DNA from: Stachybotrys elegans | Lineage: Eukaryota; Ascomycota; Sordariomycetes; Hypocreales; Stachybotryaceae | DNA: 64,000 nucleotides | Assembly (NCBI GenBank): GCA_020746835.1 | Contig: JAGPNK010000017.1 | Coordinates: 682,001 to 746,000 of the forward strand | Reading direction: 5' to 3' | Part shown: positions 1 to 64,000 of the stretch, one piece after another | How positions within the stretch are numbered: the stretch's first letter is position 1 | Layout: each line of letters opens with the position of its first letter | Position numbers and translations under genes: made by a program | The notes under the pieces: generated by a model | Databases searched by the model: none | Told to the model about the DNA's origin: nothing | Seen by the model: only the letters and a program-made list of their open reading frames with translations

Positions 1-1011
1 CCGCGCCAGATCTCGCCTCTCCAAAGTCAGAGAGCAGCATTGGCCCAGCTTTTGGCCGCATAAGACGTGACAAATAGATTGTTCTGTCCTGGGACACGGG
101 CTTCCGAGCTACCGGGTTCGAAAACTCCTGATCCTCCAGAAAGCGCAGCTGCGCATCGCTGTCCAAGCCCAGAAGCAAGTTTCCAGGGTGCACATCTGTC
201 GATTATCAGGGTACAGTACCTCGTGAGAATTATCTCATTCTGATGCATACCTGTATGAACAATGTTGGCCTCACTGTGGAGAAAATCGAGGGCTTTCAGA
301 AGCTCTTCCACTGCGCCTTTGACAAACATCTCGTCAAAGCCACCGGTGGGCTGAAATACAAGCTTCATATCTCGAAGGCTCATCTGAGCAGCCTGGAAGA
401 CGAGCACAACATGTCGACCGCGCGGTCCATCTATTTGGAAGGAGTCCAATAGTCGCCGGATATTCTTCCTACCTGGTTTTGTTGTTGTTTCGAGCCTTGC
501 CTCCATTTCCTCATAAAGGGGCAGCTCTCTATGGAACCGCGATGAGTCTATGTATACCTTAAGGGCGACATATCGATGATCCCTTGGATGATGGTGAGCA
601 AAAATACCTAATAGCTTAGTGGGAATCTAAATACCTAAGGTCTCTGGCAAGCCATATGGTCGATGAACTGCCAAAGCCAAGCTTGGCGACTGTCTGGTAT
701 CGACTACCAAACACCTCGCCCAGGCGGACAGGATAGAAGCGATCAGCAACATAGTCGGGCAGCTCTTCCTCTTCCACCTTTTGGCCTTGGCCAACAAGAC
801 TGAAACCGGTAGTGGGGAATGACCGTGGCGCTTCGGGTGGTGTCGTGCGCTGTGTGAGCTGGCTGATGGAGCTGGCCAGCTTTGTCCATGTCGAAGCCAT
901 GGGAAAACAACAGGGTAATTGGTTTGGCGGTGATAGGTAGTGTCTTTGGAAACAATGTGCTCTTTTCGACAGAAGTAAAGGGAGGGAATTCAACCCACGT
1001 TGCGACACCAT
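1..1011 (-). CDS. SRPK-like serine/threonine protein kinase, 3' end beyond window
   Basis: This is the N-terminal half of a protein kinase; the gene runs off the left edge. Exons read 635-1011, 251-582 and 1-195, joined over GT-AG introns 583-634 and 196-250. The joined protein shows a glycine-rich loop ([16 protein letters not shown]), the ATP-binding lysine in VALKVY, the catalytic loop HTDVHPGN and the metal-binding SDFGEAR. HTD in place of HRD and the long insert between catalytic loop and DFG are typical of the SR-protein kinase family expanded in filamentous fungi. The first Met could be at 1011 or 900 (MASTWTK); the leader from 1011 is rich in Leu and Arg and could be a targeting sequence or simply 5' UTR. 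All visible catalytic residues are intact, so it is probably active. Substrate unknown. A related kinase lies at 49758-51337. Confidence 0.8.
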
Positions 1012-1391
1012 GATGCTTTGTAGGGTTATTGCATCAGCTCAACAAGAGTGCAGGGGAAAACTATTCCAAATTCATCAATGGGAGCCACACGGCAAATTGT
1101 GCTGCGGCATACCCAGGGCTGTATTCGGCGGCCTTCTATAGCCAGCAACGCTAGCTCAGAGACGACTCTGAAGCCTAGGTTGATGAAGGTTGTGATAGCT
1201 AGGTCTATGAGGGCTGCAAGGGAAATAGGGGGGGTCATGTGACCTCGTCTTCCAAGGCATCACAACTTTTAATCTAGGCTTCGGAGCCTTCACGACATTC
1301 CACAACACCAAGCGCGAATCTCGCCATAGTTCAGCCTTCTGTATAACCAGACCAAAACAAAACGAAAAGGAAAATTGTCTCTCTACAACTA
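1012..1391. other. Intergenic spacer between kinase and T5orf172 gene
   Basis: This spacer carries the promoter of the leftward kinase gene and the 3' flank of the T5orf172 gene. Short open frames on both strands have no recognisable domain. I see no gene. Confidence 0.5.
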
Positions 1392-3491
1392 TCATACACG
1401 TAACCTTATGACGACCCTCGTCCGTCTTCGCGATATTCTCACAACAGTGTCCTGCCTCAAATCCAAATCCTCTGCCGATTCGGATTGAGCTTGTCTACTC
1501 TTCGTAGGCTTCACCTTCTGCCTTATGACCTTGACTAGCGTCTTCGGCTTGAGAGCCTGGAGGACTTTGCCAGGCTTGCTCTTCTTGTCACTGTTGCTGT
1601 GAGAAGCCTCCGTGATCGCAGCAGTCCCCATGCGACTCTGAAGCTCGTCTATCAACGCCGCGTCCAACACCACGGCCAGCGGCGCCAGTGGTCTAGCTTC
1701 ACTCTTTGCCTCCTGTGCCTTCCTCATTTTCAGTCCCTCGTCCAGAAGAACCAAATTGCCTTTAGCAGGCAGCTTCATCAAAGCTTCAAAAGCCTGCACA
1801 ATGCCACCAGCGTTTGCCAGTATATCATAGACTTGTCTTGCCTTGGAAAGGACATCATAGGCTTCATTCGCTTCTCCAAGACGCTCCTTATCCAGGACAG
1901 GGGCGAAGCGAAGCCACAGCTCGACAGTGTTCAGGATGTGTTCGCGTGTAGTAAGAAAGATTTCGTTGTGTTTTTGCTGACACTTGCACGTGAACTTGAC
2001 CCTCTGGGGAGCAAGGTCAAGCTTTATTAGCGTTTCAACACGGAAGGCAGATATCCCCTTTGCGCTTTTGGCGACCATAGGGCCCACGCAAGGCAGATGG
2101 TCACCGTGGCGTCCCTGCAGTTCTTGTTCGGTTTTACCGATCTTGAACAGGAAGTCGATGATTTCCTTGCTGCCTTTGTTCTTCATGCTGGCGACATAGA
2201 CGGTTCCAGACTTTTTGTCGACTTTGAATTGTTCGCCCGACGTCGCCTTGTTGTCGATCATTCGCCTGATTTCCTTCATCAAATCCTTTTTTGGTCCTGG
2301 GTACTTTTTTAACTTCAGTCCCTTGTACCGTTTTTTCAGGTCCTCGATGCTTGGCACCTCCTGATGGAAGCCATTGGAGGAATCCGGTTGCTTGTCGTTC
2401 CCGATTTCAGATACTTCAGGACTCTCAGGAGCCGTTCCTAGAGGTTGAAAGCTTCTGAGCGCTTCTGCCTCCTTGGCTGGGTGCTCGTCACTGGTGATCA
2501 TAGCAGCCATTCGACTGCTCCTGGCCCTCGTCATAGGAGAAGGAGCTGCATGTCTGAGAGAGCGAGATGAGAGGATAGAGGGCTCCTCCTCTTTAGCCTC
2601 AGTCTCCTCAGTTTTGTGAGCCTCCGTCTCGGTCTTCTTTGGCGGCATCCTCCCTCCAAAGAGGGTTCGTCTCGGCGACGGGCCCCCCCCTGCCAGAAAG
2701 GGTTCCTCATCCTCGGCCTCTTCAATCTTGATATCAATCTCGTCGGCGTTCATGATCGAGGCTCGGGTGGCTCTGCGTGTACGTGAGTATATCGGAGACG
2801 CTTCTTCGTTCTTGGTCGGGTAGTCCGAAAAGCTTGAGGAGGTCGAGAAGTTGGTCATTGGCGTGATTTGGTCATCAGGGCTTCTGAAGGTGAACGTGCT
2901 GCCCTTTGAGCTCAGGACACTGTCGGGAGTGCTGCTGTATACATCCTCGAAGCTCTTGCCTGATTCTCGCCAGTTGGACAGTCGATATCTAGGAGGAGTT
3001 GGTTGGATGGTACTTGGGCCAGGTCTTCGCGGACTGCCTCGACCGGATTCTTGGGAGTCACTGTCGCTCCCAGCACCTTCTCTTTTGATCTGAATGTCGA
3101 AAATGATCGAAGACGAAGAGCTTCGACTGTTCTCTGCCATGACTGATAAAGCGGTTGGTCCGAATAGATCATCTTTCGTTGCCGAGGCTTCGAGGTGGGC
3201 ATGAATCATATCGGTGATGGCATCGACATGATACGCGCAGCAGAGCCTCTCCAGAATGTTGCGCACGTTGCGTTTGTCTGTGCGGCTCTCTTCATCATTG
3301 CCTGCGTCTTTGTGCAATATGTGCCGCAGGTCTTTCACAAGATCGATGGCAGCTCTGTCTGCAAAGCGCTTCTTCCCCCCTCTAAAAATACCGCATCGCT
3401 CATTTTGTATGTTGTTGCCGAGGCATTGCCAAAGATCATCTTTGACATAGACTTGCAGCCTGTCGTTGATGTCGGCAAAAGCCAAAGCCAT
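1392..3491 (-). CDS. T5orf172 (DUF1766, GIY-YIG superfamily) domain protein
   Basis: A single-exon gene of about 699 residues when started at MALAFADIN; an in-frame Met 24 codons upstream (3563) is possible but gives an unlikely leader. The first 120 residues are basic and helical. A long low-complexity Ser/Glu-rich middle (about 130-410) looks disordered. The C-terminal third holds GTVYVAS, then LFKIGKTEQEL, then CKCQQKHNEIF and a closing TVELWLRF helix. That order (YVY strand, KIGKT, cysteine pair, H-x-E-x-F, terminal W helix) matches the T5orf172 fold, a relative of the GIY-YIG nucleases known from phage T5 and expanded in ascomycetes. DNA binding or cleavage is the family expectation; the cellular role of the fungal proteins is not known to me. 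The C-terminus is Lys/Arg-rich, which fits nucleic-acid binding or a nuclear location. Confidence 0.7.
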   Translation of the reverse strand: MALAFADINDRLQVYVKDDLWQCLGNNIQNERCGIFRGGKKRFADRAAIDLVKDLRHILHKDAGNDEESRTDKRNVRNILERLCCAYHVDAITDMIHAHLEASATKDDLFGPTALSVMAENSRSSSSSIIFDIQIKREGAGSDSDSQESGRGSPRRPGPSTIQPTPPRYRLSNWRESGKSFEDVYSSTPDSVLSSKGSTFTFRSPDDQITPMTNFSTSSSFSDYPTKNEEASPIYSRTRRATRASIMNADEIDIKIEEAEDEEPFLAGGGPSPRRTLFGGRMPPKKTETEAHKTEETEAKEEEPSILSSRSLRHAAPSPMTRARSSRMAAMITSDEHPAKEAEALRSFQPLGTAPESPEVSEIGNDKQPDSSNGFHQEVPSIEDLKKRYKGLKLKKYPGPKKDLMKEIRRMIDNKATSGEQFKVDKKSGTVYVASMKNKGSKEIIDFLFKIGKTEQELQGRHGDHLPCVGPMVAKSAKGISAFRVETLIKLDLAPQRVKFTCKCQQKHNEIFLTTREHILNTVELWLRFAPVLDKERLGEANEAYDVLSKARQVYDILANAGGIVQAFEALMKLPAKGNLVLLDEGLKMRKAQEAKSEARPLAPLAVVLDAALIDELQSRMGTAAITEASHSNSDKKSKPGKVLQALKPKTLVKVIRQKVKPTKSRQAQSESAEDLDLRQDTVVRISRRRTRVVIRLRV

Positions 3492-4659
3492 CGTGCTTGT
3501 CGTGGTAATCGGTGGAGAATGGGTCCCTTGCACAACTGTACAGCAAACTGGATACAGGAACAATTTATATACCTAGTCTGCGTGTCAGACACCATTTACT
3601 GATCTGTAACCGAGAAAGGGGGGACTCCCCTCGCGGTCTGGCCGAATCTTGGCCCCCAGCCCAGCCTCCTTTCCTCTGCATGCCATGCTGCACGAAACGG
3701 CCCAAGCTCTATGGCTGGGAGGCGTTCCCCATGTTCAAACGGTCCATATCGTGAATTTTACTGGGTAGCTGGGCATACCCTGGCTTGGTGTTCTGCATGT
3801 TGGTTCTCACATCGCCCAATCCGGCAAACCTCAGCCCATTCCATCCGGGCGGGTAGACCAGGTATAGAATCCTTCCTGCAATGGCGCGAGACAGCCTTAC
3901 AGGGTCCCGTGGTGTGTGTTCTCCACGCGAACCATGGCGATGCCTCGGCTGTGCAGCTGCACCTCGATACACGGTCTTATGGTGTCGTATGACCGACCGC
4001 CATCCAGCACCGCCATCCAGGATTTTCCAGAAGCTATGGCATGGGCCATTGCCTAAAAAAGGGGACGGACTCTTGATCCGGTTATCTCTTCCCCAGTTTC
4101 AGTGTTACACCGGGTTGCAGGCATCACGACTCCTTAAGAGCACGAGCCATCAGGCTGACGATTTGACAAGGGAGAATATGTCGGCAGATATTATCTGCAC
4201 TTAGGCTGGTCTCTAGCCGATAAGCCGTGTATGCCTTGTTCCTTGGTTGATTCTTCCAGCCTCCTGGATTCTTTTGCTTTGCTTACTGTGCGCCTTGGCG
4301 TTGCGTGCCATCAGCAAGTGACCAGATGAAATTGCGGCATATTCGGCACCCGTGGTGTATAGACGCCATGAGGCTGTGGCACGATATGGAATCAATACTG
4401 GCAGCTTAGATGTATGCTCTCATGATTCAAAGTTGTTGAAAAGCACGCTTTGCCTGGAGGAAGCCCAAGGCTGATAACACGGCTCCACGTTCCGATACAA
4501 CCCGGAGGATGTCGGGCAACTCCCGATCATCCCTGGGTGTTTCATCTCTTGGACAGGATAGAAATGGATCTTATTGTACAGACTAGTGTTCTCTTTATAG
4601 TATCAATCGCCAACTCCATGCAAAAGACAATACGCCATGACTGCATCGCTATTCATTCT
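3492..4659. other. Intergenic, no gene seen
   Basis: About 1.2 kb with only short open frames on either strand, none with a domain or a convincing splice pattern. It contains the promoter of the T5orf172 gene (reading left) and the 3' flank of the uniporter gene. Confidence 0.5.
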
Positions 4660-6092
4660 TCAGTCCTTTTGCTTTGCATCGTCGCCTTTATCCTTTTCCG
4701 TCTCCTCGTCTTTGGCTTCGTGGCCCTCCTTCTTGGCTCCTTTCTCCTTCTCCAGGACCTTCTTCACCCCCTTGCCGCCAAGATCCTCCATTTCGTTCCA
4801 CTCGACGTCGTACTCGCTGGCAATCATCCTGATGTCCCTTCTTATGCTGTTGGCCTCCTGGACGAGTCCTTCCCAGCGGCTCAGATCAAAGCCGCGGTTC
4901 TGGTACAGGGCATTCTGGCGTCTCGAGACAGTAATGTTCATGGCTGCCTTGTAGCTCAGGTCTCGGCTGATGAACAGGAACCACAGGTAACCGCCCATGA
5001 TGGTCGTCAGACCGGCTAGGTAGGTGACGGGTTCGACCAGGTCCCAGCCGAAATCGGTGTGAAAGGTGACGTAGTAGACAATTCCCCACCAGCCTGCCAA
5101 AACGGCGAAGCCGCCCTGGGCGAGGCGATGCGCTCCTCTGTGCGCCTCCAAGTCGCATTCTCGCTTCACCTTGGCCATCTCGTCAATCTCTCGCGATGCC
5201 CGTCGGAGACGCATGCGCATGTAGTAGGTGCGGTCGCCGAAGCTGGGCACCGCGACGCGAATCTCCTTGTCGTAGCCTTCGATGCCAATGGCAAACTCGC
5301 GGCCTCGGGCGGCGTCCCTGATAAAGTCGCCCAGCTCTGTGCTGCCACTCCATCGAACCCACCGGGCTCCCTCGTGATCCCGCTCGGGCCCTTCCCGGCC
5401 GAGACCAGAGTATGAGGCAACGTTTTCGTTCTCCCCGGTATTCTGCTTAGACTCTTGACGGTCTGCCTCAGCGCGGAAGGTGATGTCTGGGAGCTTCTCC
5501 CTGGAACCGACCTTGAGAGGCGGTAGCTCGGCTTGTAGTAGCCTTTCGAGGTAGGACAAGGGCTGATGGGGGTGCACGAGGATGGCCAGCGGAGAGGCTT
5601 TTTCGTCGCTCCGGTGTTCCTGCGTAGAGTCGCTCTCGTTAATGTGTTCTTGGTCGGCTCGAAACGGCAGAGGTAGAATCAGCTTGAGCAGTCGCGTCGG
5701 TGTCGTCAAGAGTCTCCCTGTCAATGGTGAGCATATGTCTGCCTGATGAGGGGAAGCACTTTACCCTTTTCCTCGTCGCCACCGGTTGGATCTGCAGTAT
5801 CCATCTCTTCTTCGGAAAGCATGTCCTTGTCCTGCCGGTGCCATGGCCGATCTTGAGTCTTTCTCTCCAAGCTGTTGTCGGATCTCTCCGGGCGCGAGTT
5901 GGGGGTCTTGATGCCGGCGCCACGGCTCTGGCCAGCAGGTTTTTCATTCCTCGCATTTGAAGACACAGCGAAGGCGCGGCAGAACCGCGACATGGGTATC
6001 GTATTTGCGAGTCTTGGGCACAGGAGTGGTGGCCGGGTCGCAGCAACGCGACACAGACGGTGTGTGGCGGCTCGCCCAATTGCAAAGTTCAT
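4660..6092 (-). CDS. MCU: Mitochondrial calcium uniporter pore subunit (MCU)
   Basis: Two exons, 5765-6092 and 4660-5717, split by a 47-bp intron (5718-5764, GT..AG with a CTCAC branch-like site), give 461 residues. The N-terminus ([20 protein letters not shown]) is Arg-rich without acids, a typical matrix-targeting presequence. A folded N-terminal domain is followed by a coiled coil, then two membrane helices joined by the selectivity filter WDLVEP (W near residue 333), the WDxxEP signature whose Asp and Glu coordinate calcium in the inner-membrane pore. A second helix ([13 protein letters not shown]) and a Lys/Glu-rich matrix tail follow. Ascomycete MCU proteins are known to work without the animal EMRE subunit; no regulator gene is seen nearby. 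The start is chosen because it supplies the presequence and the downstream splice keeps frame. Confidence 0.92.
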
Positions 6093-8421
6093 GGCGCCAA
6101 TTGCCTCGCCCTAGGACCTCGAGGTATGTTCCGTCGGCTGGCAAAGGCAGATAAAATCAACAGGCAGACGAGAAACTTTAACGAGGATGGAGAAATCCGG
6201 CCAAGTTAAGCATCTGGCACGTGGGGAGCTGGAGACTTGGCTCCCGCGTTCCTGAAGGCGATGACGTCAAATGGCATGGATAAGCATTTACGGATGCGTT
6301 GCACAGCTTGTCGATCGGAGGTGCATGTCTTTTATTGTTTTTTTCCTTTCTTTTTTCCTTTTTTTTTTCCTGTTTGCTCTCATAATTAGTTTTCTCTTCT
6401 TCCCTAATTTTTCATCTTTTATTTTCCTTCTTGGTTGATTGTGCTGTTCTGTTCCTTTTGTTTGGTTATAGGCTTCATTACCCGCTGAGGCACAGATTGA
6501 TGACGACAATGACCCCTAGAGCACCGCCCCGGATCAGAGCTCAACTCCGCAACGAACGGCCACATGACGACAGGTTGCAGGCATCATGCTCGCCAGCTCA
6601 TCTCACAACCACATTAGCAGGGGAAAACTTGGCATGCGTTTAACCAAGTTGGTTCCATACTCCGGTCGCTTAGGTTAAGGTTATCTAAAATTAGGGCCCT
6701 TGGGGGAGTGAAGCTTTTCCGGCGGTGCGCATTTAGGACGGCCTGCCAAAAGAAGTTTGGACTTGCCTCAGCAGTTGCGAAATTTAATGCAAGCTTACAA
6801 GTAGGTAGCGATGGCATCGAGTTTCTGTCAACTCGATGTACACGTTGAGCACAATTTCGTACAGGTACATTGTGGTCGGACATACGAAATCGAGTTGACC
6901 AATGTGGTGGTGGGGGAAAGAAATAAGGGAAAGAAACAAGCAGAACAACCAAGTCATCAGAACTCCAACGCAACATCCTTAGGCGTGAATGAGGATTTCC
7001 AGAGGCGTAGTAAAATAATTCAAGTAGCACCAGGCACAGAACCATGTGGAAGACGCGTAGGTACATGCGGTCGGCATGGTTGAACGTAGAGGGTATAGGG
7101 TAGGTATTGACTGGCAGCGATGAACAGGCTGCACCTACAGCGCCTACAGCGCCTGCACCAAATATTGAGCGGCTTGGCACCAGACATTACGAATACGCAA
7201 CATTTCAACCAACGAGTCCGTTGCCCTATCACTCCAGACAGACAAGGATAGGGCAGGTAAATGCAAGACTTGTTTCGAAGACGGGCTCCGAAAGCGAAAA
7301 CGCGAGGCTGGTCGGAGAAAAAGGGTGTTTCGGGTGGTAATTCCTACGTGGGCTATTGGCGATTCAATAAAGGGCTGCATAGTAAGAAGGATCGTGCCCA
7401 GCGCCCAAGACGCTCTGCTCAGCTCTGGAGCACGGGCAATTGCACAGAGCAGACAGAAGTGATGCATGCACGATGGATGGGAATGGGGACGAGAATGGGC
7501 GGAATGAGAGACAAGAGAGGTTGGGACGTGATAGCGCGGGCACTTGTCACGGACAGAAACTCGCCGAACATGTGGCTGCTATAATTGGATAGTGTCCGTC
7601 TGGGTAGGGCGACCCGGAGTAGACTTACCCTAGGGCGGTCGAAAGCGCTGGAGGATGAATGAATAAGCTGAGCCTGATCCTGAGCACAGATGCTGCAGCG
7701 GGTGGACAGCTTCGAGTAGATCCACGTGGGCAAGCCATGGACAATTAGAATGGCAATGTCTCTAACGCCCCGGCATGGGATCTCCGTATCTGTGTACGAG
7801 GCAATAATTGATAGCTATAGTCAATTGAGTCTGGGGCAGCACGCCGTAAGAAAGTCCGCAACGAAGGAGATGGAGTAATATAGTGTGCCCTCAGGACAGG
7901 ACAGAGGGAAACAGTAAGACCAGGTGAGACGGCCCCGCCCTTGGTTGCCGGCGGCTTATCGACTGGATGGGAAAATGCCAAAATAAGAGCAGCCGATCCA
8001 GGGTGATGCAGGCAGGGTCCGAAGGGCGAAGGGGCACGCACAGCGAGGGGCTGCGGCCAATTGCCCGTCTCGGAGCATTCCAATTCTCACTCACTCCCTC
8101 AGTCGAGCTGTCTGCCTGTGCAATCCCACCGACTCTGCTCGTCTTAATAACCAGCCTCTACACCACCCACCGCTCCCGTCAGATCCAAGCCCATCATCAT
8201 CTTCTTCGCTTCATCTTCTTCTTCTTCGTGTTCCGTCTTTCGAGATACCCTCCTCTGCTTTGTCGCCGACCGCACTACCTATCCACCTCCACCAAAGCAG
8301 CTACCTACCTTATCTGGCTTAATTCTTTTTACCCCTCCATCACCGCCACTACCTTCACTACCTTCACCACCTTTTACCACCACCACCACCTCCTCCTCCT
8401 CAAACACCACAGCTATTCAAA
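6093..8421. other. 2.3-kb intergenic region with pyrimidine tracts
   Basis: No gene is convincing. A T/C-rich tract lies at about 6315-6440. Two exact copies of the 9-mer CTACAGCGC sit at 7135-7152. From about 8160 the plus strand becomes strongly CT-rich (many TCTTC repeats) up to the decarboxylase start codon, the usual pyrimidine-rich leader of a well-expressed fungal gene. An open minus frame at 6614-7180 has no domain. Confidence 0.55.
6827..6899. repeat. Short imperfect inverted repeat (potential hairpin)
   Basis: GTCAACTCGAT at 6827-6837 is the exact reverse complement of ATCGAGTTGAC at 6889-6899. The centre is also near-palindromic (ACAAT..GTAC-AG-GTAC-ATTGT). The whole could fold into a 73-nt hairpin. 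Function unknown; it may be a decayed mobile-element end. Confidence 0.4.
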
Positions 8422-9647
8422 ATGGCGGACAAGGTCTACCGTGCCAGCACCACTGCTCCCGTCAACATTGCCGTTGTCAAGTATGTCCCCCCTCCTCGCC
8501 ATTCGCTTGAATGCTAACCCCTCACCCCCCCAGGTACTGGGGCAAGCGTGACGCCAAGCTCAACCTCCCTACCAACTCGTCCCTCTCCGTCACCCTCTCC
8601 CAGGACGACCTCCGCACCCTCACCACCGCCTCGGCCTCGGCCTCGTACTCGGGCGACGACACCCTCATCCTCAATGGCGAGGTCTCGGACATCTCGGGTG
8701 CCCGCACCCAGGCCTGCCTGCGCGAGCTGCGTGCCCGCCGCGCCGCCCTCGAGGCCGCCAACTCGGACCTCCCCAAGCTGTCCACCTACCCGCTGAAGAT
8801 TGTCTCCGAGAACAACTTCCCCACCGCCGCCGGGCTGGCCTCATCCGCCGCCGGTTTCGCCGCCCTCGTCCGCGCCATTGCCGACCTCTACGAGCTGCCC
8901 GAGTCCCCCTCTGACCTGTCCCTCATCGCCCGCCAGGGCTCCGGCTCCGCCTGCCGCAGTCTGTTTGGCGGCTACGTCGCCTGGAGGATGGGCGAGCAGG
9001 CCGACGGCCTCGACTCGCGCGCCGACCTCGTTGCCGAGGCCTCCCACTGGCCCGACATGCGCGCCCTGATCCTCGTCGTCAGCGCCGCCAAGAAGGGCGT
9101 CTCCTCCAGCTCCGGCATGCAGCAGACTGTCGCCACCTCGGGCATGTTCAAGGAGCGCATCACCACCGTCGTCCCCAAGATGATGGACCTGATGGAGGAG
9201 TCCATCAAGAACAAGGACTTTGAGCAGTTTGCCGAGGTCACCATGCGCGACTCCAACTCCTTCCACGCCACCTGCGCCGACACCTACCCCCCCATCTTCT
9301 ACATGAACGACGTCTCCAAGACGGCCATCCGCGCCGTCGAGTACATCAACGCCAAGGCCGGCCGCACCGTCGCCGCCTACACCTTCGACGCCGGCCCCAA
9401 CTGCGTCGTCTACTACCTCGAGAAGGATGCCCCCACCGTCCTCGGCACCTTCTACCAGGCCCTGTCCAGCGTCTCCGGCTGGAAGGAGGGCACCGCCTCC
9501 GTCAAGTCGGAGTTCCAGCTCGAGGACAACCTTGCCAGCGTCCTCAAGGATGGTGTCAGCCGCGTCATCATGACTGGTGTCGGCGAGGGCCCCCAGAAGA
9601 CCAACGAGTTCCTCGTCGCCGAGGACGGCTCCACCGTCAAGCGATAA
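8422..9647 (+). CDS. ERG19: Mevalonate diphosphate decarboxylase
   Basis: Exons 8422-8480 and 8534-9647 flank a 53-bp intron and encode 390 residues, the usual length. The enzyme converts mevalonate 5-diphosphate to isopentenyl diphosphate with ATP, the last step of the mevalonate pathway feeding sterols and other isoprenoids. The N-terminus (APVNIAVVKYWGKRD, split by the intron) is the family signature; the GHMP-kinase phosphate loop reads GLASSAAGFAAL near residue 120, followed by QGSGSACRSLFGGYVAW, and FDAGPN near residue 305 carries the catalytic Asp. Codons are almost all C- or G-ending, as in highly expressed fungal genes, which also opens a long spurious antisense frame. The CT-rich leader and short first exon agree with this start. 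Confidence 0.96.
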
Positions 9648-10146
9648 GCGGTGTCGTGGACGGCTGCGGTGACAAGTTACAGGTATAGGGAAAAATGGGA
9701 TACAGCGTGCATGATAGATCAAGAGGAGGACTGGTGAAGGGCATCTTTTGTTTAACGAATGACTTTTTATTATTCCAAAAATACAATTCAGCTTCGGGTA
9801 GCCGGCGGATAGACCGGGTAAATAACATGAGATGAGCAATTGCCACGAAATATCCAGTATTGTTTGCTTACACTTTTGTGATGTCAGTTGAGTGGTGATT
9901 CAGCGCCTCAAGACGTCGCCGGGTGTTTGCAGCTGTCGGTATCACCCAACGTTCCTTCCTCTCACCTTCCGCTTCCTGTTTGCTTTTCTCCAAATTTTCT
10001 CCCTCCGTATTTTCAAATCAAATCTTCCTTTTCCCTAACCTGCGCATCAATCTCCATCCCACTCACCAGGGACGGACCTCTTCCGCAAAGGGCATTTCTG
10101 CCAAAAGACCCCGCGCTACTGTGGAGATTGACGATAGCTATCCGCC
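9648..10146. other. Intergenic spacer
   Basis: Holds the 3' flank of ERG19 and the CT-rich promoter and leader of the RUS gene (about 9950-10060). No gene seen. Confidence 0.5.
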
Positions 10147-11580
10147 ATGGAGAGCAAGCCAGACGACACAGCCCAGCACGAGAACATGGGCGAGCTGCTG
10201 GGGCGAGGCCACGATGTCGTTGTTTCTGAGCTGGATAAGTCGGGGAATGTGAAGCGAAGATGGCTGCACACCAAGGATAACTGTGTCCTTCCGGTACTGC
10301 GTCTTTCCCCGCTTCATTGGCGTGCATTCTAACCTTGCCTCTAGATTGTTGAGAATAGGCGCAATGACTTCCTCTCTCGCTCTCTGCGCGAATGGCGCAA
10401 GACGCTCGCGGATGCCTTCCTGCCTGTCGGATTCCCACACTCGGTGTCGGCCGACTATCTGGCCTACCAGACCTACGATTCCCTCCAGGCCTTCTTCTCA
10501 ACCATCACCTCGCTGCTTGCCAACCGCGCACTCCTGCAGGGTCTGGGTGTTGGGGATGCAAACTCATCTGCCACCCATGCCCTTCTGCTGACTATTCTTA
10601 AAGACGCCATGTCTCGCATCGCCACCATCGTCTTCGCCCATCGTTTTGGCCTGCGCATCGAGCCCGATGCCAAGCGCTACCGCTTCCTTGCCGACCTGTT
10701 CAACGACACGGCCTTCTTCCTGGAGCTGTTGAGCCCAGCCCTTGGTTCGTGGGGCAAGGTCGCTGCTCTGAGCCTGGGCGAGGCGCTTCGAGCCCTCTGT
10801 GGTGTCGCAGCTGGTGCCAGCAAAGCGGCTCTCAGCGTTCACTTTGCAAAGCACGACAACCTGGCCGAACTTAACGCCAAAGAAGCCAGCCAGGAGACGG
10901 CAGTCGGTTTGGTTGGGCTGCTGGTCGGAACGATAGTAGTCAAGCACGTTGAGGACCCTCGCAGCGTCGTCGCCTTGACGGTGCTTCTCGTCCTGGCACA
11001 TCTCGGGATGAACTACCTCGCAGTGCGTAGCGTTTGTATGACATCACTGAACCGCCAGCGAGCTACGATCCTCTTTGAGCAGTACCTCACAAGTGGAAGG
11101 ATGTTGACCCCAACCGAAGTTGCTGCTCATGAGAGCATTATTTTCTGGCGCCCCGTCATCAATGACGAATCAGGCGAAGCATCGGCTTCTCTACATCTAT
11201 CCGAAGATTATGCCCGATGCTTTGGTAAAGGAGTCCAGGCTGACACCCAGATCATCGACACGCCCACATACGTTCTCTTCGTATGCCCTCAGTCTGGTGG
11301 ACTTTTGACAGCCAACGGGTTTCTTCGCACCAACGCGCAGCCTATTGATGCAATTAAAGCCTGGCACCATTTGATGCTGATTGCAAAGCGCTGGACCAAA
11401 GGTTCGCCCGGCCCGGACAAGCGTTCCATTGCATTCGAAAAATCGCCCGAGTTCGACTCGGTTCTGAGAAGCTCGTTGGAACGAAGCGGCTGGGACCTGG
11501 ATACACAGGCATTCGAGACGGGAGTACCGGTGCGTCTGGATATCTCAAAGGGAGGGGCAGGAGGAGCCAAGATTTACTAG
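10147..11580 (+). CDS. RUS1/DUF647 (root UVB-sensitive family) membrane protein
   Basis: Exons 10147-10293 and 10345-11580 (51-bp intron, phase 0) give 460 residues. The join produces the family hallmark FLPVGFPHSVSADYLAYQTYDSLQ, here split by description: FLPVGFP, then SVSADYLAYQ, then YDSLQAF. Hydrophobic segments follow (LSPALGSWGKVAALS, then a helix around VGLVGLLVGTIVV and one around VVALTVLLVLAHLGM), consistent with a multi-pass membrane protein. Plant RUS1 and RUS2 are linked to vitamin B6 and light signalling; the fungal function is not established. The ATG at 10147 is the first in frame and the splice joins cleanly to the conserved domain. It is transcribed in the same direction as ERG19 but separated by 0.5 kb, so probably a separate unit. 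Confidence 0.88.
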
Positions 11581-11779
11581 AATAGCACGTTGGCAAACCG
11601 ACATGAATGTACGATTAGAACACGATGCGAGGAAGCAGGGCGAAAGGCGATTGGTGTCAATAGATGAGAAAATCAAGCCGTCTAGTCCGAGCCATGTTAT
11701 GCAACCCCAACGCCGTCTATGGTATCATTCCACCAGTATATATTACAAGATGCTGATGCTGGATCTTACAGAGCATCCC

Positions 11780-12633
11780 TCACGCCAGGTGTGTCAGCCT
11801 CATGGCGCGCATCTTAACCCCCTCCCACGTGTTGAGTTTGGGCCTCACGTCGAGGTAGAAGCTCGGCCCGCCCTTGGCGTTGGGCTTGCCGGCATAGAAG
11901 TCAATCACGTAGTCGACGCGGACACCGCAGCGGTCAATGACCCAGTCGTGACGATCGAAGGGCGCGGAGTAGCCGAGGAGCGTGTTGAAGCGGGCGGTGG
12001 GTGTCATGCGATCCATCTTGTTGGCAAAGGACTCGAGCTTGGGGCCGCCGCACCTACTCCTGTCAGTATGCGTCGCACATCGCCACATGGAATAAGGGCT
12101 TTGGCTACTCACTTTGAGTTCTCGAGGTATGGCTTCTCCCACTCTTGAATTTCCTTCCAGGCGCGCTCGTTGACGGCGTTGTGGATGGGGACGACCGTCT
12201 TCATGTCCGTCTCGCGCGCATCGTAGCCCTTGCGCTTCATGGCCTCGAAGAACATCTTTTCGGAGGGGTAGACCCAGTTGCCCGAGGCATGGGTGCCCGT
12301 CTCGACCTCTGCGTTGGCCGAGGCGCCGTGCTCGACAGGGCAGGCGTTGCCGCTGGAGGATCTGGGGATGCTGGAGATGACGCGGTCGGTATCGAGGGCG
12401 CCGTGGGGGGAGGATGGCGCCGCAGAAGGAGGAGAGGGAGAGGAGGACCATGGGAGGTAGGATGTTATTGTCTGCGTCCAGGTCCGGGGAGCGGCTGCTG
12501 GCTGCGTGTGATCGACGGGGCATTTGTTGGGGGCGGCAGGTTGCGAGGAAGAGGCGGCGCGGGCCTGGGCCATCCAGGCATCGCGGGCCTTGTGGTCGAC
12601 GGGACACGCGGACTCGGAGGTTTTGTCGGCCAT
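11780..12633 (-). CDS. CYC3: Holocytochrome c synthase (cytochrome c haem lyase)
   Basis: Exons 12113-12633 and 11780-12053 give 264 residues. The enzyme attaches haem covalently to apocytochrome c in the mitochondrial intermembrane space. The N-terminal part has three CPV haem-regulatory motifs (CPVDH twice, CPVEH once) separated by Ser/Ala/Pro-rich linkers. The catalytic body shows WVYPSEKMFFEAMKRKG, then IPHNAVNERAW-like VVPIHNAVNERAWKEI, then APFDRHDWVIDRCG, whose FDRHDW is the strongest signature of the family. The 3' splice site is ambiguous: AG at 12054 or an AG six bases earlier (12060), both in frame. The Met at 12633 is preferred over one 22 codons upstream because it directly precedes the first CPV motif. 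The gene faces RUS tail to tail across a 200-bp gap. Confidence 0.93.
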
Positions 12634-13526
12634 TGCGAGGATTCGGGGGAATGGATAGATCCTGGAATGATGCGAGTTGAAGCTATCCCGAGGAAACACA
12701 ATTCAAGAAAATTTAGGCCGTGGTTTTACCGGTTGAGGATGTTTTCGGCTCCGAAGAAAAGCTTAATCCGCTGCGTTCCAATTAAACTCTGGTTGCGAGC
12801 CATGATATAGCGGTCATACCAGTGAACTGGCTGCGAGGTATCTACAATTGATAATGATTTAGAGCTGGTTTCTGTACTTTTGGTATTGGTGTTAAGAGGT
12901 ATAGGATGTGTATGGAGTCGTGATGCTGGACGGTGGACTGGGCTCGACGCCGAGTCAATCAATTTACGTACAAGCACGAAGACAACCCTGTCGGGACGAG
13001 AAAATGACAATCAAGACCCAAGCAAAGCCTCAATTCGATTGCCAACGATAAGCTTCTCGTCTGGATCACCACGGGAAGAAGCGATCAGGTAGGACCCCTT
13101 TGGGATTACATCACCCGGCCGGGCTCTGCGCGTGCATCACTACCAAAAACCGCAGGCCATCTCGATGCAGGACCAGAACCTCCGGCAGAGCGCCACTTGC
13201 CCTGTAGCGGCGGCGACGGCGACACAGCTGGGCTGTCCGTGGAGTCGACACGGCCGGCGCGGCAGCAGGCGTAGGTTTCGGGAGGTTCCAATTTTCCATC
13301 TCCACGAGAGAGGGCTGCTATGAAATCATAGGATCCGTAGATGTGAAGTCATAATGATGACGTCTTGGAGCTGAGGACAAGCTACAAAACGAGCGTCACC
13401 TCGCGGTAACAGACGGTTCTATCAGGACAAGACCAGTCATCTCATCACTTCCACTTCACCTCTCACATCTCGCAATCGCACACAAAAAGGCACACACAAA
13501 GACACATAACAACACCATCAACAACC
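12634..13526. other. Intergenic, divergent promoter region
   Basis: About 0.9 kb between the leftward CYC3 and the rightward gene at 13527, so it should hold both promoters. A CA-rich leader (about 13470-13525) precedes the latter. No gene seen. Confidence 0.5.
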
Positions 13527-14174
13527 ATGCCCGACTACGAGCAGATTGCTAACCAGGCTGAGGCCGACCTCAACACCTACCAGAGCAAGACGGGTGTTGC
13601 GCGCCCGGAGGGTCTGGACGAGGCGGGCATCAACTCGTTTGTCGAGAAGAAGTTTGAGGGCGAGGGCGCCAAGGTCACCTACGGCGACGAGCTGAGCACC
13701 AACCGGGGATACAACAAGCGCATTCCTCCCAGCGAAGGCGGCCTAGAGGACAAGCACCGACGGTATGTCGCATGCACACACTTCCCTCCTCTCTGCGACC
13801 ATGTGTGGGCGAGCAAATGCTGACAATGATGTAGACAAACCCGCGGCCAGGACTTCGAGGGCGAGGGCGGCCCCGAAGACAAGATCCGGAAAGCCCGTGA
13901 GGAGGCCGGCGGCTACGACGACGACGACGTGGTGCCGGCGCACGTAGACAAGCCGGCGCCCGCCGAGGCCTCGAGGGACATTGCCGAGGCGGGTCTGCGG
14001 GCCTCCAAGGACAATGTCGGCAGCAAGCCGCCCGGGCCGGGGGGCTCCAAGTACAAGGGCGAGGACTACTACACCCCGGAGAGCGTGCCGGACAGCATTT
14101 CGGCCGAGGGGTGGGTGGCGCCCGAGAGCGTGACGCAGGCGAGCCGCGAGGCCGAGGGATATGAGACGCGGTAA
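13527..14174 (+). CDS. Small hydrophilic protein of unknown function
   Basis: Exons 13527-13762 and 13835-14174 (72-bp intron) encode 191 residues beginning MPDYEQIANQAEADLN. The protein is rich in Gly, Asp, Glu and Lys, has no membrane segment or signal peptide and almost no large hydrophobic cluster, so it is probably intrinsically disordered. Recurrent short features are RGYNKRIPPSEGG, GQDFEGEGGPEDK and a tail of ESVPDSISAEGWV and PESVTQ. I think similar proteins occur widely in Sordariomycetes, but I know no function. The composition recalls LEA-like or stress-induced hydrophilins; that is inference only. The clean splice, CA-rich leader, consistent C/G-ending codons and stop followed by A/T-rich flank support a real gene. 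Confidence 0.75.
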
Positions 14175-14473
14175 TAAATTGGCGTGGAGGAGGTGTGCCC
14201 TGTATGATTAGTTATGAATGAGACGCTAAGAAAAAAAGAGAGGATAGCTACTTGTGAATCAAACGCCAAGAAAAAAAGAAGAACAGAAGAATTCCTATGA
14301 GGTTAGAGGTGTGAGTGACGGCCATTTTTCTGGCACGTGGTGACTATGGGGGGATAGCGTGGCTGTTTTCTCCCGTGACCTCACCAAACCCCGTTTCAGC
14401 CTCCTTTCCGACTTAATCAACCACAACTCAACTACCAACCATGACATAGACACCTCTCACCAACGCCATAGCC

Positions 14474-15858
14474 ATGCCTGCACCTGCGCTCCTCCCCATG
14501 CCGGGAGCGCCATCCTCTTCCTGGTCCCAGACGGCCGCTCGCCTGCGCACCATGGCGCAGCACACCGACGCCCGCGTCGCCCTCGCCTTCTGGCTCCTCG
14601 GTACGCAGCACGCCCCGCCGCCCGTCTTCACCCCAGGATTAACGACTTGGACCCCCCCCCGCGCGCAGGCCTTGTCAACAACGTCATCTACGTCATCGTG
14701 CTCTCCGCGGCGCAGGACCTCGTCGGGTCGGCGCCCAAGGGCCTCGTCCTGCTGGCCGACGTGATGCCCTCGCTCCTCCTCAAGACGCTGGCGCCCTACG
14801 CCGTGCAGCGCATCCCGTACGCGGCGCGCGTGCTGCTGTGCGTGGCGCTGTCCGCGGCCGGCATGGTGCTCGTCGCGGCGGCGGGGTCTCTGTCCGTCAA
14901 GGTGCTGGGCGTGGCGCTCGCCAGCGTGAGCAGCGGCGGCGGCGAGCTCAGCTTCCTCGGCCTGACGCACTACTACGGCCACGTCGCGCTCGCCGGCTGG
15001 GGGTCCGGGACGGGCGCGGCGGGGCTCATCGGCGCCGGGCTGTACGTGGTGCTGAGGGACTGGTGGGGGTTCAGTGTCCGGGCCAGCCTGCTGTTCTCGG
15101 CGTGTCTGCCCGTCATGATGCTCGTCAGCTTCTTTGGCGTTTTGCCCCGGAAGGCGCTGCGGCGGGGGGATGTGCAGCCGCCGTCGTATGAGCGTGTGCC
15201 TGGGCGGGAATCGGAGGACGTGCCGCCCCATGCTGCCTCGGCGCTGCTGGAGCCGGTGCCTTCGGTAAGCGAGGCGGCGCGGGCACGCAGTATTGGCGAG
15301 AACATGAGGAGGACGAGGCAGCTTGTAGTGCCGTACATGGTGCCACTGTTTCTGGTGTACCTGGCCGAGTACACCATCAACCAGGGCGTAGCACCGACAT
15401 TGCTCTTCCCACTGGAGCAGTCGCCCTTTGCCGAGTACCGTGAATTCTACCCTTTCTACGGGTTTCTCTACCAGCTAGGGGTCTTCATTTCGCGGTCCTC
15501 CATCGCCGTGTTCCGGGTGCACGACCTGTACAGCCCGGCACTGCTCCAGGTGGGCAACCTGGCATTCTTGACGGCACACGCGACGCTCTTCTTCCTACCG
15601 TCCGTGTACGTGGTGTTTGCAGTGGTGTTCTGGGAGGGCCTGCTGGGGGGCGCCACGTATGTCAACTGCTTCGCCGAGATGATGGAGCAGGTGCCGGCCG
15701 AGGAACGCGAGTTCAGCTTGGGCGCGGTGAGCGTGGCGGACAGCGCGGGAATATGCCTGGCGGGCGTGGTAGGCATCCTGCTGGAGCCGGCGCTGTGCGG
15801 TTACCAGGTTGCGCAGGGGCGGAATTGGTGCCGCCAAGCCGGGCAGGGAGCAGGTTGA
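14474..15858 (+). CDS. BTN1: CLN3/battenin-family lysosomal (vacuolar) membrane protein
   Basis: Exons 14474-14600 and 14669-15858 (68-bp intron) give 438 residues. The family signature is clear: [19 protein letters not shown] at the splice, then [34 protein letters not shown] and [14 protein letters not shown], followed by a cytosolic loop rich in Glu and Ser and a second set of helices beginning around [19 protein letters not shown]. About eleven membrane segments are visible. Yeast Btn1 acts in vacuolar pH and amino acid homeostasis, and human CLN3 is mutated in Batten disease. The C-terminus ends soon after [12 protein letters not shown], as in other fungal members. Very GC-rich coding sequence opens long spurious antisense frames. 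Confidence 0.94.
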
Positions 15859-17195
15859 GAGAGACAAGTCTCAGACGGTAAGCGAGGTAGACGAGCAGAG
15901 GTGAACAAGAATGAAATGAGCAAAGTTGTTCTCGGCTATGTGAGACCAGGCCGTCTTGGCAAGACCAAGACAATGCGAGGCAGATGATGTTGGTATTATA
16001 CAGGTTCGTAGAGGATGTACGGAAACATGGCATGACATCCCCACCAGCTTGACAGAGATTCAAGTGTAGGTTTTTGGTTAAATTAAATTGCCGGAGAAAA
16101 AGAATGGAAATTTCTGCTGGTTGCCAAGATCGGCCAAGGGTCCAGCGTGACCTCGTGGTCGGTACCGCTGATTATGGATACCTGGCCAGGGCCAGAGAGT
16201 CAGCGTATGATGTGCAGGAACCGGCTTGGCGCTGCACCCCCCTTGCACCGATTCAGCCCAGCATCGATCGCCATTGTGCAGGGTTATCTAATACTTTTTC
16301 TTTTCGTTTTACTTTCTTTTCTTTTTCATGTCATATTTGGGGGGATGACTAGAACGTAAATCGAGCGGAGGGTTCGTCTGGCGCAGTAGGGAAAAAGGTA
16401 CAAGAACAGCCAGAGGCACTCGTTTTTCCAGCGGGTCACGCCCAGCAAGGCCCGGCCTGTGGCGGCTTGCTCGGGTTCCTGTCGTGGCTGTCTTGTTCCA
16501 TTCGTTTTGCGGGGAGGGCAGCAATTGAGTTTGATCATGACCTCCCTCCCATCAGTCTGTCCGTTCTGGAAAAGCAGACCTACGTACCTGTGTGGAACGG
16601 TCGGTACTTCTGGCTAGCTGCTGCTAGTGCCGTATCGTCTGGCAAACCTCGTGATGAGCTCGTGTGCTGTTTAGCGTCCGTCCGCCACCGGCCCCCTTTT
16701 GCCATCGTCGCCATTTCTTTTGCTGCATTCTAGTAGTTCCAGCATGGAACCTACCATTAGCAGCATCTTAGGTACCCCATATCCACGGCCCTCGGTCGTT
16801 ATTGCTAGCATCAATGCCATCGTTAGCCCCCCTATTATCTCTCCTCTTGTCCCACTTGCCGCATTGCATCGCTCTTCTCTTCGCATTCCCTCCCTCCCTC
16901 CCCGTCTCTCCCTCTCTTCTCTGGTCTCTTTTCTTTCACTGTCTGGTGGACGTCGTGACGGCACTATAATATCTCGACTAAGGGCCCGGGTCTTTCTTTC
17001 TTTCTTATACGTAGTACCAACTTCATACTCTCCTTCACGGCCGTCACGTGGTGCCTCTTGTTTCTTTTTGTACCACCTTTACTCGCACACCAACCCTGCT
17101 GCTCGCCGACGCTCTCGTTTGCCCATTTACTCGTTTACCTTGGCCCATCCTCTCCTCGTCCCGTCCCCCCTTGTCCCGCAGATTATGCTGTCATC
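15859..17195. other. Intergenic region with long CT-rich leader
   Basis: No gene seen in 1.3 kb. A T-rich tract lies at about 16285-16330. From about 16840 to 17190 the plus strand is dominated by TCTC and CCCT runs, which I read as the pyrimidine-rich promoter and 5' UTR of the glycosyltransferase gene. Confidence 0.55.
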
Positions 17196-18417
17196 ATGAT
17201 TTTCGGAAACCAGCTGCGATCTACCAAGGCTATCGCCCTTGTCGTCGCATCAGTCGTCTTCCTGGCCGCCCTCTTTACCCTCGCCTTCAACCATCTCGAG
17301 ATCCAGCTGCCCTATAGGTTCGTACTCACCTCTGTCGACCAAGCACTCGGGCGAAACTGACCCGGATAGCTTTGTCGATGATCTCTCGAGCCCCTTCTCA
17401 AGCTCCGACCGCCCTCCGCCCAATCCTAAGCAGGTAGACTTCTACTTGAAACATATCCAGAAGCCCTCAGTCAAGCCCGATTCCAAGAAGTACCGCGCCT
17501 GGGACGCCTTTGAGTATGCGCTCCATGCCAAGCCGCACTGGACCAAGCCGCTCCGCGAGAAGCTGTGCATCATCGACCTCGACAACAGACCCTGGAGCGA
17601 GCCTGGCGAGCTCTGGGGTCCCAAGCCTATGTCCTGGGATCAGTCCAAGCCTGTACACGGTCTCTCCCTTGGCGTCTTGAATCACTGGGTTTACGGTACG
17701 TGGAAATCCATCGTCCTCGCCTCCAGCTGCTAACTGCGCGCAGCCAAGATCCACGGTTACAAGTACTACTTCATCGACTTTGAGGAATACAACGATCGCC
17801 GCGCATCATGGAAGAAGCCCACCATCATGGCCAAGATCCTCGAGCAGCACGACGTCTGCCTGTTCCTCGACTCCGACGCCATCTTCCACCACCTCGACCT
17901 GCCCTTCGAGTGGCTCATGAACTACTGGGACGTCCACGCCGACAACAACTCGCTGGCCCTCGCCTTTGACCCCGAGGCCGACAACAACAAGGACGAGTTT
18001 GGCACCGTCTACCTCAACACGGGCTTCATCATTGCCCAGAACAACGAGAAGACGTTTGAGATTATGCGCGAGTGGAACGACTGCGCCGAGGAGGGCGGCA
18101 CGCACCCCGATTGCGTCAACTTCCGCCTCAACAGGCCCGGCAAGCCCACCGACCAGGGCGGCTTCGGTACCTACATCCGCTACGACTACCCCGACGACAT
18201 CAAGTCCCTGCCCTGCGACGAGGCCAACGGCTTCCCCGAGAGTAATTCGGGCTGCAACGGCCTCTTCATCCGCCACCTTTGGACCGGCAAGAAGAACTGG
18301 ATCAAGTCTGTCATCTCCCAACAGATGCCCGGCGGCTTTCTCGAGATGCTTCACACGCAGTACCTCAAGGAGAAGCCCTGGTTCTATCAGACGGAGAAGG
18401 AGCTCATGTCAAGCTGA
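17196..18417 (+). CDS. Type II membrane glycosyltransferase, GMA12/MNN10-like
   Basis: Three exons (17196-17317, 17370-17695, 17744-18417; introns of 52 and 48 bp) give 373 residues. A short basic cytosolic tail is followed by one signal anchor (IALVVASVVFLAALFTLAF), placing the catalytic domain in the Golgi lumen. The luminal part has a nucleotide-sugar transferase core with the metal-binding DxD motif in CLFLDSDAIFHHL, the acceptor-side NTGFIIAQNN and a conserved DQGGFGTYIR. These features match the fungal GMA12/MNN10 (GT34-type) galactosyl/mannosyltransferase group that elongates N-glycan mannan; exact donor and linkage cannot be told. The start is chosen because it directly precedes the signal anchor; an ATG at 17185 is out of frame. 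Confidence 0.8.
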
Positions 18418-19021
18418 GGAGCTGACAAGAAGCGTACTTGATGCATTCAAAGGAGGTTGACGGCAATACAATGTATGAGTAAGCCATCGTCATGTAGTCA
18501 TTTCACAGCCGCCGGTGTTGAGGAGTCACATTTCTTGGTTTTGATATAAGAGGGGCAGGCCATCTGGACAGAAACAAGACCATAATAGCAGAGGGGGTGC
18601 ACTGACAGGTTGGAGTAGCTCGCTCTATACACATTTTTCACTCCAAAGACGCTGGTAATATATATGCACTTGTCTCCGCCTTCTACCATTCAACGTCTGA
18701 GATGGAGCCAGTCTATGTCTTATTTGCAGCCACTACGCACGTGGAGACCACCCGAGCATTCCTGCAGGGTGTTCCTAAGGCCGTCATGGAATGCAGCAGT
18801 ATTCCGGGCTGGTCGGCCCTCTAGCTCTGGGGAGAGTGAGACGTCTTGGCATTATCAGGCCACAACTCAACACAGGATTCCCGGTCTTCCCTAGCAATAT
18901 GATGCCGCAATGCAGCACGCAGAATTCCTGGCCTTTGTCCGCGATCCTCCAGCTCCGGCGGGTGGGCAGTGTGTCGCGTGCACCTCATTTCCTATTATAC
19001 GTTCGGCGTTGCGAGACCGGC
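18418..19021. other. Intergenic spacer between convergent genes
   Basis: The glycosyltransferase and the RNase Z-like gene end toward each other here, so the stretch holds two 3' flanks. Only short frames without domains are seen. Confidence 0.5.
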
Positions 19022-20035
19022 TCACGTCCCCGGCTTTGCATCCAGTCCCGCCTCCCCGTCGGCCCATACAACAATATTGCTGGGCGGATCTACCATGTCC
19101 TGGAAGAAGGCGACAATCTGCGCCTCGCTGTACCGCAAGCTAAAGTGCGTCAACACAAACGTCGTCTTGGGCCAGCGGCGCACGACGGGCTCCAGGTCCC
19201 TCCACAGCGTGTGCTTGGTGCGCTCCGCCTGCGCGCGGTGCTCCTCGTAGAGGAAGCTGCACTCGGTGATGACGACGGCGACGCCCTCGCGCAGCCAGGC
19301 CGGGTCGGCGGCGAGCGTGGCGGCCGTCGTGTCGCCGAGGAAGGCCAGCATGTGCGTCGTCTGCGTGGCCGTGATGGGTGTGCCCGACTCGCGCAGGGCC
19401 TTGAGCTCCTGGCCGGGCCGGCCGGCGTACTCGGGCTTGAGGCGCTGCGTCGAGGTGCTGAAGACGTATCCGAGGGAGGGGACGGTGTGGTCGCAGGCGA
19501 AGGCGCGGGCGGTGACGCTGCCCTTGAGGCGACGCAGGGGGACTTCATCGCCGGGCTGGAGGCCGTGGCAGGCGTGTGTGTTTAGCCATGCGAGCTCCGA
19601 GTTGGAGCGCTGGCCGTCGGCGTTGACGTGGATTGCCGGGTCCGCGGTATCGAGACCCTGCGCCTCGGCGTCGTCGACGTCAACCTCGCCGCCGAGGTTG
19701 AGCATGGTCCGGGCCAGGAGGTAGTCGTTGAGGGTGCGGCGCATCTGCTCGGGGCAGTAGATGTCGGGAGGATCCTCCCTGATGGCATACACGGGGATGA
19801 GAAGCGTATGGTCCGAGTGACCGTGCGTCAGGAAGACGTGCTTGGGACGCATATTGTTTATCACGAGGCCCGCGTCAAGCAGCAAGTTAAGCTGCGGGAT
19901 GATGAAGGACGTGTGCCATGCGGCGCGCGAGCGGCCCGTGAGCACGTACTGGTGAAAAGGGCGCGGGAGACGCCATTCGAGGATGTCTGACCGCGGGGAT
20001 TGCGGGAGAGGAGTTGCGAAGGATGGGCGCGGCAT
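19022..20035 (-). CDS. Metallo-beta-lactamase fold protein, RNase Z-like
   Basis: A single-exon gene of 337 residues. The zinc-binding signature THGHSDHT (HxHxDH) lies near residue 70; later ligands appear as CDHTVPSLGY, AFLGDTT, ITECSFLYEEH and LTHFSLRYSE. The order of a PxxLGY segment, GDT, TEC-(S/T)-F and a late HFS-R is that of short-form ribonuclease Z (tRNase Z), which cleaves 3' trailers of pre-tRNA. The insert between HGHSDH and CDHTVPS contains an acidic stretch of unknown use. No mitochondrial presequence is obvious. The classical tRNase Z exosite arm is not recognisable, so the substrate could differ; plant and fungal relatives of this short form are often annotated simply as metallo-beta-lactamase proteins. 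Confidence 0.8.
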   Translation of the reverse strand: MPRPSFATPLPQSPRSDILEWRLPRPFHQYVLTGRSRAAWHTSFIIPQLNLLLDAGLVINNMRPKHVFLTHGHSDHTLLIPVYAIREDPPDIYCPEQMRRTLNDYLLARTMLNLGGEVDVDDAEAQGLDTADPAIHVNADGQRSNSELAWLNTHACHGLQPGDEVPLRRLKGSVTARAFACDHTVPSLGYVFSTSTQRLKPEYAGRPGQELKALRESGTPITATQTTHMLAFLGDTTAATLAADPAWLREGVAVVITECSFLYEEHRAQAERTKHTLWRDLEPVVRRWPKTTFVLTHFSLRYSEAQIVAFFQDMVDPPSNIVVWADGEAGLDAKPGT

Positions 20036-20439
20036 TGTGATGAGATGGCGAGGTGAGATGAGGTGACGTTGAGATGAAGAATGAAGTTAGGTGGTTAGCG
20101 GCATTTATTAAGCGGGATGACCTATATACCATCCATGTTAGCTGTAGTTCATCGAGGCTTCTTCTGAGGTGCACTCTTACCGAGCCCAGTATCTTTGTTG
20201 ACGGTATCAAGGTGGTCGGTATGACTCCGAGTCTTGGTGCATCGGGGTGATTCATTACAGCGAGCTGACGTTGTGACGTGGATGAGGACGCCCCACTAAA
20301 GAAAGTCAAGGCGCAGGAATCCCAAGCAGATGAATCTCCAAGGATCTTGATACATTTCAATTGGCTAACTCATGTAATTAATTAACCGTGGGCAGCTCCA
20401 TCTTCTACTGTGGAATATCCCACGCTACACACATCTCCC
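20036..20439. other. Intergenic spacer
   Basis: About 0.4 kb, promoter of the RNase Z-like gene and 3' flank of the pyrophosphatase gene, both leftward. Nothing else seen. Confidence 0.5.
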
Positions 20440-21646
20440 TCACTCAATGTCAATGACCTCTCCAGGCACGTCAATCGTCGCAAAGTCGGTGTCGAGGTAG
20501 TAGAAGCGGTCATACTTGGCCGGCCTCTCGGCGGGCGGCAGCACATTCGACTCAGCGGGGATGTCAAACGCAGCGGCCGCCTCCTGGCTTGGGATGTACG
20601 ACTTGCACCACGTCGGGTTGGAAGTCTGGTTGATGCGGATCTTGTTGACCTTGGTCTCGCCGCGCACGAGGTTGCGCCAGTACCCATGGCTCTCGGCAAT
20701 GTGGTGGCTCATGAAGGTGGCGTTTTGGAAGTCGTTGCCGACGATGTGGTTGAGTCCCTTGCCTCGGATGACCTTGTAGTACTGGGCGTTGTCAGTGGGA
20801 TAAGGGGAGGGGGAGGAGAAGAGGGCGGACATACGATGAACCAGTCGTAAAAGGACTGAGCAAGGCTAGGACGGTACATTTCGAGATCAGCAACAGCTGC
20901 GACATGTCAGTTGGATACGGCCAATCGGGAATGACGCGCTTACTGTCCACCACGGCAGCCAGAGGATCCCTAATGTCAACGACAATAACCTTCCAATCGG
21001 TCGACTCATCGTCAATCATGGCTAGACCACCCAGCACCTTGGCCTGGCGGACTTCTCCTACATATCCCTCGCCAATGCTAGTCACGTCAAACACATCCAT
21101 GGGGTCATTGTCGCCGGGGTATCCGGTGAATGGCAGCTCAAATGTGGAATCCTCCCAGGTCTGGGGGATGGAGCCGTAGTGGAAGGGGTACGACTTGTGC
21201 GGCCAGACGCTAGCGACGAAGCGCGGCTGCCCATCGGTGTCATCGTGGAAGATGGGGTCTGCGAGACGTTAGAGGGTGGTGAAGAGAAGTGAAGTGGAGC
21301 GAACGCACTGAGAGGCTCGTTGCGCTTCGTCTCGATCTTGCCGTCGCTCCAGCGGGGGATCTCGATGTAGTAGTTGATGATGCTCTCGTTGCCCGCAAAA
21401 GGGTACAGCGGGATGTCATGCCACGGAGAAATAGGCTGTCCATCCTTCTCAAACCACATGCGCCAGTCCTGCCACGCACACTGTCAGCTACGCGTCCCAC
21501 CTACACGGAATCGAGGGGCTCACCATGGTGTTGCGCGCGCCAACCTCCCTCAGCGAAAGCGAGCTGTAGTCAAACCCATCATCGCCGCGCACCAGCGAAG
21601 CAAACGCAGGCACGGAAGCCAGGAACAGGGCACAAGCAGACACCAT
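20440..21646 (-). CDS. Inorganic pyrophosphatase with N-terminal signal peptide
   Basis: Five exons on the minus strand (21524-21646, 21309-21468, 20944-21258, 20835-20896, 20440-20781), all with GT-AG introns of 47-55 bp, give 333 residues. The body is a family I soluble pyrophosphatase: PLNPIFHDD at a splice join, HYGSIPQTWED, the metal-binding DNDPMDVFDV near residues 143-150, and DWKVIVVDIRDPLA. It hydrolyses pyrophosphate to phosphate. The unusual part is exon 1, MVSACALFLASVPAFA, which reads as a cleavable secretory signal rather than the start of a cytosolic enzyme or a basic mitochondrial presequence. The housekeeping cytosolic enzyme lacks such a leader, so this is likely a secreted or endomembrane paralogue. 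A TATTTATA element lies about 90 bases upstream of the ATG. Confidence 0.88.
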
Positions 21647-24600
21647 GTTTTTTTTTTTCGACAGACGACGGGAAGGCGGGGGTGGACGGTGCTCTCACGG
21701 AAAACGGAGTGTGCAGGAAGACGGAAACGGGCTGTATAAATACGAGCCAGCCAGCTACCTCCAACGCCCAGCCTCAGCTACGTCTGCCTGAGCCTGCAGC
21801 CGGGTAAGGAAGCTCGAGGAGCCCCGGCGCAAACGTCGATAACAGGCGCTCGGCTCGGCTTGGCGTACCTGCACTAGCCTGCCCATCCCCTCGGTCAACG
21901 AACAGAGCTGGTGGCCAAGATTGGCGAGTCCATTCCTTCGCGGACGGAGGTGGAGAAGCATGGAAAGGATGGGTTACCGAGACCAAGAGAGAGTGTGTGC
22001 GCGTTTGGATGATGGCGATGTTGGATATCGGGATCTCCTTTGGGTCTGAGTGGGGCATCTTTCAGCGGGCCGCAGCCTCCATCTTCTTACAGGTAGGTCA
22101 TTTTTTCAGGGGTCCAGCGCCCACTCAGCGATGCGCTACGGCGCACGTGCTCCGGGCAAGACGAGCACGTGTTGGCGGGAGCTTCATTCGACTGTCCACC
22201 TCCAGCTCACTTCTGCTTCCAAGGCCGTCTTGCTCAGCATTTCCGATCCATCGTGCTTACTGACCATGGCCGCTCGACTCTCGAATATTGAGGCACTATG
22301 GTTGTACGCAGAATTCGTTTCTAGCCTGCGAGGAGAGTGACTTGGAGCAGCAACGTCCCTTCAGTTTCCCTACCACCGTTCTTTAGCTGAATGGTTCCAT
22401 GCCTCTCTTCTGTGTTCAGCTCTGGTTTGCCACATGTGCTCAATCTGGCAGGTCTTTTCCCGGTCGTGCCGAATATCCAGTGGCCGTCTGTCTCGCGAGA
22501 GATATTGCCCTCCCGTTTTCCACCAACCATCCCTGCCATACTCACGCGACACGCTTCTCCTTCAGGCCCAGCCTGTCATTGGTGACGTCTTGCAGCTCGA
22601 GCTGAGGCTGGCGTCGTATTGCATGGGCACATGTATATGCCGCTGTGGTGGGTAATATGCCCGTCGAACCAAAGCCGGCTCCTCGAGTTACGAACGAGAC
22701 TGTCTCGGGGACACACTCAGCTCGTTCCCCCCGGGGCCATTCAGGAATATCGACGCAACAGAGAAGACCGCCGCCAAAATTACATGTTTGCTGATTCAGG
22801 TAACCAGTGCGGAGAAAATGAGACGCTGGCAACCTGCCTTGCATACAATTGTCAAGTCACACCCATTGTTGAGAAGAGGCCAATGTTCACTTAGCACACT
22901 CCATCATTGGTGGCGCCCATTTACAGTCTTGATTCGGCCAAACACTTGACCACAGCCTATTTACCCCAATTCTCTGGCAAGCTTGCTTCCGACCTCGCTG
23001 CTGGAGTAGCCGCTGGATCGATTCCTTACCCAAAGTCACCAGGCTTCTCAACGGCCGGATCAGTCCTCGGAGCTGATGCCTGGGCTGAATGTTCCAAAGT
23101 TGTCTTGAATGTCAAGCTCAATCTGCCCTCGTGCTAGACGATCAGTCGTTTGGAGTCGGATCGTTTCATGTCGTGCAGTCCACTACGGCGACCGTTCAGC
23201 TTGCCACGGTGCTCGGATAGATCAACGCATTCGAGGCTTCAAGGCGTGGCTACTACCTAGAGAGCGCAGTAATAAGCCTGACCTGCAGCTCCCCCTCGAC
23301 TTATAATTGAGGATGAGCTTGAAGCGATCGGGACTTTCTGGCATCGCCATGGCTTGGAGCACCTCACTGGCATCAAGTACGCTGCTCTTCTGCGAACAAA
23401 CCTCCCGTAGCGCTCTGACGAGCTGGCTTGGGCGGTCACGCATCACTCTTTTCGCTCGCTGTCTCGACGGTTGCGCCGCCTTCCACAAGAAAATTGGCAC
23501 ATGCGAGCGATATCTCAGAGTCGGCAATGTACAGTCGTGTTGAACGTGTTGACCTCCACGGGCTTCGAGGTCAGCGCCACCCTGCAGCATCGTGAATATA
23601 TCTTCACTACCCGGTTCCAGGGTCGCCGCATTAATAAGATACGTATTACAGCCCTCACCCATACCCAGGCTTGTTCTGTGGGTGAGCAGAGTGTCGACAA
23701 TTCTATGTGACCGACTTCCTCAGCTGGGTACTGTGCCGTGCTCGCAGAGTTTCGAGCGCTCTCGTTGTCCACGCCCGCTCCTTTTCTCGGCAGCAGATTG
23801 ACATGCTCGAAACAAAGTTACCACGCTGTTGCCTGTAAAGGCCAGCCGTCCGTCAAACTGACCTAGTTCTGGTGCTCGAGAAGGCCGACGATCATTAGCA
23901 GCCTATCGCTCATCGCGGTCGTGAGTGCGTGTCCGCACCTGCAATATTTGTTCGCAGCAAACGATAGTACTTAATTGACATCAAGCAGTCTGAGAGAATG
24001 TGCTCTTCCTGGCAGCATTCACGTTGGCTCTACGTTTGACGAAGCGCCTCAACCCTTCACTGCTTCTAAAGCGTAGCCGCCCGATACCGAGCATCTTTCA
24101 GAGCGAACCTCTCATCTACGGTCGAATAAGCTCAGTGCTATCTGCAGCGACCCCCACCAGCTCTAGTATCATCATCCTCCGAAAGATGGAAAGTCGCGAT
24201 GTGGTCTCGCCTGTGTTTAAAGTACTTGGAACGATTCAATAGCCACTCGGCAGACCACAAGTGTTCTATTAGATGCTCTCCTCGGCGACTTGTAAGGACT
24301 GGATCAATGGGTCATGCTTCCACTGTCTCGATCCCAAAAAGCATTGCGGCCACATCAAGGTGGGCGAGAGTCCTTTATCCTCGGTAGACCGACATCCGGC
24401 TAGCCATGTCTCGCAGGCTCTTCAAACACTCTCGGCTATCAATGGTGAATACGATATTAATCGGGCAACAGAAAGGCTTAACCAAGTCAATCCGCATCTG
24501 TTGTCCCCAAAATCCCTCCAACGAGCCTATTTGCAAAGTCGGCGGGATCTCGACTTGCCTAAATAATTTGCCACGGAATGGCTTTGAGCATTGTTTCCGC

Positions 24601-24948
24601 ATTGCTGTAGGCAGTGAGCAGTTGAGATCGTACAAAGCCTAAATATACCAGCACCATATAAAAATTAGTGTCAACGTAAGAAAATAAGAGCACCCTACAA
24701 CGTCACCCACGGTCTGTCTCATCGGTGTTCGGTGTCAGACGCGGGGTCAATCGCTACGTTTTGGGCTTCACATTCTTCATGTGATTTTAAGCCGGTATTG
24801 ACCATCTGCCGCATATACATCAAATGCCTTCATAAAACAACTTGCGGCCTAGTCTTCGTGGATTCAATCGCCCTTAAACAGCTTCAGACAGCTATAGATA
24901 CTCAATCGACGAGTGCACTTCCGACGTCGACCTTGACGCAACAAAGCC
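21647..24948. other. 3.3-kb region with no convincing gene
   Basis: Many short open frames occur on both strands but none has a domain, a long reading frame or a clean splice pattern. A minus frame at 23222-23662 contains GGADLEARGG, a string that recalls an ankyrin repeat, but the repeat is not continued. Composition is not strongly AT-rich. It may hold decayed genes or element remnants. It includes the promoters of the pyrophosphatase (left end) and the oxygenase at 24949 (right end). Confidence 0.5.
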
Positions 24949-26089
24949 ATGAACGCTCAATCCACATCCGCGCTTCCCATTATTGACCTTGACGTGTTTC
25001 GGTCAGCATCGCCCCAAGAAGTCAAAAGCGCCGCCGATGAGCTTCTCGCAGCTCTCAAGACCATCGGGTTCGTCTACATCAAAAACCACGGGATCCCGCA
25101 GCCCCTCGTCGACGAGGCATTCTCATGGGTACACGAACAGTCACTCTATTCCTTCCCCTTCATAATGGCTAATTTCCCGCTGAACAGAGCGCCAGGTTCT
25201 TCAGCCTCCCCCTCTCGGAGAAGATGAAGGCGCCGCATCCGCCGGAAGGATGGCATCACAGAGGCTACTCGTCGCCCGGGCGCGAAAAAGTCACACACCA
25301 AGTATTTGACCAGGATTCCCTCGCCAGCCTACGCCAGAAAGCTCCCGACGCAAAGGAATCCTTTGACATTGGCCGCGAAGACGACGCTCGCATGAGGAAT
25401 GTCTGGCCTCCCGAGGATGTGATGCCGGGGTTCCGCGGCTTCTTCGCGAAGTTCTACCGCAGGTGTTTTGAGCTGGAGGACGACATCTTGAGCGCCATCG
25501 CAACCTGTTTGGACCTCGATAGCGGATATTTCCACCGCTTCCATGCGGGACGGGAGAACCAACTACGACTGCTGTGCTATCCAGAGGTGGACGCCGGGAG
25601 GCTGCAAAGAGGGGAGGTGGAGAGAATCGGAGCTCACACTGATTACGGGAGTACGTCGCACCGTCGATGCCTTCATGTGTGTACCTTGTGGGCTGACTTG
25701 TAGTAGCCATGACATTTCTGTTCCAGGATGATGTCGGTGGCCTAGAGGTTGAAGATCCCAACAACAAGGGCATCTTCAAGCCCGTCCCGAGTATCCCGGG
25801 AACAGTGGTCCTCAACATCGGCGACTTTCTACAGCGATGGAGCAACGATATCCTCAAATCGACCATGCATAGGGTAGGTGTGCCACCGGAATTGGCTGGG
25901 GCTCGGCGGGATACGGCGGGAGCAGCTGGGGTACTTCGCCCAAGATACTCGATTCCGTACTTTGTCGGCACGGATGGTCATGTCACGGTGGACTGCATCC
26001 CAGGCTGCTACGGGCCCGATCGGCCCAAGAGGTATGAGCCTGTGAATGCGCGGGAATACATAGATTTGCGCGCCAACGCGGCATACTAA
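24949..26089 (+). CDS. 2-oxoglutarate/Fe(II) oxygenase, isopenicillin N synthase-like
   Basis: Exons 24949-25128, 25188-25650 and 25707-26089 give 341 residues. The N-terminal DIOX_N domain starts LPIIDLDVFR and includes GFVYIKNHGIP and ARFFSLPLSEK across the first splice. The C-terminal double-stranded beta helix carries the iron ligands His210 and Asp212 (AHTDYG), His269 (STMHRV) and the 2-oxoglutarate arginine in RYSIPYF (Arg294). All required residues are present, so the enzyme should be active; its substrate is unknown, as for most fungal members, which act in secondary metabolism or nutrient use. The second intron ends GTAGTAG, giving two possible acceptors three bases apart. An ethylene-forming-enzyme-like oxygenase follows on the same strand at 29034. 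Confidence 0.88.
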
Positions 26090-28467
26090 GGCCCTCGGCC
26101 TACAACATTGTTAGCACCCATCGGCATTGCAAACCACCCATACCGGTGCCTGCATGCTCATCCTCGTTCCAGCATCGATCATCTCCACGCCTACGTTGTC
26201 TCTCTGGTGCTGGGGTTGGTGCGGCTGGCAGTCCCTGAAAATCATGGAGCAGTGTTCCCGCAAATAGTGTCACGGGCGGTCCTTGCAGCGCTGGCATTGG
26301 ATGCGTTGGGATCACAGTGCAACCCCCCCGGTCTTTGGACCCAGCCAACCTATCACAAAGACCCATGCCACACCACTTTTTCTTTGATTCTGGTGGTGCT
26401 GCGGCAATGGTCCCTTGTTGTCAAACGTCGGCAGTGCAGATCAACAGGAGCAGAGCGTGTCGAGTTGGAGCTGTCGTCGGCAGATGAACGAGCCATGTTC
26501 ATCTGGGGGATGTGATGGTGAAGATTCTCTCATCAGAACGGTCGCATCTGACAGACCCTGATTTGGATCGGGAACCCATACCGCCACCCCTGGCAAATTT
26601 GCTGGCCAAGGCCCTCCCCACGCAGTACGAACCCGATTTGCACATGCTCCCCCTCTCCATCTGCGACCTGGCAGACCGACATTTCGTCCAGTTGGGCATT
26701 CCGAAGGTTGCGCTGTGCTGCGCGAGACTCGCAGATCTCTGATGCAATAAGCTGCTGCTGCTGCAAGAGGAGAAGGCCCGATACGGTTGCTCAGCAGGTT
26801 TTGAGAGAGGGTTACAGGCGGTAAATGGCGGCCCCGTTTCCATCGCGACTTTATGGGTGAGAATCATCATGGGTGTGATTGACTCGGTGTGGAGGGTTCG
26901 GCCTCAGGGTCTGGCCCTGCTCTGACCTGCGTTGACGTGTCTGTCGGGCTCCTATAGATTGGCTAGCGGTTGAGTCATGTCGGGTATCTTGGGCTACAGG
27001 TAAATACCTACCAGGGGACAAGTGCGTATGGCTTCCTCATGCAGAGACGATGACACCACTATCAATTTCCTCGCAGCCATACGTGGGGGCCGCCCACCGT
27101 CCACGAACACATGTGGGTAGGTATCCGTCCTCTTCTGTTGACCGCCCGCCGTACATCAGCAAAAGTTTGGATCAGCGGTCGGTTGAACGATGGCCCAGGC
27201 TGTCACATCCCTGCTCCCGGAACGCGGCTGGTATCCGTCTTGCTCATCATTTCGGCTGCTCCACCATCGTATCTTTCTCTGGCGTTGGGGCCTCTCCCTG
27301 CCTTGCCTGGCACTGGACGCTGCAACGTTGACTCGAGCGCAAGGGCCTCTTCTGCGCACAGGGGATCGTCAGTCAAGATGTCCGGCGTAATGGCGACCTG
27401 CTGGGAGAAGCAGAGACAGAAACCGACAGGAACAGGAACAGGAGATAAGCCGCCCCCCCCAGATTTATGCAGGGATTCTGGCGGTCTTGTGCTCTTATGC
27501 ATGAAAAGCTGCACTAGGCGATTTGAGGGCTTGAAAGAAAGCCTAAACCCAGAACAGACATGACCCACACAATGGCCCGAAGGGGCTGCAGTGACATCAA
27601 GTAAGCATAACAGTCAAGCTTCGATAGATCCCTACCATGTCGCACTCTAGATGGACAGGCGGCTGTGTGCCATTAACTCGACGCTTCCCATGGTCTTGTT
27701 TTGACGAGTCGCCACATCAAGGACATGGTACGGAATGCGTCTCTTCTTCCACCGTCTCGGCCTATTCTGCGGGACAGGAATCGTTGACACCTCGGCTTGA
27801 GTCGATGGGTTGCCGTTGTGATAACGAATACGGATGGACAGCATCGTCAGACATAGCATTCTATTGCTTGGAGCAGCCGTTCTCCGTGGACTAGTGGATT
27901 CAACATCCGCATAAGAAGCAAACGATGCCCTCACTTAGTCCCGGTCGCGATCTTCCTTCTATTTACGGATAGTCTTCTTATCTTGTTTCCGGGATTCTTG
28001 TAACTTCATATCAGGCCATGAAGAAAGTCAAAGTCATCAAACGTTCTAGGCTCCCGCAGATGGACTGAGTCTAGACACCGGAATCACCACAGGTCCTATT
28101 TGTCCACCATTACCAGCCCGGCACTCTATCGCGAGCGGCGTCTCCCACATCAACGACGACCTATATCCCAAATGCGACCATCCATCATGACCATCCATCA
28201 TGTCTAGATCATACGATATTACCTCGCCAGGGCTGTGATCTGCTTGATCGGCACAGTACAAAAAGCTACAAAAGCCTGGTTCCGGTACGCACCATCAGGC
28301 ATCGCTGCAGCAAAGGTATCATCTCTACATCACCACTCAGCGTTCCTTCAATGGTGTGGAAGCCTGATTTTATACTTAGCAGAACACTCACTCGACAACA
28401 TGGTCAAGTAGGGATTGCTCCACGCTGTTTCAATAAGTGGCTTTGATGTTAGATATTCACGCTTTTT
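26090..28467. other. 2.4-kb intergenic region, nothing recognised
   Basis: Between the two oxygenase genes. Short frames on both strands lack domains. A plus frame at 26515-26742 (about 75 codons) is too short and isolated to call. Confidence 0.5.
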
Positions 28468-28878
28468 CTATTTGGTCTCTTGCCGGGCCATGGTAATACG
28501 GATCTTTTCCGCCCTTGAACTCGAGTCATTCGCAAGCTGACGGAGCAACTTCTCCGGAGGACGGATATTTGGCGTTTTCCCTTGTATTGGTGGGTTACAT
28601 TGATTGAGCATTTCCGTGGAGAATGACAGAAGGGTATACCGTATATGTAATTCTACAAGGGGCTTTTCTGATAAGCCCCAGCTGTATATCGGCATCCCAT
28701 TCTGCAAGCACCTATGCAATGCAACACACAAACTCAAAATCTTTCGATATAGCACGTCATGTACATAGAGCTGATATGCATAGACTGAAAGCAGGACTTT
28801 GAGTCTCCCAAGATCACACAGAATAGCCCAGAAGCGCACGTCGCCGTGGAAATACCTGATCAGGTTCCGATCAGTGAT
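28468..28878 (-). pseudogene. Possible coding fragment of unknown protein
   Basis: The minus strand is open for about 137 codons ending in SRAEKIRITMARQETK, with no ATG at the beginning; the frame opens after a stop near 28878. Residue composition looks protein-like (mixed Leu, Tyr, Arg, and patches such as LLRQLANDSSSR), but there is no domain I recognise and no convincing upstream exon. It may be the 3' end of a degraded gene or chance. Upstream on this strand lies the divergent promoter region of the gene at 29034. Confidence 0.25.
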
Positions 28879-29033
28879 TTAATCATATAGACGGAATTTC
28901 TAATACCATGTCTCTCAAAAAGTGTAAGAGAAGAGCGAGTTCATCCCGGAGCTGAACTGCGTCTGCCCATACCAAACAAGTACCAACCACAAGACGATCT
29001 CATCACCTTTACTTTGCATACTCAAGCTACATC

Positions 29034-30368
29034 ATGTCTATCACGACTTCACTTGTCCGCTCTCTTCCACGCCGTCTCAATTTCGGCTACATGAGAGCCT
29101 TCCATGCTGGAGCTTTCGTGCAAGCCGACCTGGCCAAGACTATGCCTCCAGGGTATAAAGCCAAAGTCGGACTCTTGGAAACCTTTGCCATGCCAGATCA
29201 TGTCACTGGCTCTGAGGGAGACCGCACCATGGGAAAGGCCATGATTGACTGCTGGCGACGAGATGGAATTCTCCAGATCGCCACTAGTCCTGAGGGACAG
29301 CGGCTCCAGAAGGAAGCCTATGGGGCAAGCAAAGCCTTCTTTGGCAAGCCTCACAACGAAAAAGCAGCCTGCATCGACTCCCAGAGCTACGCTGGCTATA
29401 TTGCTTCTGGCGAAGAGATTACTGACGGCATCGCCGACTACTCTGAAATCTTCACCGTCACTAAGGACTTGCCCTTCACTGATGCTCGCGTGCAGGCGAA
29501 GTGGCCGTGCCACGGACCTTGCCCCTGGCCCGATGGTGAAATGAAGGAGGCCATTGGGAATTACATCCAGTGGCTCGGAGGTGAGGGGGAGAAGCTCATT
29601 CGCTTGATTGAGCTGGGCCTTGAGATCCCGGAGGGGTCTCTGTCCAACTACACTCGTGATGGGTGGCATCACTGTCGGGTGCTCAGGTTCGTGCATCGAC
29701 CCTGGCCACCAGAATGACGCTTACGTCTCTAGATTCCCTGCTACCCATCTGACCAACAAGAAAGGAAAGGAAGGTCGCGGCATTGGTTCCCACACCGACT
29801 ATGGCTTGCTTGTTATCGCCTCCCAGGATGATGTTGGTGGTACGTATATCTTGTTAACGTTGCTCTCTTTGCGTTGTGCTTACTGGACGACAGGTCTGTT
29901 TATACGCCCGCCGTATGAGGATGAGAAGTTTGCCAACTGGGAGAAGAGCTCGGCTGGTCTCCACGAGAACGATGATCGCTGGGTCTATGTGCCACCCATC
30001 CCCAATGTCCACACAGTCTTTCCTGGTACGTGTTTCCTGCATGCTTCCTATAGCATGAGCTAACCAATGACACAGGCGACATGATGCAGTTTCTGACTCA
30101 AAACTATCTTCCCTCGACTCCTCACAAAGTCGGCTTAAATAAGCGCGAGCGGTTCGCTGTTGCCTACTTCCACGAGCCGAGCTTTCAGTCGGTCATCAAG
30201 CCCCTCGAGCAGTATGCCAAAGACAAGGATGCAAGTGAGGGTGTCCACTATGGTACTCACTTTACCAACATGTTCATGCGCAACTATCCTGAGAGGATTA
30301 CGACCCAGCGTCTCAAGAGGGAGAACCGCTATGAGAAGCTCAAGGAGGAGGAGCTTCACCGGGCCTGA
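29034..30368 (+). CDS. EFE: Ethylene-forming-enzyme-like 2-oxoglutarate oxygenase
   Basis: Four exons (29034-29686, 29733-29839, 29894-30025, 30076-30368) give 394 residues. From residue 47 on, the protein can be aligned almost end to end with Pseudomonas EFE as I remember it: SGEEIT, EIFTVTKDL, WPCHGPCPWP, TRDGWHHCRVLRF, SHTDYGLLVIASQDDVGG, STPHKV, RERFAVAYFHEP and HFTNMFMRNYPERITTQR. Iron ligands are His238, Asp240 and His314, and the 2-oxoglutarate arginine is Arg323. Counterparts of the bacterial arginine-binding residues (Glu84, Thr86, Arg171, Tyr192, Arg316) are Glu128, Thr130, Arg215, Tyr241 and Arg366. EFE makes ethylene from 2-oxoglutarate and also oxidises arginine. Residues 1-46 are an extra, Arg-rich N-terminus that could target mitochondria. 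Bacterial Cys317 is Asn367 here. Confidence 0.9.
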
Positions 30369-31308
30369 ATGTAGTAGCTAGAGATTTGTCTCAGCCGTAG
30401 TCTAGTCGAATTCAACATGTCTTGCCCATGCTGTACCTCATGGAGGCTCTGATACGGGATGAAGCAACTCATTTTCGGATGAGGTGGCTGACATTCAATT
30501 AAATAAAAGAAGGGGAGAAAAAAAAACCCCAAAAAGAAAAACCAATATTTATTAAATATTGCCTTTAATTTATTAGCAAGACCTATCACCCCTGCAAGGT
30601 CATACCGGCAAATGCAGAAAACCGTACATGCCCCTCCGAAGAACAACCTAGGAATGGGGACAGGGTCAAGGAAACTGGGGAACAGGGAATAAAAAGAGGG
30701 AAGAGATGGAGATGAGGAGGCCCTGGCTGTTGTCGCTGCCCGTCCCGTCCATCCATCTCATCTCTGGTCCGTCACCTGGCTCGGCAAAGTTTTTTTATTA
30801 TCTTCATTTTATTCTATATTTTTTCTCTCCTTATCTTTTCTCTTCTCTTTCGTTTCATCCCGTGTCCGCGTCGCATTGCCGGTGAGTGACGGACGGCGCG
30901 TGCAGCGTGATTGTGATTTGCCATTGGCGTTATTGTTGGTCGTCATCGTCGCCGTTTTTGGCCGTTGTCAGCTCTTCCATCTTCGCTTGTTGGGCTGCCG
31001 GCTGTGTTGTGCTGCTGGCTGCTGGCTTCGCGGCACCGCCATCCACCACCCATCACCATCACGGACAAGGACTTCAACATCCACACACACACCTCCACAA
31101 CCACCCATCAGCGCGCGTCACATCTGTCGGCTGACCACCCGAACGACGGCGCGGTTTGAGTGCAAAAGCCCAGGCCAAGACCAAAAAAAGTAGAAAGTAG
31201 GTAGTGCCGGCGTCTGGTTGGCTGGATCGACAGGTCCCCCCTCCCTTCCCACCCTCTTTCCCTTTTCCTTCCCCTTCCTGCCTTCCCCCCCCCTTTCGTC
31301 ATTCACAG
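30369..31308. other. Intergenic region with long leader of RXT3
   Basis: Contains an A-rich/C-rich tract at about 30515-30545, a T-rich tract at 30788-30860 and a CT-rich stretch at 31240-31300 just before the RXT3 start. Probably a long promoter and 5' UTR. No gene seen. Confidence 0.5.
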
Positions 31309-34300
31309 ATGGACGGAATTTTTGGAGCTAAAAAATCCCATCCGATAGGGATGGATCCACGCGCCTCCAACAGCCACATCAGCGCCAGCGCCCGTCCTAA
31401 CGCCTCTGCTAGCTTCTTTCCAGGTCCAGATACCAGCGCCAGCACCAGCACCAGCGCCAACAACTCCCGGCCCCGGACCAGAACTCCTCTTTCTGCTGCT
31501 GCTTCTTCTTCTTCAGCCTCAGCCTCAGCTAGCATCCATCAGCGTTCGTCCGTTGCATCGCCTCGCCTGCTTCCTCCTTCTGCTCGCCGTGCTTCTGAGT
31601 CTGCGTCTGCGTCTGCGTCTCCATCTACATCTGCATCTATACCTACCATCCCTGTCAGTGCGCCGGGTCCTTTCCCCGGTTCAGGTATCGCGTCGACCGC
31701 AAACGCTGCTGGAAACGCAAACTTCTCCCTCGCGCCCAACCCCAACTCCTATGCCGCTGCTTCTGCCTCTGCTTCTGTCTCGCCCGCCGCGCACCATCGC
31801 CGCCCGTCCGACATTTCCTTCTTCTCGTCCGTAGCGCGCAACTACACACACCCTCATCCGCACCCACACTCGCACGCGCGCACCCAGAGCGCTTCGTCGC
31901 TGCCCTCGGCTAGGGATTTCAGCCACACGATGCCGCCTCCGACCTCACCGCCGCAACCGGTCCATCAACAGCACCACCCACAGCAGCAGCAGCCGCAGCA
32001 ACCACATCCGCAGCAGCCCCATGGCATGATGGCGCCATACGGCCCTCCTCCGCCTCGCGCGCCCCCTGTTGCCGTCGGCCCCCCGAGCTCCTTTCCCTCC
32101 TCCAGGGAGCTCCCGGCCCTGAGCTCCTTTTCCGCGCCGCCGCGCTCGGGCAGCACCGGCTCTAGCTCCATGTCCATCTCAGCCATGCTCCTCGGCGGCC
32201 CTCTACCTCCCTCTGCGCGCGAACCGCAGCCGCCTCCCCCTGCTCCTCAGCATTATCCTCAACACTCATCAGCGCCTGGGCCCGGCTCGAGCTATGCATC
32301 GCCCGTCCAAGCTTCTCCACAGGTCCCGTCCGCCTCTATCGACTACCCGCCCTTTAGAAGACCTCAGACGCCCGACCACCAGAGACCCTACGATCCCCGA
32401 GGCAGCGCTGCCGCATCTCCCCATCAATATCCGACACCCGAAGCACAGCGATATGCCACTCCCGGGGCCTACCACTCTCGACATCCCTCTGCGTCCGCCG
32501 ACCCGGGTCGCGAGCCAGGCCGATCGTCCGTCGCACCCCCTCCGAGACCTAGCAGCCAACCCAAGCCATACTCGAGTCTCCCTCCACGGTCTATGGAGCC
32601 TGGAAGGGGCCCTCCGCCTGAGGATCCCTACGGTCGGCCACCATCGGGCATGGGGTACGACCCAGAGCGTGCCGGCTTGAGACCCTACCCCTACGACGAT
32701 CGATACAGACTGGAAAGGGATAGGCAAGGCGAGATGGATCGTGAGCGGGAAAGGAGAGAGCGCGCCTACTCTGGTAGTGACCCAGGGCGGCATCATCTTC
32801 CTCACCACGACATGGGCCCGCGAGAACCACCAAGAAACCAGCCTCCCTACAACCAGCCCCTCGACCGCCGCGACCGCCGCGACCCGCGAGATCAACATTG
32901 GAATCGCCCGCCCTCCGACCCCAGCTATCGAGCGCCCATGGATCACCGCCCTCCCGAATACCCTCCCACCTCTGCCCCGTATCTGCCTCATGGCCCTGGC
33001 TACCAGACTGCACCTGCTGAGCGCTACCCGGGTCCTCCCCATCAGCCGATGCCACCTAATCCTCAACCGTACGATCCAACAGGTCAGATGGGACCGCAAG
33101 CAAAGCCCCCCCACCGGCCTCGTGCTGAAGAAATACCACCTCCATCCATCGCCTACAGCGGCCCGCAAGTATTCGATCCTGCTCGGAACCGGAACGGCGA
33201 GGACCAGTCAGCTCAGACTGTCCTCCAGCGCAACAACCACCTGGCCGTGCATGATATCAACCGGAAAGGACGAATTTCACCTCTCCCGCAGGCGGTGCAA
33301 GGTGTACAGCTGCAGCAGCCCGGACCGGCAGCGGAGCCAGGCATCAAGAGTGAGTTTGGTCGCATGTTCGCTGGAATTGGTAGCGGCGTGAGCGCTATCG
33401 GCGTGTCAAGCCCCATCACTTCCAGCGCATCCATGGCGTTCCCCAACACCTCCCTGAGCAAACGGGAAGAAGGTGAAGGTACGGCGCAGGAGTCAGGCCC
33501 GGATACTGGCAAACCTGGAAAAGGACGGAGGCGCAAGCTCAAGGATGACGATGGCAAGGGTGATGATGACAGCTCAGGAAGGGCCACTCCGAGTGGACGG
33601 ACGAAACGCGCCAAAGGACACCAACATCACCATCACCAGTACGTCTTGTCATGCACCTTGTCATCAGTGAGTCGCTAACTTGTTTACAGTCACCACCACC
33701 ATCACCACCACCACCCTCCTCCGGAGACCAGTGCCTCTCCCGCCGGACTCGCACCGTTCAAGAACATCAAGAATGGGACACCGCTGCCCTCGCCTACCGA
33801 CAAGACTGTGCCGATGGCTCATCACCACCATCACCACGGCCCCAGATCGAACCCGCCGCAGCCATCCAAAGCGTCCGCTCCCAGTCCCACTACGATCATC
33901 CCCCCAAAGACAAAGACAGTTGTATCATCCAAGCTGGCCATCGACTCGGTATCGCACAAGCCTCGCACTCACCTAGGAGATTTCATCTACGAGCCTGGAT
34001 TGAGATCCAGCCGCCTTGTACCCAACACTCCCAGCCAGCGCGGATTCTCCTCCAATCCCAAGCCCCTTCCCTGGGATGTCATCAAAGGTAACGAGAACTG
34101 CACCCTGACCGTCAAGGTGCCACGCATCCACCTCTCGCAGACAGCCCGTGAAGAGATCACTGCCAGAGCCTACCTCTGGGGCACCGATGTGTATACCGAC
34201 GACTCGGATGTCGTGGCAGCTTGCATCCACGGCGGGTGGATTAGGGGCGAATGGAACGATAATGTCGACGTGGCCATGCTCGACTTGGATCTGAGCGCCA

Positions 34301-34938
34301 ACGGCAACGAGTCTAAGCGTCGGAAGACTAAGAGTCAGCCCGCTGAGACCGTGGATTCCGAGTCGGAGGGCCTAATCACGTCTCCCCCTGCATCAGGACC
34401 AATGGCTGTGCCTGAGAACCGCGACCTTCAGGTCCATGTTGTCATCCTGCCTCGGCTGGTCAAATACTCTTCGGCAACTAGGTTCGGCATTACCAGCCGC
34501 GAGTTTGGTGGCGAATTTGGCTGCCGACACGTTATTCACGACGGACTGAGCTACATGATCAAGGGCATCCGATGGGTGGAGAATGGAGCGCAGCCGCAGG
34601 CACGACTTCGCGGCAAGGGTCGACGGGAACGAATGCGCAAGGCCATGAAGGAGATTAGCGGAAGCTATGGAAACGTACACGGATCGGACAAGGAGCAGGA
34701 CCTGGGCCGCAACGGGAGGGTGATACCCGGTAATTGGCGCAAGGACCCAGAAGCCACGAGCAACGCCAAGGAGGAAGAAGTCCAGAACGGGGCTTCGAGC
34801 GACGGCGACAAGGAAAACCGCGTCGTGGAGCAGACATCACCGGGCGAGACGGGCAAGGCGACCGAACCGGAACAGGCCAAGGACGTGGAGATGTCGGAAG
34901 CTAATGGCGAAGCCAAGAAGGCGAGCGATGAGCCTTGA
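31309..34938 (+). CDS. RXT3: Rxt3 domain protein, Rpd3L histone deacetylase complex subunit
   Basis: Exons 31309-33638 and 33690-34938 (51-bp intron) give 1192 residues. The first 780 or so are low complexity: Ser/Ala-rich, then Pro/Gln-rich with HPQQ runs, then a Pro/Arg/Asp/Tyr-rich stretch, then two polyhistidine runs. The C-terminal domain is the recognisable part: HLGDFIYEPG, PWDVIKGNENCTLTVKVP, ARAYLWGTDVYTDDSDVVAACIHGGWI split here into the WGTDVYTDDSD core and VVAACIHGG, and later a FGITSREFGGEFGCRHVIHDGLSY segment. The YTDDSD(V/L)VA(A/V)-H signature defines Rxt3, a subunit of the large Rpd3 deacetylase complex that represses transcription. The Met at 31309 is chosen because the upstream frame is a CT-rich leader. 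The tail is acidic and charged. No enzymatic activity is expected. Confidence 0.9.
33624..33836 (+). repeat. CAC/CAT codon runs encoding polyhistidine tracts
   Basis: Runs of CAC and CAT codons lie at about 33624-33638, continue after the intron at 33690-33711, and recur at about 33817-33834. They encode polyhistidine in the Rxt3 protein. The 51-bp intron sits inside the first run, so splicing joins the two halves. Confidence 0.8.
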
Positions 34939-35241
34939 TGGCTCAGTGGTAAAACGGGTACGGGTGGAACGGTATCAGAGTGCTGGAAATTGCTTCTATT
35001 GTAAATGTATTGTATAGCTGGGCAGGGCGACGGAGCGGACATGCGCTAACGACGAATACCCATTTCTCTCTGCATCCATAGCGCTAGTTGTACAGTAAAG
35101 TGATGTCAGGTATATATATGTACATGTGTTGATCATGACTGGATTGTTTGCAGACGTTTGGCTGGAACGTATGGACGCGGCCGTGATGTCCTCTGGTTGT
35201 GCTCGGGTCATTATCAACATGGTGGTTAGAGACGTATGCTT
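34939..35241. other. Intergenic spacer between convergent genes
   Basis: About 300 bases holding the 3' flanks of RXT3 and the SDHAF4 gene. A TA repeat (TATATATATG, about 35112) is visible. No gene. Confidence 0.5.
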
Positions 35242-35631
35242 TCAGAAATCCGTCGCCCTTCCATTGTAGCTCCAGTCGCCGGAGCTGCCCCAGCGCAGAG
35301 GCTCGTTCTTGGGCCCGCCAATCTCGCCCGTCTTGGGGTTCTTGTCGCCTTCGAACTCCGGGGGAGCGCCGCGGAACATGTTGGGGTGCATGAGATCTGC
35401 CTCGGCGGGAGCGGCAGAAGCAGTAGCATCAGAGGAAGCGGCGGCAGGCTTGTCGGCGGCAGAGGGCTGGAAGGCGGGTGCAACGGCGGCGGCGCGCTGG
35501 AGACGCTCGAATTCGGCCTGGTCCTCGGCGGACAGCTTCGGGGGCGCGGGCTGCGGCTTGAAGGAGGAGTAGGAGCGCAGAGTGCGCGGCTGGCGCAGCA
35601 AGGGGAGGAGGGAGCGCGGGACGCGTGCCAT
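35242..35631 (-). CDS. SDH8: Succinate dehydrogenase assembly factor 4 (Sdh8)
   Basis: A single-exon gene of 129 residues. The N-terminus (MARVPRSLLPLLRQPRTLRS) is a typical arginine-rich matrix presequence. The C-terminal 25 residues hold the DUF1674 signature: TGEIGGPKNEPLRWG, DWSYNGRATDF, matching the family pattern of GGP..EP.R(Y/F)GDW...GR..DF. SDHAF4/Sdh8 binds the flavinated Sdh1 subunit in the mitochondrial matrix and protects it until it joins complex II. The longer in-frame start at 35769 is rejected because its hydrophobic leader would hide the presequence. Its start lies only 207 bp from the polyketide synthase stop codon, marking the left border of the cluster. Confidence 0.93.
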   Translation of the reverse strand: MARVPRSLLPLLRQPRTLRSYSSFKPQPAPPKLSAEDQAEFERLQRAAAVAPAFQPSAADKPAAASSDATASAAPAEADLMHPNMFRGAPPEFEGDKNPKTGEIGGPKNEPLRWGSSGDWSYNGRATDF

Positions 35632-35838
35632 TTTTCTCTCTGTTGGTGATTGAACCAAAGATCTAAAGGCGAGTATGTAGTTGTGGCAAAACCAGAGGAC
35701 TACTAGTATAGGGTAGTGTAGAATACGAAGTTTTGGGAGGCGGAAACAAGCCTCGCTATAAGAATACATTTTCCATAACTCTAAGCCTACTTGTAGCTAA
35801 GTGGATCCCGCCCAAAATAAAGTCATTTACAGATCTGT

Positions 35839-38800
35839 CTAAGAATGATGCAATGCGATCAAGCCATCAACAGCCTTCTTGGCCAATGCCCCAAGAGTCC
35901 CTGTAGCAAGCATCTCAAGCACGCTGATATCGAAGCCAAATGCCGCCTTCCACCATGCCTTGACCTCGATGGCGACAAGCGAATCCATGCCCAGCTCGAC
36001 CAGGGACCCCGATATGTTGACGTCGTCGTTTGGCTTCAGTAGCAGAGCCAGGAGCTTGGCGCCGATTCCATGGGCGACTGTGGCAATCGCGGAAGCATCG
36101 TTGAGCAATGCCGCGTTGTCCTTGGCGGAACGCAGGAATGCAGCAAACTCATCCTCGTCCTTGCCTGCGCTTGGACTCGAGCCCGAGCAGTGGTATACGG
36201 CCATGCGGACGTCCTTGCGGCTGCGCGAACTGCTGGCTGGGTCACTGAGCGGCACGGTGGGTGCGACACCAAGCAGGAAAGTGTTGCCTTGAACAATAGC
36301 GTCGTCCCTCGCGTCCAGAGTCCTGCTCGCCGACATGGCTAGCGGGAGAGAATCGAAGAGTTCCCTCTCGCTGACTGATCTCCATCCGGTCCCCTTCATC
36401 TTGTTCAGGAGCTCCTCGTTGTCGAACAGGTATCCGGCGCCTTCCATAGCGCCTATGTCTATGGCGCTGCAAGGCAGTCCCTGGCCTTGGCGGAACTGGA
36501 CAAAGGCATCTAGGAAAGTATTGGCGGCTGCGTAGTTGGCCTGTCCAGGCTGGCCGATGATACCAGACAGCGAGCTGAAGAGCAGGAAGAAGTCGAGCTT
36601 TGCGCTGCGAGACACCGTAGCCTCGTGGAGGACCCAAGTGCCGTCGACCTTGGGGGCTGCACACGTTGCCCAATCATCAAACGTCATGCGATCAAAAGCC
36701 TGGTCTCTCAGAACCATGGTCATGTTGATGACTCCCTTGACGCCGCCTGAGGCCAGCTTCTCGGCAGCATCAAATGCGCTGGAAACCTCGTCGGGGGACG
36801 CCACGCTCCCCTTGACAAGGGCTACTGAGCACCCCATGCTTTCCAACTCGGAGACAAAGTCAGCATCGTGTTCCCCTTGGCCAGCCTTGCGGGAAAGAAA
36901 GACGAAATGCCGGGCTCCATGCTGGGCCATCCAAACCGCCACCGAGCGACCTAGCCCACCCAAGCCGCCAACCACGAGGTAGGCACCATCATGGGCGAGC
37001 TGGAACGGCACTTCGGCATTTTTGGTGTTCGAGCCCAGCAGTAGCTCCCCATTTTCAGGGTCGCGAAGTTGGACGACAAATTTGCCGATATGTGTGCCCT
37101 GCTGCATCGCGCTGAATGCTTCAGGAGCCCGAGATGCCTCAAAGGTGTCGCATATGGGAATCGGTTTGATCTGACCCTGTGAGTGCAGATCCATCATGGT
37201 TCGGAGCAGCTTGGCCGTCGACTTGGGCCTCTCTCGGTCCATCTGATCAATATCGATGCAGGCATACGTCCGGTTGGCGAGGAAAGCACTCATATCCAGC
37301 TTAGCCATGCCCAGGAGATCTCGCTTTCCAACCTCGACCATGGTGCCCCATTCTGCTATGCACCCCCAGGTCGCATGGAGGAGCTCTCCCGACAGCGAGT
37401 TGAGCGCAACGTCGACTCCCCTGCCCATTGTCTCGCGCATGACTCCTTCCACGAAGGAGGTGCTGCGCGAGTCGAAGATATGGGCAGCGGGTATGTTGAA
37501 GTTGCTTTGCAGGTATTCCGACTTTGTCTGGCTGCTGACAGTTACGAATATCTCGGCGCCGACGGATTGCGCAATTTGAATAGCAGCTATGCCTAGCGCA
37601 CCGCATCCGCTATGGATGAGGACAGACTGGCCAGCTTCAAGACGGGCTTTGTTAAGAAGACCGTGGATTGCGGTTGAGTATACCATGGGCATAGTTGCTG
37701 CATTGGCAAAGGGCAACGAGTCCGGGATCTTGACGAACAGATGCTGGTTGGCAACGATGGAGGTGGCCCAACTTGCCCAATGTTGAAGAAGAACACGGTC
37801 GCCGGGCTGAAGACCTTCAACGTTGGACCCGATGCGTCGGACGATTCCTGCACCCTCGTAGCCAAACACGGTGTCGTCGAGCTTGATGATTCCGTTGGCA
37901 ATAAGGATGTCCTGTAGGTTGTCAGATGAGAGCGCGACTAATTGTGAAGCAGCAACATGTACTCACTCGGAAATTGAGACCAACAGCGTGAACTTCCATC
38001 TCCACCTCATCTTCCTCCAGCTCCTCAGCAATGGTAGTTTCTGTCCACTGGAGCGTGTTCAAGCGGCCCGGCTTGCCAAGTCGCATCCTAAACTCCTTCC
38101 CTCCTGCGGTCCTTGCCGCCTCCTCCTTGAGAGAGAAGGGGAAGAAGCGGTTGACTCTAGTAGCACCACGGTTGATGGCATACTCGTAGTCTGGATCGAG
38201 GACCCCGTCTTTTCTTCTTGAGTGGAATCTGGAAAAGACGTCGGCGACAACAGCAGCTGGGAGATTCTCGACGTCGTCCACTTCGCAGGTTGCAAACTCG
38301 ATATCCTTTTCGGAGCGCAAGGTGCGCGAGAGACCAATGACGGGGGCATATGCAGGGTCGGTGCTGCCCGTCTGGCACGTCCGGGTGATCCAGAATATTC
38401 CAGCCCCTTGCGAGAGGTTATTGACGAAAGCCTTGACATCCTCAAACTTCTCTGCGTCAAATGTCTTGCCGAAGAATGGCCCTCCCACGTCCAGCAGAGC
38501 GATGACATCCTGCCCGGGACGGGGGGTGTCCTTGATTGTGCACGTTGAAACTTGGTAGCCGCGCTGCTCGAGCTGCTTTACGAGAAGATCCTCCGCCGAG
38601 GCATTGCTGTCTTGCCCGCGTAGTATAGCTATGGTTCGGCTGCGAGTTGCTGCTTGCTGAGGCCGAGCTACTATGATGGCGTTCATATGGCAACCATTGT
38701 CAGCATCCAGCACAACGTTGTCAGGACTGCTGCCAAACCCTGCCTGTGAAAGCTCGTCGTGCCATCTCTCTGGCGTGACATAGGGCTCCTGGAGCCGATC

Positions 38801-41800
38801 GTCTGTCGCGCCCGCCCACCAGGGAGCAAGCAAGCCGAGAACGAGCTTTGTCCAGGCCAAGTCTGGGACTGGCTCCTGCAGAACCAGCCGTCCATTGGGA
38901 GACAGCAGCTTGTGTATCCGGGACAGACTGCTGGAAAGGCTTGGTGTGCCGTGCAGTACGCCAGCCGCAATCACCACGTCGAATTCGCCCTCTTGGTCGT
39001 CGAACCCCTGCGTATCGAGGCCCTTGCCAATGTCGAGCTGAACAAACTCGATGCCTTGAAAGTCCTTTAGGCGCTCTTTGGCTTTCTCGAGGGCGGTCCC
39101 AGACGGCTGAGCGACGACGTACCGCGAGTACATGACTTGCCCGTCGGCCCGCGTGAGCAGCTTGAGCTTGCTAGCAGCCGAAGAACTGCTCGCGTCGAGC
39201 TCGAGGATCTTTAGCGAGGGCTTGCCGAGGGCCATGCAGCGCAGGAGGGCGTCGGCATCGAAGGCTCTCGTGAATGCTGACAGGCGGCTGAGAGCACTGT
39301 CTACATCCAGGACATCTCGGGCACGACTTGTGCCGGCGATGATGGCGGGGAAGTTTGCCACAACATTGGCGATCAACTCGGAGGCGACAGAGGCCGGCGT
39401 CTGTTTCAAGTCTTGGATAAGACGCTGAAGCTCGACTGTAATGCCATCATCCTTGAGAGACTCGTACCTTGCCGACTCGTAGGACTGTAGCCATGAGAGG
39501 TATTTCGAGAGGCTCTCCGGACAGTCGGTTCCGGTAGTCGCCTGGGCAGCCACGCGCTTCAAGAGGGTAGTGGCCAGGTGTGCCAGCTCATTGAGCTGCT
39601 GGAAATACGCTTCATGTGGATGAGCACCTTTGACCAGGCCCTTGACATCCTCAAAGTCGACGTGTCGCACCCACTCGGACCTGGCAGTGATTGGCATCAC
39701 GGATCGTTCCCGGTCGTCAGTGTTCTCGTCGAGTCGCGACATGCGCATGCCCTCGACGCGGATAACCGCCCTAGACCCTGACGAACACAGTCCATGGCCT
39801 AGGATGCCCTCGTTGGTGGAGTTGACAAGCGCCCTTATGTCAATGTCACCCTCGCCCGGCGGGCACTTCATCATGGTTAAGGAGCTGAAACTTGTCGGGA
39901 GGCATTGGCGGTAGTTTTCGCCCCGGCCACGATGAGCAGCGCATCCCAGGAGCTGCAGATAGGAGTCGAGAATGACGGGATGTACGTGATAGTCAGCTTC
40001 GTCGCCGTGCCAGCTGCTATTGCTGACATGGGCTGTGGCGGTCAATTCATCCACCGTGCTGGCCCTGATATCCTGGAGCGTCGTAAAATGGTAGCCGTAG
40101 TTGAGCCCGCCATTTCGGACAATCTCGTACCACTTGCGGGCGTTGACCCGTCTCTGCGGCAGCCCAGGGCTCCGAGGGGGCTCCGGGATGGAGGCGGTCT
40201 CTGCTCTGACTTCTCCCGAGCAATGCTTGGTCCATGCGTGGCCGTTGTGCGACGAGATGCTGAACTCGAACCATTGGCTGTTCAACGAGTCGGTCAAGCG
40301 CTGGGGACGCAGAGTGGTGATGAGCTCGGTTGGCTTGTTGTCCTCTATCAAAAGGGCTGCGCTGACAAGGACACGACGCAAACTAACGCCATAGGAGATG
40401 CCAGTCATCTGCCGGGCAGCTTCTGCGGCCATTCCGACGTAGCCGGCGAACGGGAAGACGATGTCGTCGTTGACCTTGTGGTCTCCCACCCAGGGAACGC
40501 TGTCCAGGTGGAAGATGTTGCGCCAGATCGGTTCAAGGTCAGAGCTTTCGGGGACTCGGGCACCAAGAAGCGGGTGCTGCTTATGCTCGCGCAAACGCCA
40601 GGCTTTTGTCACCCGGCTTTCGAACCAGTAGCTGCGTGAATGCTTCCAGGGATATGTTGGAAGATCTGGCAAGCATGATCCTGTTGGGACGAGAGCCTTG
40701 GGGTCAAAGGGGATATGCAAGCTGTACAGTTTGCCCAGAGCATTGAGATATGTCTCCATGCTGTCGGTGCGGCGCGTGAGGGCCGAGACGTGTACGGCCG
40801 AGAGTCCCTTCTCCGCAAGAGTCTGCCTTACTGGTCCTGCCAAGGCACCGTGCGGCCCAAGTTCCAGAAACACTGGGTTTGGCACGCCGCCTTCCTGGAT
40901 GATGGCCGTGACGGCAGATTTGAAGAGCACTGCCTGCTCGAGATTCCTCTGCCAGTAACGGGGACCGAGCTGAGCACCAAGCTTTGTGGTGACATTGGAT
41001 GAGAGAAGCCCGCCTGAAACGCTCGAGTAGAAAGGCTTGGTTGGAGCCTGTGCTGTGACGCCCGACTTGACCATGGCATCGAGATACTGCTGTCCTATCT
41101 CGACCATGTGGTGGGAGTGGTAGGCCTTGTCGACCTTGAGCATAGTGGCGAGAACCCCCGAGTCCCTGAGTTTTATGTATGCGACGACTGCCTCGAGCTT
41201 ATCGCTGTCGCCCGAGAGAGTCACGCTCTTGGGCGAGTTGTCACACGCAATGACCACGCCTGGGACGAGGAAGCGCTCGGCGTCTTCCCAGCCCATTCCC
41301 ACAGCAGCCATGGCGCCCTTGCCAGTAGCCAGCTTTGCCATGGCGCCACGGTGGTACGCTATGGCGATGGCCGATTTTGCTGTGATGGCGCCAGCGGCAT
41401 AGGCAGCTGCTATCTCACCGCTCGAGTGGCCTACTACGGCGGCTGGAGTGACGCCCACCGAAGCCAACGAGTCGACCAGTGCGATCTGGATGGCCGTGCA
41501 TAGAGGCTGGGAGAGTTCGGCCTCGTTGATGCGGCTGGTGCGAGCTGGTTTGAGAAGCTCTTCCTCCAGCTTGAAGACGCCGGCAGGTGCCAGCGTAGAG
41601 AGATGGGCATCGAGGGACCGGATGGTGTCCCTGAAGGTCGTGTTCGCCTTGATAAGCTCACGGCCCATCTGTGGCCACTGAGCTCCCTGACCTGTAAACA
41701 CCATGACGAGATTCGGTGTCTGCCCGCCTTTCGGAGGTGGAGTTGGCGCGGCTGCCATGCCCGAAGACTCGGGCGTGGCGACGGCAAAGGAGCGATGAGG

Positions 41801-43482
41801 AAGATGCTCGCGGTGGTTGGCCAGCGTGTAGGCGAGGTCCGAGAGCTTGTTGGGGTTTGCCTCTGCAAACGCCGTGTACTGCTGAGCCATCTTCTTGAGC
41901 GACTCGGGGCTGTTGGCCGAGTATAGAAGCAGTCGGGGCGTGTTGCGGGCCACGCGCTCCGTCTTTTGGTCTTTGAGGCCGGCAGCCTCTCGACGAAGCG
42001 CCTCGACGCCGTAGCTTGCGGCTGACTCGACAATGACGTGTGCGTTGGATCCGCCGATGCCAAACGAGTTGATGCTGACGCGCTCGTGGCGGTCTTTTGG
42101 CCACGGCGTAGGCTCCTGGGGAACAACCAGGCCCTTGTCCCACCTGATCTTGGGGTTCGGAGGCTGGGACTTGATGTTGGGAGGTATCATGCGGTTCTCC
42201 AAGCATAGCACGGCCTTCAAGAGAGAGGTCATGCCCGAGGCGCCCTCAGAGTGGCCAAGATTTCCCTTGACAGACCCGATGAGAACGCCCTTTTCGCCAA
42301 AGACTCTAGCAACCGCCTCGGTTTCCAGGGGGTCACCCGTAGGGGTTCCCGTGCCGTGACACTCGACAAAGCCTGTCTGACAGTAGTCCTTCTCGCTTAT
42401 CCCGGCAACCTGATAGGCTCGACGGATCAGGGCCTCTTGTGCGTCTGCGTTGGGCACGGTGATGCCGTTGGTCTTGCCATCATGGTTCGTCGCGGCACCA
42501 GTAATGACGGCGCGGATGGGGTTGTTGTCTCGGATGGCATCGGCAAGCGGCTTCAACATGAAGGAGACGATGGCTTCCGCGCGTGCATATCCATTGACGT
42601 TTGCAGAGAAGGGCTTGCATGAACCGTCTGGTGACATGACGCCCATGTTTGACATGACCATGGTCAGATCAGGACCCAGAAGGAGGTTGGTTCCGGCTAC
42701 GAGAGCCGACTCGCAGTCGCCCCTCGCAAGGGCTAGACATGCCTCGTTGAGACCTACGAGGGACGCCGAACAAGCCGTTCGGATCGTCATGCTGCAAGTA
42801 CACATCAGCAGGCTGGCCTAGCATTGAAGGCGGGGGGGGGGCGTTCTTACCTGGGCCCCTGAAGGTCCATTTCATAAGACAGGCGATTCGACAAGGCAAA
42901 GTCGGTGACAACGGTGACCTGGTAGCCACCATATCTTTGCCTGTCCGTGTTGAAGAGCTCGTGCCAATCTTGGCCATAGCTGCCAACGTACACACCGATA
43001 TTCTTACCGCGAAAGTCTGTGACGCCAGCGTCATCGAAGGCTTCGCGAGAGACCTCGAGCAAGAGACGGTGTTGAGGATCGACGCGCTCTAGCTCGGCCT
43101 TTGGCATGGAGAAGAAGGACGTGTCCAAGGCCCCGAGGTCCACGGACTCGTCCAGGAAGTAGCCGTGCTTGGACACGATGGTGCCCGGCTTTTTGGGTGT
43201 TGGATCATGGTAGGCCTCGATGTTGTATCTTGTCTCGGGGACGACGCCTCGCGCATCTCCTCCGGCAAGGAGAAAGGGGAACAGACCTTGGGTGTTGTTG
43301 ATGCCACCAGGTAAACGGCAAGACATGCCGCAGATGGCGATGGGAGTGAAGGCGGCACTCGGGGGTGAAGCACCTGTACCGTCATCACTTCCACTTGCCG
43401 GAGTGAGAGGGTTTTCGCACGAGTAGTCGGGCGACAGGTCGCTGTCGGAACGACTGTCGTCGATGATGACTCCTGGGGCCAT
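35839..43482 (-). CDS. Highly reducing type I polyketide synthase
   Basis: Exons 42851-43482, 37967-42791 and 35839-37911 (introns 59 and 55 bp) give 2509 residues. Domains in order: KS (about 50-475; Cys218 in RTACSASL, HGTGT near 355, His near 389 in GHSEGASG); AT (about 570-880; GHSSGEIAAAYAAG near 665); DH (about 945-1250; His982 in GDHKVNDDIVFP, later HPVILDSYLQLL with the Asp); C-methyltransferase region (about 1330-1600); ER (from about 1790; LIHSGCGALGIAA near 1917); KR (VVGGLGGLG near 2129, QANYAAANTF near 2277); ACP with GMDSL serine near 2462. No thioesterase or reductase follows the ACP, so release must come in trans, most likely from the oxoamine synthase at 44552. The methyltransferase SAM motif is degenerate (ELDASSSSA where EIGAGTGG-like is expected), so the chain is probably unmethylated. 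The start at 43482 (MAPGVIIDD) is preferred over 43524. Confidence 0.95.
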
Positions 43483-44551
43483 TCTGAATGATGAGAAGAG
43501 GTAGAGTCCACGGAGCACATTCACGTGTAGAAAGGATGGACAAGGCGAGGTGGCTGAGGAAGCTGATTACGATGGGACAGACTCTACAGACGAGCTGATT
43601 TATATCTACATTGGGAAGCTTCATCTCCAGACTTAGACGCCGTGTTCCTCAGGGCGCTCGTACAAGCGGCGGCGTGGACTTTGGAAAGAAACCCGCCCAT
43701 GTTGAGAGCCCAGAACAGAGCCATCGTCGATCGTCGCCTGACCATACTCGGTCAGGTAGGTTGGGCAACCGTGGCCATTGCGGATGTCGAGAAGCCGAGC
43801 GCAACAACCAAATTTCGGCCCCCATGGATGGGAATGAGCCGAGGGTGAGCATTCTGCATGGGCAAGGCATGCCTTGACGCCGCCGTTGACGAGCCCGGGC
43901 GTTTCCACTTACACATTGACCGGGTCGGCCGTCGAGGTCAGAAGGATCGGTATGTACAACACAAGTGGGTTTCGGGCCTGGCAGACATTACCTAGAACAG
44001 AAATGTCTCCAAGGATGGATGATTCCAGATCTGGGTCCTCGCTGAAGGCGCATTCAGAAGCCAACCTCTTATTGGCAGGTCGGACGCCGGCCGGGCCAGA
44101 CACGGCCGTTGCACCATCTCGGTGTTGCATGATCACATAGGGCTCTGCTCTATTCAACTCTGGATCCGAACGTTTCATCACCTTGACTCTCAGTCAGCAG
44201 ATGAGCGTATATGCACGACGATGGTTCTTTTGAACGCTGCATTCCTTCGCAGCTGCATGACCCCCAAACTCCTACCGTCTTCTCAACTCTGACTGCTTTG
44301 CCGCCGCAGGGACGCACCATGCGTGCATGATGCGCGCATGGCGCGGACATGAACCCGAATCTGTTTACTTTGTCCGCGATACGAGTGTCAGTGTAGAAGG
44401 AGTGCGAGCAGCGCCATTCTATTTCTCCCACGGGAACGCCTTGCCAGGTGACACAATCAAGCATACGAGTTCTGTTGCACCGTCCCATCATCATACGCTG
44501 AAGCAACCAACCAACCAACCTCATCTTGACTCTTCATCTTCTTTCTCCAAC
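43483..44551. promoter_or_regulatory. Shared divergent promoter of the PKS and oxoamine synthase genes
   Basis: The two cluster genes start 1.07 kb apart and read away from each other, so both promoters lie here. A TATAAAT box faces the PKS (43598-43604). CCGGGTCGG at 43920-43928 is an everted CCG-N3-CGG of the type bound by Zn2Cys6 regulators; whether it is used is inference. No regulator gene is present in the cluster. No open frame here looks real. Confidence 0.6.
43598..43604 (-). promoter_or_regulatory. TATA box of the polyketide synthase gene
   Basis: TATAAAT on the minus strand, in GATATAAATC, about 120 bases upstream of the chosen PKS start codon, a plausible distance for a fungal core promoter. 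Confidence 0.5.
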
Positions 44552-46006
44552 ATGGCTGCCTACGGGACGCAAATGTTCTCTGGCTACCTTGCCGCCATGA
44601 ACCCCAGAGCTGGGGCCATGAAGGGCGCCCCGGCCTTTTATAGGAACCTCGAGGCCATGCTCGATGTCCGCCGTGCCAGGCATGACCTGTTGACGGCCAA
44701 GCCGCGATGGGATGAGACGGTGGGCGACTACACCAGCAGCGACTTCCTGTCGCTGAACCGCTCGGGCAGGGTCCGCGAGCTGTTTCTTGCTGAGCTTGCC
44801 GCTCATCCGCAGTTTGTTCTTTCGGCGTCGGGGTCTCGCGTCCAGTTCGGCAACTATGAGTACCTGTGCGAGACTGAGGAGGAGATTGCTCGCATCTTCA
44901 AGGCTGAGACTGCCATCATTACTCATTCTGGCTTCATGGCCAATGTCGCCGTCCTCCCTGCCATTGCCATGCCTGGCGATGCCTTTGTCTACGACGAGGC
45001 GGTCCACGCCAGCTCGCACGACGGCATGGCTCTCAGCAAGGCCGAGCACAAGATATCCTTTGCCCACAACGACGTTGACGCGCTGCGCGAAGTTCTCGAG
45101 AAGCTCAGCAAGGAGAATCAAGGATTTGTCACGGGTGCCAATTCCATCATCATTCTCGTCGAGAGTGTCTACAGCATGGACGGCGATATATGCCCCCTTC
45201 AGGAGATGGTGGCTCTCACCAAGGAGATGTTTCCCATGGGAAACGCTCAGTTCGTCATAGACGAGGCCCAAGGCATTGGCATCATCGGGCCCAACGGCTG
45301 TGGGCTAGTTGCGCTCCTAGGCCTGGAGAAAGATATCGCCATCCGCATACACATGGCCAGCAAGGCTGCTGGGAGCACCGGTGGCATCGTCCTCTGTAAC
45401 CAGACCATTCGGTCTGTCATGATCAGCCACGCGCGCTACATGATCTACGCGGGTGCGCCGTCCTTCCCCATGGTTGCTGGGATCAGAGTTGGCATCCGAG
45501 AACTGACCTCTGGAGCCTGCCAGGAGGTAAGTCACACCCTGTCGATTTTCTTTTTCGGGCAATGATATTCATCCAAACAGGCCCAGGATTATGTTCAGCG
45601 TGCCGTCAGGCATTTCTTCAACCAGGTGACTTCGCACCCTTCGTGGGACGCAGTCAACGATGAGGGCATACTGCGCATCCCCGTGGCCGAAGACCACGAG
45701 TCGCGGCCCTTTGTGAGCCACATTGTGCCGCTGCGCACGAGAGTGGGCGACGAGAAGCATCTGTCGCGACACCTGCTGCTGATTGCCAACGCCAACGCCT
45801 ACGCAATCTCGTTCCCCATTGTGCCCAAGAACAAGACAAGGGTGAGACTCGTGTTCCACGCGCACAACAGCCTGGCCGAGGTGGAAAAGCTGGCGGGTCA
45901 CGTTATGGATTGGGCGGAGGAGATGCTTCGGATCGACGAGGAGGGGGACGATGAGGTGCTGCCAAAGGCAACAAGGATGTACCAGGCCCTTGAGGTGGCG
46001 GCCTAA
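44552..46006 (+). CDS. PLP-dependent alpha-oxoamine synthase
   Basis: Exons 44552-45526 and 45581-46006 give 466 residues. The fold-type I aminotransferase pattern is clear: YTSSDFLSLNRS, SGSRVQFGNYEYLCETEEEIA, FVYDEAVHASSHDG, ILVESVYSMDGDICPL, FVIDEAQGIGIIGPNG (Asp237 is the pyridine-N ligand), and the PLP lysine 271 in HMASKAAGSTGG. This is the oxoamine synthase family (5-aminolevulinate synthase, serine palmitoyltransferase, BioF, KBL) that condenses an amino acid with an acyl thioester and loses CO2. Standing divergently beside a highly reducing PKS without a release domain, it most likely offloads the polyketide as an amino ketone, as Fum8 is thought to do for fumonisins. Length is that of a single domain, shorter than Fum8. 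The usual DEAH histidine is Gln240 here. No targeting signal is obvious. Confidence 0.9.
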
Positions 46007-46877
46007 TAATAGTCAACTCGTTGTTACTCAAGTATAACTCTGTGTAACAGACGGGTGTAAAATCGGTGACTCTCTGATTATTCAGACAATATAAAATCAA
46101 TAGATGAAAATTAGCAGAAAAGACTGAAAACGAGCCATGAAAGGCGCATCCCAGAATGTTGATTTTGATTTTGATTTTGATTTTGCCGTCTCATGATTGT
46201 GTGATGAATATTGCATCTGATTTCGCTTCGTTCTGTTTTGATAACGTACGTTGTATCTACCATAACTTGACGCAGGAGGAAAGGATTATGGCCTTGTCAA
46301 TCGATCCACCTATGTAAGTCTAGAACACGGTGCAGAGAGATTAATTGGGCATGTTGACGAGACGAAGACCGGGGGTTCTTGCATGGGAACTTTTGTTGAG
46401 CCAGACCTTGGGCAAAATGTCTGCATCGGCCCCATGATGTCGACTTATCGTATCAATTTACATGCAAGTTGGGGGCGGAGGCCTCTCCGAGCCGAGGGTG
46501 GCCAGCCTCTTGCATCAGAATGCGATCAAAGTCCTCCTGGCGAATGCCTGTATTGGTAATCCCGCTGCAAAAAGGCCATCGTGAGGTTACATCCCAGGGG
46601 TAAGGGAGCCATGGTACAGCTCGCCAGGGAGGAACCCTCCCCCCACGGGCAAGGATGTGTTGGCTGCGGCTGCAGGTGAATCCTTTATGCCCCAAGATGC
46701 GCCAAAAAACCAAGCTTTCTCCAAGCTTTCTCTTGTCCCCCCGTTCTCCCCGAGCTGCGTCCCGTCCCGTCTTTGCCCAAGACGCCGCCCCGAGGTTTGG
46801 TGTGGCAATAAGACCTTGACAGTCCCCTCTCCTGCCGACTGCAACTGCAACTGCACCGCTCCAAGCCTCTGCCAGCC
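46007..46877. other. Intergenic spacer inside the cluster
   Basis: Between the oxoamine synthase and the MFS gene. Contains a short GATTTT tandem array; otherwise nothing recognisable. Probably the MFS promoter occupies the right half. Confidence 0.5.
46161..46184 (+). repeat. GATTTT hexamer tandem repeat, four copies
   Basis: Four perfect tandem copies of GATTTT, a simple microsatellite in the 3' flank of the oxoamine synthase gene. Confidence 0.9.
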
Positions 46878-48644
46878 ATGGAGAAGGACATCTCGACGCG
46901 CGCCGACGGCTCCCCGGCTTCTGCCGTACGGGTTGACGACGACAAGCAGGCTGTTATGGCAGACGACACACAGGCTTCTGTGATGGAACAGCCAGCTTCC
47001 GAGGAGAAGAGGGAAAAGCCCTTTTCGTTCTACGCGTCAGTGGTTTGTCTTGCGCTGCTCGTGTTTATTGTGTCCTGGGACGCCACGTCGCTGTCAGTCG
47101 CTATTCCTGTAAGTCATCTGAACCCAGCGCCGCCGGCCACGGCCGCTTGCTTCGCCCTTGTTCTAAACACCATTCTTCGCTAGGCCGTTGCAAGCCAGTT
47201 TCAGGCAACGACGATCGAGTCGTTCTGGACGAGCATCGCCTTCATGTTGGGCGTTGCCGTCTCCCAGCCAATCTACGTCTCCCTCTCCGATGTGCTTGGC
47301 CGAAAACTGCCGCTGTACGCTTCCATGGTCTTGTTCGCCGTCGGCTGCATCCTGTTTGCCACGGCCGAGTCCATTTCCACCGTGGTTGCCGGCCGTGCCC
47401 TGCAGGGACTCGGCGGAGGCGGTCTCGATGTCCTCGAGTCCATCATCCTGACAGACATGACCACGCTCAGCGAACGGCCGCTGTGGATGGGCTTGATGGC
47501 CATCCCCGTTGCCTTGGGCACGATTCTCGGGCCCATCATCGGCTCGCTCTTCGCCGAGCATGTATCGTGGCGCTGGATTGGTTGGGTCAATCTGCCCTTT
47601 GTTGGCGTCGCTTTCCTCCTCGCCGTCTTCTTCTTGCATCTCCGGCCTCTCGGCATGGACTTTCGCGGCAAGCTGCTCCGGATTGACTGGGGAGGGATGG
47701 CGCTCTTTACCGTGGGAGCAACGAGCTTCGTGCTGCCGCTCAGTTGGGCCGACGCATTGTTCCCCTGGTCCTCTTGGCGGACAATTGTGCCTCTGATCAT
47801 CGGCATCCTCGTGCTCGCCGTCTTTGCCTGGTACGAGACGAAGCCCGTCGCGCCCATGTTCCCGTACCGTGTCTTTTCGACCACAACAGCCTCCATGGCC
47901 ATCTTTGGAGCCTTTATCAACGGGCTTCAGCTCTATACCCTGCTCTTTTACATCCCTCTCTTCTTCCAGGCTGTCTTCCTCGACACGCCGCTCGAGTCGG
48001 CTGTCCACTTATTGCCATTCTGCGGCCTTTTTGTCGCATTTTCCCTCATCGTGCCCATGTCGGTGCCGGTATTTGGACAGTACCGGTGGCAGATCTGGTC
48101 CGGCTGGGTGCTGCAGACTCTGGCGCTGGGCCTTCTTTGCCTGATGGGGCGCACGCCCAATTCCGGCGCCGTAGCCTATGTGCTGCAAGCTCTGCTTGGT
48201 GCAGGTATCGGCGCGCTTTTCATGACCAACTACGTTCCCCTCCAGGCGGCCGTCGTCACTCGATCTGTTGATGACACTGGCGTCGCATCGGGAATGCTAG
48301 TCGTCTTCCGTCTCTTTGGCGGGCTGATAGGCCTGGCTATAGGCTCTGGTGTATTCAACAGCGTCTTCGCCTCGAGAATAAGTTCTCTTGGCCTTCTTTC
48401 CGGTCCATTCTCACCCCTACGTGACCCAACCCAGGCTGTGGGCTTCATCCCTGAGCTACTGGGGATTGACATGGACAATCCAGTCCTCACCGAGGTCGTA
48501 GAGGCGTATAGGTCGGCATTTGAGGCGCTATGGATTACCTTGACTGGCATTTCGGGCCTTGGATGCGTGTCTTCTATTTTCATCAAGCATTACGCGGTTG
48601 ATAATAAGGAAATGGGGCGACAGAGGCTTGAGGAATCCTCTTGA
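46878..48644 (+). CDS. MFS multidrug/metabolite exporter, 14-helix DHA2-like
   Basis: Exons 46878-47108 and 47184-48644 (75-bp intron) give 563 residues. After a charged cytosolic N-terminus of about 50 residues come roughly 14 hydrophobic helices. Motif A reads VSLSDVLGRKLPL; the antiporter motif C reads ALGTILGPIIGSLF; and GRALQGLGGGG between them is the conserved motif B region. These are hallmarks of drug/H+ antiporters at the plasma membrane, a type often found in toxin clusters (aflatoxin AflT, fumonisin FUM19 is an ABC type by contrast). Placement next to the PKS and oxoamine synthase suggests export of, or self-protection from, the product; this is inference. The first exon ends phase 0 after VAIP and joins cleanly to AVASQFQ. 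Confidence 0.9.
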
Positions 48645-49757
48645 TACCGTCCCCGAAATACAGATATCACCGACAGGATCGAAAAAGAATGGCTGGAGAG
48701 GGAAATGCGTATCCAAAGACATTATTTGGGAGAACTAGGATAGACGGAATACCTACAGAAATACAAACTTCCTAGAGAGGGCCAACGGCGTAGATAATGA
48801 TGGCCAACCAGATGTTGCCCACCGGACCTTGGCAGAGTCAGATAGAAAAGAAATTGTTAACTGGTTGGAGCCAGAGAATGACAGAATGGCCAGCAATATA
48901 CAAGAGTATCCCCTTGAGTGTGGTAATAATAAGGGAGCAAGCCCAAAGTTACAGCTATACTGGCCTAACTAGGAACCTACAGTTGGCGTGTCGGGGAGTA
49001 TAGGGAGGACTGTAGGGTAACAAAAGCCATAGCCTGCCAACAACAAATAGGCAACTCAAGCCCAGCGTAAAGATCAGGCTTTCTCCTCTGTATTAGAGTC
49101 ATAAGATTCGGACTGCGCGTTTGCATAAAGGCACAATAAAGGGGCGTAAATTGATAGAGGGACCGTAGCAGGGCTCAAATTGATAAAGGGACTGTATGCT
49201 GGAGTGGCTAAGCGAAGCTCAGGATCCAAGCTACTAGTTAGTAAGAGTTATATTATGGCTGTGGGCAAGCATCGGGATCGCAGCTCCGTATATCAATGTA
49301 ATCCCTATTACTGTCCCTTCATCTAAATGCACAGTCCGAATATATATAATCATGTTTTAATTCGCATACGACCTATTGCGTTTTGACTTAATCATCTATT
49401 TCTATCTCACTTGATTATCTCTCTTCTCCCACAGGAAACGCATTCTTTGCCTCGACCTACTCCCTGGCTTCCTGCAGAAGCTATGCACCTGTTGTATCAG
49501 GGCACAGGTCTGGTGCTTCTCTCCCATGGTGTTAGCAGACTGGTTTTGCTGTATATACCTATCGACTGAGACTGAGGCTCCGAGATCGAGATGGCGAATA
49601 ATATGTTGGTACGTATCGTCCAGGGATCCAAGACTGGGAGGCAAGATACACATATTACTTAAGCCGGGAATACACAGGGAAAATTCCCCATGGGGTTAAG
49701 GGTGGAGGGTGAAGAGATCTGCGTGCATTGGCAATGGGAATGCTTGTTTACTGAAAC
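48645..49757. other. Intergenic region, right border of the cluster
   Basis: No gene seen. AT content is raised from about 48700 to 49400. Contains the inverted-repeat element described at 49106-49341 and the promoter of the kinase at 49758. Confidence 0.5.
49106..49341. mobile_element. MITE-like inverted-repeat element, about 236 bp
   Basis: The outer 17 bases at 49106-49122 match the reverse complement of 49325-49341 at 15 of 17 positions, and the two differences are transitions. The similarity continues inward for about 40 more bases at roughly two thirds identity, including a shared TTGATA segment. There is no coding capacity. This layout suits a miniature inverted-repeat element or foldback element with decayed ends. 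No clear target-site duplication is visible next to the ends. Confidence 0.45.
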
Positions 49758-51337
49758 ATGTTTCTGCGTCGCGTCGCTCGGCTCCCAGTCGCCGTCTCAC
49801 AGAAAATTTCCAAGAGATCTCGTATAGCATCTGGATTCGCCATGGCCTACTCCCACAAGTCCTCTTCTTCCTCCTCCCCTCAGCTGGTCCTTCAACCACG
49901 CCAGTACGCAGCCCGGGGATTTGAGGTGATCCCACTTCACCAAATGCTGGAAGAGGAAGGGCTGCCGTTCTACAACATCGAAGACTACTATCCGGTTCAG
50001 ATAGGCCAGGTCATCAAGGATCGCTATCAAGTCGTGGCGAAGCTTGGCTATGGCGGTAGCTCTACTGTCTGGCTGGCCCGCGATCTAACGTAACTATTTC
50101 ATCCCACCATCTACCGATATCACTAACCTAATGGCGACCTAGAGAGGAGCGGAAATACTGGGTACTCAAGGTATACGTCAATACTTTGAAACACAACCAA
50201 GAGCTGCGTGTCTACGAACATCTTTCTAGCGTGGAATCCGATTATCCTGGAAGAGGGTATGTTCGTCGATTCGAAGAGTGGTTCAAGCTCGACGGTCCGC
50301 ATGGCAAACACGATGTGGTCGTCATGGCGCCCCTGGGCATGAGCCTAAGAACTCTGCAAGGCATGCAACCAACCCACGCGTTCCAACCAATGTTGGTCAA
50401 ATCTGCTATTAGCCAGGTCTTGCTTGGGATCGTTTATCTCCATGAAGCTGGCGTGATTCACACCGGTAAGTACCATTCCTCCATTTCCTTTAAGCTCGGC
50501 AGATTGTGCCGATAGGGTAACACATCTAACACGCACAACAAGATCTGCACTCTGACAATTTGCTTGTCGCGTTAACCAGCGATAATATTCTCTCCAAAGT
50601 GGAAGAAGAGGAAATCTTGCACCCGTCGGCACGCAAGCGGATCAATGATACCATCATATACGTCTCGAGGTATATGCTCGGAGGTGCAGGCGTGCTAACC
50701 ATCTGCGATCTCGGCCAGGCAATGATCGGTGCAGAGCATCGTGGAATCGCCATGCCAACCCAGTACCGTGCGCCTGAGGTTATCCTGGGTATGCCATGGG
50801 GAAATGCAGTCGACCTATGGAGCGTAGGGCTACTGGTATGTTTAACCCATTCCCCTTGCAATTCCCATTACTGATGGAATCTGTTTCATCTAGGCATGGG
50901 ATCTCCTCGAGCCAAAGCCACTCTTTCGTGTGTTTGATGACGAGAATCCGGAGCTCAACGAGGCACACCATCTTGCAGCCATGACGGCCCTTTTGGGCCC
51001 CCCTCCATTGGATTTTCTCAAAGCAGGTGAAAAGGCAGGGAAGTATTGGACTGTCGATGGTGAGCAGCAATTTGCTTCCATACAAGTATAAGAGCATGCT
51101 GACTTGACAATTCATGTAATAGGCGAATGGAAGGGACCCGTTCCGCTGCCGCCGAAAACCAGCTTCGAGTCACTGGTCACAACGTTGACCGGGGAAGAGA
51201 AGGAGCTTTTCATCGATCTCATTCAGCGTCTTCTCTCCTGGGACCCTCAAGAAAGACTATCGGCTCTAGTGGTTTACTTTCACGTGTGGCTACGAGGCAG
51301 GGAGGCGGCTGAAAACATCGACAGCAATACGCAGTAA
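49758..51337 (+). CDS. SRPK-like serine/threonine protein kinase
   Basis: Five exons (49758-50089, 50143-50465, 50543-50835, 50894-51059, 51123-51337) give 442 residues. Kinase landmarks: KLGYGGSSTVWLARDL glycine loop, Lys120 in YWVLKVYV, HTDLHSDN catalytic loop with Asp219, a long insert, then CDLGQA with Asp274 (DLG in place of DFG), then TQYRAPEVILG and DLWSVGLLAWDLLEPK. The closing helix contains WDPQERLSA. HTD and the APE-distal pattern place it in the SRPK-like family of filamentous fungi, like the partial kinase at the window's left end. All catalytic residues are present. The N-terminus (MFLRRVARLPVAVSQKISKR) is Arg-rich and could be a mitochondrial presequence, although a start at 49842 (MAYSHKSSS) is equally possible. 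The final exon ends soon after kinase subdomain XI. Confidence 0.85.
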
Positions 51338-52414
51338 CAACAACAACAACAAGAAAAAGCGAAAGGAGAAGTAGTAAAATGCCTTCCGATTGGGCGTTGG
51401 AGGCCAGGACCAAGGGTTTGCGCCAGACAAGCCTCGTGGTCGCCGCTAGCGCTGCGATTGGCCAGGGGTAAAATCTGTGTGTCACACCTTGGACGTCTTA
51501 TATCCCGTGGGCGCGGGCGGCGGGTCTCCTTTCTCTCCCACAAGCACCACTGCTTCCGCTTTCCATTCCTGCTAGCTTTATTTATCCGTCGTCTGCTCTA
51601 CCATGGGCTCTTGTAACGGCTCGGACCGGGGCCAGACAAGACCTGTGGCATCTCGACCATGCAGTTGGGGCTCATCATGTCCTTCAGTTCACGACAGCTG
51701 TCGCAACCCTCGTCTCATTTGTCGCCTCTTCTTCTCTTGGCTACATCCATGATATCTTGGCCACAATAGCCCCAATACGCCCCGTTGCATATACCCCAGG
51801 CCAAGAACCCGTCTCGTCGCCTCGTTCGCCCACATGGCCCATTCGCCTCCCTGCTCAGCCTCCCCACGTTCCCTTCATCTTCAACAACCGACAGACAGGG
51901 TTAGCTTCACCGATTCCAGCCCTGGAAGGGATAATTTCAGTCTTCAGCCCTTCCCCATCTATCCACTTTGCTTCCCACCAGCTCGGTTCCCAGCTTGAAT
52001 CGGCCCCCACGTACCCTTTCTGCTTGCCTTGTCCTTGCTCTGCTCCTCTCCTCTCCTCATCTTGCCTGACGGAGCTAGACCTCACCTGACGAAACCTCGC
52101 TCAGCTTCAACCTCTGCTCATCGAATCCTCGTTTCCCGCCGTTACCTGTACATACTGACGGCCCGTCCACCACCGCATCGTGTCATTGTGTATTCCGCTT
52201 CTCGGCCGATTATCTCACCTCAGCATGCATCTCCATCATTCGCCCTGGTGAGGAGTTACCCTCGAAAGGCTGTCTGACGTACCACTGTTATCCCATCGCC
52301 TGCTCACACGACGCACAGCCTCTGTTCCCGTGGCTTGGGCACTTACACATCATACATTGCCACATAGGCCACTATACGCACCTATGTCACTCTCCGCTCG
52401 ATTCTTCCTCCATC
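51338..52414. other. Intergenic, promoter and leader of phosphate transporter
   Basis: About 1.1 kb. From about 51540 the plus strand is CT-rich, as in other leaders here. An open plus frame at 51757-52089 is proline- and serine-rich without a domain and is probably not coding. Confidence 0.5.
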
Positions 52415-54298
52415 ATGACTGTGCTTCACCAGTACACCTACATCTTCGCCCTTTCCACCTTCTTCGCTTTCCTCGATGCATGGAACATCGGTACGCCATC
52501 GCCTGACGATTCCCAAGCTTTCCAGCCACTGACGTTGTAGGCGCCAATGATGTCGCCAACTCCTTTGCGACGTCCGTCTCTTCGAGGTCGCTGACCATGA
52601 AGCAGGCCATGGCCGTGGCTGCCGTCTGCGAGTTTGCCGGCAGTGTCGCCGTCGGCAGCCGCGTGGCCGACACCATCCGCACTCGCATCGTCGACCCTCA
52701 TCTGTACGATTCCTCACCTGCCGTGCTGCTCCTTGCCATGATGTGTACCATTCTTGGGTCTTCTACTTTCCTAACCGTTGCGACCCGCTACGGCATGCCT
52801 GTCTCGACCACACATGCCGTCATAGGCGGCCTGGTCGGTTCTGCTACAGCCTCGGTTGGCATCACCAAGGTCAACTGGGGGTGGACCGGCGTCTCGCAAG
52901 TCTTTGCCGCGTGGGTCATTGCTCCAGGCTTGTCGGGCGTCTTCGGCGCCCTCCTCTTCTATCTTACAAAGAAGGCCGTCTTGACCAAGGAGACGGCTGT
53001 GAAGCGGGCATTTCTTTCCATCCCCGTCTACACGTTTCTAACAGTAGGCGCCTTGACGAGTAAGCTCACGTCCCATTGACCTTGCTGTTTCTCGCGCTGA
53101 TAGTTGCAAAGTGCTCGTGGCTTGGAGAGGAGTGCGGGACGAAGAGGTGCCCCTCAGCACGGTGCTCATCAGCATCTTTTCCGTGGCAGGCGGCGTAGTC
53201 TTTCTGCAGTGCATGTTTCTGATGCCCTTCCTATGGGTTCGCATCATGCGTCAAGATTGGACGCTTAGGTGGTATCACGTCTTTTACGGACCAGCCCTGC
53301 TCCGACGACCGCCGCCTCCGCCCACGCCATCCGGGTTTCTCAAGCCTCGGATCAAGGACTACTATCGTGGCCACCTGACGCCCGAAGAGCTCGCCTACGT
53401 CCGCGCGTCCGAGACACTTCTCCAGTCGGTCCAGACGCCCGACGGCGCGCCCCCGAGCACCGCGGACAAGGACGACGACGCCATGCTCCTCCCGCCGCCC
53501 GCGACCGTATCAGCTCCGCCGGTGCACCCAGATCGCCTCTCAAAGGAAGACGACTCGTTAATACCGCCACGCCCGGCCGGGCCCTCGACCAGCTTTACAG
53601 TCCTCGCGTGGCGCGTCAATCGATTCCTGCTCCGCGGCATCGAGCAGGACGTCATCGGCATGCAGCAGCGCAACGCTGTGCTCAAGTGGGATATAGAAGA
53701 CATGCACTCGCGCGCGCCGCACTACGACAACCGCGCCGAATACATGTACTCGGCCCTGCAGATCCTGACGGCCGCTGCAGCGTCATTTACCCACGGCGCC
53801 AACGACGTCGCCAACGCCATCGCGCCATTCACCACGGCGTACGAGGTGTGGTCCACCAATACCGTCCCGGAAATGGTCGGTGTTCCCATCTGGGTGCTCT
53901 GCTTCGGCGGCGGCGCCATTGTGCTGGGCCTCTTGACATATGGTACGTAGGAGGGCAGGGCCGGGCAGGGAGGGTGTGATGCTAATCAAGGCGCAGGATA
54001 CCATGTGATGCGAACCTTGGGAAACCGCTTGACTCTCATCTCCCCCAGCCGAGGGTTCTGCATGGAGCTGGCCAGCGCCATCACCGTCCTAATGGCTACG
54101 AGGCTGTCGCTGCCCATTTCCACGACGCAGTGCATCACGGGCGCCACGGTGGGCGTTGGGCTGGCCAACGGCGACTGGCGGTGTATCAATCCGAAGCTGG
54201 TGGGCTGGATCTACATGGGATGGATCATCACTGTGCCCGTCACTGCGGTGATATCCGGCAGCGTCATGGCCATGATGCTGAATGCACCAGGGTGGTAG
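52415..54298 (+). CDS. PHO89: PHO89/PHO-4-type sodium/phosphate symporter
   Basis: Four exons (52415-52490, 52541-53059, 53112-53942, 53997-54298) give 575 residues. The PHO4 family has two inverted halves, each with a GANDVAN motif: GANDVANSFATSV spans the first splice and GANDVANAIAPF opens the second half, each followed by SITTH/STTQ-type segments (VSTTHAVIGG and ISTTQCITGA). About ten to twelve helices surround a long hydrophilic loop (about 275-430) rich in Pro and Asp. Such plasma-membrane carriers take up phosphate with sodium and are induced by phosphate starvation. The second intron ends at CAAAG (53111); using the nearer TAG at 53103 would break the frame. A start 25 codons before the first splice gives the first helix (FALSTFFAFLDAW). 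Confidence 0.93.
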
Positions 54299-55534
54299 GG
54301 CTGTCCTTGTTCCCCGGTAAATCTTGATAAGGCGCACAACTTCTTTTTCATCAACCTTAGCTAGCGAGGCGTTGGCGCATTCGTTCATTCATTTATACCA
54401 TTTGCAGAATGCCTACCTATTTCAGACATTGTCGCCCCGTTATTGGGCAGAGCAGCGTATGATCGACGCGGGGAAGACGCAGTCCAAGTTACATTGTCTT
54501 TTGCTTAGCCCAGGACCCAAGACATGCCCTCCCACCGCATGATGTAGATCCTGACATGTTTTCTTCTACCTTCCATCTCTCTCTTTTCTTCCCACTTACC
54601 AAGACAAGTTGGGATAGCGCTGCATCAACGCATCCACTGCGGGCATCGTGCGATGCCCGATTCTGACAGGCGACGGAAGGCATCCAACGTGGTTAGTCAA
54701 ACAGGAGCGAAGGAGACGAAAGGGATGGGGCCAGCGAGTCTTGTCTATCCGGCCTCGACCATGACGCCCCAGTTGTCTGGTTCGAAGGCATTGCCGAATT
54801 CGTAGGGGCTCGGAACTTGATGGCCGCTGTGCGCTCGCAATCAGGCTAAAAGCAAAGACCCCGAATCTTGGCTCGTCATCACAGTACGTCAAAGACTGGT
54901 TGGAAGACCGAAGCTATAGTCTAGAGGTCCATGCTCCGATCCGTACCTGACTATCAGTGGATAAAACAACCGTCGCTGCCCCCTCCATCTCGGGAAAAGG
55001 GAGTCCCATGTGATGCCAGTTGCGTAAATGAAGCATCCAATTTGCCGGGTGTCCAGACGCATCTCCTCCCCCCCTCCGCCCAAGACGCCATCGAGACAGA
55101 GGCCATGGTCGAACCACTCGGAATATTATCTTCTTCTTATTCTCCCACGCGAGATAGACAACCGGGTCCCCTCGAGGATCCCCGCATAGCGTGGGGCTGC
55201 TGGGCAGAGCGAACCATGGTTGAGGCGCACCGGTGCCGAGACCATTGGCGGAACGCGGACGGAGCATCATGTTCCATCCGCTGGGCGCCCCGACTCGAGC
55301 TGGATAAAATGAGCTTTGGGAGCCAGCGGAGCGCAGTCCGCCTCTGGACCAAGCGGAGAGAAGATTGGGGGGTCATTACGTGGAATTGTCGCCGCGCCCA
55401 AGAGCGAGCCCGGCCGCGTGTATATATATCAAGGGGCTGAAGCTGGCAGTCATCGCCTCTCCTCAGCCTTTCCACTCCGCTCTCCCGCAAGTCCCCTTCT
55501 CCCCCTCTATTTCCAGAGAGAAAACAGAAGCACA
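54299..55534. other. Intergenic, xylanase promoter at right end
   Basis: The first kilobase shows only short frames. The right end is the xylanase promoter: a TATA element at 55421, and a GTGGGG hexamer (SYGGRG, the CreA consensus) at about 55191. No gene seen. Confidence 0.5.
55421..55429 (+). promoter_or_regulatory. TATA box of the xylanase gene
   Basis: TATATATAT about 110 bases upstream of the xylanase ATG, a typical position for a strongly inducible fungal hydrolase gene. Confidence 0.55.
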
Positions 55535-56995
55535 ATGCGCGGATCCTCCCTCCTCGTAGGCCTGGCGGCTCTGTCGGGCGCCTCGGCGCAGCTGCACCAG
55601 CTCGCGACGCGGGCTGGTCTCTTGTACTTCGGCACGGCCGTGGGCGAGGGTCAGATCAACGACGGCACCTACATGCGGTACGTGGACAACACGGCCGAGT
55701 TCGGCCAGCTGGTACCGGAGAACGGGCAGAAGTGGGATTCCACCGAGCCCAACCGCGGCCAGTTCAGCTACGGCAGCGCCGACGTGGTTCCGCGCCGCGC
55801 CGCCGCCAATCGTCAGATTCTGCGCTGCCACGCCCTCGTCTGGCATAGCCAGCTTCCCAACTGGGGTGAGTCTCTCTCACACACTCTCTCTTTCTTGTTG
55901 CTCCATTTTACGTGTGTGGGTGTGTACTGATGACGGGTTGTAGTCCGCAACGGCGGCTTCTCCAGCTCGACGCTGCAGTCGGTCATCACGACGCACATCA
56001 ACAACGTCATGGGCCACTTCAGGGGCCAGTGCTACGCCTGGGACGTGGTCAACGAGGCCGTCGACGACAACGGCAGCTGGCGCTCCAGCGTCTTCTACAA
56101 CACCATGGGCACGAGCTTCCTGCCCTTTTCCTTCCGCGCTGCGAGGGCTGCTGACCCCAACACGAAGTTGTGAGTACATCAAAAAGAGGTGGCTGTTGCC
56201 GTTCCGGGCTGATGAATGTGTCGAGGTACTACAACGACTACAACCTCGAGTACAACGGGGCCAAGACCAACCGCGCCGTCGAGCTGGTCAACATTATCCA
56301 GCAGGCGGGCGCTCCCATTGATGGCGTTGGCTTCCAGGCGCACTTGATTGTCGGCACGACGCCCACGCGCTCCCAGCTCGCCACGGTGCTGCGACGCTTC
56401 ACGGCCCTCGGCGTCGAGGTTGCCTACACGGAGCTCGACATTCGCCACGAGTCGCTGCCTCCCAGCTCCTCGGCCCTCGCCCGCCAGGGCGGCGACTACG
56501 CTGCCGTCGTGCAGAGCTGCTTGGACGTCGACGCCTGCGTCGGTATTGTGAGTTGCCCCGAACCCATCCGGGGGTGAATGAGCTGCTCTCTAACCGGGGA
56601 AACCCAAATAGACCATCTGGGGATTTACCGACAGATTCTCGTGGATCCCCGGCACGTTCCCCGGCACCGGCGCGGCGCTGCTGTACGACGATAACTACAA
56701 CCGCAAGCCCGCGTGGACGAGCGTCTCCAGCGTGCTGGCGGCGGCGGCCACCGGAGCTCCGCCGACCTCGACCTCGACCTCGGCCGGCCCCACCACTACC
56801 GGCGGCCCCACCACCACCAGCACCACCCTGAGCACCCGTACCTCCTCGTCCACCTCGAGCAGCAGCGTCCCTACCGGCGGTCCCGAGCAGGTTCAGTGGG
56901 GACAGTGCGGCGGAATCGGCTGGACTGGCCCGACCCGGTGCGCCTCGCCTTGGACCTGCCACTACGTCAATGACTGGTACTCGCAGTGCTACTGA
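55535..56995 (+). CDS. Secreted GH10 endo-beta-1,4-xylanase with C-terminal CBM1
   Basis: Four exons (55535-55865, 55944-56169, 56226-56547, 56612-56995) give 420 residues. A signal peptide ([18 protein letters not shown]) precedes the GH10 barrel, with the acid/base Glu148 in [10 protein letters not shown], the nucleophile Glu255 in YTELDIR, and [12 protein letters not shown] at the first splice. After [17 protein letters not shown] comes a Thr/Ser/Gly linker and then a CBM1 cellulose-binding module ([17 protein letters not shown]..., four cysteines and the aromatic face). It cleaves xylan chains of plant cell walls and is docked on cellulose by the CBM. Order catalytic-linker-CBM is common in this family. 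The enzyme fits a saprobic or plant-associated lifestyle. Confidence 0.96.
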
Positions 56996-58064
56996 GCGTG
57001 GGCGAGGTGCGGGAAGTTGTGGGCTGTGTTTGTATTGTGTTTTGGAGTAGCAAGAATAAATGAATTTGTATTCCGGTGACCAACCTTAGTGACGCCTTCA
57101 CTGCTCAGGAGACGTACAAGATGAGATGGGAGCGTAGCCGAGGGTGAGTTCTGCACCAGTCACGGCATCCTGCTCTTGTATCCCATCACTGGGCGTCCAT
57201 TGGGGACGAAATTCGAGGAGTCCACGCTACAGTTTTAATGTATAAACCTCTCCAAACCGGTGGCATATCAATCGCCAGTCCATAAAAGTAGCTGAGCCGG
57301 GAAGATGCCGCCAGTTAGCCAGCCGTGGTCCATCGCTTCTGGCCCACACCATGCATCCATAGTCTTATCAATGTTAAGGATGCTTCCCTAGAAAATTGCT
57401 GCAAGTTATACTATCGCCTTGAAACTTCTGCCAAATCCAGCACCGCCGTTTGACCAGTTGGCCCAGTCCTCGACGAAGCCAACTACTCCGCCCATAGCGG
57501 AGTCCCCCACCAACTGCCCAACTGCTGCCGAAAGCCCTGGCAAGCTTCATCTCATATATATCGCTGTGGGTATCTGCAACAGGCTGACAACAGCTGCCTG
57601 CACTGCCGTGGCATGTCGCGACTGTGAAGAAGGGTCTGACGAACAGCCGCAATGTAGCACGAGCAAAGAACTTTGTTGTAGTAGCTGGGGCCAAAGTCGA
57701 CAGGAGAAATCTCTCGTACGTGAGACTCCCAGTCAGAGCTGTTCCCACTCTTCACAGTAACTCGATAAAGCCTCTCCTGATGTTTTTTCCTCACTAGTTA
57801 TTCTGTGTCACTACCACTAAGCAGGTACCAAGGAAGGAGGCCAGTCCCGTCCGTACCTTCCTTTGTGGCTCTCTCATTCCACCCACCTCGTTTTCACCTT
57901 CACAAATCATTCTCCAGCCAGCACCAAAACTTTCCTGGCGAGCACAACAGTCGCAATAACTCATTCCCGCCCTCACGCATCTGATCTTCTCTCTTCGCAC
58001 CTTGTACCGCCCTACCCACCCTCGTTTCCGCTCAGCGAGAACCGCCCTGCGAGAACCGCCCTCC
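56996..58064. other. Intergenic, nothing recognised
   Basis: Short frames only, on both strands. It holds the xylanase 3' flank and the promoter of the nucleotidyltransferase. Confidence 0.5.
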
Positions 58065-59106
58065 ATGAAGCGCTTGTCAGACTACATCGAAGCAGTCTAT
58101 TTCGACGGCAAAGCTCCGAGCGACGCCCAGAACCGACCATTCAACGGCAGCAAGGCAGCCAGGCCGCCAATGCTGCGCCCTCGAGGCATCACCCGGATCA
58201 TACTCTACCCCGGCTCCTTCAACCCGCCTCACAAGGGCCATTTCCATCTCCTCTCCCATGTCTTCCACAACGCCGGCGATGACCTACACCTAGCTGCAGC
58301 CATACTCGTGCCGACAAACGTCAAGCGGCTTCGCGACAAGTACGCCGCCGACGAGAATGCCTTCATCTTCACTCGCGCCGAGCGAACTGCCCTTCTCCGT
58401 GACAGCATCCCAGACTGGGCCTGGGTCTTTGATCAGTCCGAGAAGGCATGGCTCACCTTTCGGTCCAAGCTCGAGACAAAGTTCAAAGAGGAAGGGCTCG
58501 ACGTTAGGTTTATCCTGCTCGGAGGGCCAGACTGGTTCAGTGCCGAGGAGATGGTCCCTCCCAGGGTCTGGGGATGCGTCGACGCGCTCACTAGCGACGT
58601 CTCGCGCTCAGTCGACTTCCGCACTCCGACCTTCTTGAAGAAGTTGCCGTTCTGCGGGGACTGGGAGAAGCCTCAACTGGATATTGACCGACTTGAGCGT
58701 CAGATCCAAGCAAAGATGCGCGGGAAGCCTCGCACAGGTGGGTGGGCAATCCCCGCATATAAAGACAAGAGCTGACATGACGCCAGAGATTCAAGATGCA
58801 GTGAGCCTTGCAGTTAGGAAGATCCAAGCGGTATCCGTCTGCCGCAGACAGGAGAGACCGGGAGGCTTGATACGCTTCGTGCCTATCGACTTGGCGAAGC
58901 AGCCGACCGAGGCGCCCAGCTCAACGGCCATCCGAGATATCATCAACACCAGCCCGGACAAGGACCTAGAGAAGAACCTGGGGCGTTTGGTATTGAGGCC
59001 GAATATGCTGGCCACGATTGTCCGAGAAAAGATCAAGATGGGGCCGGATGGGAGAATGGGAGTGGAAGACGAGGAGCCAGAGCCGGTTCCCGAGGTTGTC
59101 TGGTGA
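58065..59106 (+). CDS. Cytidylyltransferase-like/NMNAT-like nucleotidyltransferase
   Basis: Exons 58065-58737 and 58787-59106 (49-bp intron) give 330 residues. The nucleotidyltransferase signature is YPGSFNPPHKGH near residue 48, with the HxGH nucleotide-binding pair, and the second motif is STAIRDI near residue 275 (SSTxIR). The layout resembles yeast Pof1 and nicotinamide mononucleotide adenylyltransferases, which make NAD, but the substrate cannot be fixed from this sequence. A basic patch and a charged C-terminal tail (GVEDEEPEPVPE) are visible. The ATG at 58065 is the first that fits; the upstream frame has only a leader. No targeting peptide. Confidence 0.85.
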
Positions 59107-59488
59107 AGAAAGAACCCGGAAAATTGAGCGAAAAGCGACATGAAGGAAATTCAATTCAATTCAGTAATGCAGGCATCCAAACGAGATGTACGTCAATATA
59201 TCCATTAATTTGTGAAACGGGCCAAAGCAAGGTTGGTGTTGGGTTGGCCTCATCGTGACTACGCTCTACGGCAGCCATCAACACCCCGAATACAACCATC
59301 GTGTTCATTCAACGTGAACACGATCAGCAGCCTGAGATGCTTCACGCCAAGGGACAGGCTACCCGAAATGGAGCCGATTCGCGAGGGGTCACATGTCCAT
59401 CCGTGTCTCACTTGCGTCCCCCATCCCAAAAACCAACAAAACAGTAACAACACCGTATCTACCCATCACTACCTCGTAACCTCACACA
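59107..59488. other. Intergenic spacer
   Basis: 3' flank of the nucleotidyltransferase gene and promoter of the following fragment. Nothing recognised. Confidence 0.5.
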
Positions 59489-59794
59489 ATGGGCCTCACC
59501 GACGTCCCGCCCGAGGGCGTACCCGCATGGCTTATCCCCGCGTCGACAGCATGCCTGGGCGTCGGCGTCATCGGGTGGCTGTCAGCCTACGTGCTCATGA
59601 CGCAGCGCTCGCTGGCCACGCGCGCGACGGCCGTACCGCTTGTGCCGCTGGGCCTCAACCTCGGCTGGGAGATTGTCTTCGCGCTGTACGTGACGGAGAC
59701 GCGGCTCGAGTCGGCGGGGTTCCTGCTGTGGCTGCTCCTCGACATCCCCGTCGTGTATGCCGATTCTTCAAGGGAGTCTATTCATTCCTCTTAG
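59489..59794 (+). pseudogene. N-terminal fragment of a Pyr4/PaxB-type membrane terpene cyclase
   Basis: The open frame has 101 codons. It contains three hydrophobic segments: STACLGVGVIGWLSAYVLM, VPLVPLGLNLGWEIVFALYV and FLLWLLLDIPVVYA. This order, with R-x-R between the first two, is the N-terminal half of the integral-membrane terpene cyclase family (Pyr4, PaxB), which cyclises prenylated meroterpenoid or indole-diterpene precursors; WE in NLGWE is the conserved catalytic Glu. Full members have about 240 residues and seven helices. Here the homology stops at VVYA and the frame ends 14 codons later, about 80 bases before an AT-rich block. No downstream exon is visible. It therefore looks like a truncated relic, although a missed short exon cannot be excluded. 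Confidence 0.6.
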
Positions 59795-59876
59795 CTAAAT
59801 GCTTACGCCCTGTCGAAACGGCCGATGTCTGATCGTCAAGGTTCTGCTTTTTCTCTCTTTTTTCTTTACTTTTCCC

Positions 59877-59906
59877 TTTTTTTTTTTTTTTCTTTTTTTT
59901 TTTTTT
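59877..59906 (+). repeat. Poly-T tract at the boundary of the AT-rich block
   Basis: A near-continuous T run of about 30 bases, interrupted by one C, marks the left border of the AT-rich block and follows the terpene cyclase fragment closely. Confidence 0.8.
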
Positions 59907-61002
59907 GCCTCCTCCTAACTGCGTCATTCTGGCCTTTCTTTTGGTGCTGTGAGCAGAAATAATATATTCAAGGCTTGGACTACCTACGTAGTTAATAAAA
60001 AATATATTCATCTGTTTTCTGTACTTTGTCTCAGTGCTTTCCCGCTTATATTGGCCTGCTGCAGACAGCACTTTCTAACCCTTCTGATTAAATCTAACCA
60101 TAAAAGGTTTCCGACCGAGGCACCTCTCTTATTCTCCATGACGCGTAATTTATATCATTCTCATGATACTGATTAGGTTCCAGTTTAAGAGAGCCTCAGA
60201 ACGTCCTATAAGCCAGAAGGGCCGTAGATAAGTCAAGAAGAAAATCATAAGGGAGGTCATCTGCCTTACTAGATTGATTTATATAGATCCCCCTAATTAT
60301 ATATATATCTATAAGGAGGTTTCTCCCCTTATATAACTCTACTAAGTTATTATAGATAATATAAATAGCTAGATTTATTAGTAAATTATATCTCCCTTTA
60401 ATATTTATTCTTAACTTTTCTTTTATTATATTAAGTACTGTATTCTTAAAGCTTATATACTAAAGAAAGTTATCTAGAATATATACCTTAGCTAGCTCTA
60501 AGTACTCTATGTCTTCTAAACCTTCTTACTCTCTATCTTAGATAGGTAGTATATAATAGTAAAGCTAGTTCAAGTAGATCTAGAATCTACTAGTATTATA
60601 ATCCTTAAGCTATATATTATATAACACTGCCTTAGTTTACTCTCTACTTAAAGCCTTTTTAAAAAAGGGAGAGACTTTATAAATTAGCTCTTTATAGATA
60701 CTAAAAAGGGTAGGGTTGGGATTTAGACTAATAATCACCTTAATACACTGACTGCTTAAACTAAAAGGCATAAGTTAGATAGCCAAAATGTTATGTAAAG
60801 TTACTTACTTAAGAATGCTGTCTTTTGAGACTCTAACTGTTACTATCTTAAGGCTGGCCATGTTATCTTAATGTTTAGAAGAAAGAACAGAAGCCTCTCT
60901 TTCAACAGAATCCGAATTATCCGGGAACTCTTAAGGTTATGTCATATACTTTCTAGCCGTTTGAGGCAAAGGAGAATCCTTGGAGTTAGGTTCAAAGGAA
61001 TG

Positions 61003-61066
61003 TGGCTTGAGTGGTCAAGGGCCGGACTCGCGTGGCTTGGGATGACTCAGTGATGGATTCGATCCT
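61003..61066 (+). other. tRNA-like segment with A- and B-box resemblance
   Basis: The sequence TGGCTTGAGTGGTCAAGG at 61003-61020 resembles a Pol III A box of the serine/leucine tRNA type, and GATTCGATCC at 61056-61065 resembles a B box. The acceptor and T stems do not pair well, so it is not a working tRNA gene. It may be a tRNA-derived SINE remnant or a RIP-damaged tRNA copy. Confidence 0.25.
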
Positions 61067-64000
61067 TCATAATTAGATATCGAAAATACTGCCTACCGCC
61101 AAAATACCATAGAATCCTTCACTTATCCCTATGGAAGTCAAGGCTTGATATCCGGATTCCTCTAATGCTTGCCATGAGTTCTAAAGATAAGATTAGGCCT
61201 ATCATACTCTGCTATAAAAACATCCCCCCTCCTGAGCATGAGGTTTAAAAGGCTTGCACTGTTTTTTTTTCACTGTCTTTTCTGGCTTACCCTAGACCTA
61301 TTCTTACATACTGTTGCTGACTAAGCAGGTTCCCTGCATTATGTGCTTCCTCTATAGCTCCTTTGCATTATATATTAGCCTTCTTATATAGCTATAGCTT
61401 CTTTATAGCTTAGTGTATAGCTTCTGCATATAACTATGGCTTCTAATATATTACACAGTACCTTCCGCGCATGACTACGGCTTTTAACATATTGCTTGCG
61501 CTTTAGCTACTATAGTCTGTTATATGTCATTTGCCTAACTCTTCTCACTCTCTACAATAGTATTAGCATTTAATTAAATGACATTAAGCTGTAGTAAGTA
61601 CTAATAGCTATACAGTTATATCACAGAGGCATTAGATATACAATTTTATAGCAAAAGTAATTAATTTAATAACTAAAGCAAAAAACCAACTAAAAACCTA
61701 TACTAAAAAACTAAGCTAACTCTATTAAAGCTTCTTAAGTTAGCTAGCCCTATAGCTACTACTCCCTTATATTTTTAATTTACTAGCTAAAGGGCCTATT
61801 CTTAAAGAGCTAGTTTCTTTTAATCTTTTTACTCTTTTATTTTTTATATTCTAGTTCTAAATTAGCTAGATAAGGGAGATAGTAGAAGTTATTCTATTAT
61901 ATTCTAAACTATTAATAATACTATTATTAAAAGACCTTTTAAAGTAACTTACCTTATAAATAACTTCTTTACTAGTGTTATTATAAATAGTAACTAGGGC
62001 TACTACTACTATATCTATAGTTATATTATTATAGATATAGGTATTATTTACTTATATTTTAATTATCTTAATTAGTTAGTATAAGTAGGTAGTGGGATAT
62101 AGATAATGAATTTATCTCTTTTAAGCTAGGGGCTTAAGGGCTTTATATAGCTATAGGCAAGGTAGATTAAGCTTTTCTCTATTAGTAGTCTAAAGTAATG
62201 GCAATTTTATATAGTTATAGTTATAGGCATTTTTAGTACAACCTTATAGTTACAGTTAGTTAAAGCTTTCTATTAGCATTACTAGTGGCACTCTCCATCT
62301 AGATATAGGTTATAGTTATAGTTATAATAAGGCTTTTATAGCGTTAGCAACCTTATTTAATAAGTTAACTAAAGCTTCCCAGTTAGACACTAGTAACCTT
62401 ATATAGTTACAGTTAGTTAGAGCCTTCTATTTAGTCTAGTATATACATTTATTATTTCAAAGGCTAGCTTAATATCCTATTGCATTATATGTTTATATAT
62501 AAGCTTAGTGTGGCTTATAATAAAGTTATAGCTACCTATAGCTTAGCCACTTAGCTATTTAGCTAGTTAGCTACCCTATATACCTAATAATAGCCTTATT
62601 ATTTTTCTTCTCTACTATTTATAACTACATTAGTTACTAAAGTATTAAATACTATCTCTACTATTTATTTACTCTTTATTACTTATACTCTATACTATAT
62701 ACTCTTTTCCTTATTATAAAAACATCCCTTAGTTAATACTCTCTATAGCCCCTTTAAACCCTCTCTTAATTAATATTCCCTTTACTAACCTCTTTTACCT
62801 TACCTAGTATAGTTTTAAAGTTAAAGAGCTAAAGTATATATACTATAATAAGACTGGCTTCTATATAAGCTATAGACTGGCTGGCATAGGTATAGTCCCT
62901 AAGAAAAAAGGGTATAAAGGCCTTTTATATTATAGATTTACTACTATTACTCCTATTTTATAGCTAGCAATTAGGGTTCTAAATAAAAGAATTAGAAAAG
63001 TATTCTTTATTATAGAGAATAGAATAGATATTAATACTAACTTATATACCTAGTAGGATTATATAGCTATTTATAACCACTGGCTTATTTTCTTTAAAGC
63101 CCTTATTTTACTTATACTAGAAAGTGACTAGAGATAGTATTAATATATAAATACTCTTATTAATATAGACTTATAAGTATTTATAACTCTTAAGCTTAAG
63201 CTCTAAGTAAATTTCCTTATTAAACTAAAACATTAACTATATTTTAATAGTAAGCTTATTATAAGCTTTCTTATTATAAAAGAGATAGAAGAGAGTAAAG
63301 TATATAGAGATTACTATTATATTTCCACCTGCTATAATAAAGAATAAGGCTTCTAAAATCAGTTCGCTATTCTCTATAGCTTCCTTACTATCTCTATTTT
63401 CCTTACTAGATATTATGGGTTCTATAGGAATGTACTTAGAGATAACCTTATAGAGATCTTAGTAGGCATTAACTGGCTTAATAAAGCATATCTAAATTAT
63501 ATAGCAGACTATACCTATAAAGTAAGCAAATTATACTATATTAATTAATATAATAAGTCTCTTAAGAAACCTAAGGATAAAAAACTATATATATATATTA
63601 ATTCTTTAGACTATATTATTAATAGCTATTTAAAGAAACTAATTAGTTTTTTTAGTCTATATATATAGTGGATATTTAAAGGCAAGCATTTTAATAATAT
63701 TAGTATTTAATTACTATAGAAAAGGCATTATATTAAGTAGTTTATAATTACTTATTAACTTAAGGATAAATTATAGAAAAATATTAATTTTAGTTTTTAT
63801 AGTAGGCTTAAAGGCATATAGAAAGCGCTTAGTTAGGGTTTTACTAATGAATCTCTATTTCCTATAGTAGCTATTATAATCTATAGTATTAAAGATACTA
63901 ATATAAAAGGCCCTTAATATAGACATAGTATATAGAAGTCCTTTATTCAATCTTATACTAGGATAAATATCTATATTCATTAGTGTTATAAATTCAATGC

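What the first reader, a model, noticed from the sequence alone, without database searches (positions are those of the whole stretch)
35839..48644. Minimal PKS plus oxoamine synthase plus exporter cluster for a sphinganine-like metabolite
A complete highly reducing PKS without a release domain, a single-domain alpha-oxoamine synthase and an MFS pump sit together, with the first two sharing one divergent promoter. This is the core logic of fumonisin-type and sphingofungin-type pathways, in which the oxoamine synthase releases the polyketide by decarboxylative condensation with an amino acid. Here no P450, dehydrogenase, aminotransferase or regulator gene is visible between the primary-metabolism genes SDH8 and the right-hand kinase. 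The expected product class is therefore a plain 2-amino-3-ketone lipid or its reduced form, which could act on host sphingolipid synthesis. Product identity is inference.
Basis: partly seen in the sequence, partly recalled or inferred. Interest (0 to 1): 0.75.

Follow-up and report, generated by a model that had tools for sequence, protein, structure and literature searches.

The report
Fungal polyketide–oxoamine synthase–exporter gene cluster
A mould carries three neighbouring genes that probably build and export an amino-ketone lipid related to sphingosine mimics such as sphingofungin; the arrangement is of a known kind, recurs in other fungi, and here has one odd change in an enzyme's active site.

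Summary
The window is Stachybotrys elegans: its PKS exon and MFS are 100% identical to deposited S. elegans proteins from a 754,140-base contig, the length of the window's contig. It holds a complete highly reducing PKS without release domain, divergent from a 466-aa alpha-oxoamine synthase (AOS), then an MFS transporter. No SDR, P450 or regulator turned up among the ORFs scanned between SDH8 and a weak kinase match.

The AOS lies in one clade with the sphingofungin enzyme SphA (51% identical over the core), apart from the genome's ALA synthase, two serine-palmitoyltransferase-like proteins and BioF. FUM8 is the wrong model.

The trio recurs: AOS and PKS hits share 23 contigs, 6 carry all three, and AOS and PKS distances correlate (Mantel r 0.82).

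SDR-less PKS+aminotransferase clusters are published (Kim et al. 2020), so this is a new member of a known kind. Unexpected: the DEAH histidine is Gln (His in 116 of 118 relatives, Tyr in 2), the methyltransferase lacks GxG, the ER motif is altered, and a second PKS-AOS pair lies elsewhere in the genome. Product, expression and sphingolipid effects are inference.

The parts
35839..43482 (-). Highly reducing iterative PKS, 3 exons (43482-42851, 42791-37967, 37911-35839), 2,509 aa, KS-AT-DH-cMT-ER-KR-ACP, no thioesterase or reductase release domain found
   Evidence: spliced model; Pfam; deposited S. elegans PKS P0127 identical over residues 1-2499
43483..44551 (.). Divergent intergenic region (1,069 bases) between the PKS and AOS start codons
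44552..46006 (+). Stand-alone SphA-like alpha-oxoamine synthase, 2 exons (44552-45526, 45581-46006), 466 aa; PLP lysine K271, D237, H152 present; Q240 (codon 45269-45271) in place of the usual His
46878..48644 (+). MFS efflux transporter (MFS_1/TRI12), 2 exons (46878-47108, 47184-48644)
   Evidence: the deposited protein P0247 starts 35 codons further in
43836..43847 (+). GAGCCGAGGGTG, 12-mer shared with the AOS-MFS spacer (46489-46500); weak candidate regulatory element, lead only
46489..46500 (+). second copy of GAGCCGAGGGTG, upstream of the MFS gene

Best explanation
This is a small secondary-metabolite cluster of the SphA/SAM (sphinganine-analogue metabolite) type. The PKS builds a long, largely reduced, probably unmethylated acyl chain and has no domain to release it. 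The stand-alone AOS binds an amino acid as a PLP aldimine (alanine, or aminomalonate/serine as for SphA), attacks the acyl thioester, loses CO2 and releases a 2-amino-3-ketone lipid. The MFS protein exports the product or a derivative. No dedicated 3-ketoreductase was found, so the ketone either stays or is reduced by an enzyme encoded elsewhere. Shown here: gene content, intact reading frames, the place of the AOS in one clade with SphA, and recurrence and co-divergence of the genes in other fungi. Inferred: the reaction, amino acid, chain, export and biological role.
For: Complete PKS domain set without a release domain. AOS matches 9dos (423 bits) and SphA (PDB 9pep, 412 bits) far better than the next chain (108 bits, 8s1y) or any serine palmitoyltransferase (at most 101.3 bits). 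In a FastTree of 114 sequences a clade of 89 (local support 1.0) holds the window AOS, SphA and 9dos and excludes the genome's HEM1, Lcb1-like, Lcb2-like and biotin-cluster BioF; within it the window's sub-clade of 69 is split from SphA's 20 with support 0.72. 23 contigs carry both a listed AOS and a listed PKS homologue, 6 carry all three genes. In the 5 species whose serial locus tags can be read for both AOS and PKS the numbers are consecutive. Distances co-vary: AOS-PKS Mantel r 0.817, n=24, 0 of 9,999 permutations; AOS-MFS r 0.884, n=13, 0 of 9,999. Published precedent: SphB plus SphA make the first sphingofungin intermediate, and SphB has no recognisable thioesterase (PMC10936153, passages).
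Against: AOS residue 240 is Gln where 116 of 118 ungapped relatives have His and 2 have Tyr, so catalytic competence is not assured. The PKS deviates at 17 of 437 near-invariant columns, rank 64 of 71; the AOS is less unusual by the same measure (2 of 56, rank 81 of 107). No SDR was found in the cluster. The MFS's two closest relatives (P0248, P0249; 64-65%) lie on contigs absent from the AOS and PKS lists. Part of the co-divergence may be species history, which I did not separate. No expression or chemistry was available. No S. elegans AOS was among the 120 hits listed.
Confidence: 0.78

Rival explanations
1. The trio makes an amino-ketone that is not a sphinganine analogue: a shorter or partly unsaturated polyketide joined to an amino acid, which then cyclises or self-condenses (pyrrole, pyrazine or pyrroline type). 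The PKS-AOS logic is the same but the target differs.
For: The ER nucleotide motif is A-L where 67 of 70 relatives have G-V, so reduction could be incomplete; the cMT lacks GxG, present in 60 of 70. No 3-ketoreductase was found in the cluster. A free alpha-aminoketone is chemically reactive (recalled). The curvulamine precedent is recalled; the search for it returned one paper, on another subject.
Against: The closest characterised relative, SphA, serves a sphinganine analogue, and Kim et al. treat SDR-less clusters as SAM clusters because other SDRs may compensate.
Confidence: 0.25
2. A decaying or silent cluster: frames are intact but the AOS has lost catalysis through the DEAH-to-DEAQ change and the PKS is drifting.
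For: Q240; 17 deviations at near-invariant PKS columns; altered cMT and ER motifs.
Against: No in-frame stop in 2,509 plus 466 plus 563 codons although the nearest full-length relatives are only about 55% (PKS), 58-59% (AOS) and 65% (MFS) identical; splice sites are GT-AG; KS, AT, DH, KR and ACP motifs and PLP lysine, aspartate and stacking histidine are kept. Tyr occurs at the same AOS position in two relatives, so the site tolerates change.
Confidence: 0.15
3. The AOS is a housekeeping enzyme (biotin BioF, ALA synthase or serine palmitoyltransferase) that happens to sit next to an unrelated PKS.
For: Deposited relatives are often named 8-amino-7-oxononanoate or 5-aminolevulinate synthase, and bioF is the best NCBIfam model.
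Against: All 13 NCBIfam matches are below cut-off (204 against 426 for bioF). The genome has its own ALA synthase (C1:2345k, 578 bits over a cut-off of 339), Lcb2-like and Lcb1-like proteins (my assignment from the residues seen; no NCBIfam model reached cut-off) and a BioF beside BATS/radical-SAM and Aminotran_3 genes. The window AOS falls apart from all four and co-diverges with the PKS.
Confidence: 0.02

Closest known systems
Sphingofungin cluster (SphA AOS, SphB PKS, SphD MFS; Aspergillus fumigatus, Paecilomyces)
   Same: Stand-alone AOS of the same clade (50.7% identical over up to 227 columns), a PKS with no recognisable thioesterase, an MFS transporter (PMC10936153 passages)
   Different: No SphF-type ketoreductase, SphH P450, SphC monooxygenase, SphE acyl transferase or regulator found here; AOS has DEAQ; SphB sequence was not compared
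SAM1-SAM5 clusters of Fusarium and SDR-less SAM clusters of other fungi (Kim et al. 2020, PMC7376913; abstract and sections 5, 8, 9, 11, 20 seen)
   Same: HR-PKS and single-protein class II aminotransferase side by side; only 26 of their 43 non-Fusarium clusters had an SDR; MFS is among the gene types in their cluster figure legend
   Different: Clade not assigned here (no SAM1-5 sequences in hand); Stachybotrys does not occur in the main text; supplementary files were not read
Fumonisin cluster (FUM1, FUM8, FUM13)
   Same: PKS chain taken over by an oxoamine synthase (PMC11796371 passages)
   Different: FUM8 is an Lcb1-Lcb2-like fusion, this AOS is single-domain; no FUM13-type SDR or P450 found between SDH8 and the kinase match
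Second PKS-AOS pair in the same genome (C1:5813.7-5824.1 kb)
   Same: Divergent AOS and HR-PKS
   Different: 28-33% PKS identity over the longest matching stretches, 45% AOS identity over the shared core, His kept, Val at the residue-83 position, P450 and berberine-type oxidase nearby; one of its AOS matching stretches holds an in-frame TAG, not resolved

Membership tests
SphA-like stand-alone alpha-oxoamine synthases | Groups with SphA rather than ALAS, Lcb1, Lcb2 or BioF in a tree | tested here: met
   clade of 89 with SphA and 9dos, local support 1.0, without own HEM1, Lcb1-like, Lcb2-like and BioF (tree rooted by me on the first three); window and SphA sub-clades split with support 0.72
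SphA-like stand-alone alpha-oxoamine synthases | PLP Schiff-base lysine, pyridine-N aspartate and stacking histidine (roles recalled) | tested here: met
   K271 (111 of 111 ungapped relatives), D237 (118 of 118), H152 (120 of 120)
SphA-like stand-alone alpha-oxoamine synthases | DEAH histidine contacting PLP O3' (role recalled); a near-invariant signature, not the basis of membership | tested here: not met
   Q240; His in 116 of 118 ungapped relatives, Tyr in 2
SAM clusters (Kim et al. 2020) | HR-PKS next to a single-protein class II aminotransferase | tested here: met
SAM clusters (Kim et al. 2020) | SDR (3-ketoreductase) gene in the cluster | tested here: not met
   no adh_short hit outside the PKS's own KR domain among 48 translated stretches of the window, chosen from 194 ORFs of 110 aa or more; the authors still accept SDR-less clusters, so I call it SAM-like
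SAM clusters (Kim et al. 2020) | PKS in Reducing Clade III / SAM PKS clades | not testable with these tools
   none of the 120 listed PKS hits is named as FUM1 or a SAM1-5 PKS
SAM clusters (Kim et al. 2020) | Sphinganine-analogue product | not testable with these tools
   needs chemistry
Sphingofungin cluster | SphF ketoreductase, SphH P450, SphC and SphE present | tested here: not met
   no such domains among the ORFs scanned between SDH8 and the kinase match
Fumonisin cluster | FUM8-type Lcb1-Lcb2 fusion | tested here: not met
   466 aa, one Aminotran_1_2 stretch; FUM8 description from PMC7376913

The most novel reading that the evidence does not exclude
The PKS-AOS-MFS module, found in several classes of Ascomycota (classes recalled from genus names), may make free 2-amino-3-ketones rather than sphinganine analogues, if its relatives too lack a ketoreductase (their neighbours were not examined). 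The Stachybotrys member would be a functionally shifted version, with a Gln-for-His PLP contact and a PKS without methylation and with altered enoyl reduction, giving a new aminoketone chemotype used against other fungi by this mycoparasite.
Probability: 0.13. Interest if true: 0.6.

Novelty: new member of a known kind. Interest (0 to 1): 0.35.

Why it matters
If the reading is right, this is among the smaller gene sets that could make a sphingosine-like amino lipid, and its recurrence in distant fungi gives a testable rule: a PKS without a release domain beside a SphA-like AOS predicts an amino-ketone. The active-site Gln and the missing ketoreductase raise the question of how much of the SphA mechanism is essential. 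It also moves the comparison from fumonisin to sphingofungin-type chemistry, and flags an AOS gene that may be missing from the deposited annotation.

Tried and rejected
FUM8-type release: rejected, see membership test. AOS as housekeeping BioF/HEM1/Lcb: rejected by the tree and by separate copies in the genome. The KS residue three before the catalytic cysteine (Arg, where I recalled Asp in other PKSs) looked odd but is Arg in all 69 ungapped relatives of the 70 aligned, so it is a family trait. Residue-83 rule for the amino acid (PMC7376913): the window has Ser, which the paper reads as alanine, but SphA also has Ser at this column and is reported to use aminomalonate, and serine with palmitoyl-CoA, so the rule does not decide; that this Ser is the residue-83 equivalent rests on recall of the ALAS motif and on the T and P seen in the genome's own copies. 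Shared promoter word GAGCCGAGGGTG: two exact copies and one with a mismatch in the window against 0.37 expected, but the word was picked after the fact; 20 copies in the genome against 17 for the reversed control; four shared 10-mers (three of them overlapping in this word) against a mononucleotide-shuffle mean of 1.77, largest 8. Only a lead. The bacterial promoter scan of the divergent region found nothing and does not apply to fungi. PKS column 1457, which I first took for a methyltransferase motif residue, is not one by its printed context and is not used. Literature: among the listed titles and abstract starts I saw none on this S. elegans cluster (5 of 5 papers listed, 12 of 21); two narrower searches gave 0 papers; other searches were made, the last listing 10 of 1,616. 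The S. elegans mycoparasitism metabolome paper (PMC4413796) has no match for 'sphing' in its main text (passages only). FUM8, FUM1 and SphB sequences were not compared. No structure prediction was run.
Full report
What is in the window. The contig is from Stachybotrys elegans: the long PKS exon and the MFS protein are 100% identical to deposited S. elegans proteins (P0127, P0247) whose contig length, 754,140, equals that of the window's contig C9. The three genes claimed are there with clean models: a PKS of 2,509 aa on the minus strand, an AOS of 466 aa and an MFS transporter on the plus strand. The PKS and AOS are divergent with 1,069 bases between start codons. Pfam finds KS, AT, DH, methyltransferase, ER, KR and carrier domains and no thioesterase. 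Active-site motifs of KS, AT, DH, KR and ACP are kept. Left neighbours are DUF1674 (SDH8) and Rxt3. To the right come a weak kinase match at 50530-50874, a PHO4 phosphate permease and a GH10 glycosidase. Of the ORFs scanned between SDH8 and that kinase match, none is an SDR, P450 or transcription factor; I scanned selected ORFs, not all.

The oxoamine synthase. Of 54 PDB sequences matched, 9dos (named 8-amino-7-oxononanoate synthase, 423 bits) and SphA (9pep, 412 bits) stand far above the next (108 bits) and above serine palmitoyltransferases (at most 101.3 bits). In a FastTree of 114 sequences over 227 columns, a clade of 89 (local support 1.0) holds the window AOS, SphA, 9dos and a second S. 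elegans AOS. The genome's ALA synthase, its two serine-palmitoyltransferase-like proteins and the BioF that sits beside biotin genes are not in it. I rooted the tree on the first three, but this split does not depend on the root. Inside the clade the window's 69 and SphA's 20 part with support 0.72, so the window AOS is a relative of SphA rather than its close orthologue. The gene is thus a secondary-metabolism AOS. It is not of the FUM8 kind: Kim et al. describe FUM8 as an Lcb1-Lcb2-like fusion and SAM1-SAM5 aminotransferases as single proteins (PMC7376913, section read).

Is the trio a unit? The three protein searches list the best 120 hits each, with the longest contig of each hit. AOS and PKS lists share 23 contig lengths, AOS and MFS 13 (one with differing species names, dropped), and all three share 6: Xylaria intraflava, Biscogniauxia sp. 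FL1348, Nemania sp. NC0429, Nemania abortiva, Xylariales sp. PMI_506 and Clonostachys chloroleuca. For the 23 the species names agree wherever given (two are unnamed metagenome contigs). Nine of the 23 are longer than 1 Mb, so a shared contig alone is not adjacency; three are shorter than 20 kb. In the five species whose tags can be read for both genes the numbers are consecutive (Thermocarpiscus 2365/2364, Fusarium NRRL 66182 2355/2356, Ascochyta lentis 007725/007724, Lasiodiplodia mahajangana 2978/2979, Flavoplaca 001029/001030). Pairwise distances of AOS and PKS correlate at r 0.817 (24 taxa, 0 of 9,999 permutations as high), and of AOS and MFS at r 0.884 (13 taxa, 0 of 9,999). Species history may explain part of this and was not separated. 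Against the MFS as a dedicated partner: its two nearest relatives (Cylindrodendrum 65%, Thelonectria 64%) lie on contigs not in the other lists, and 97 of 120 listed AOS hits have no listed PKS on the same contig, though the lists are capped.

What is odd. First, AOS residue 240: DEAQ, where 116 of 118 ungapped relatives have His and 2 have Tyr. In related enzymes that His touches the PLP hydroxyl (recalled). Lysine 271, Asp 237 and His 152 are kept. Second, the PKS differs at 17 of 437 near-invariant columns, rank 64 of 71. Its methyltransferase lacks GxG, present in 60 of 70, and the ER nucleotide motif reads A-L instead of G-V, which 67 of 70 keep. I take this to predict an unmethylated chain and possibly incomplete enoyl reduction. 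Third, the genome has another divergent AOS/HR-PKS pair on C1 around 5.81-5.82 Mb, with a P450 and a berberine-type oxidase nearby.

Mechanism. By precedent SphB and SphA make the first sphingofungin intermediate, SphB has no recognisable thioesterase, and SphA uses aminomalonate, or serine with palmitoyl-CoA (PMC10936153, passages). The window's PKS and AOS fit this: chain building, then release by decarboxylative condensation to a 2-amino-3-ketone, then export. The amino acid is undecided, because Ser at the specificity position is shared with SphA although Kim et al. read Ser as alanine. With no SDR found in the cluster, the ketone stays or another SDR reduces it. Kim et al. make this argument for SDR-less clusters and cite 10% residual 3-hydroxyl product in fum13 mutants.

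Novelty. PKS-plus-aminotransferase clusters lacking an SDR are in print: only 26 of 43 non-Fusarium clusters had one. Stachybotrys does not occur in that paper's main text (supplements not read). I therefore call this a new member of a known kind, SAM-like rather than a SAM cluster in the strict three-gene sense. The most novel reading still open is a distinct aminoketone chemotype linked to the altered AOS and PKS sites.

Limits. One assembly, no expression data, no chemistry, no neighbour genes for the relatives, and no named FUM1, FUM8, SphB or SAM sequences to place in the trees. The deposited PKS protein (2,614 aa) carries the DUF1674 domain at its end, which I read as a wrongly merged gene model, and no S. 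elegans AOS appeared among the 120 hits listed.

Noticed in passing
window 35242-43482: The deposited S. elegans PKS (P0127, 2,614 aa) carries the DUF1674/SDH8 domain at its C-terminus: the public gene model appears to merge PKS and SDH8.
   Followed up: yes
window 44552-46006: No S. elegans protein for this AOS was among the 120 listed database hits (candidates of about 256-815 aa), so it may be missing from or differently modelled in the deposited annotation.
   Followed up: partly
window 25173-25703 and 28956-29717, plus strand: Two ORFs with the N-terminal domain of non-haem dioxygenases lie left of Rxt3 and SDH8; SAM1 clusters include a dioxygenase, but other genes intervene here.
   Followed up: partly
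L017 2231-9999 and L018 1112-9205 (G000:C1 about 5.807-5.824 Mb): A second divergent HR-PKS/AOS pair in the same genome, with P450, berberine-type FAD oxidase and a fungal rhodopsin-domain gene nearby.
   Followed up: partly
window 60001-64000: GC drops to 25-33% near the contig end (window ends at 746,000 of 754,140), as in AT-rich, possibly RIP-affected subtelomeric DNA (interpretation recalled).
   Followed up: no
window 42779-42781 (PKS residue 215): The residue three before the KS catalytic cysteine is Arg in the window and in all 69 ungapped relatives, a signature of this PKS group.
   Followed up: yes
L019-L020 (G000:C60 about 1.678-1.683 Mb): A fungal biotin gene group: BioF-like AOS, BATS/radical-SAM biotin synthase and an AAA_26/Aminotran_3 gene side by side; its BioF is 37% identical to the window AOS over the core.
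   Followed up: partly
P0030 (Stachybotrys chlorohalonatus AOS homologue): The same-genus AOS homologue falls in another branch of the tree, while the window AOS pairs with Biscogniauxia P0013 (support 0.81), which hints at a patchy history of the cluster.
   Followed up: no
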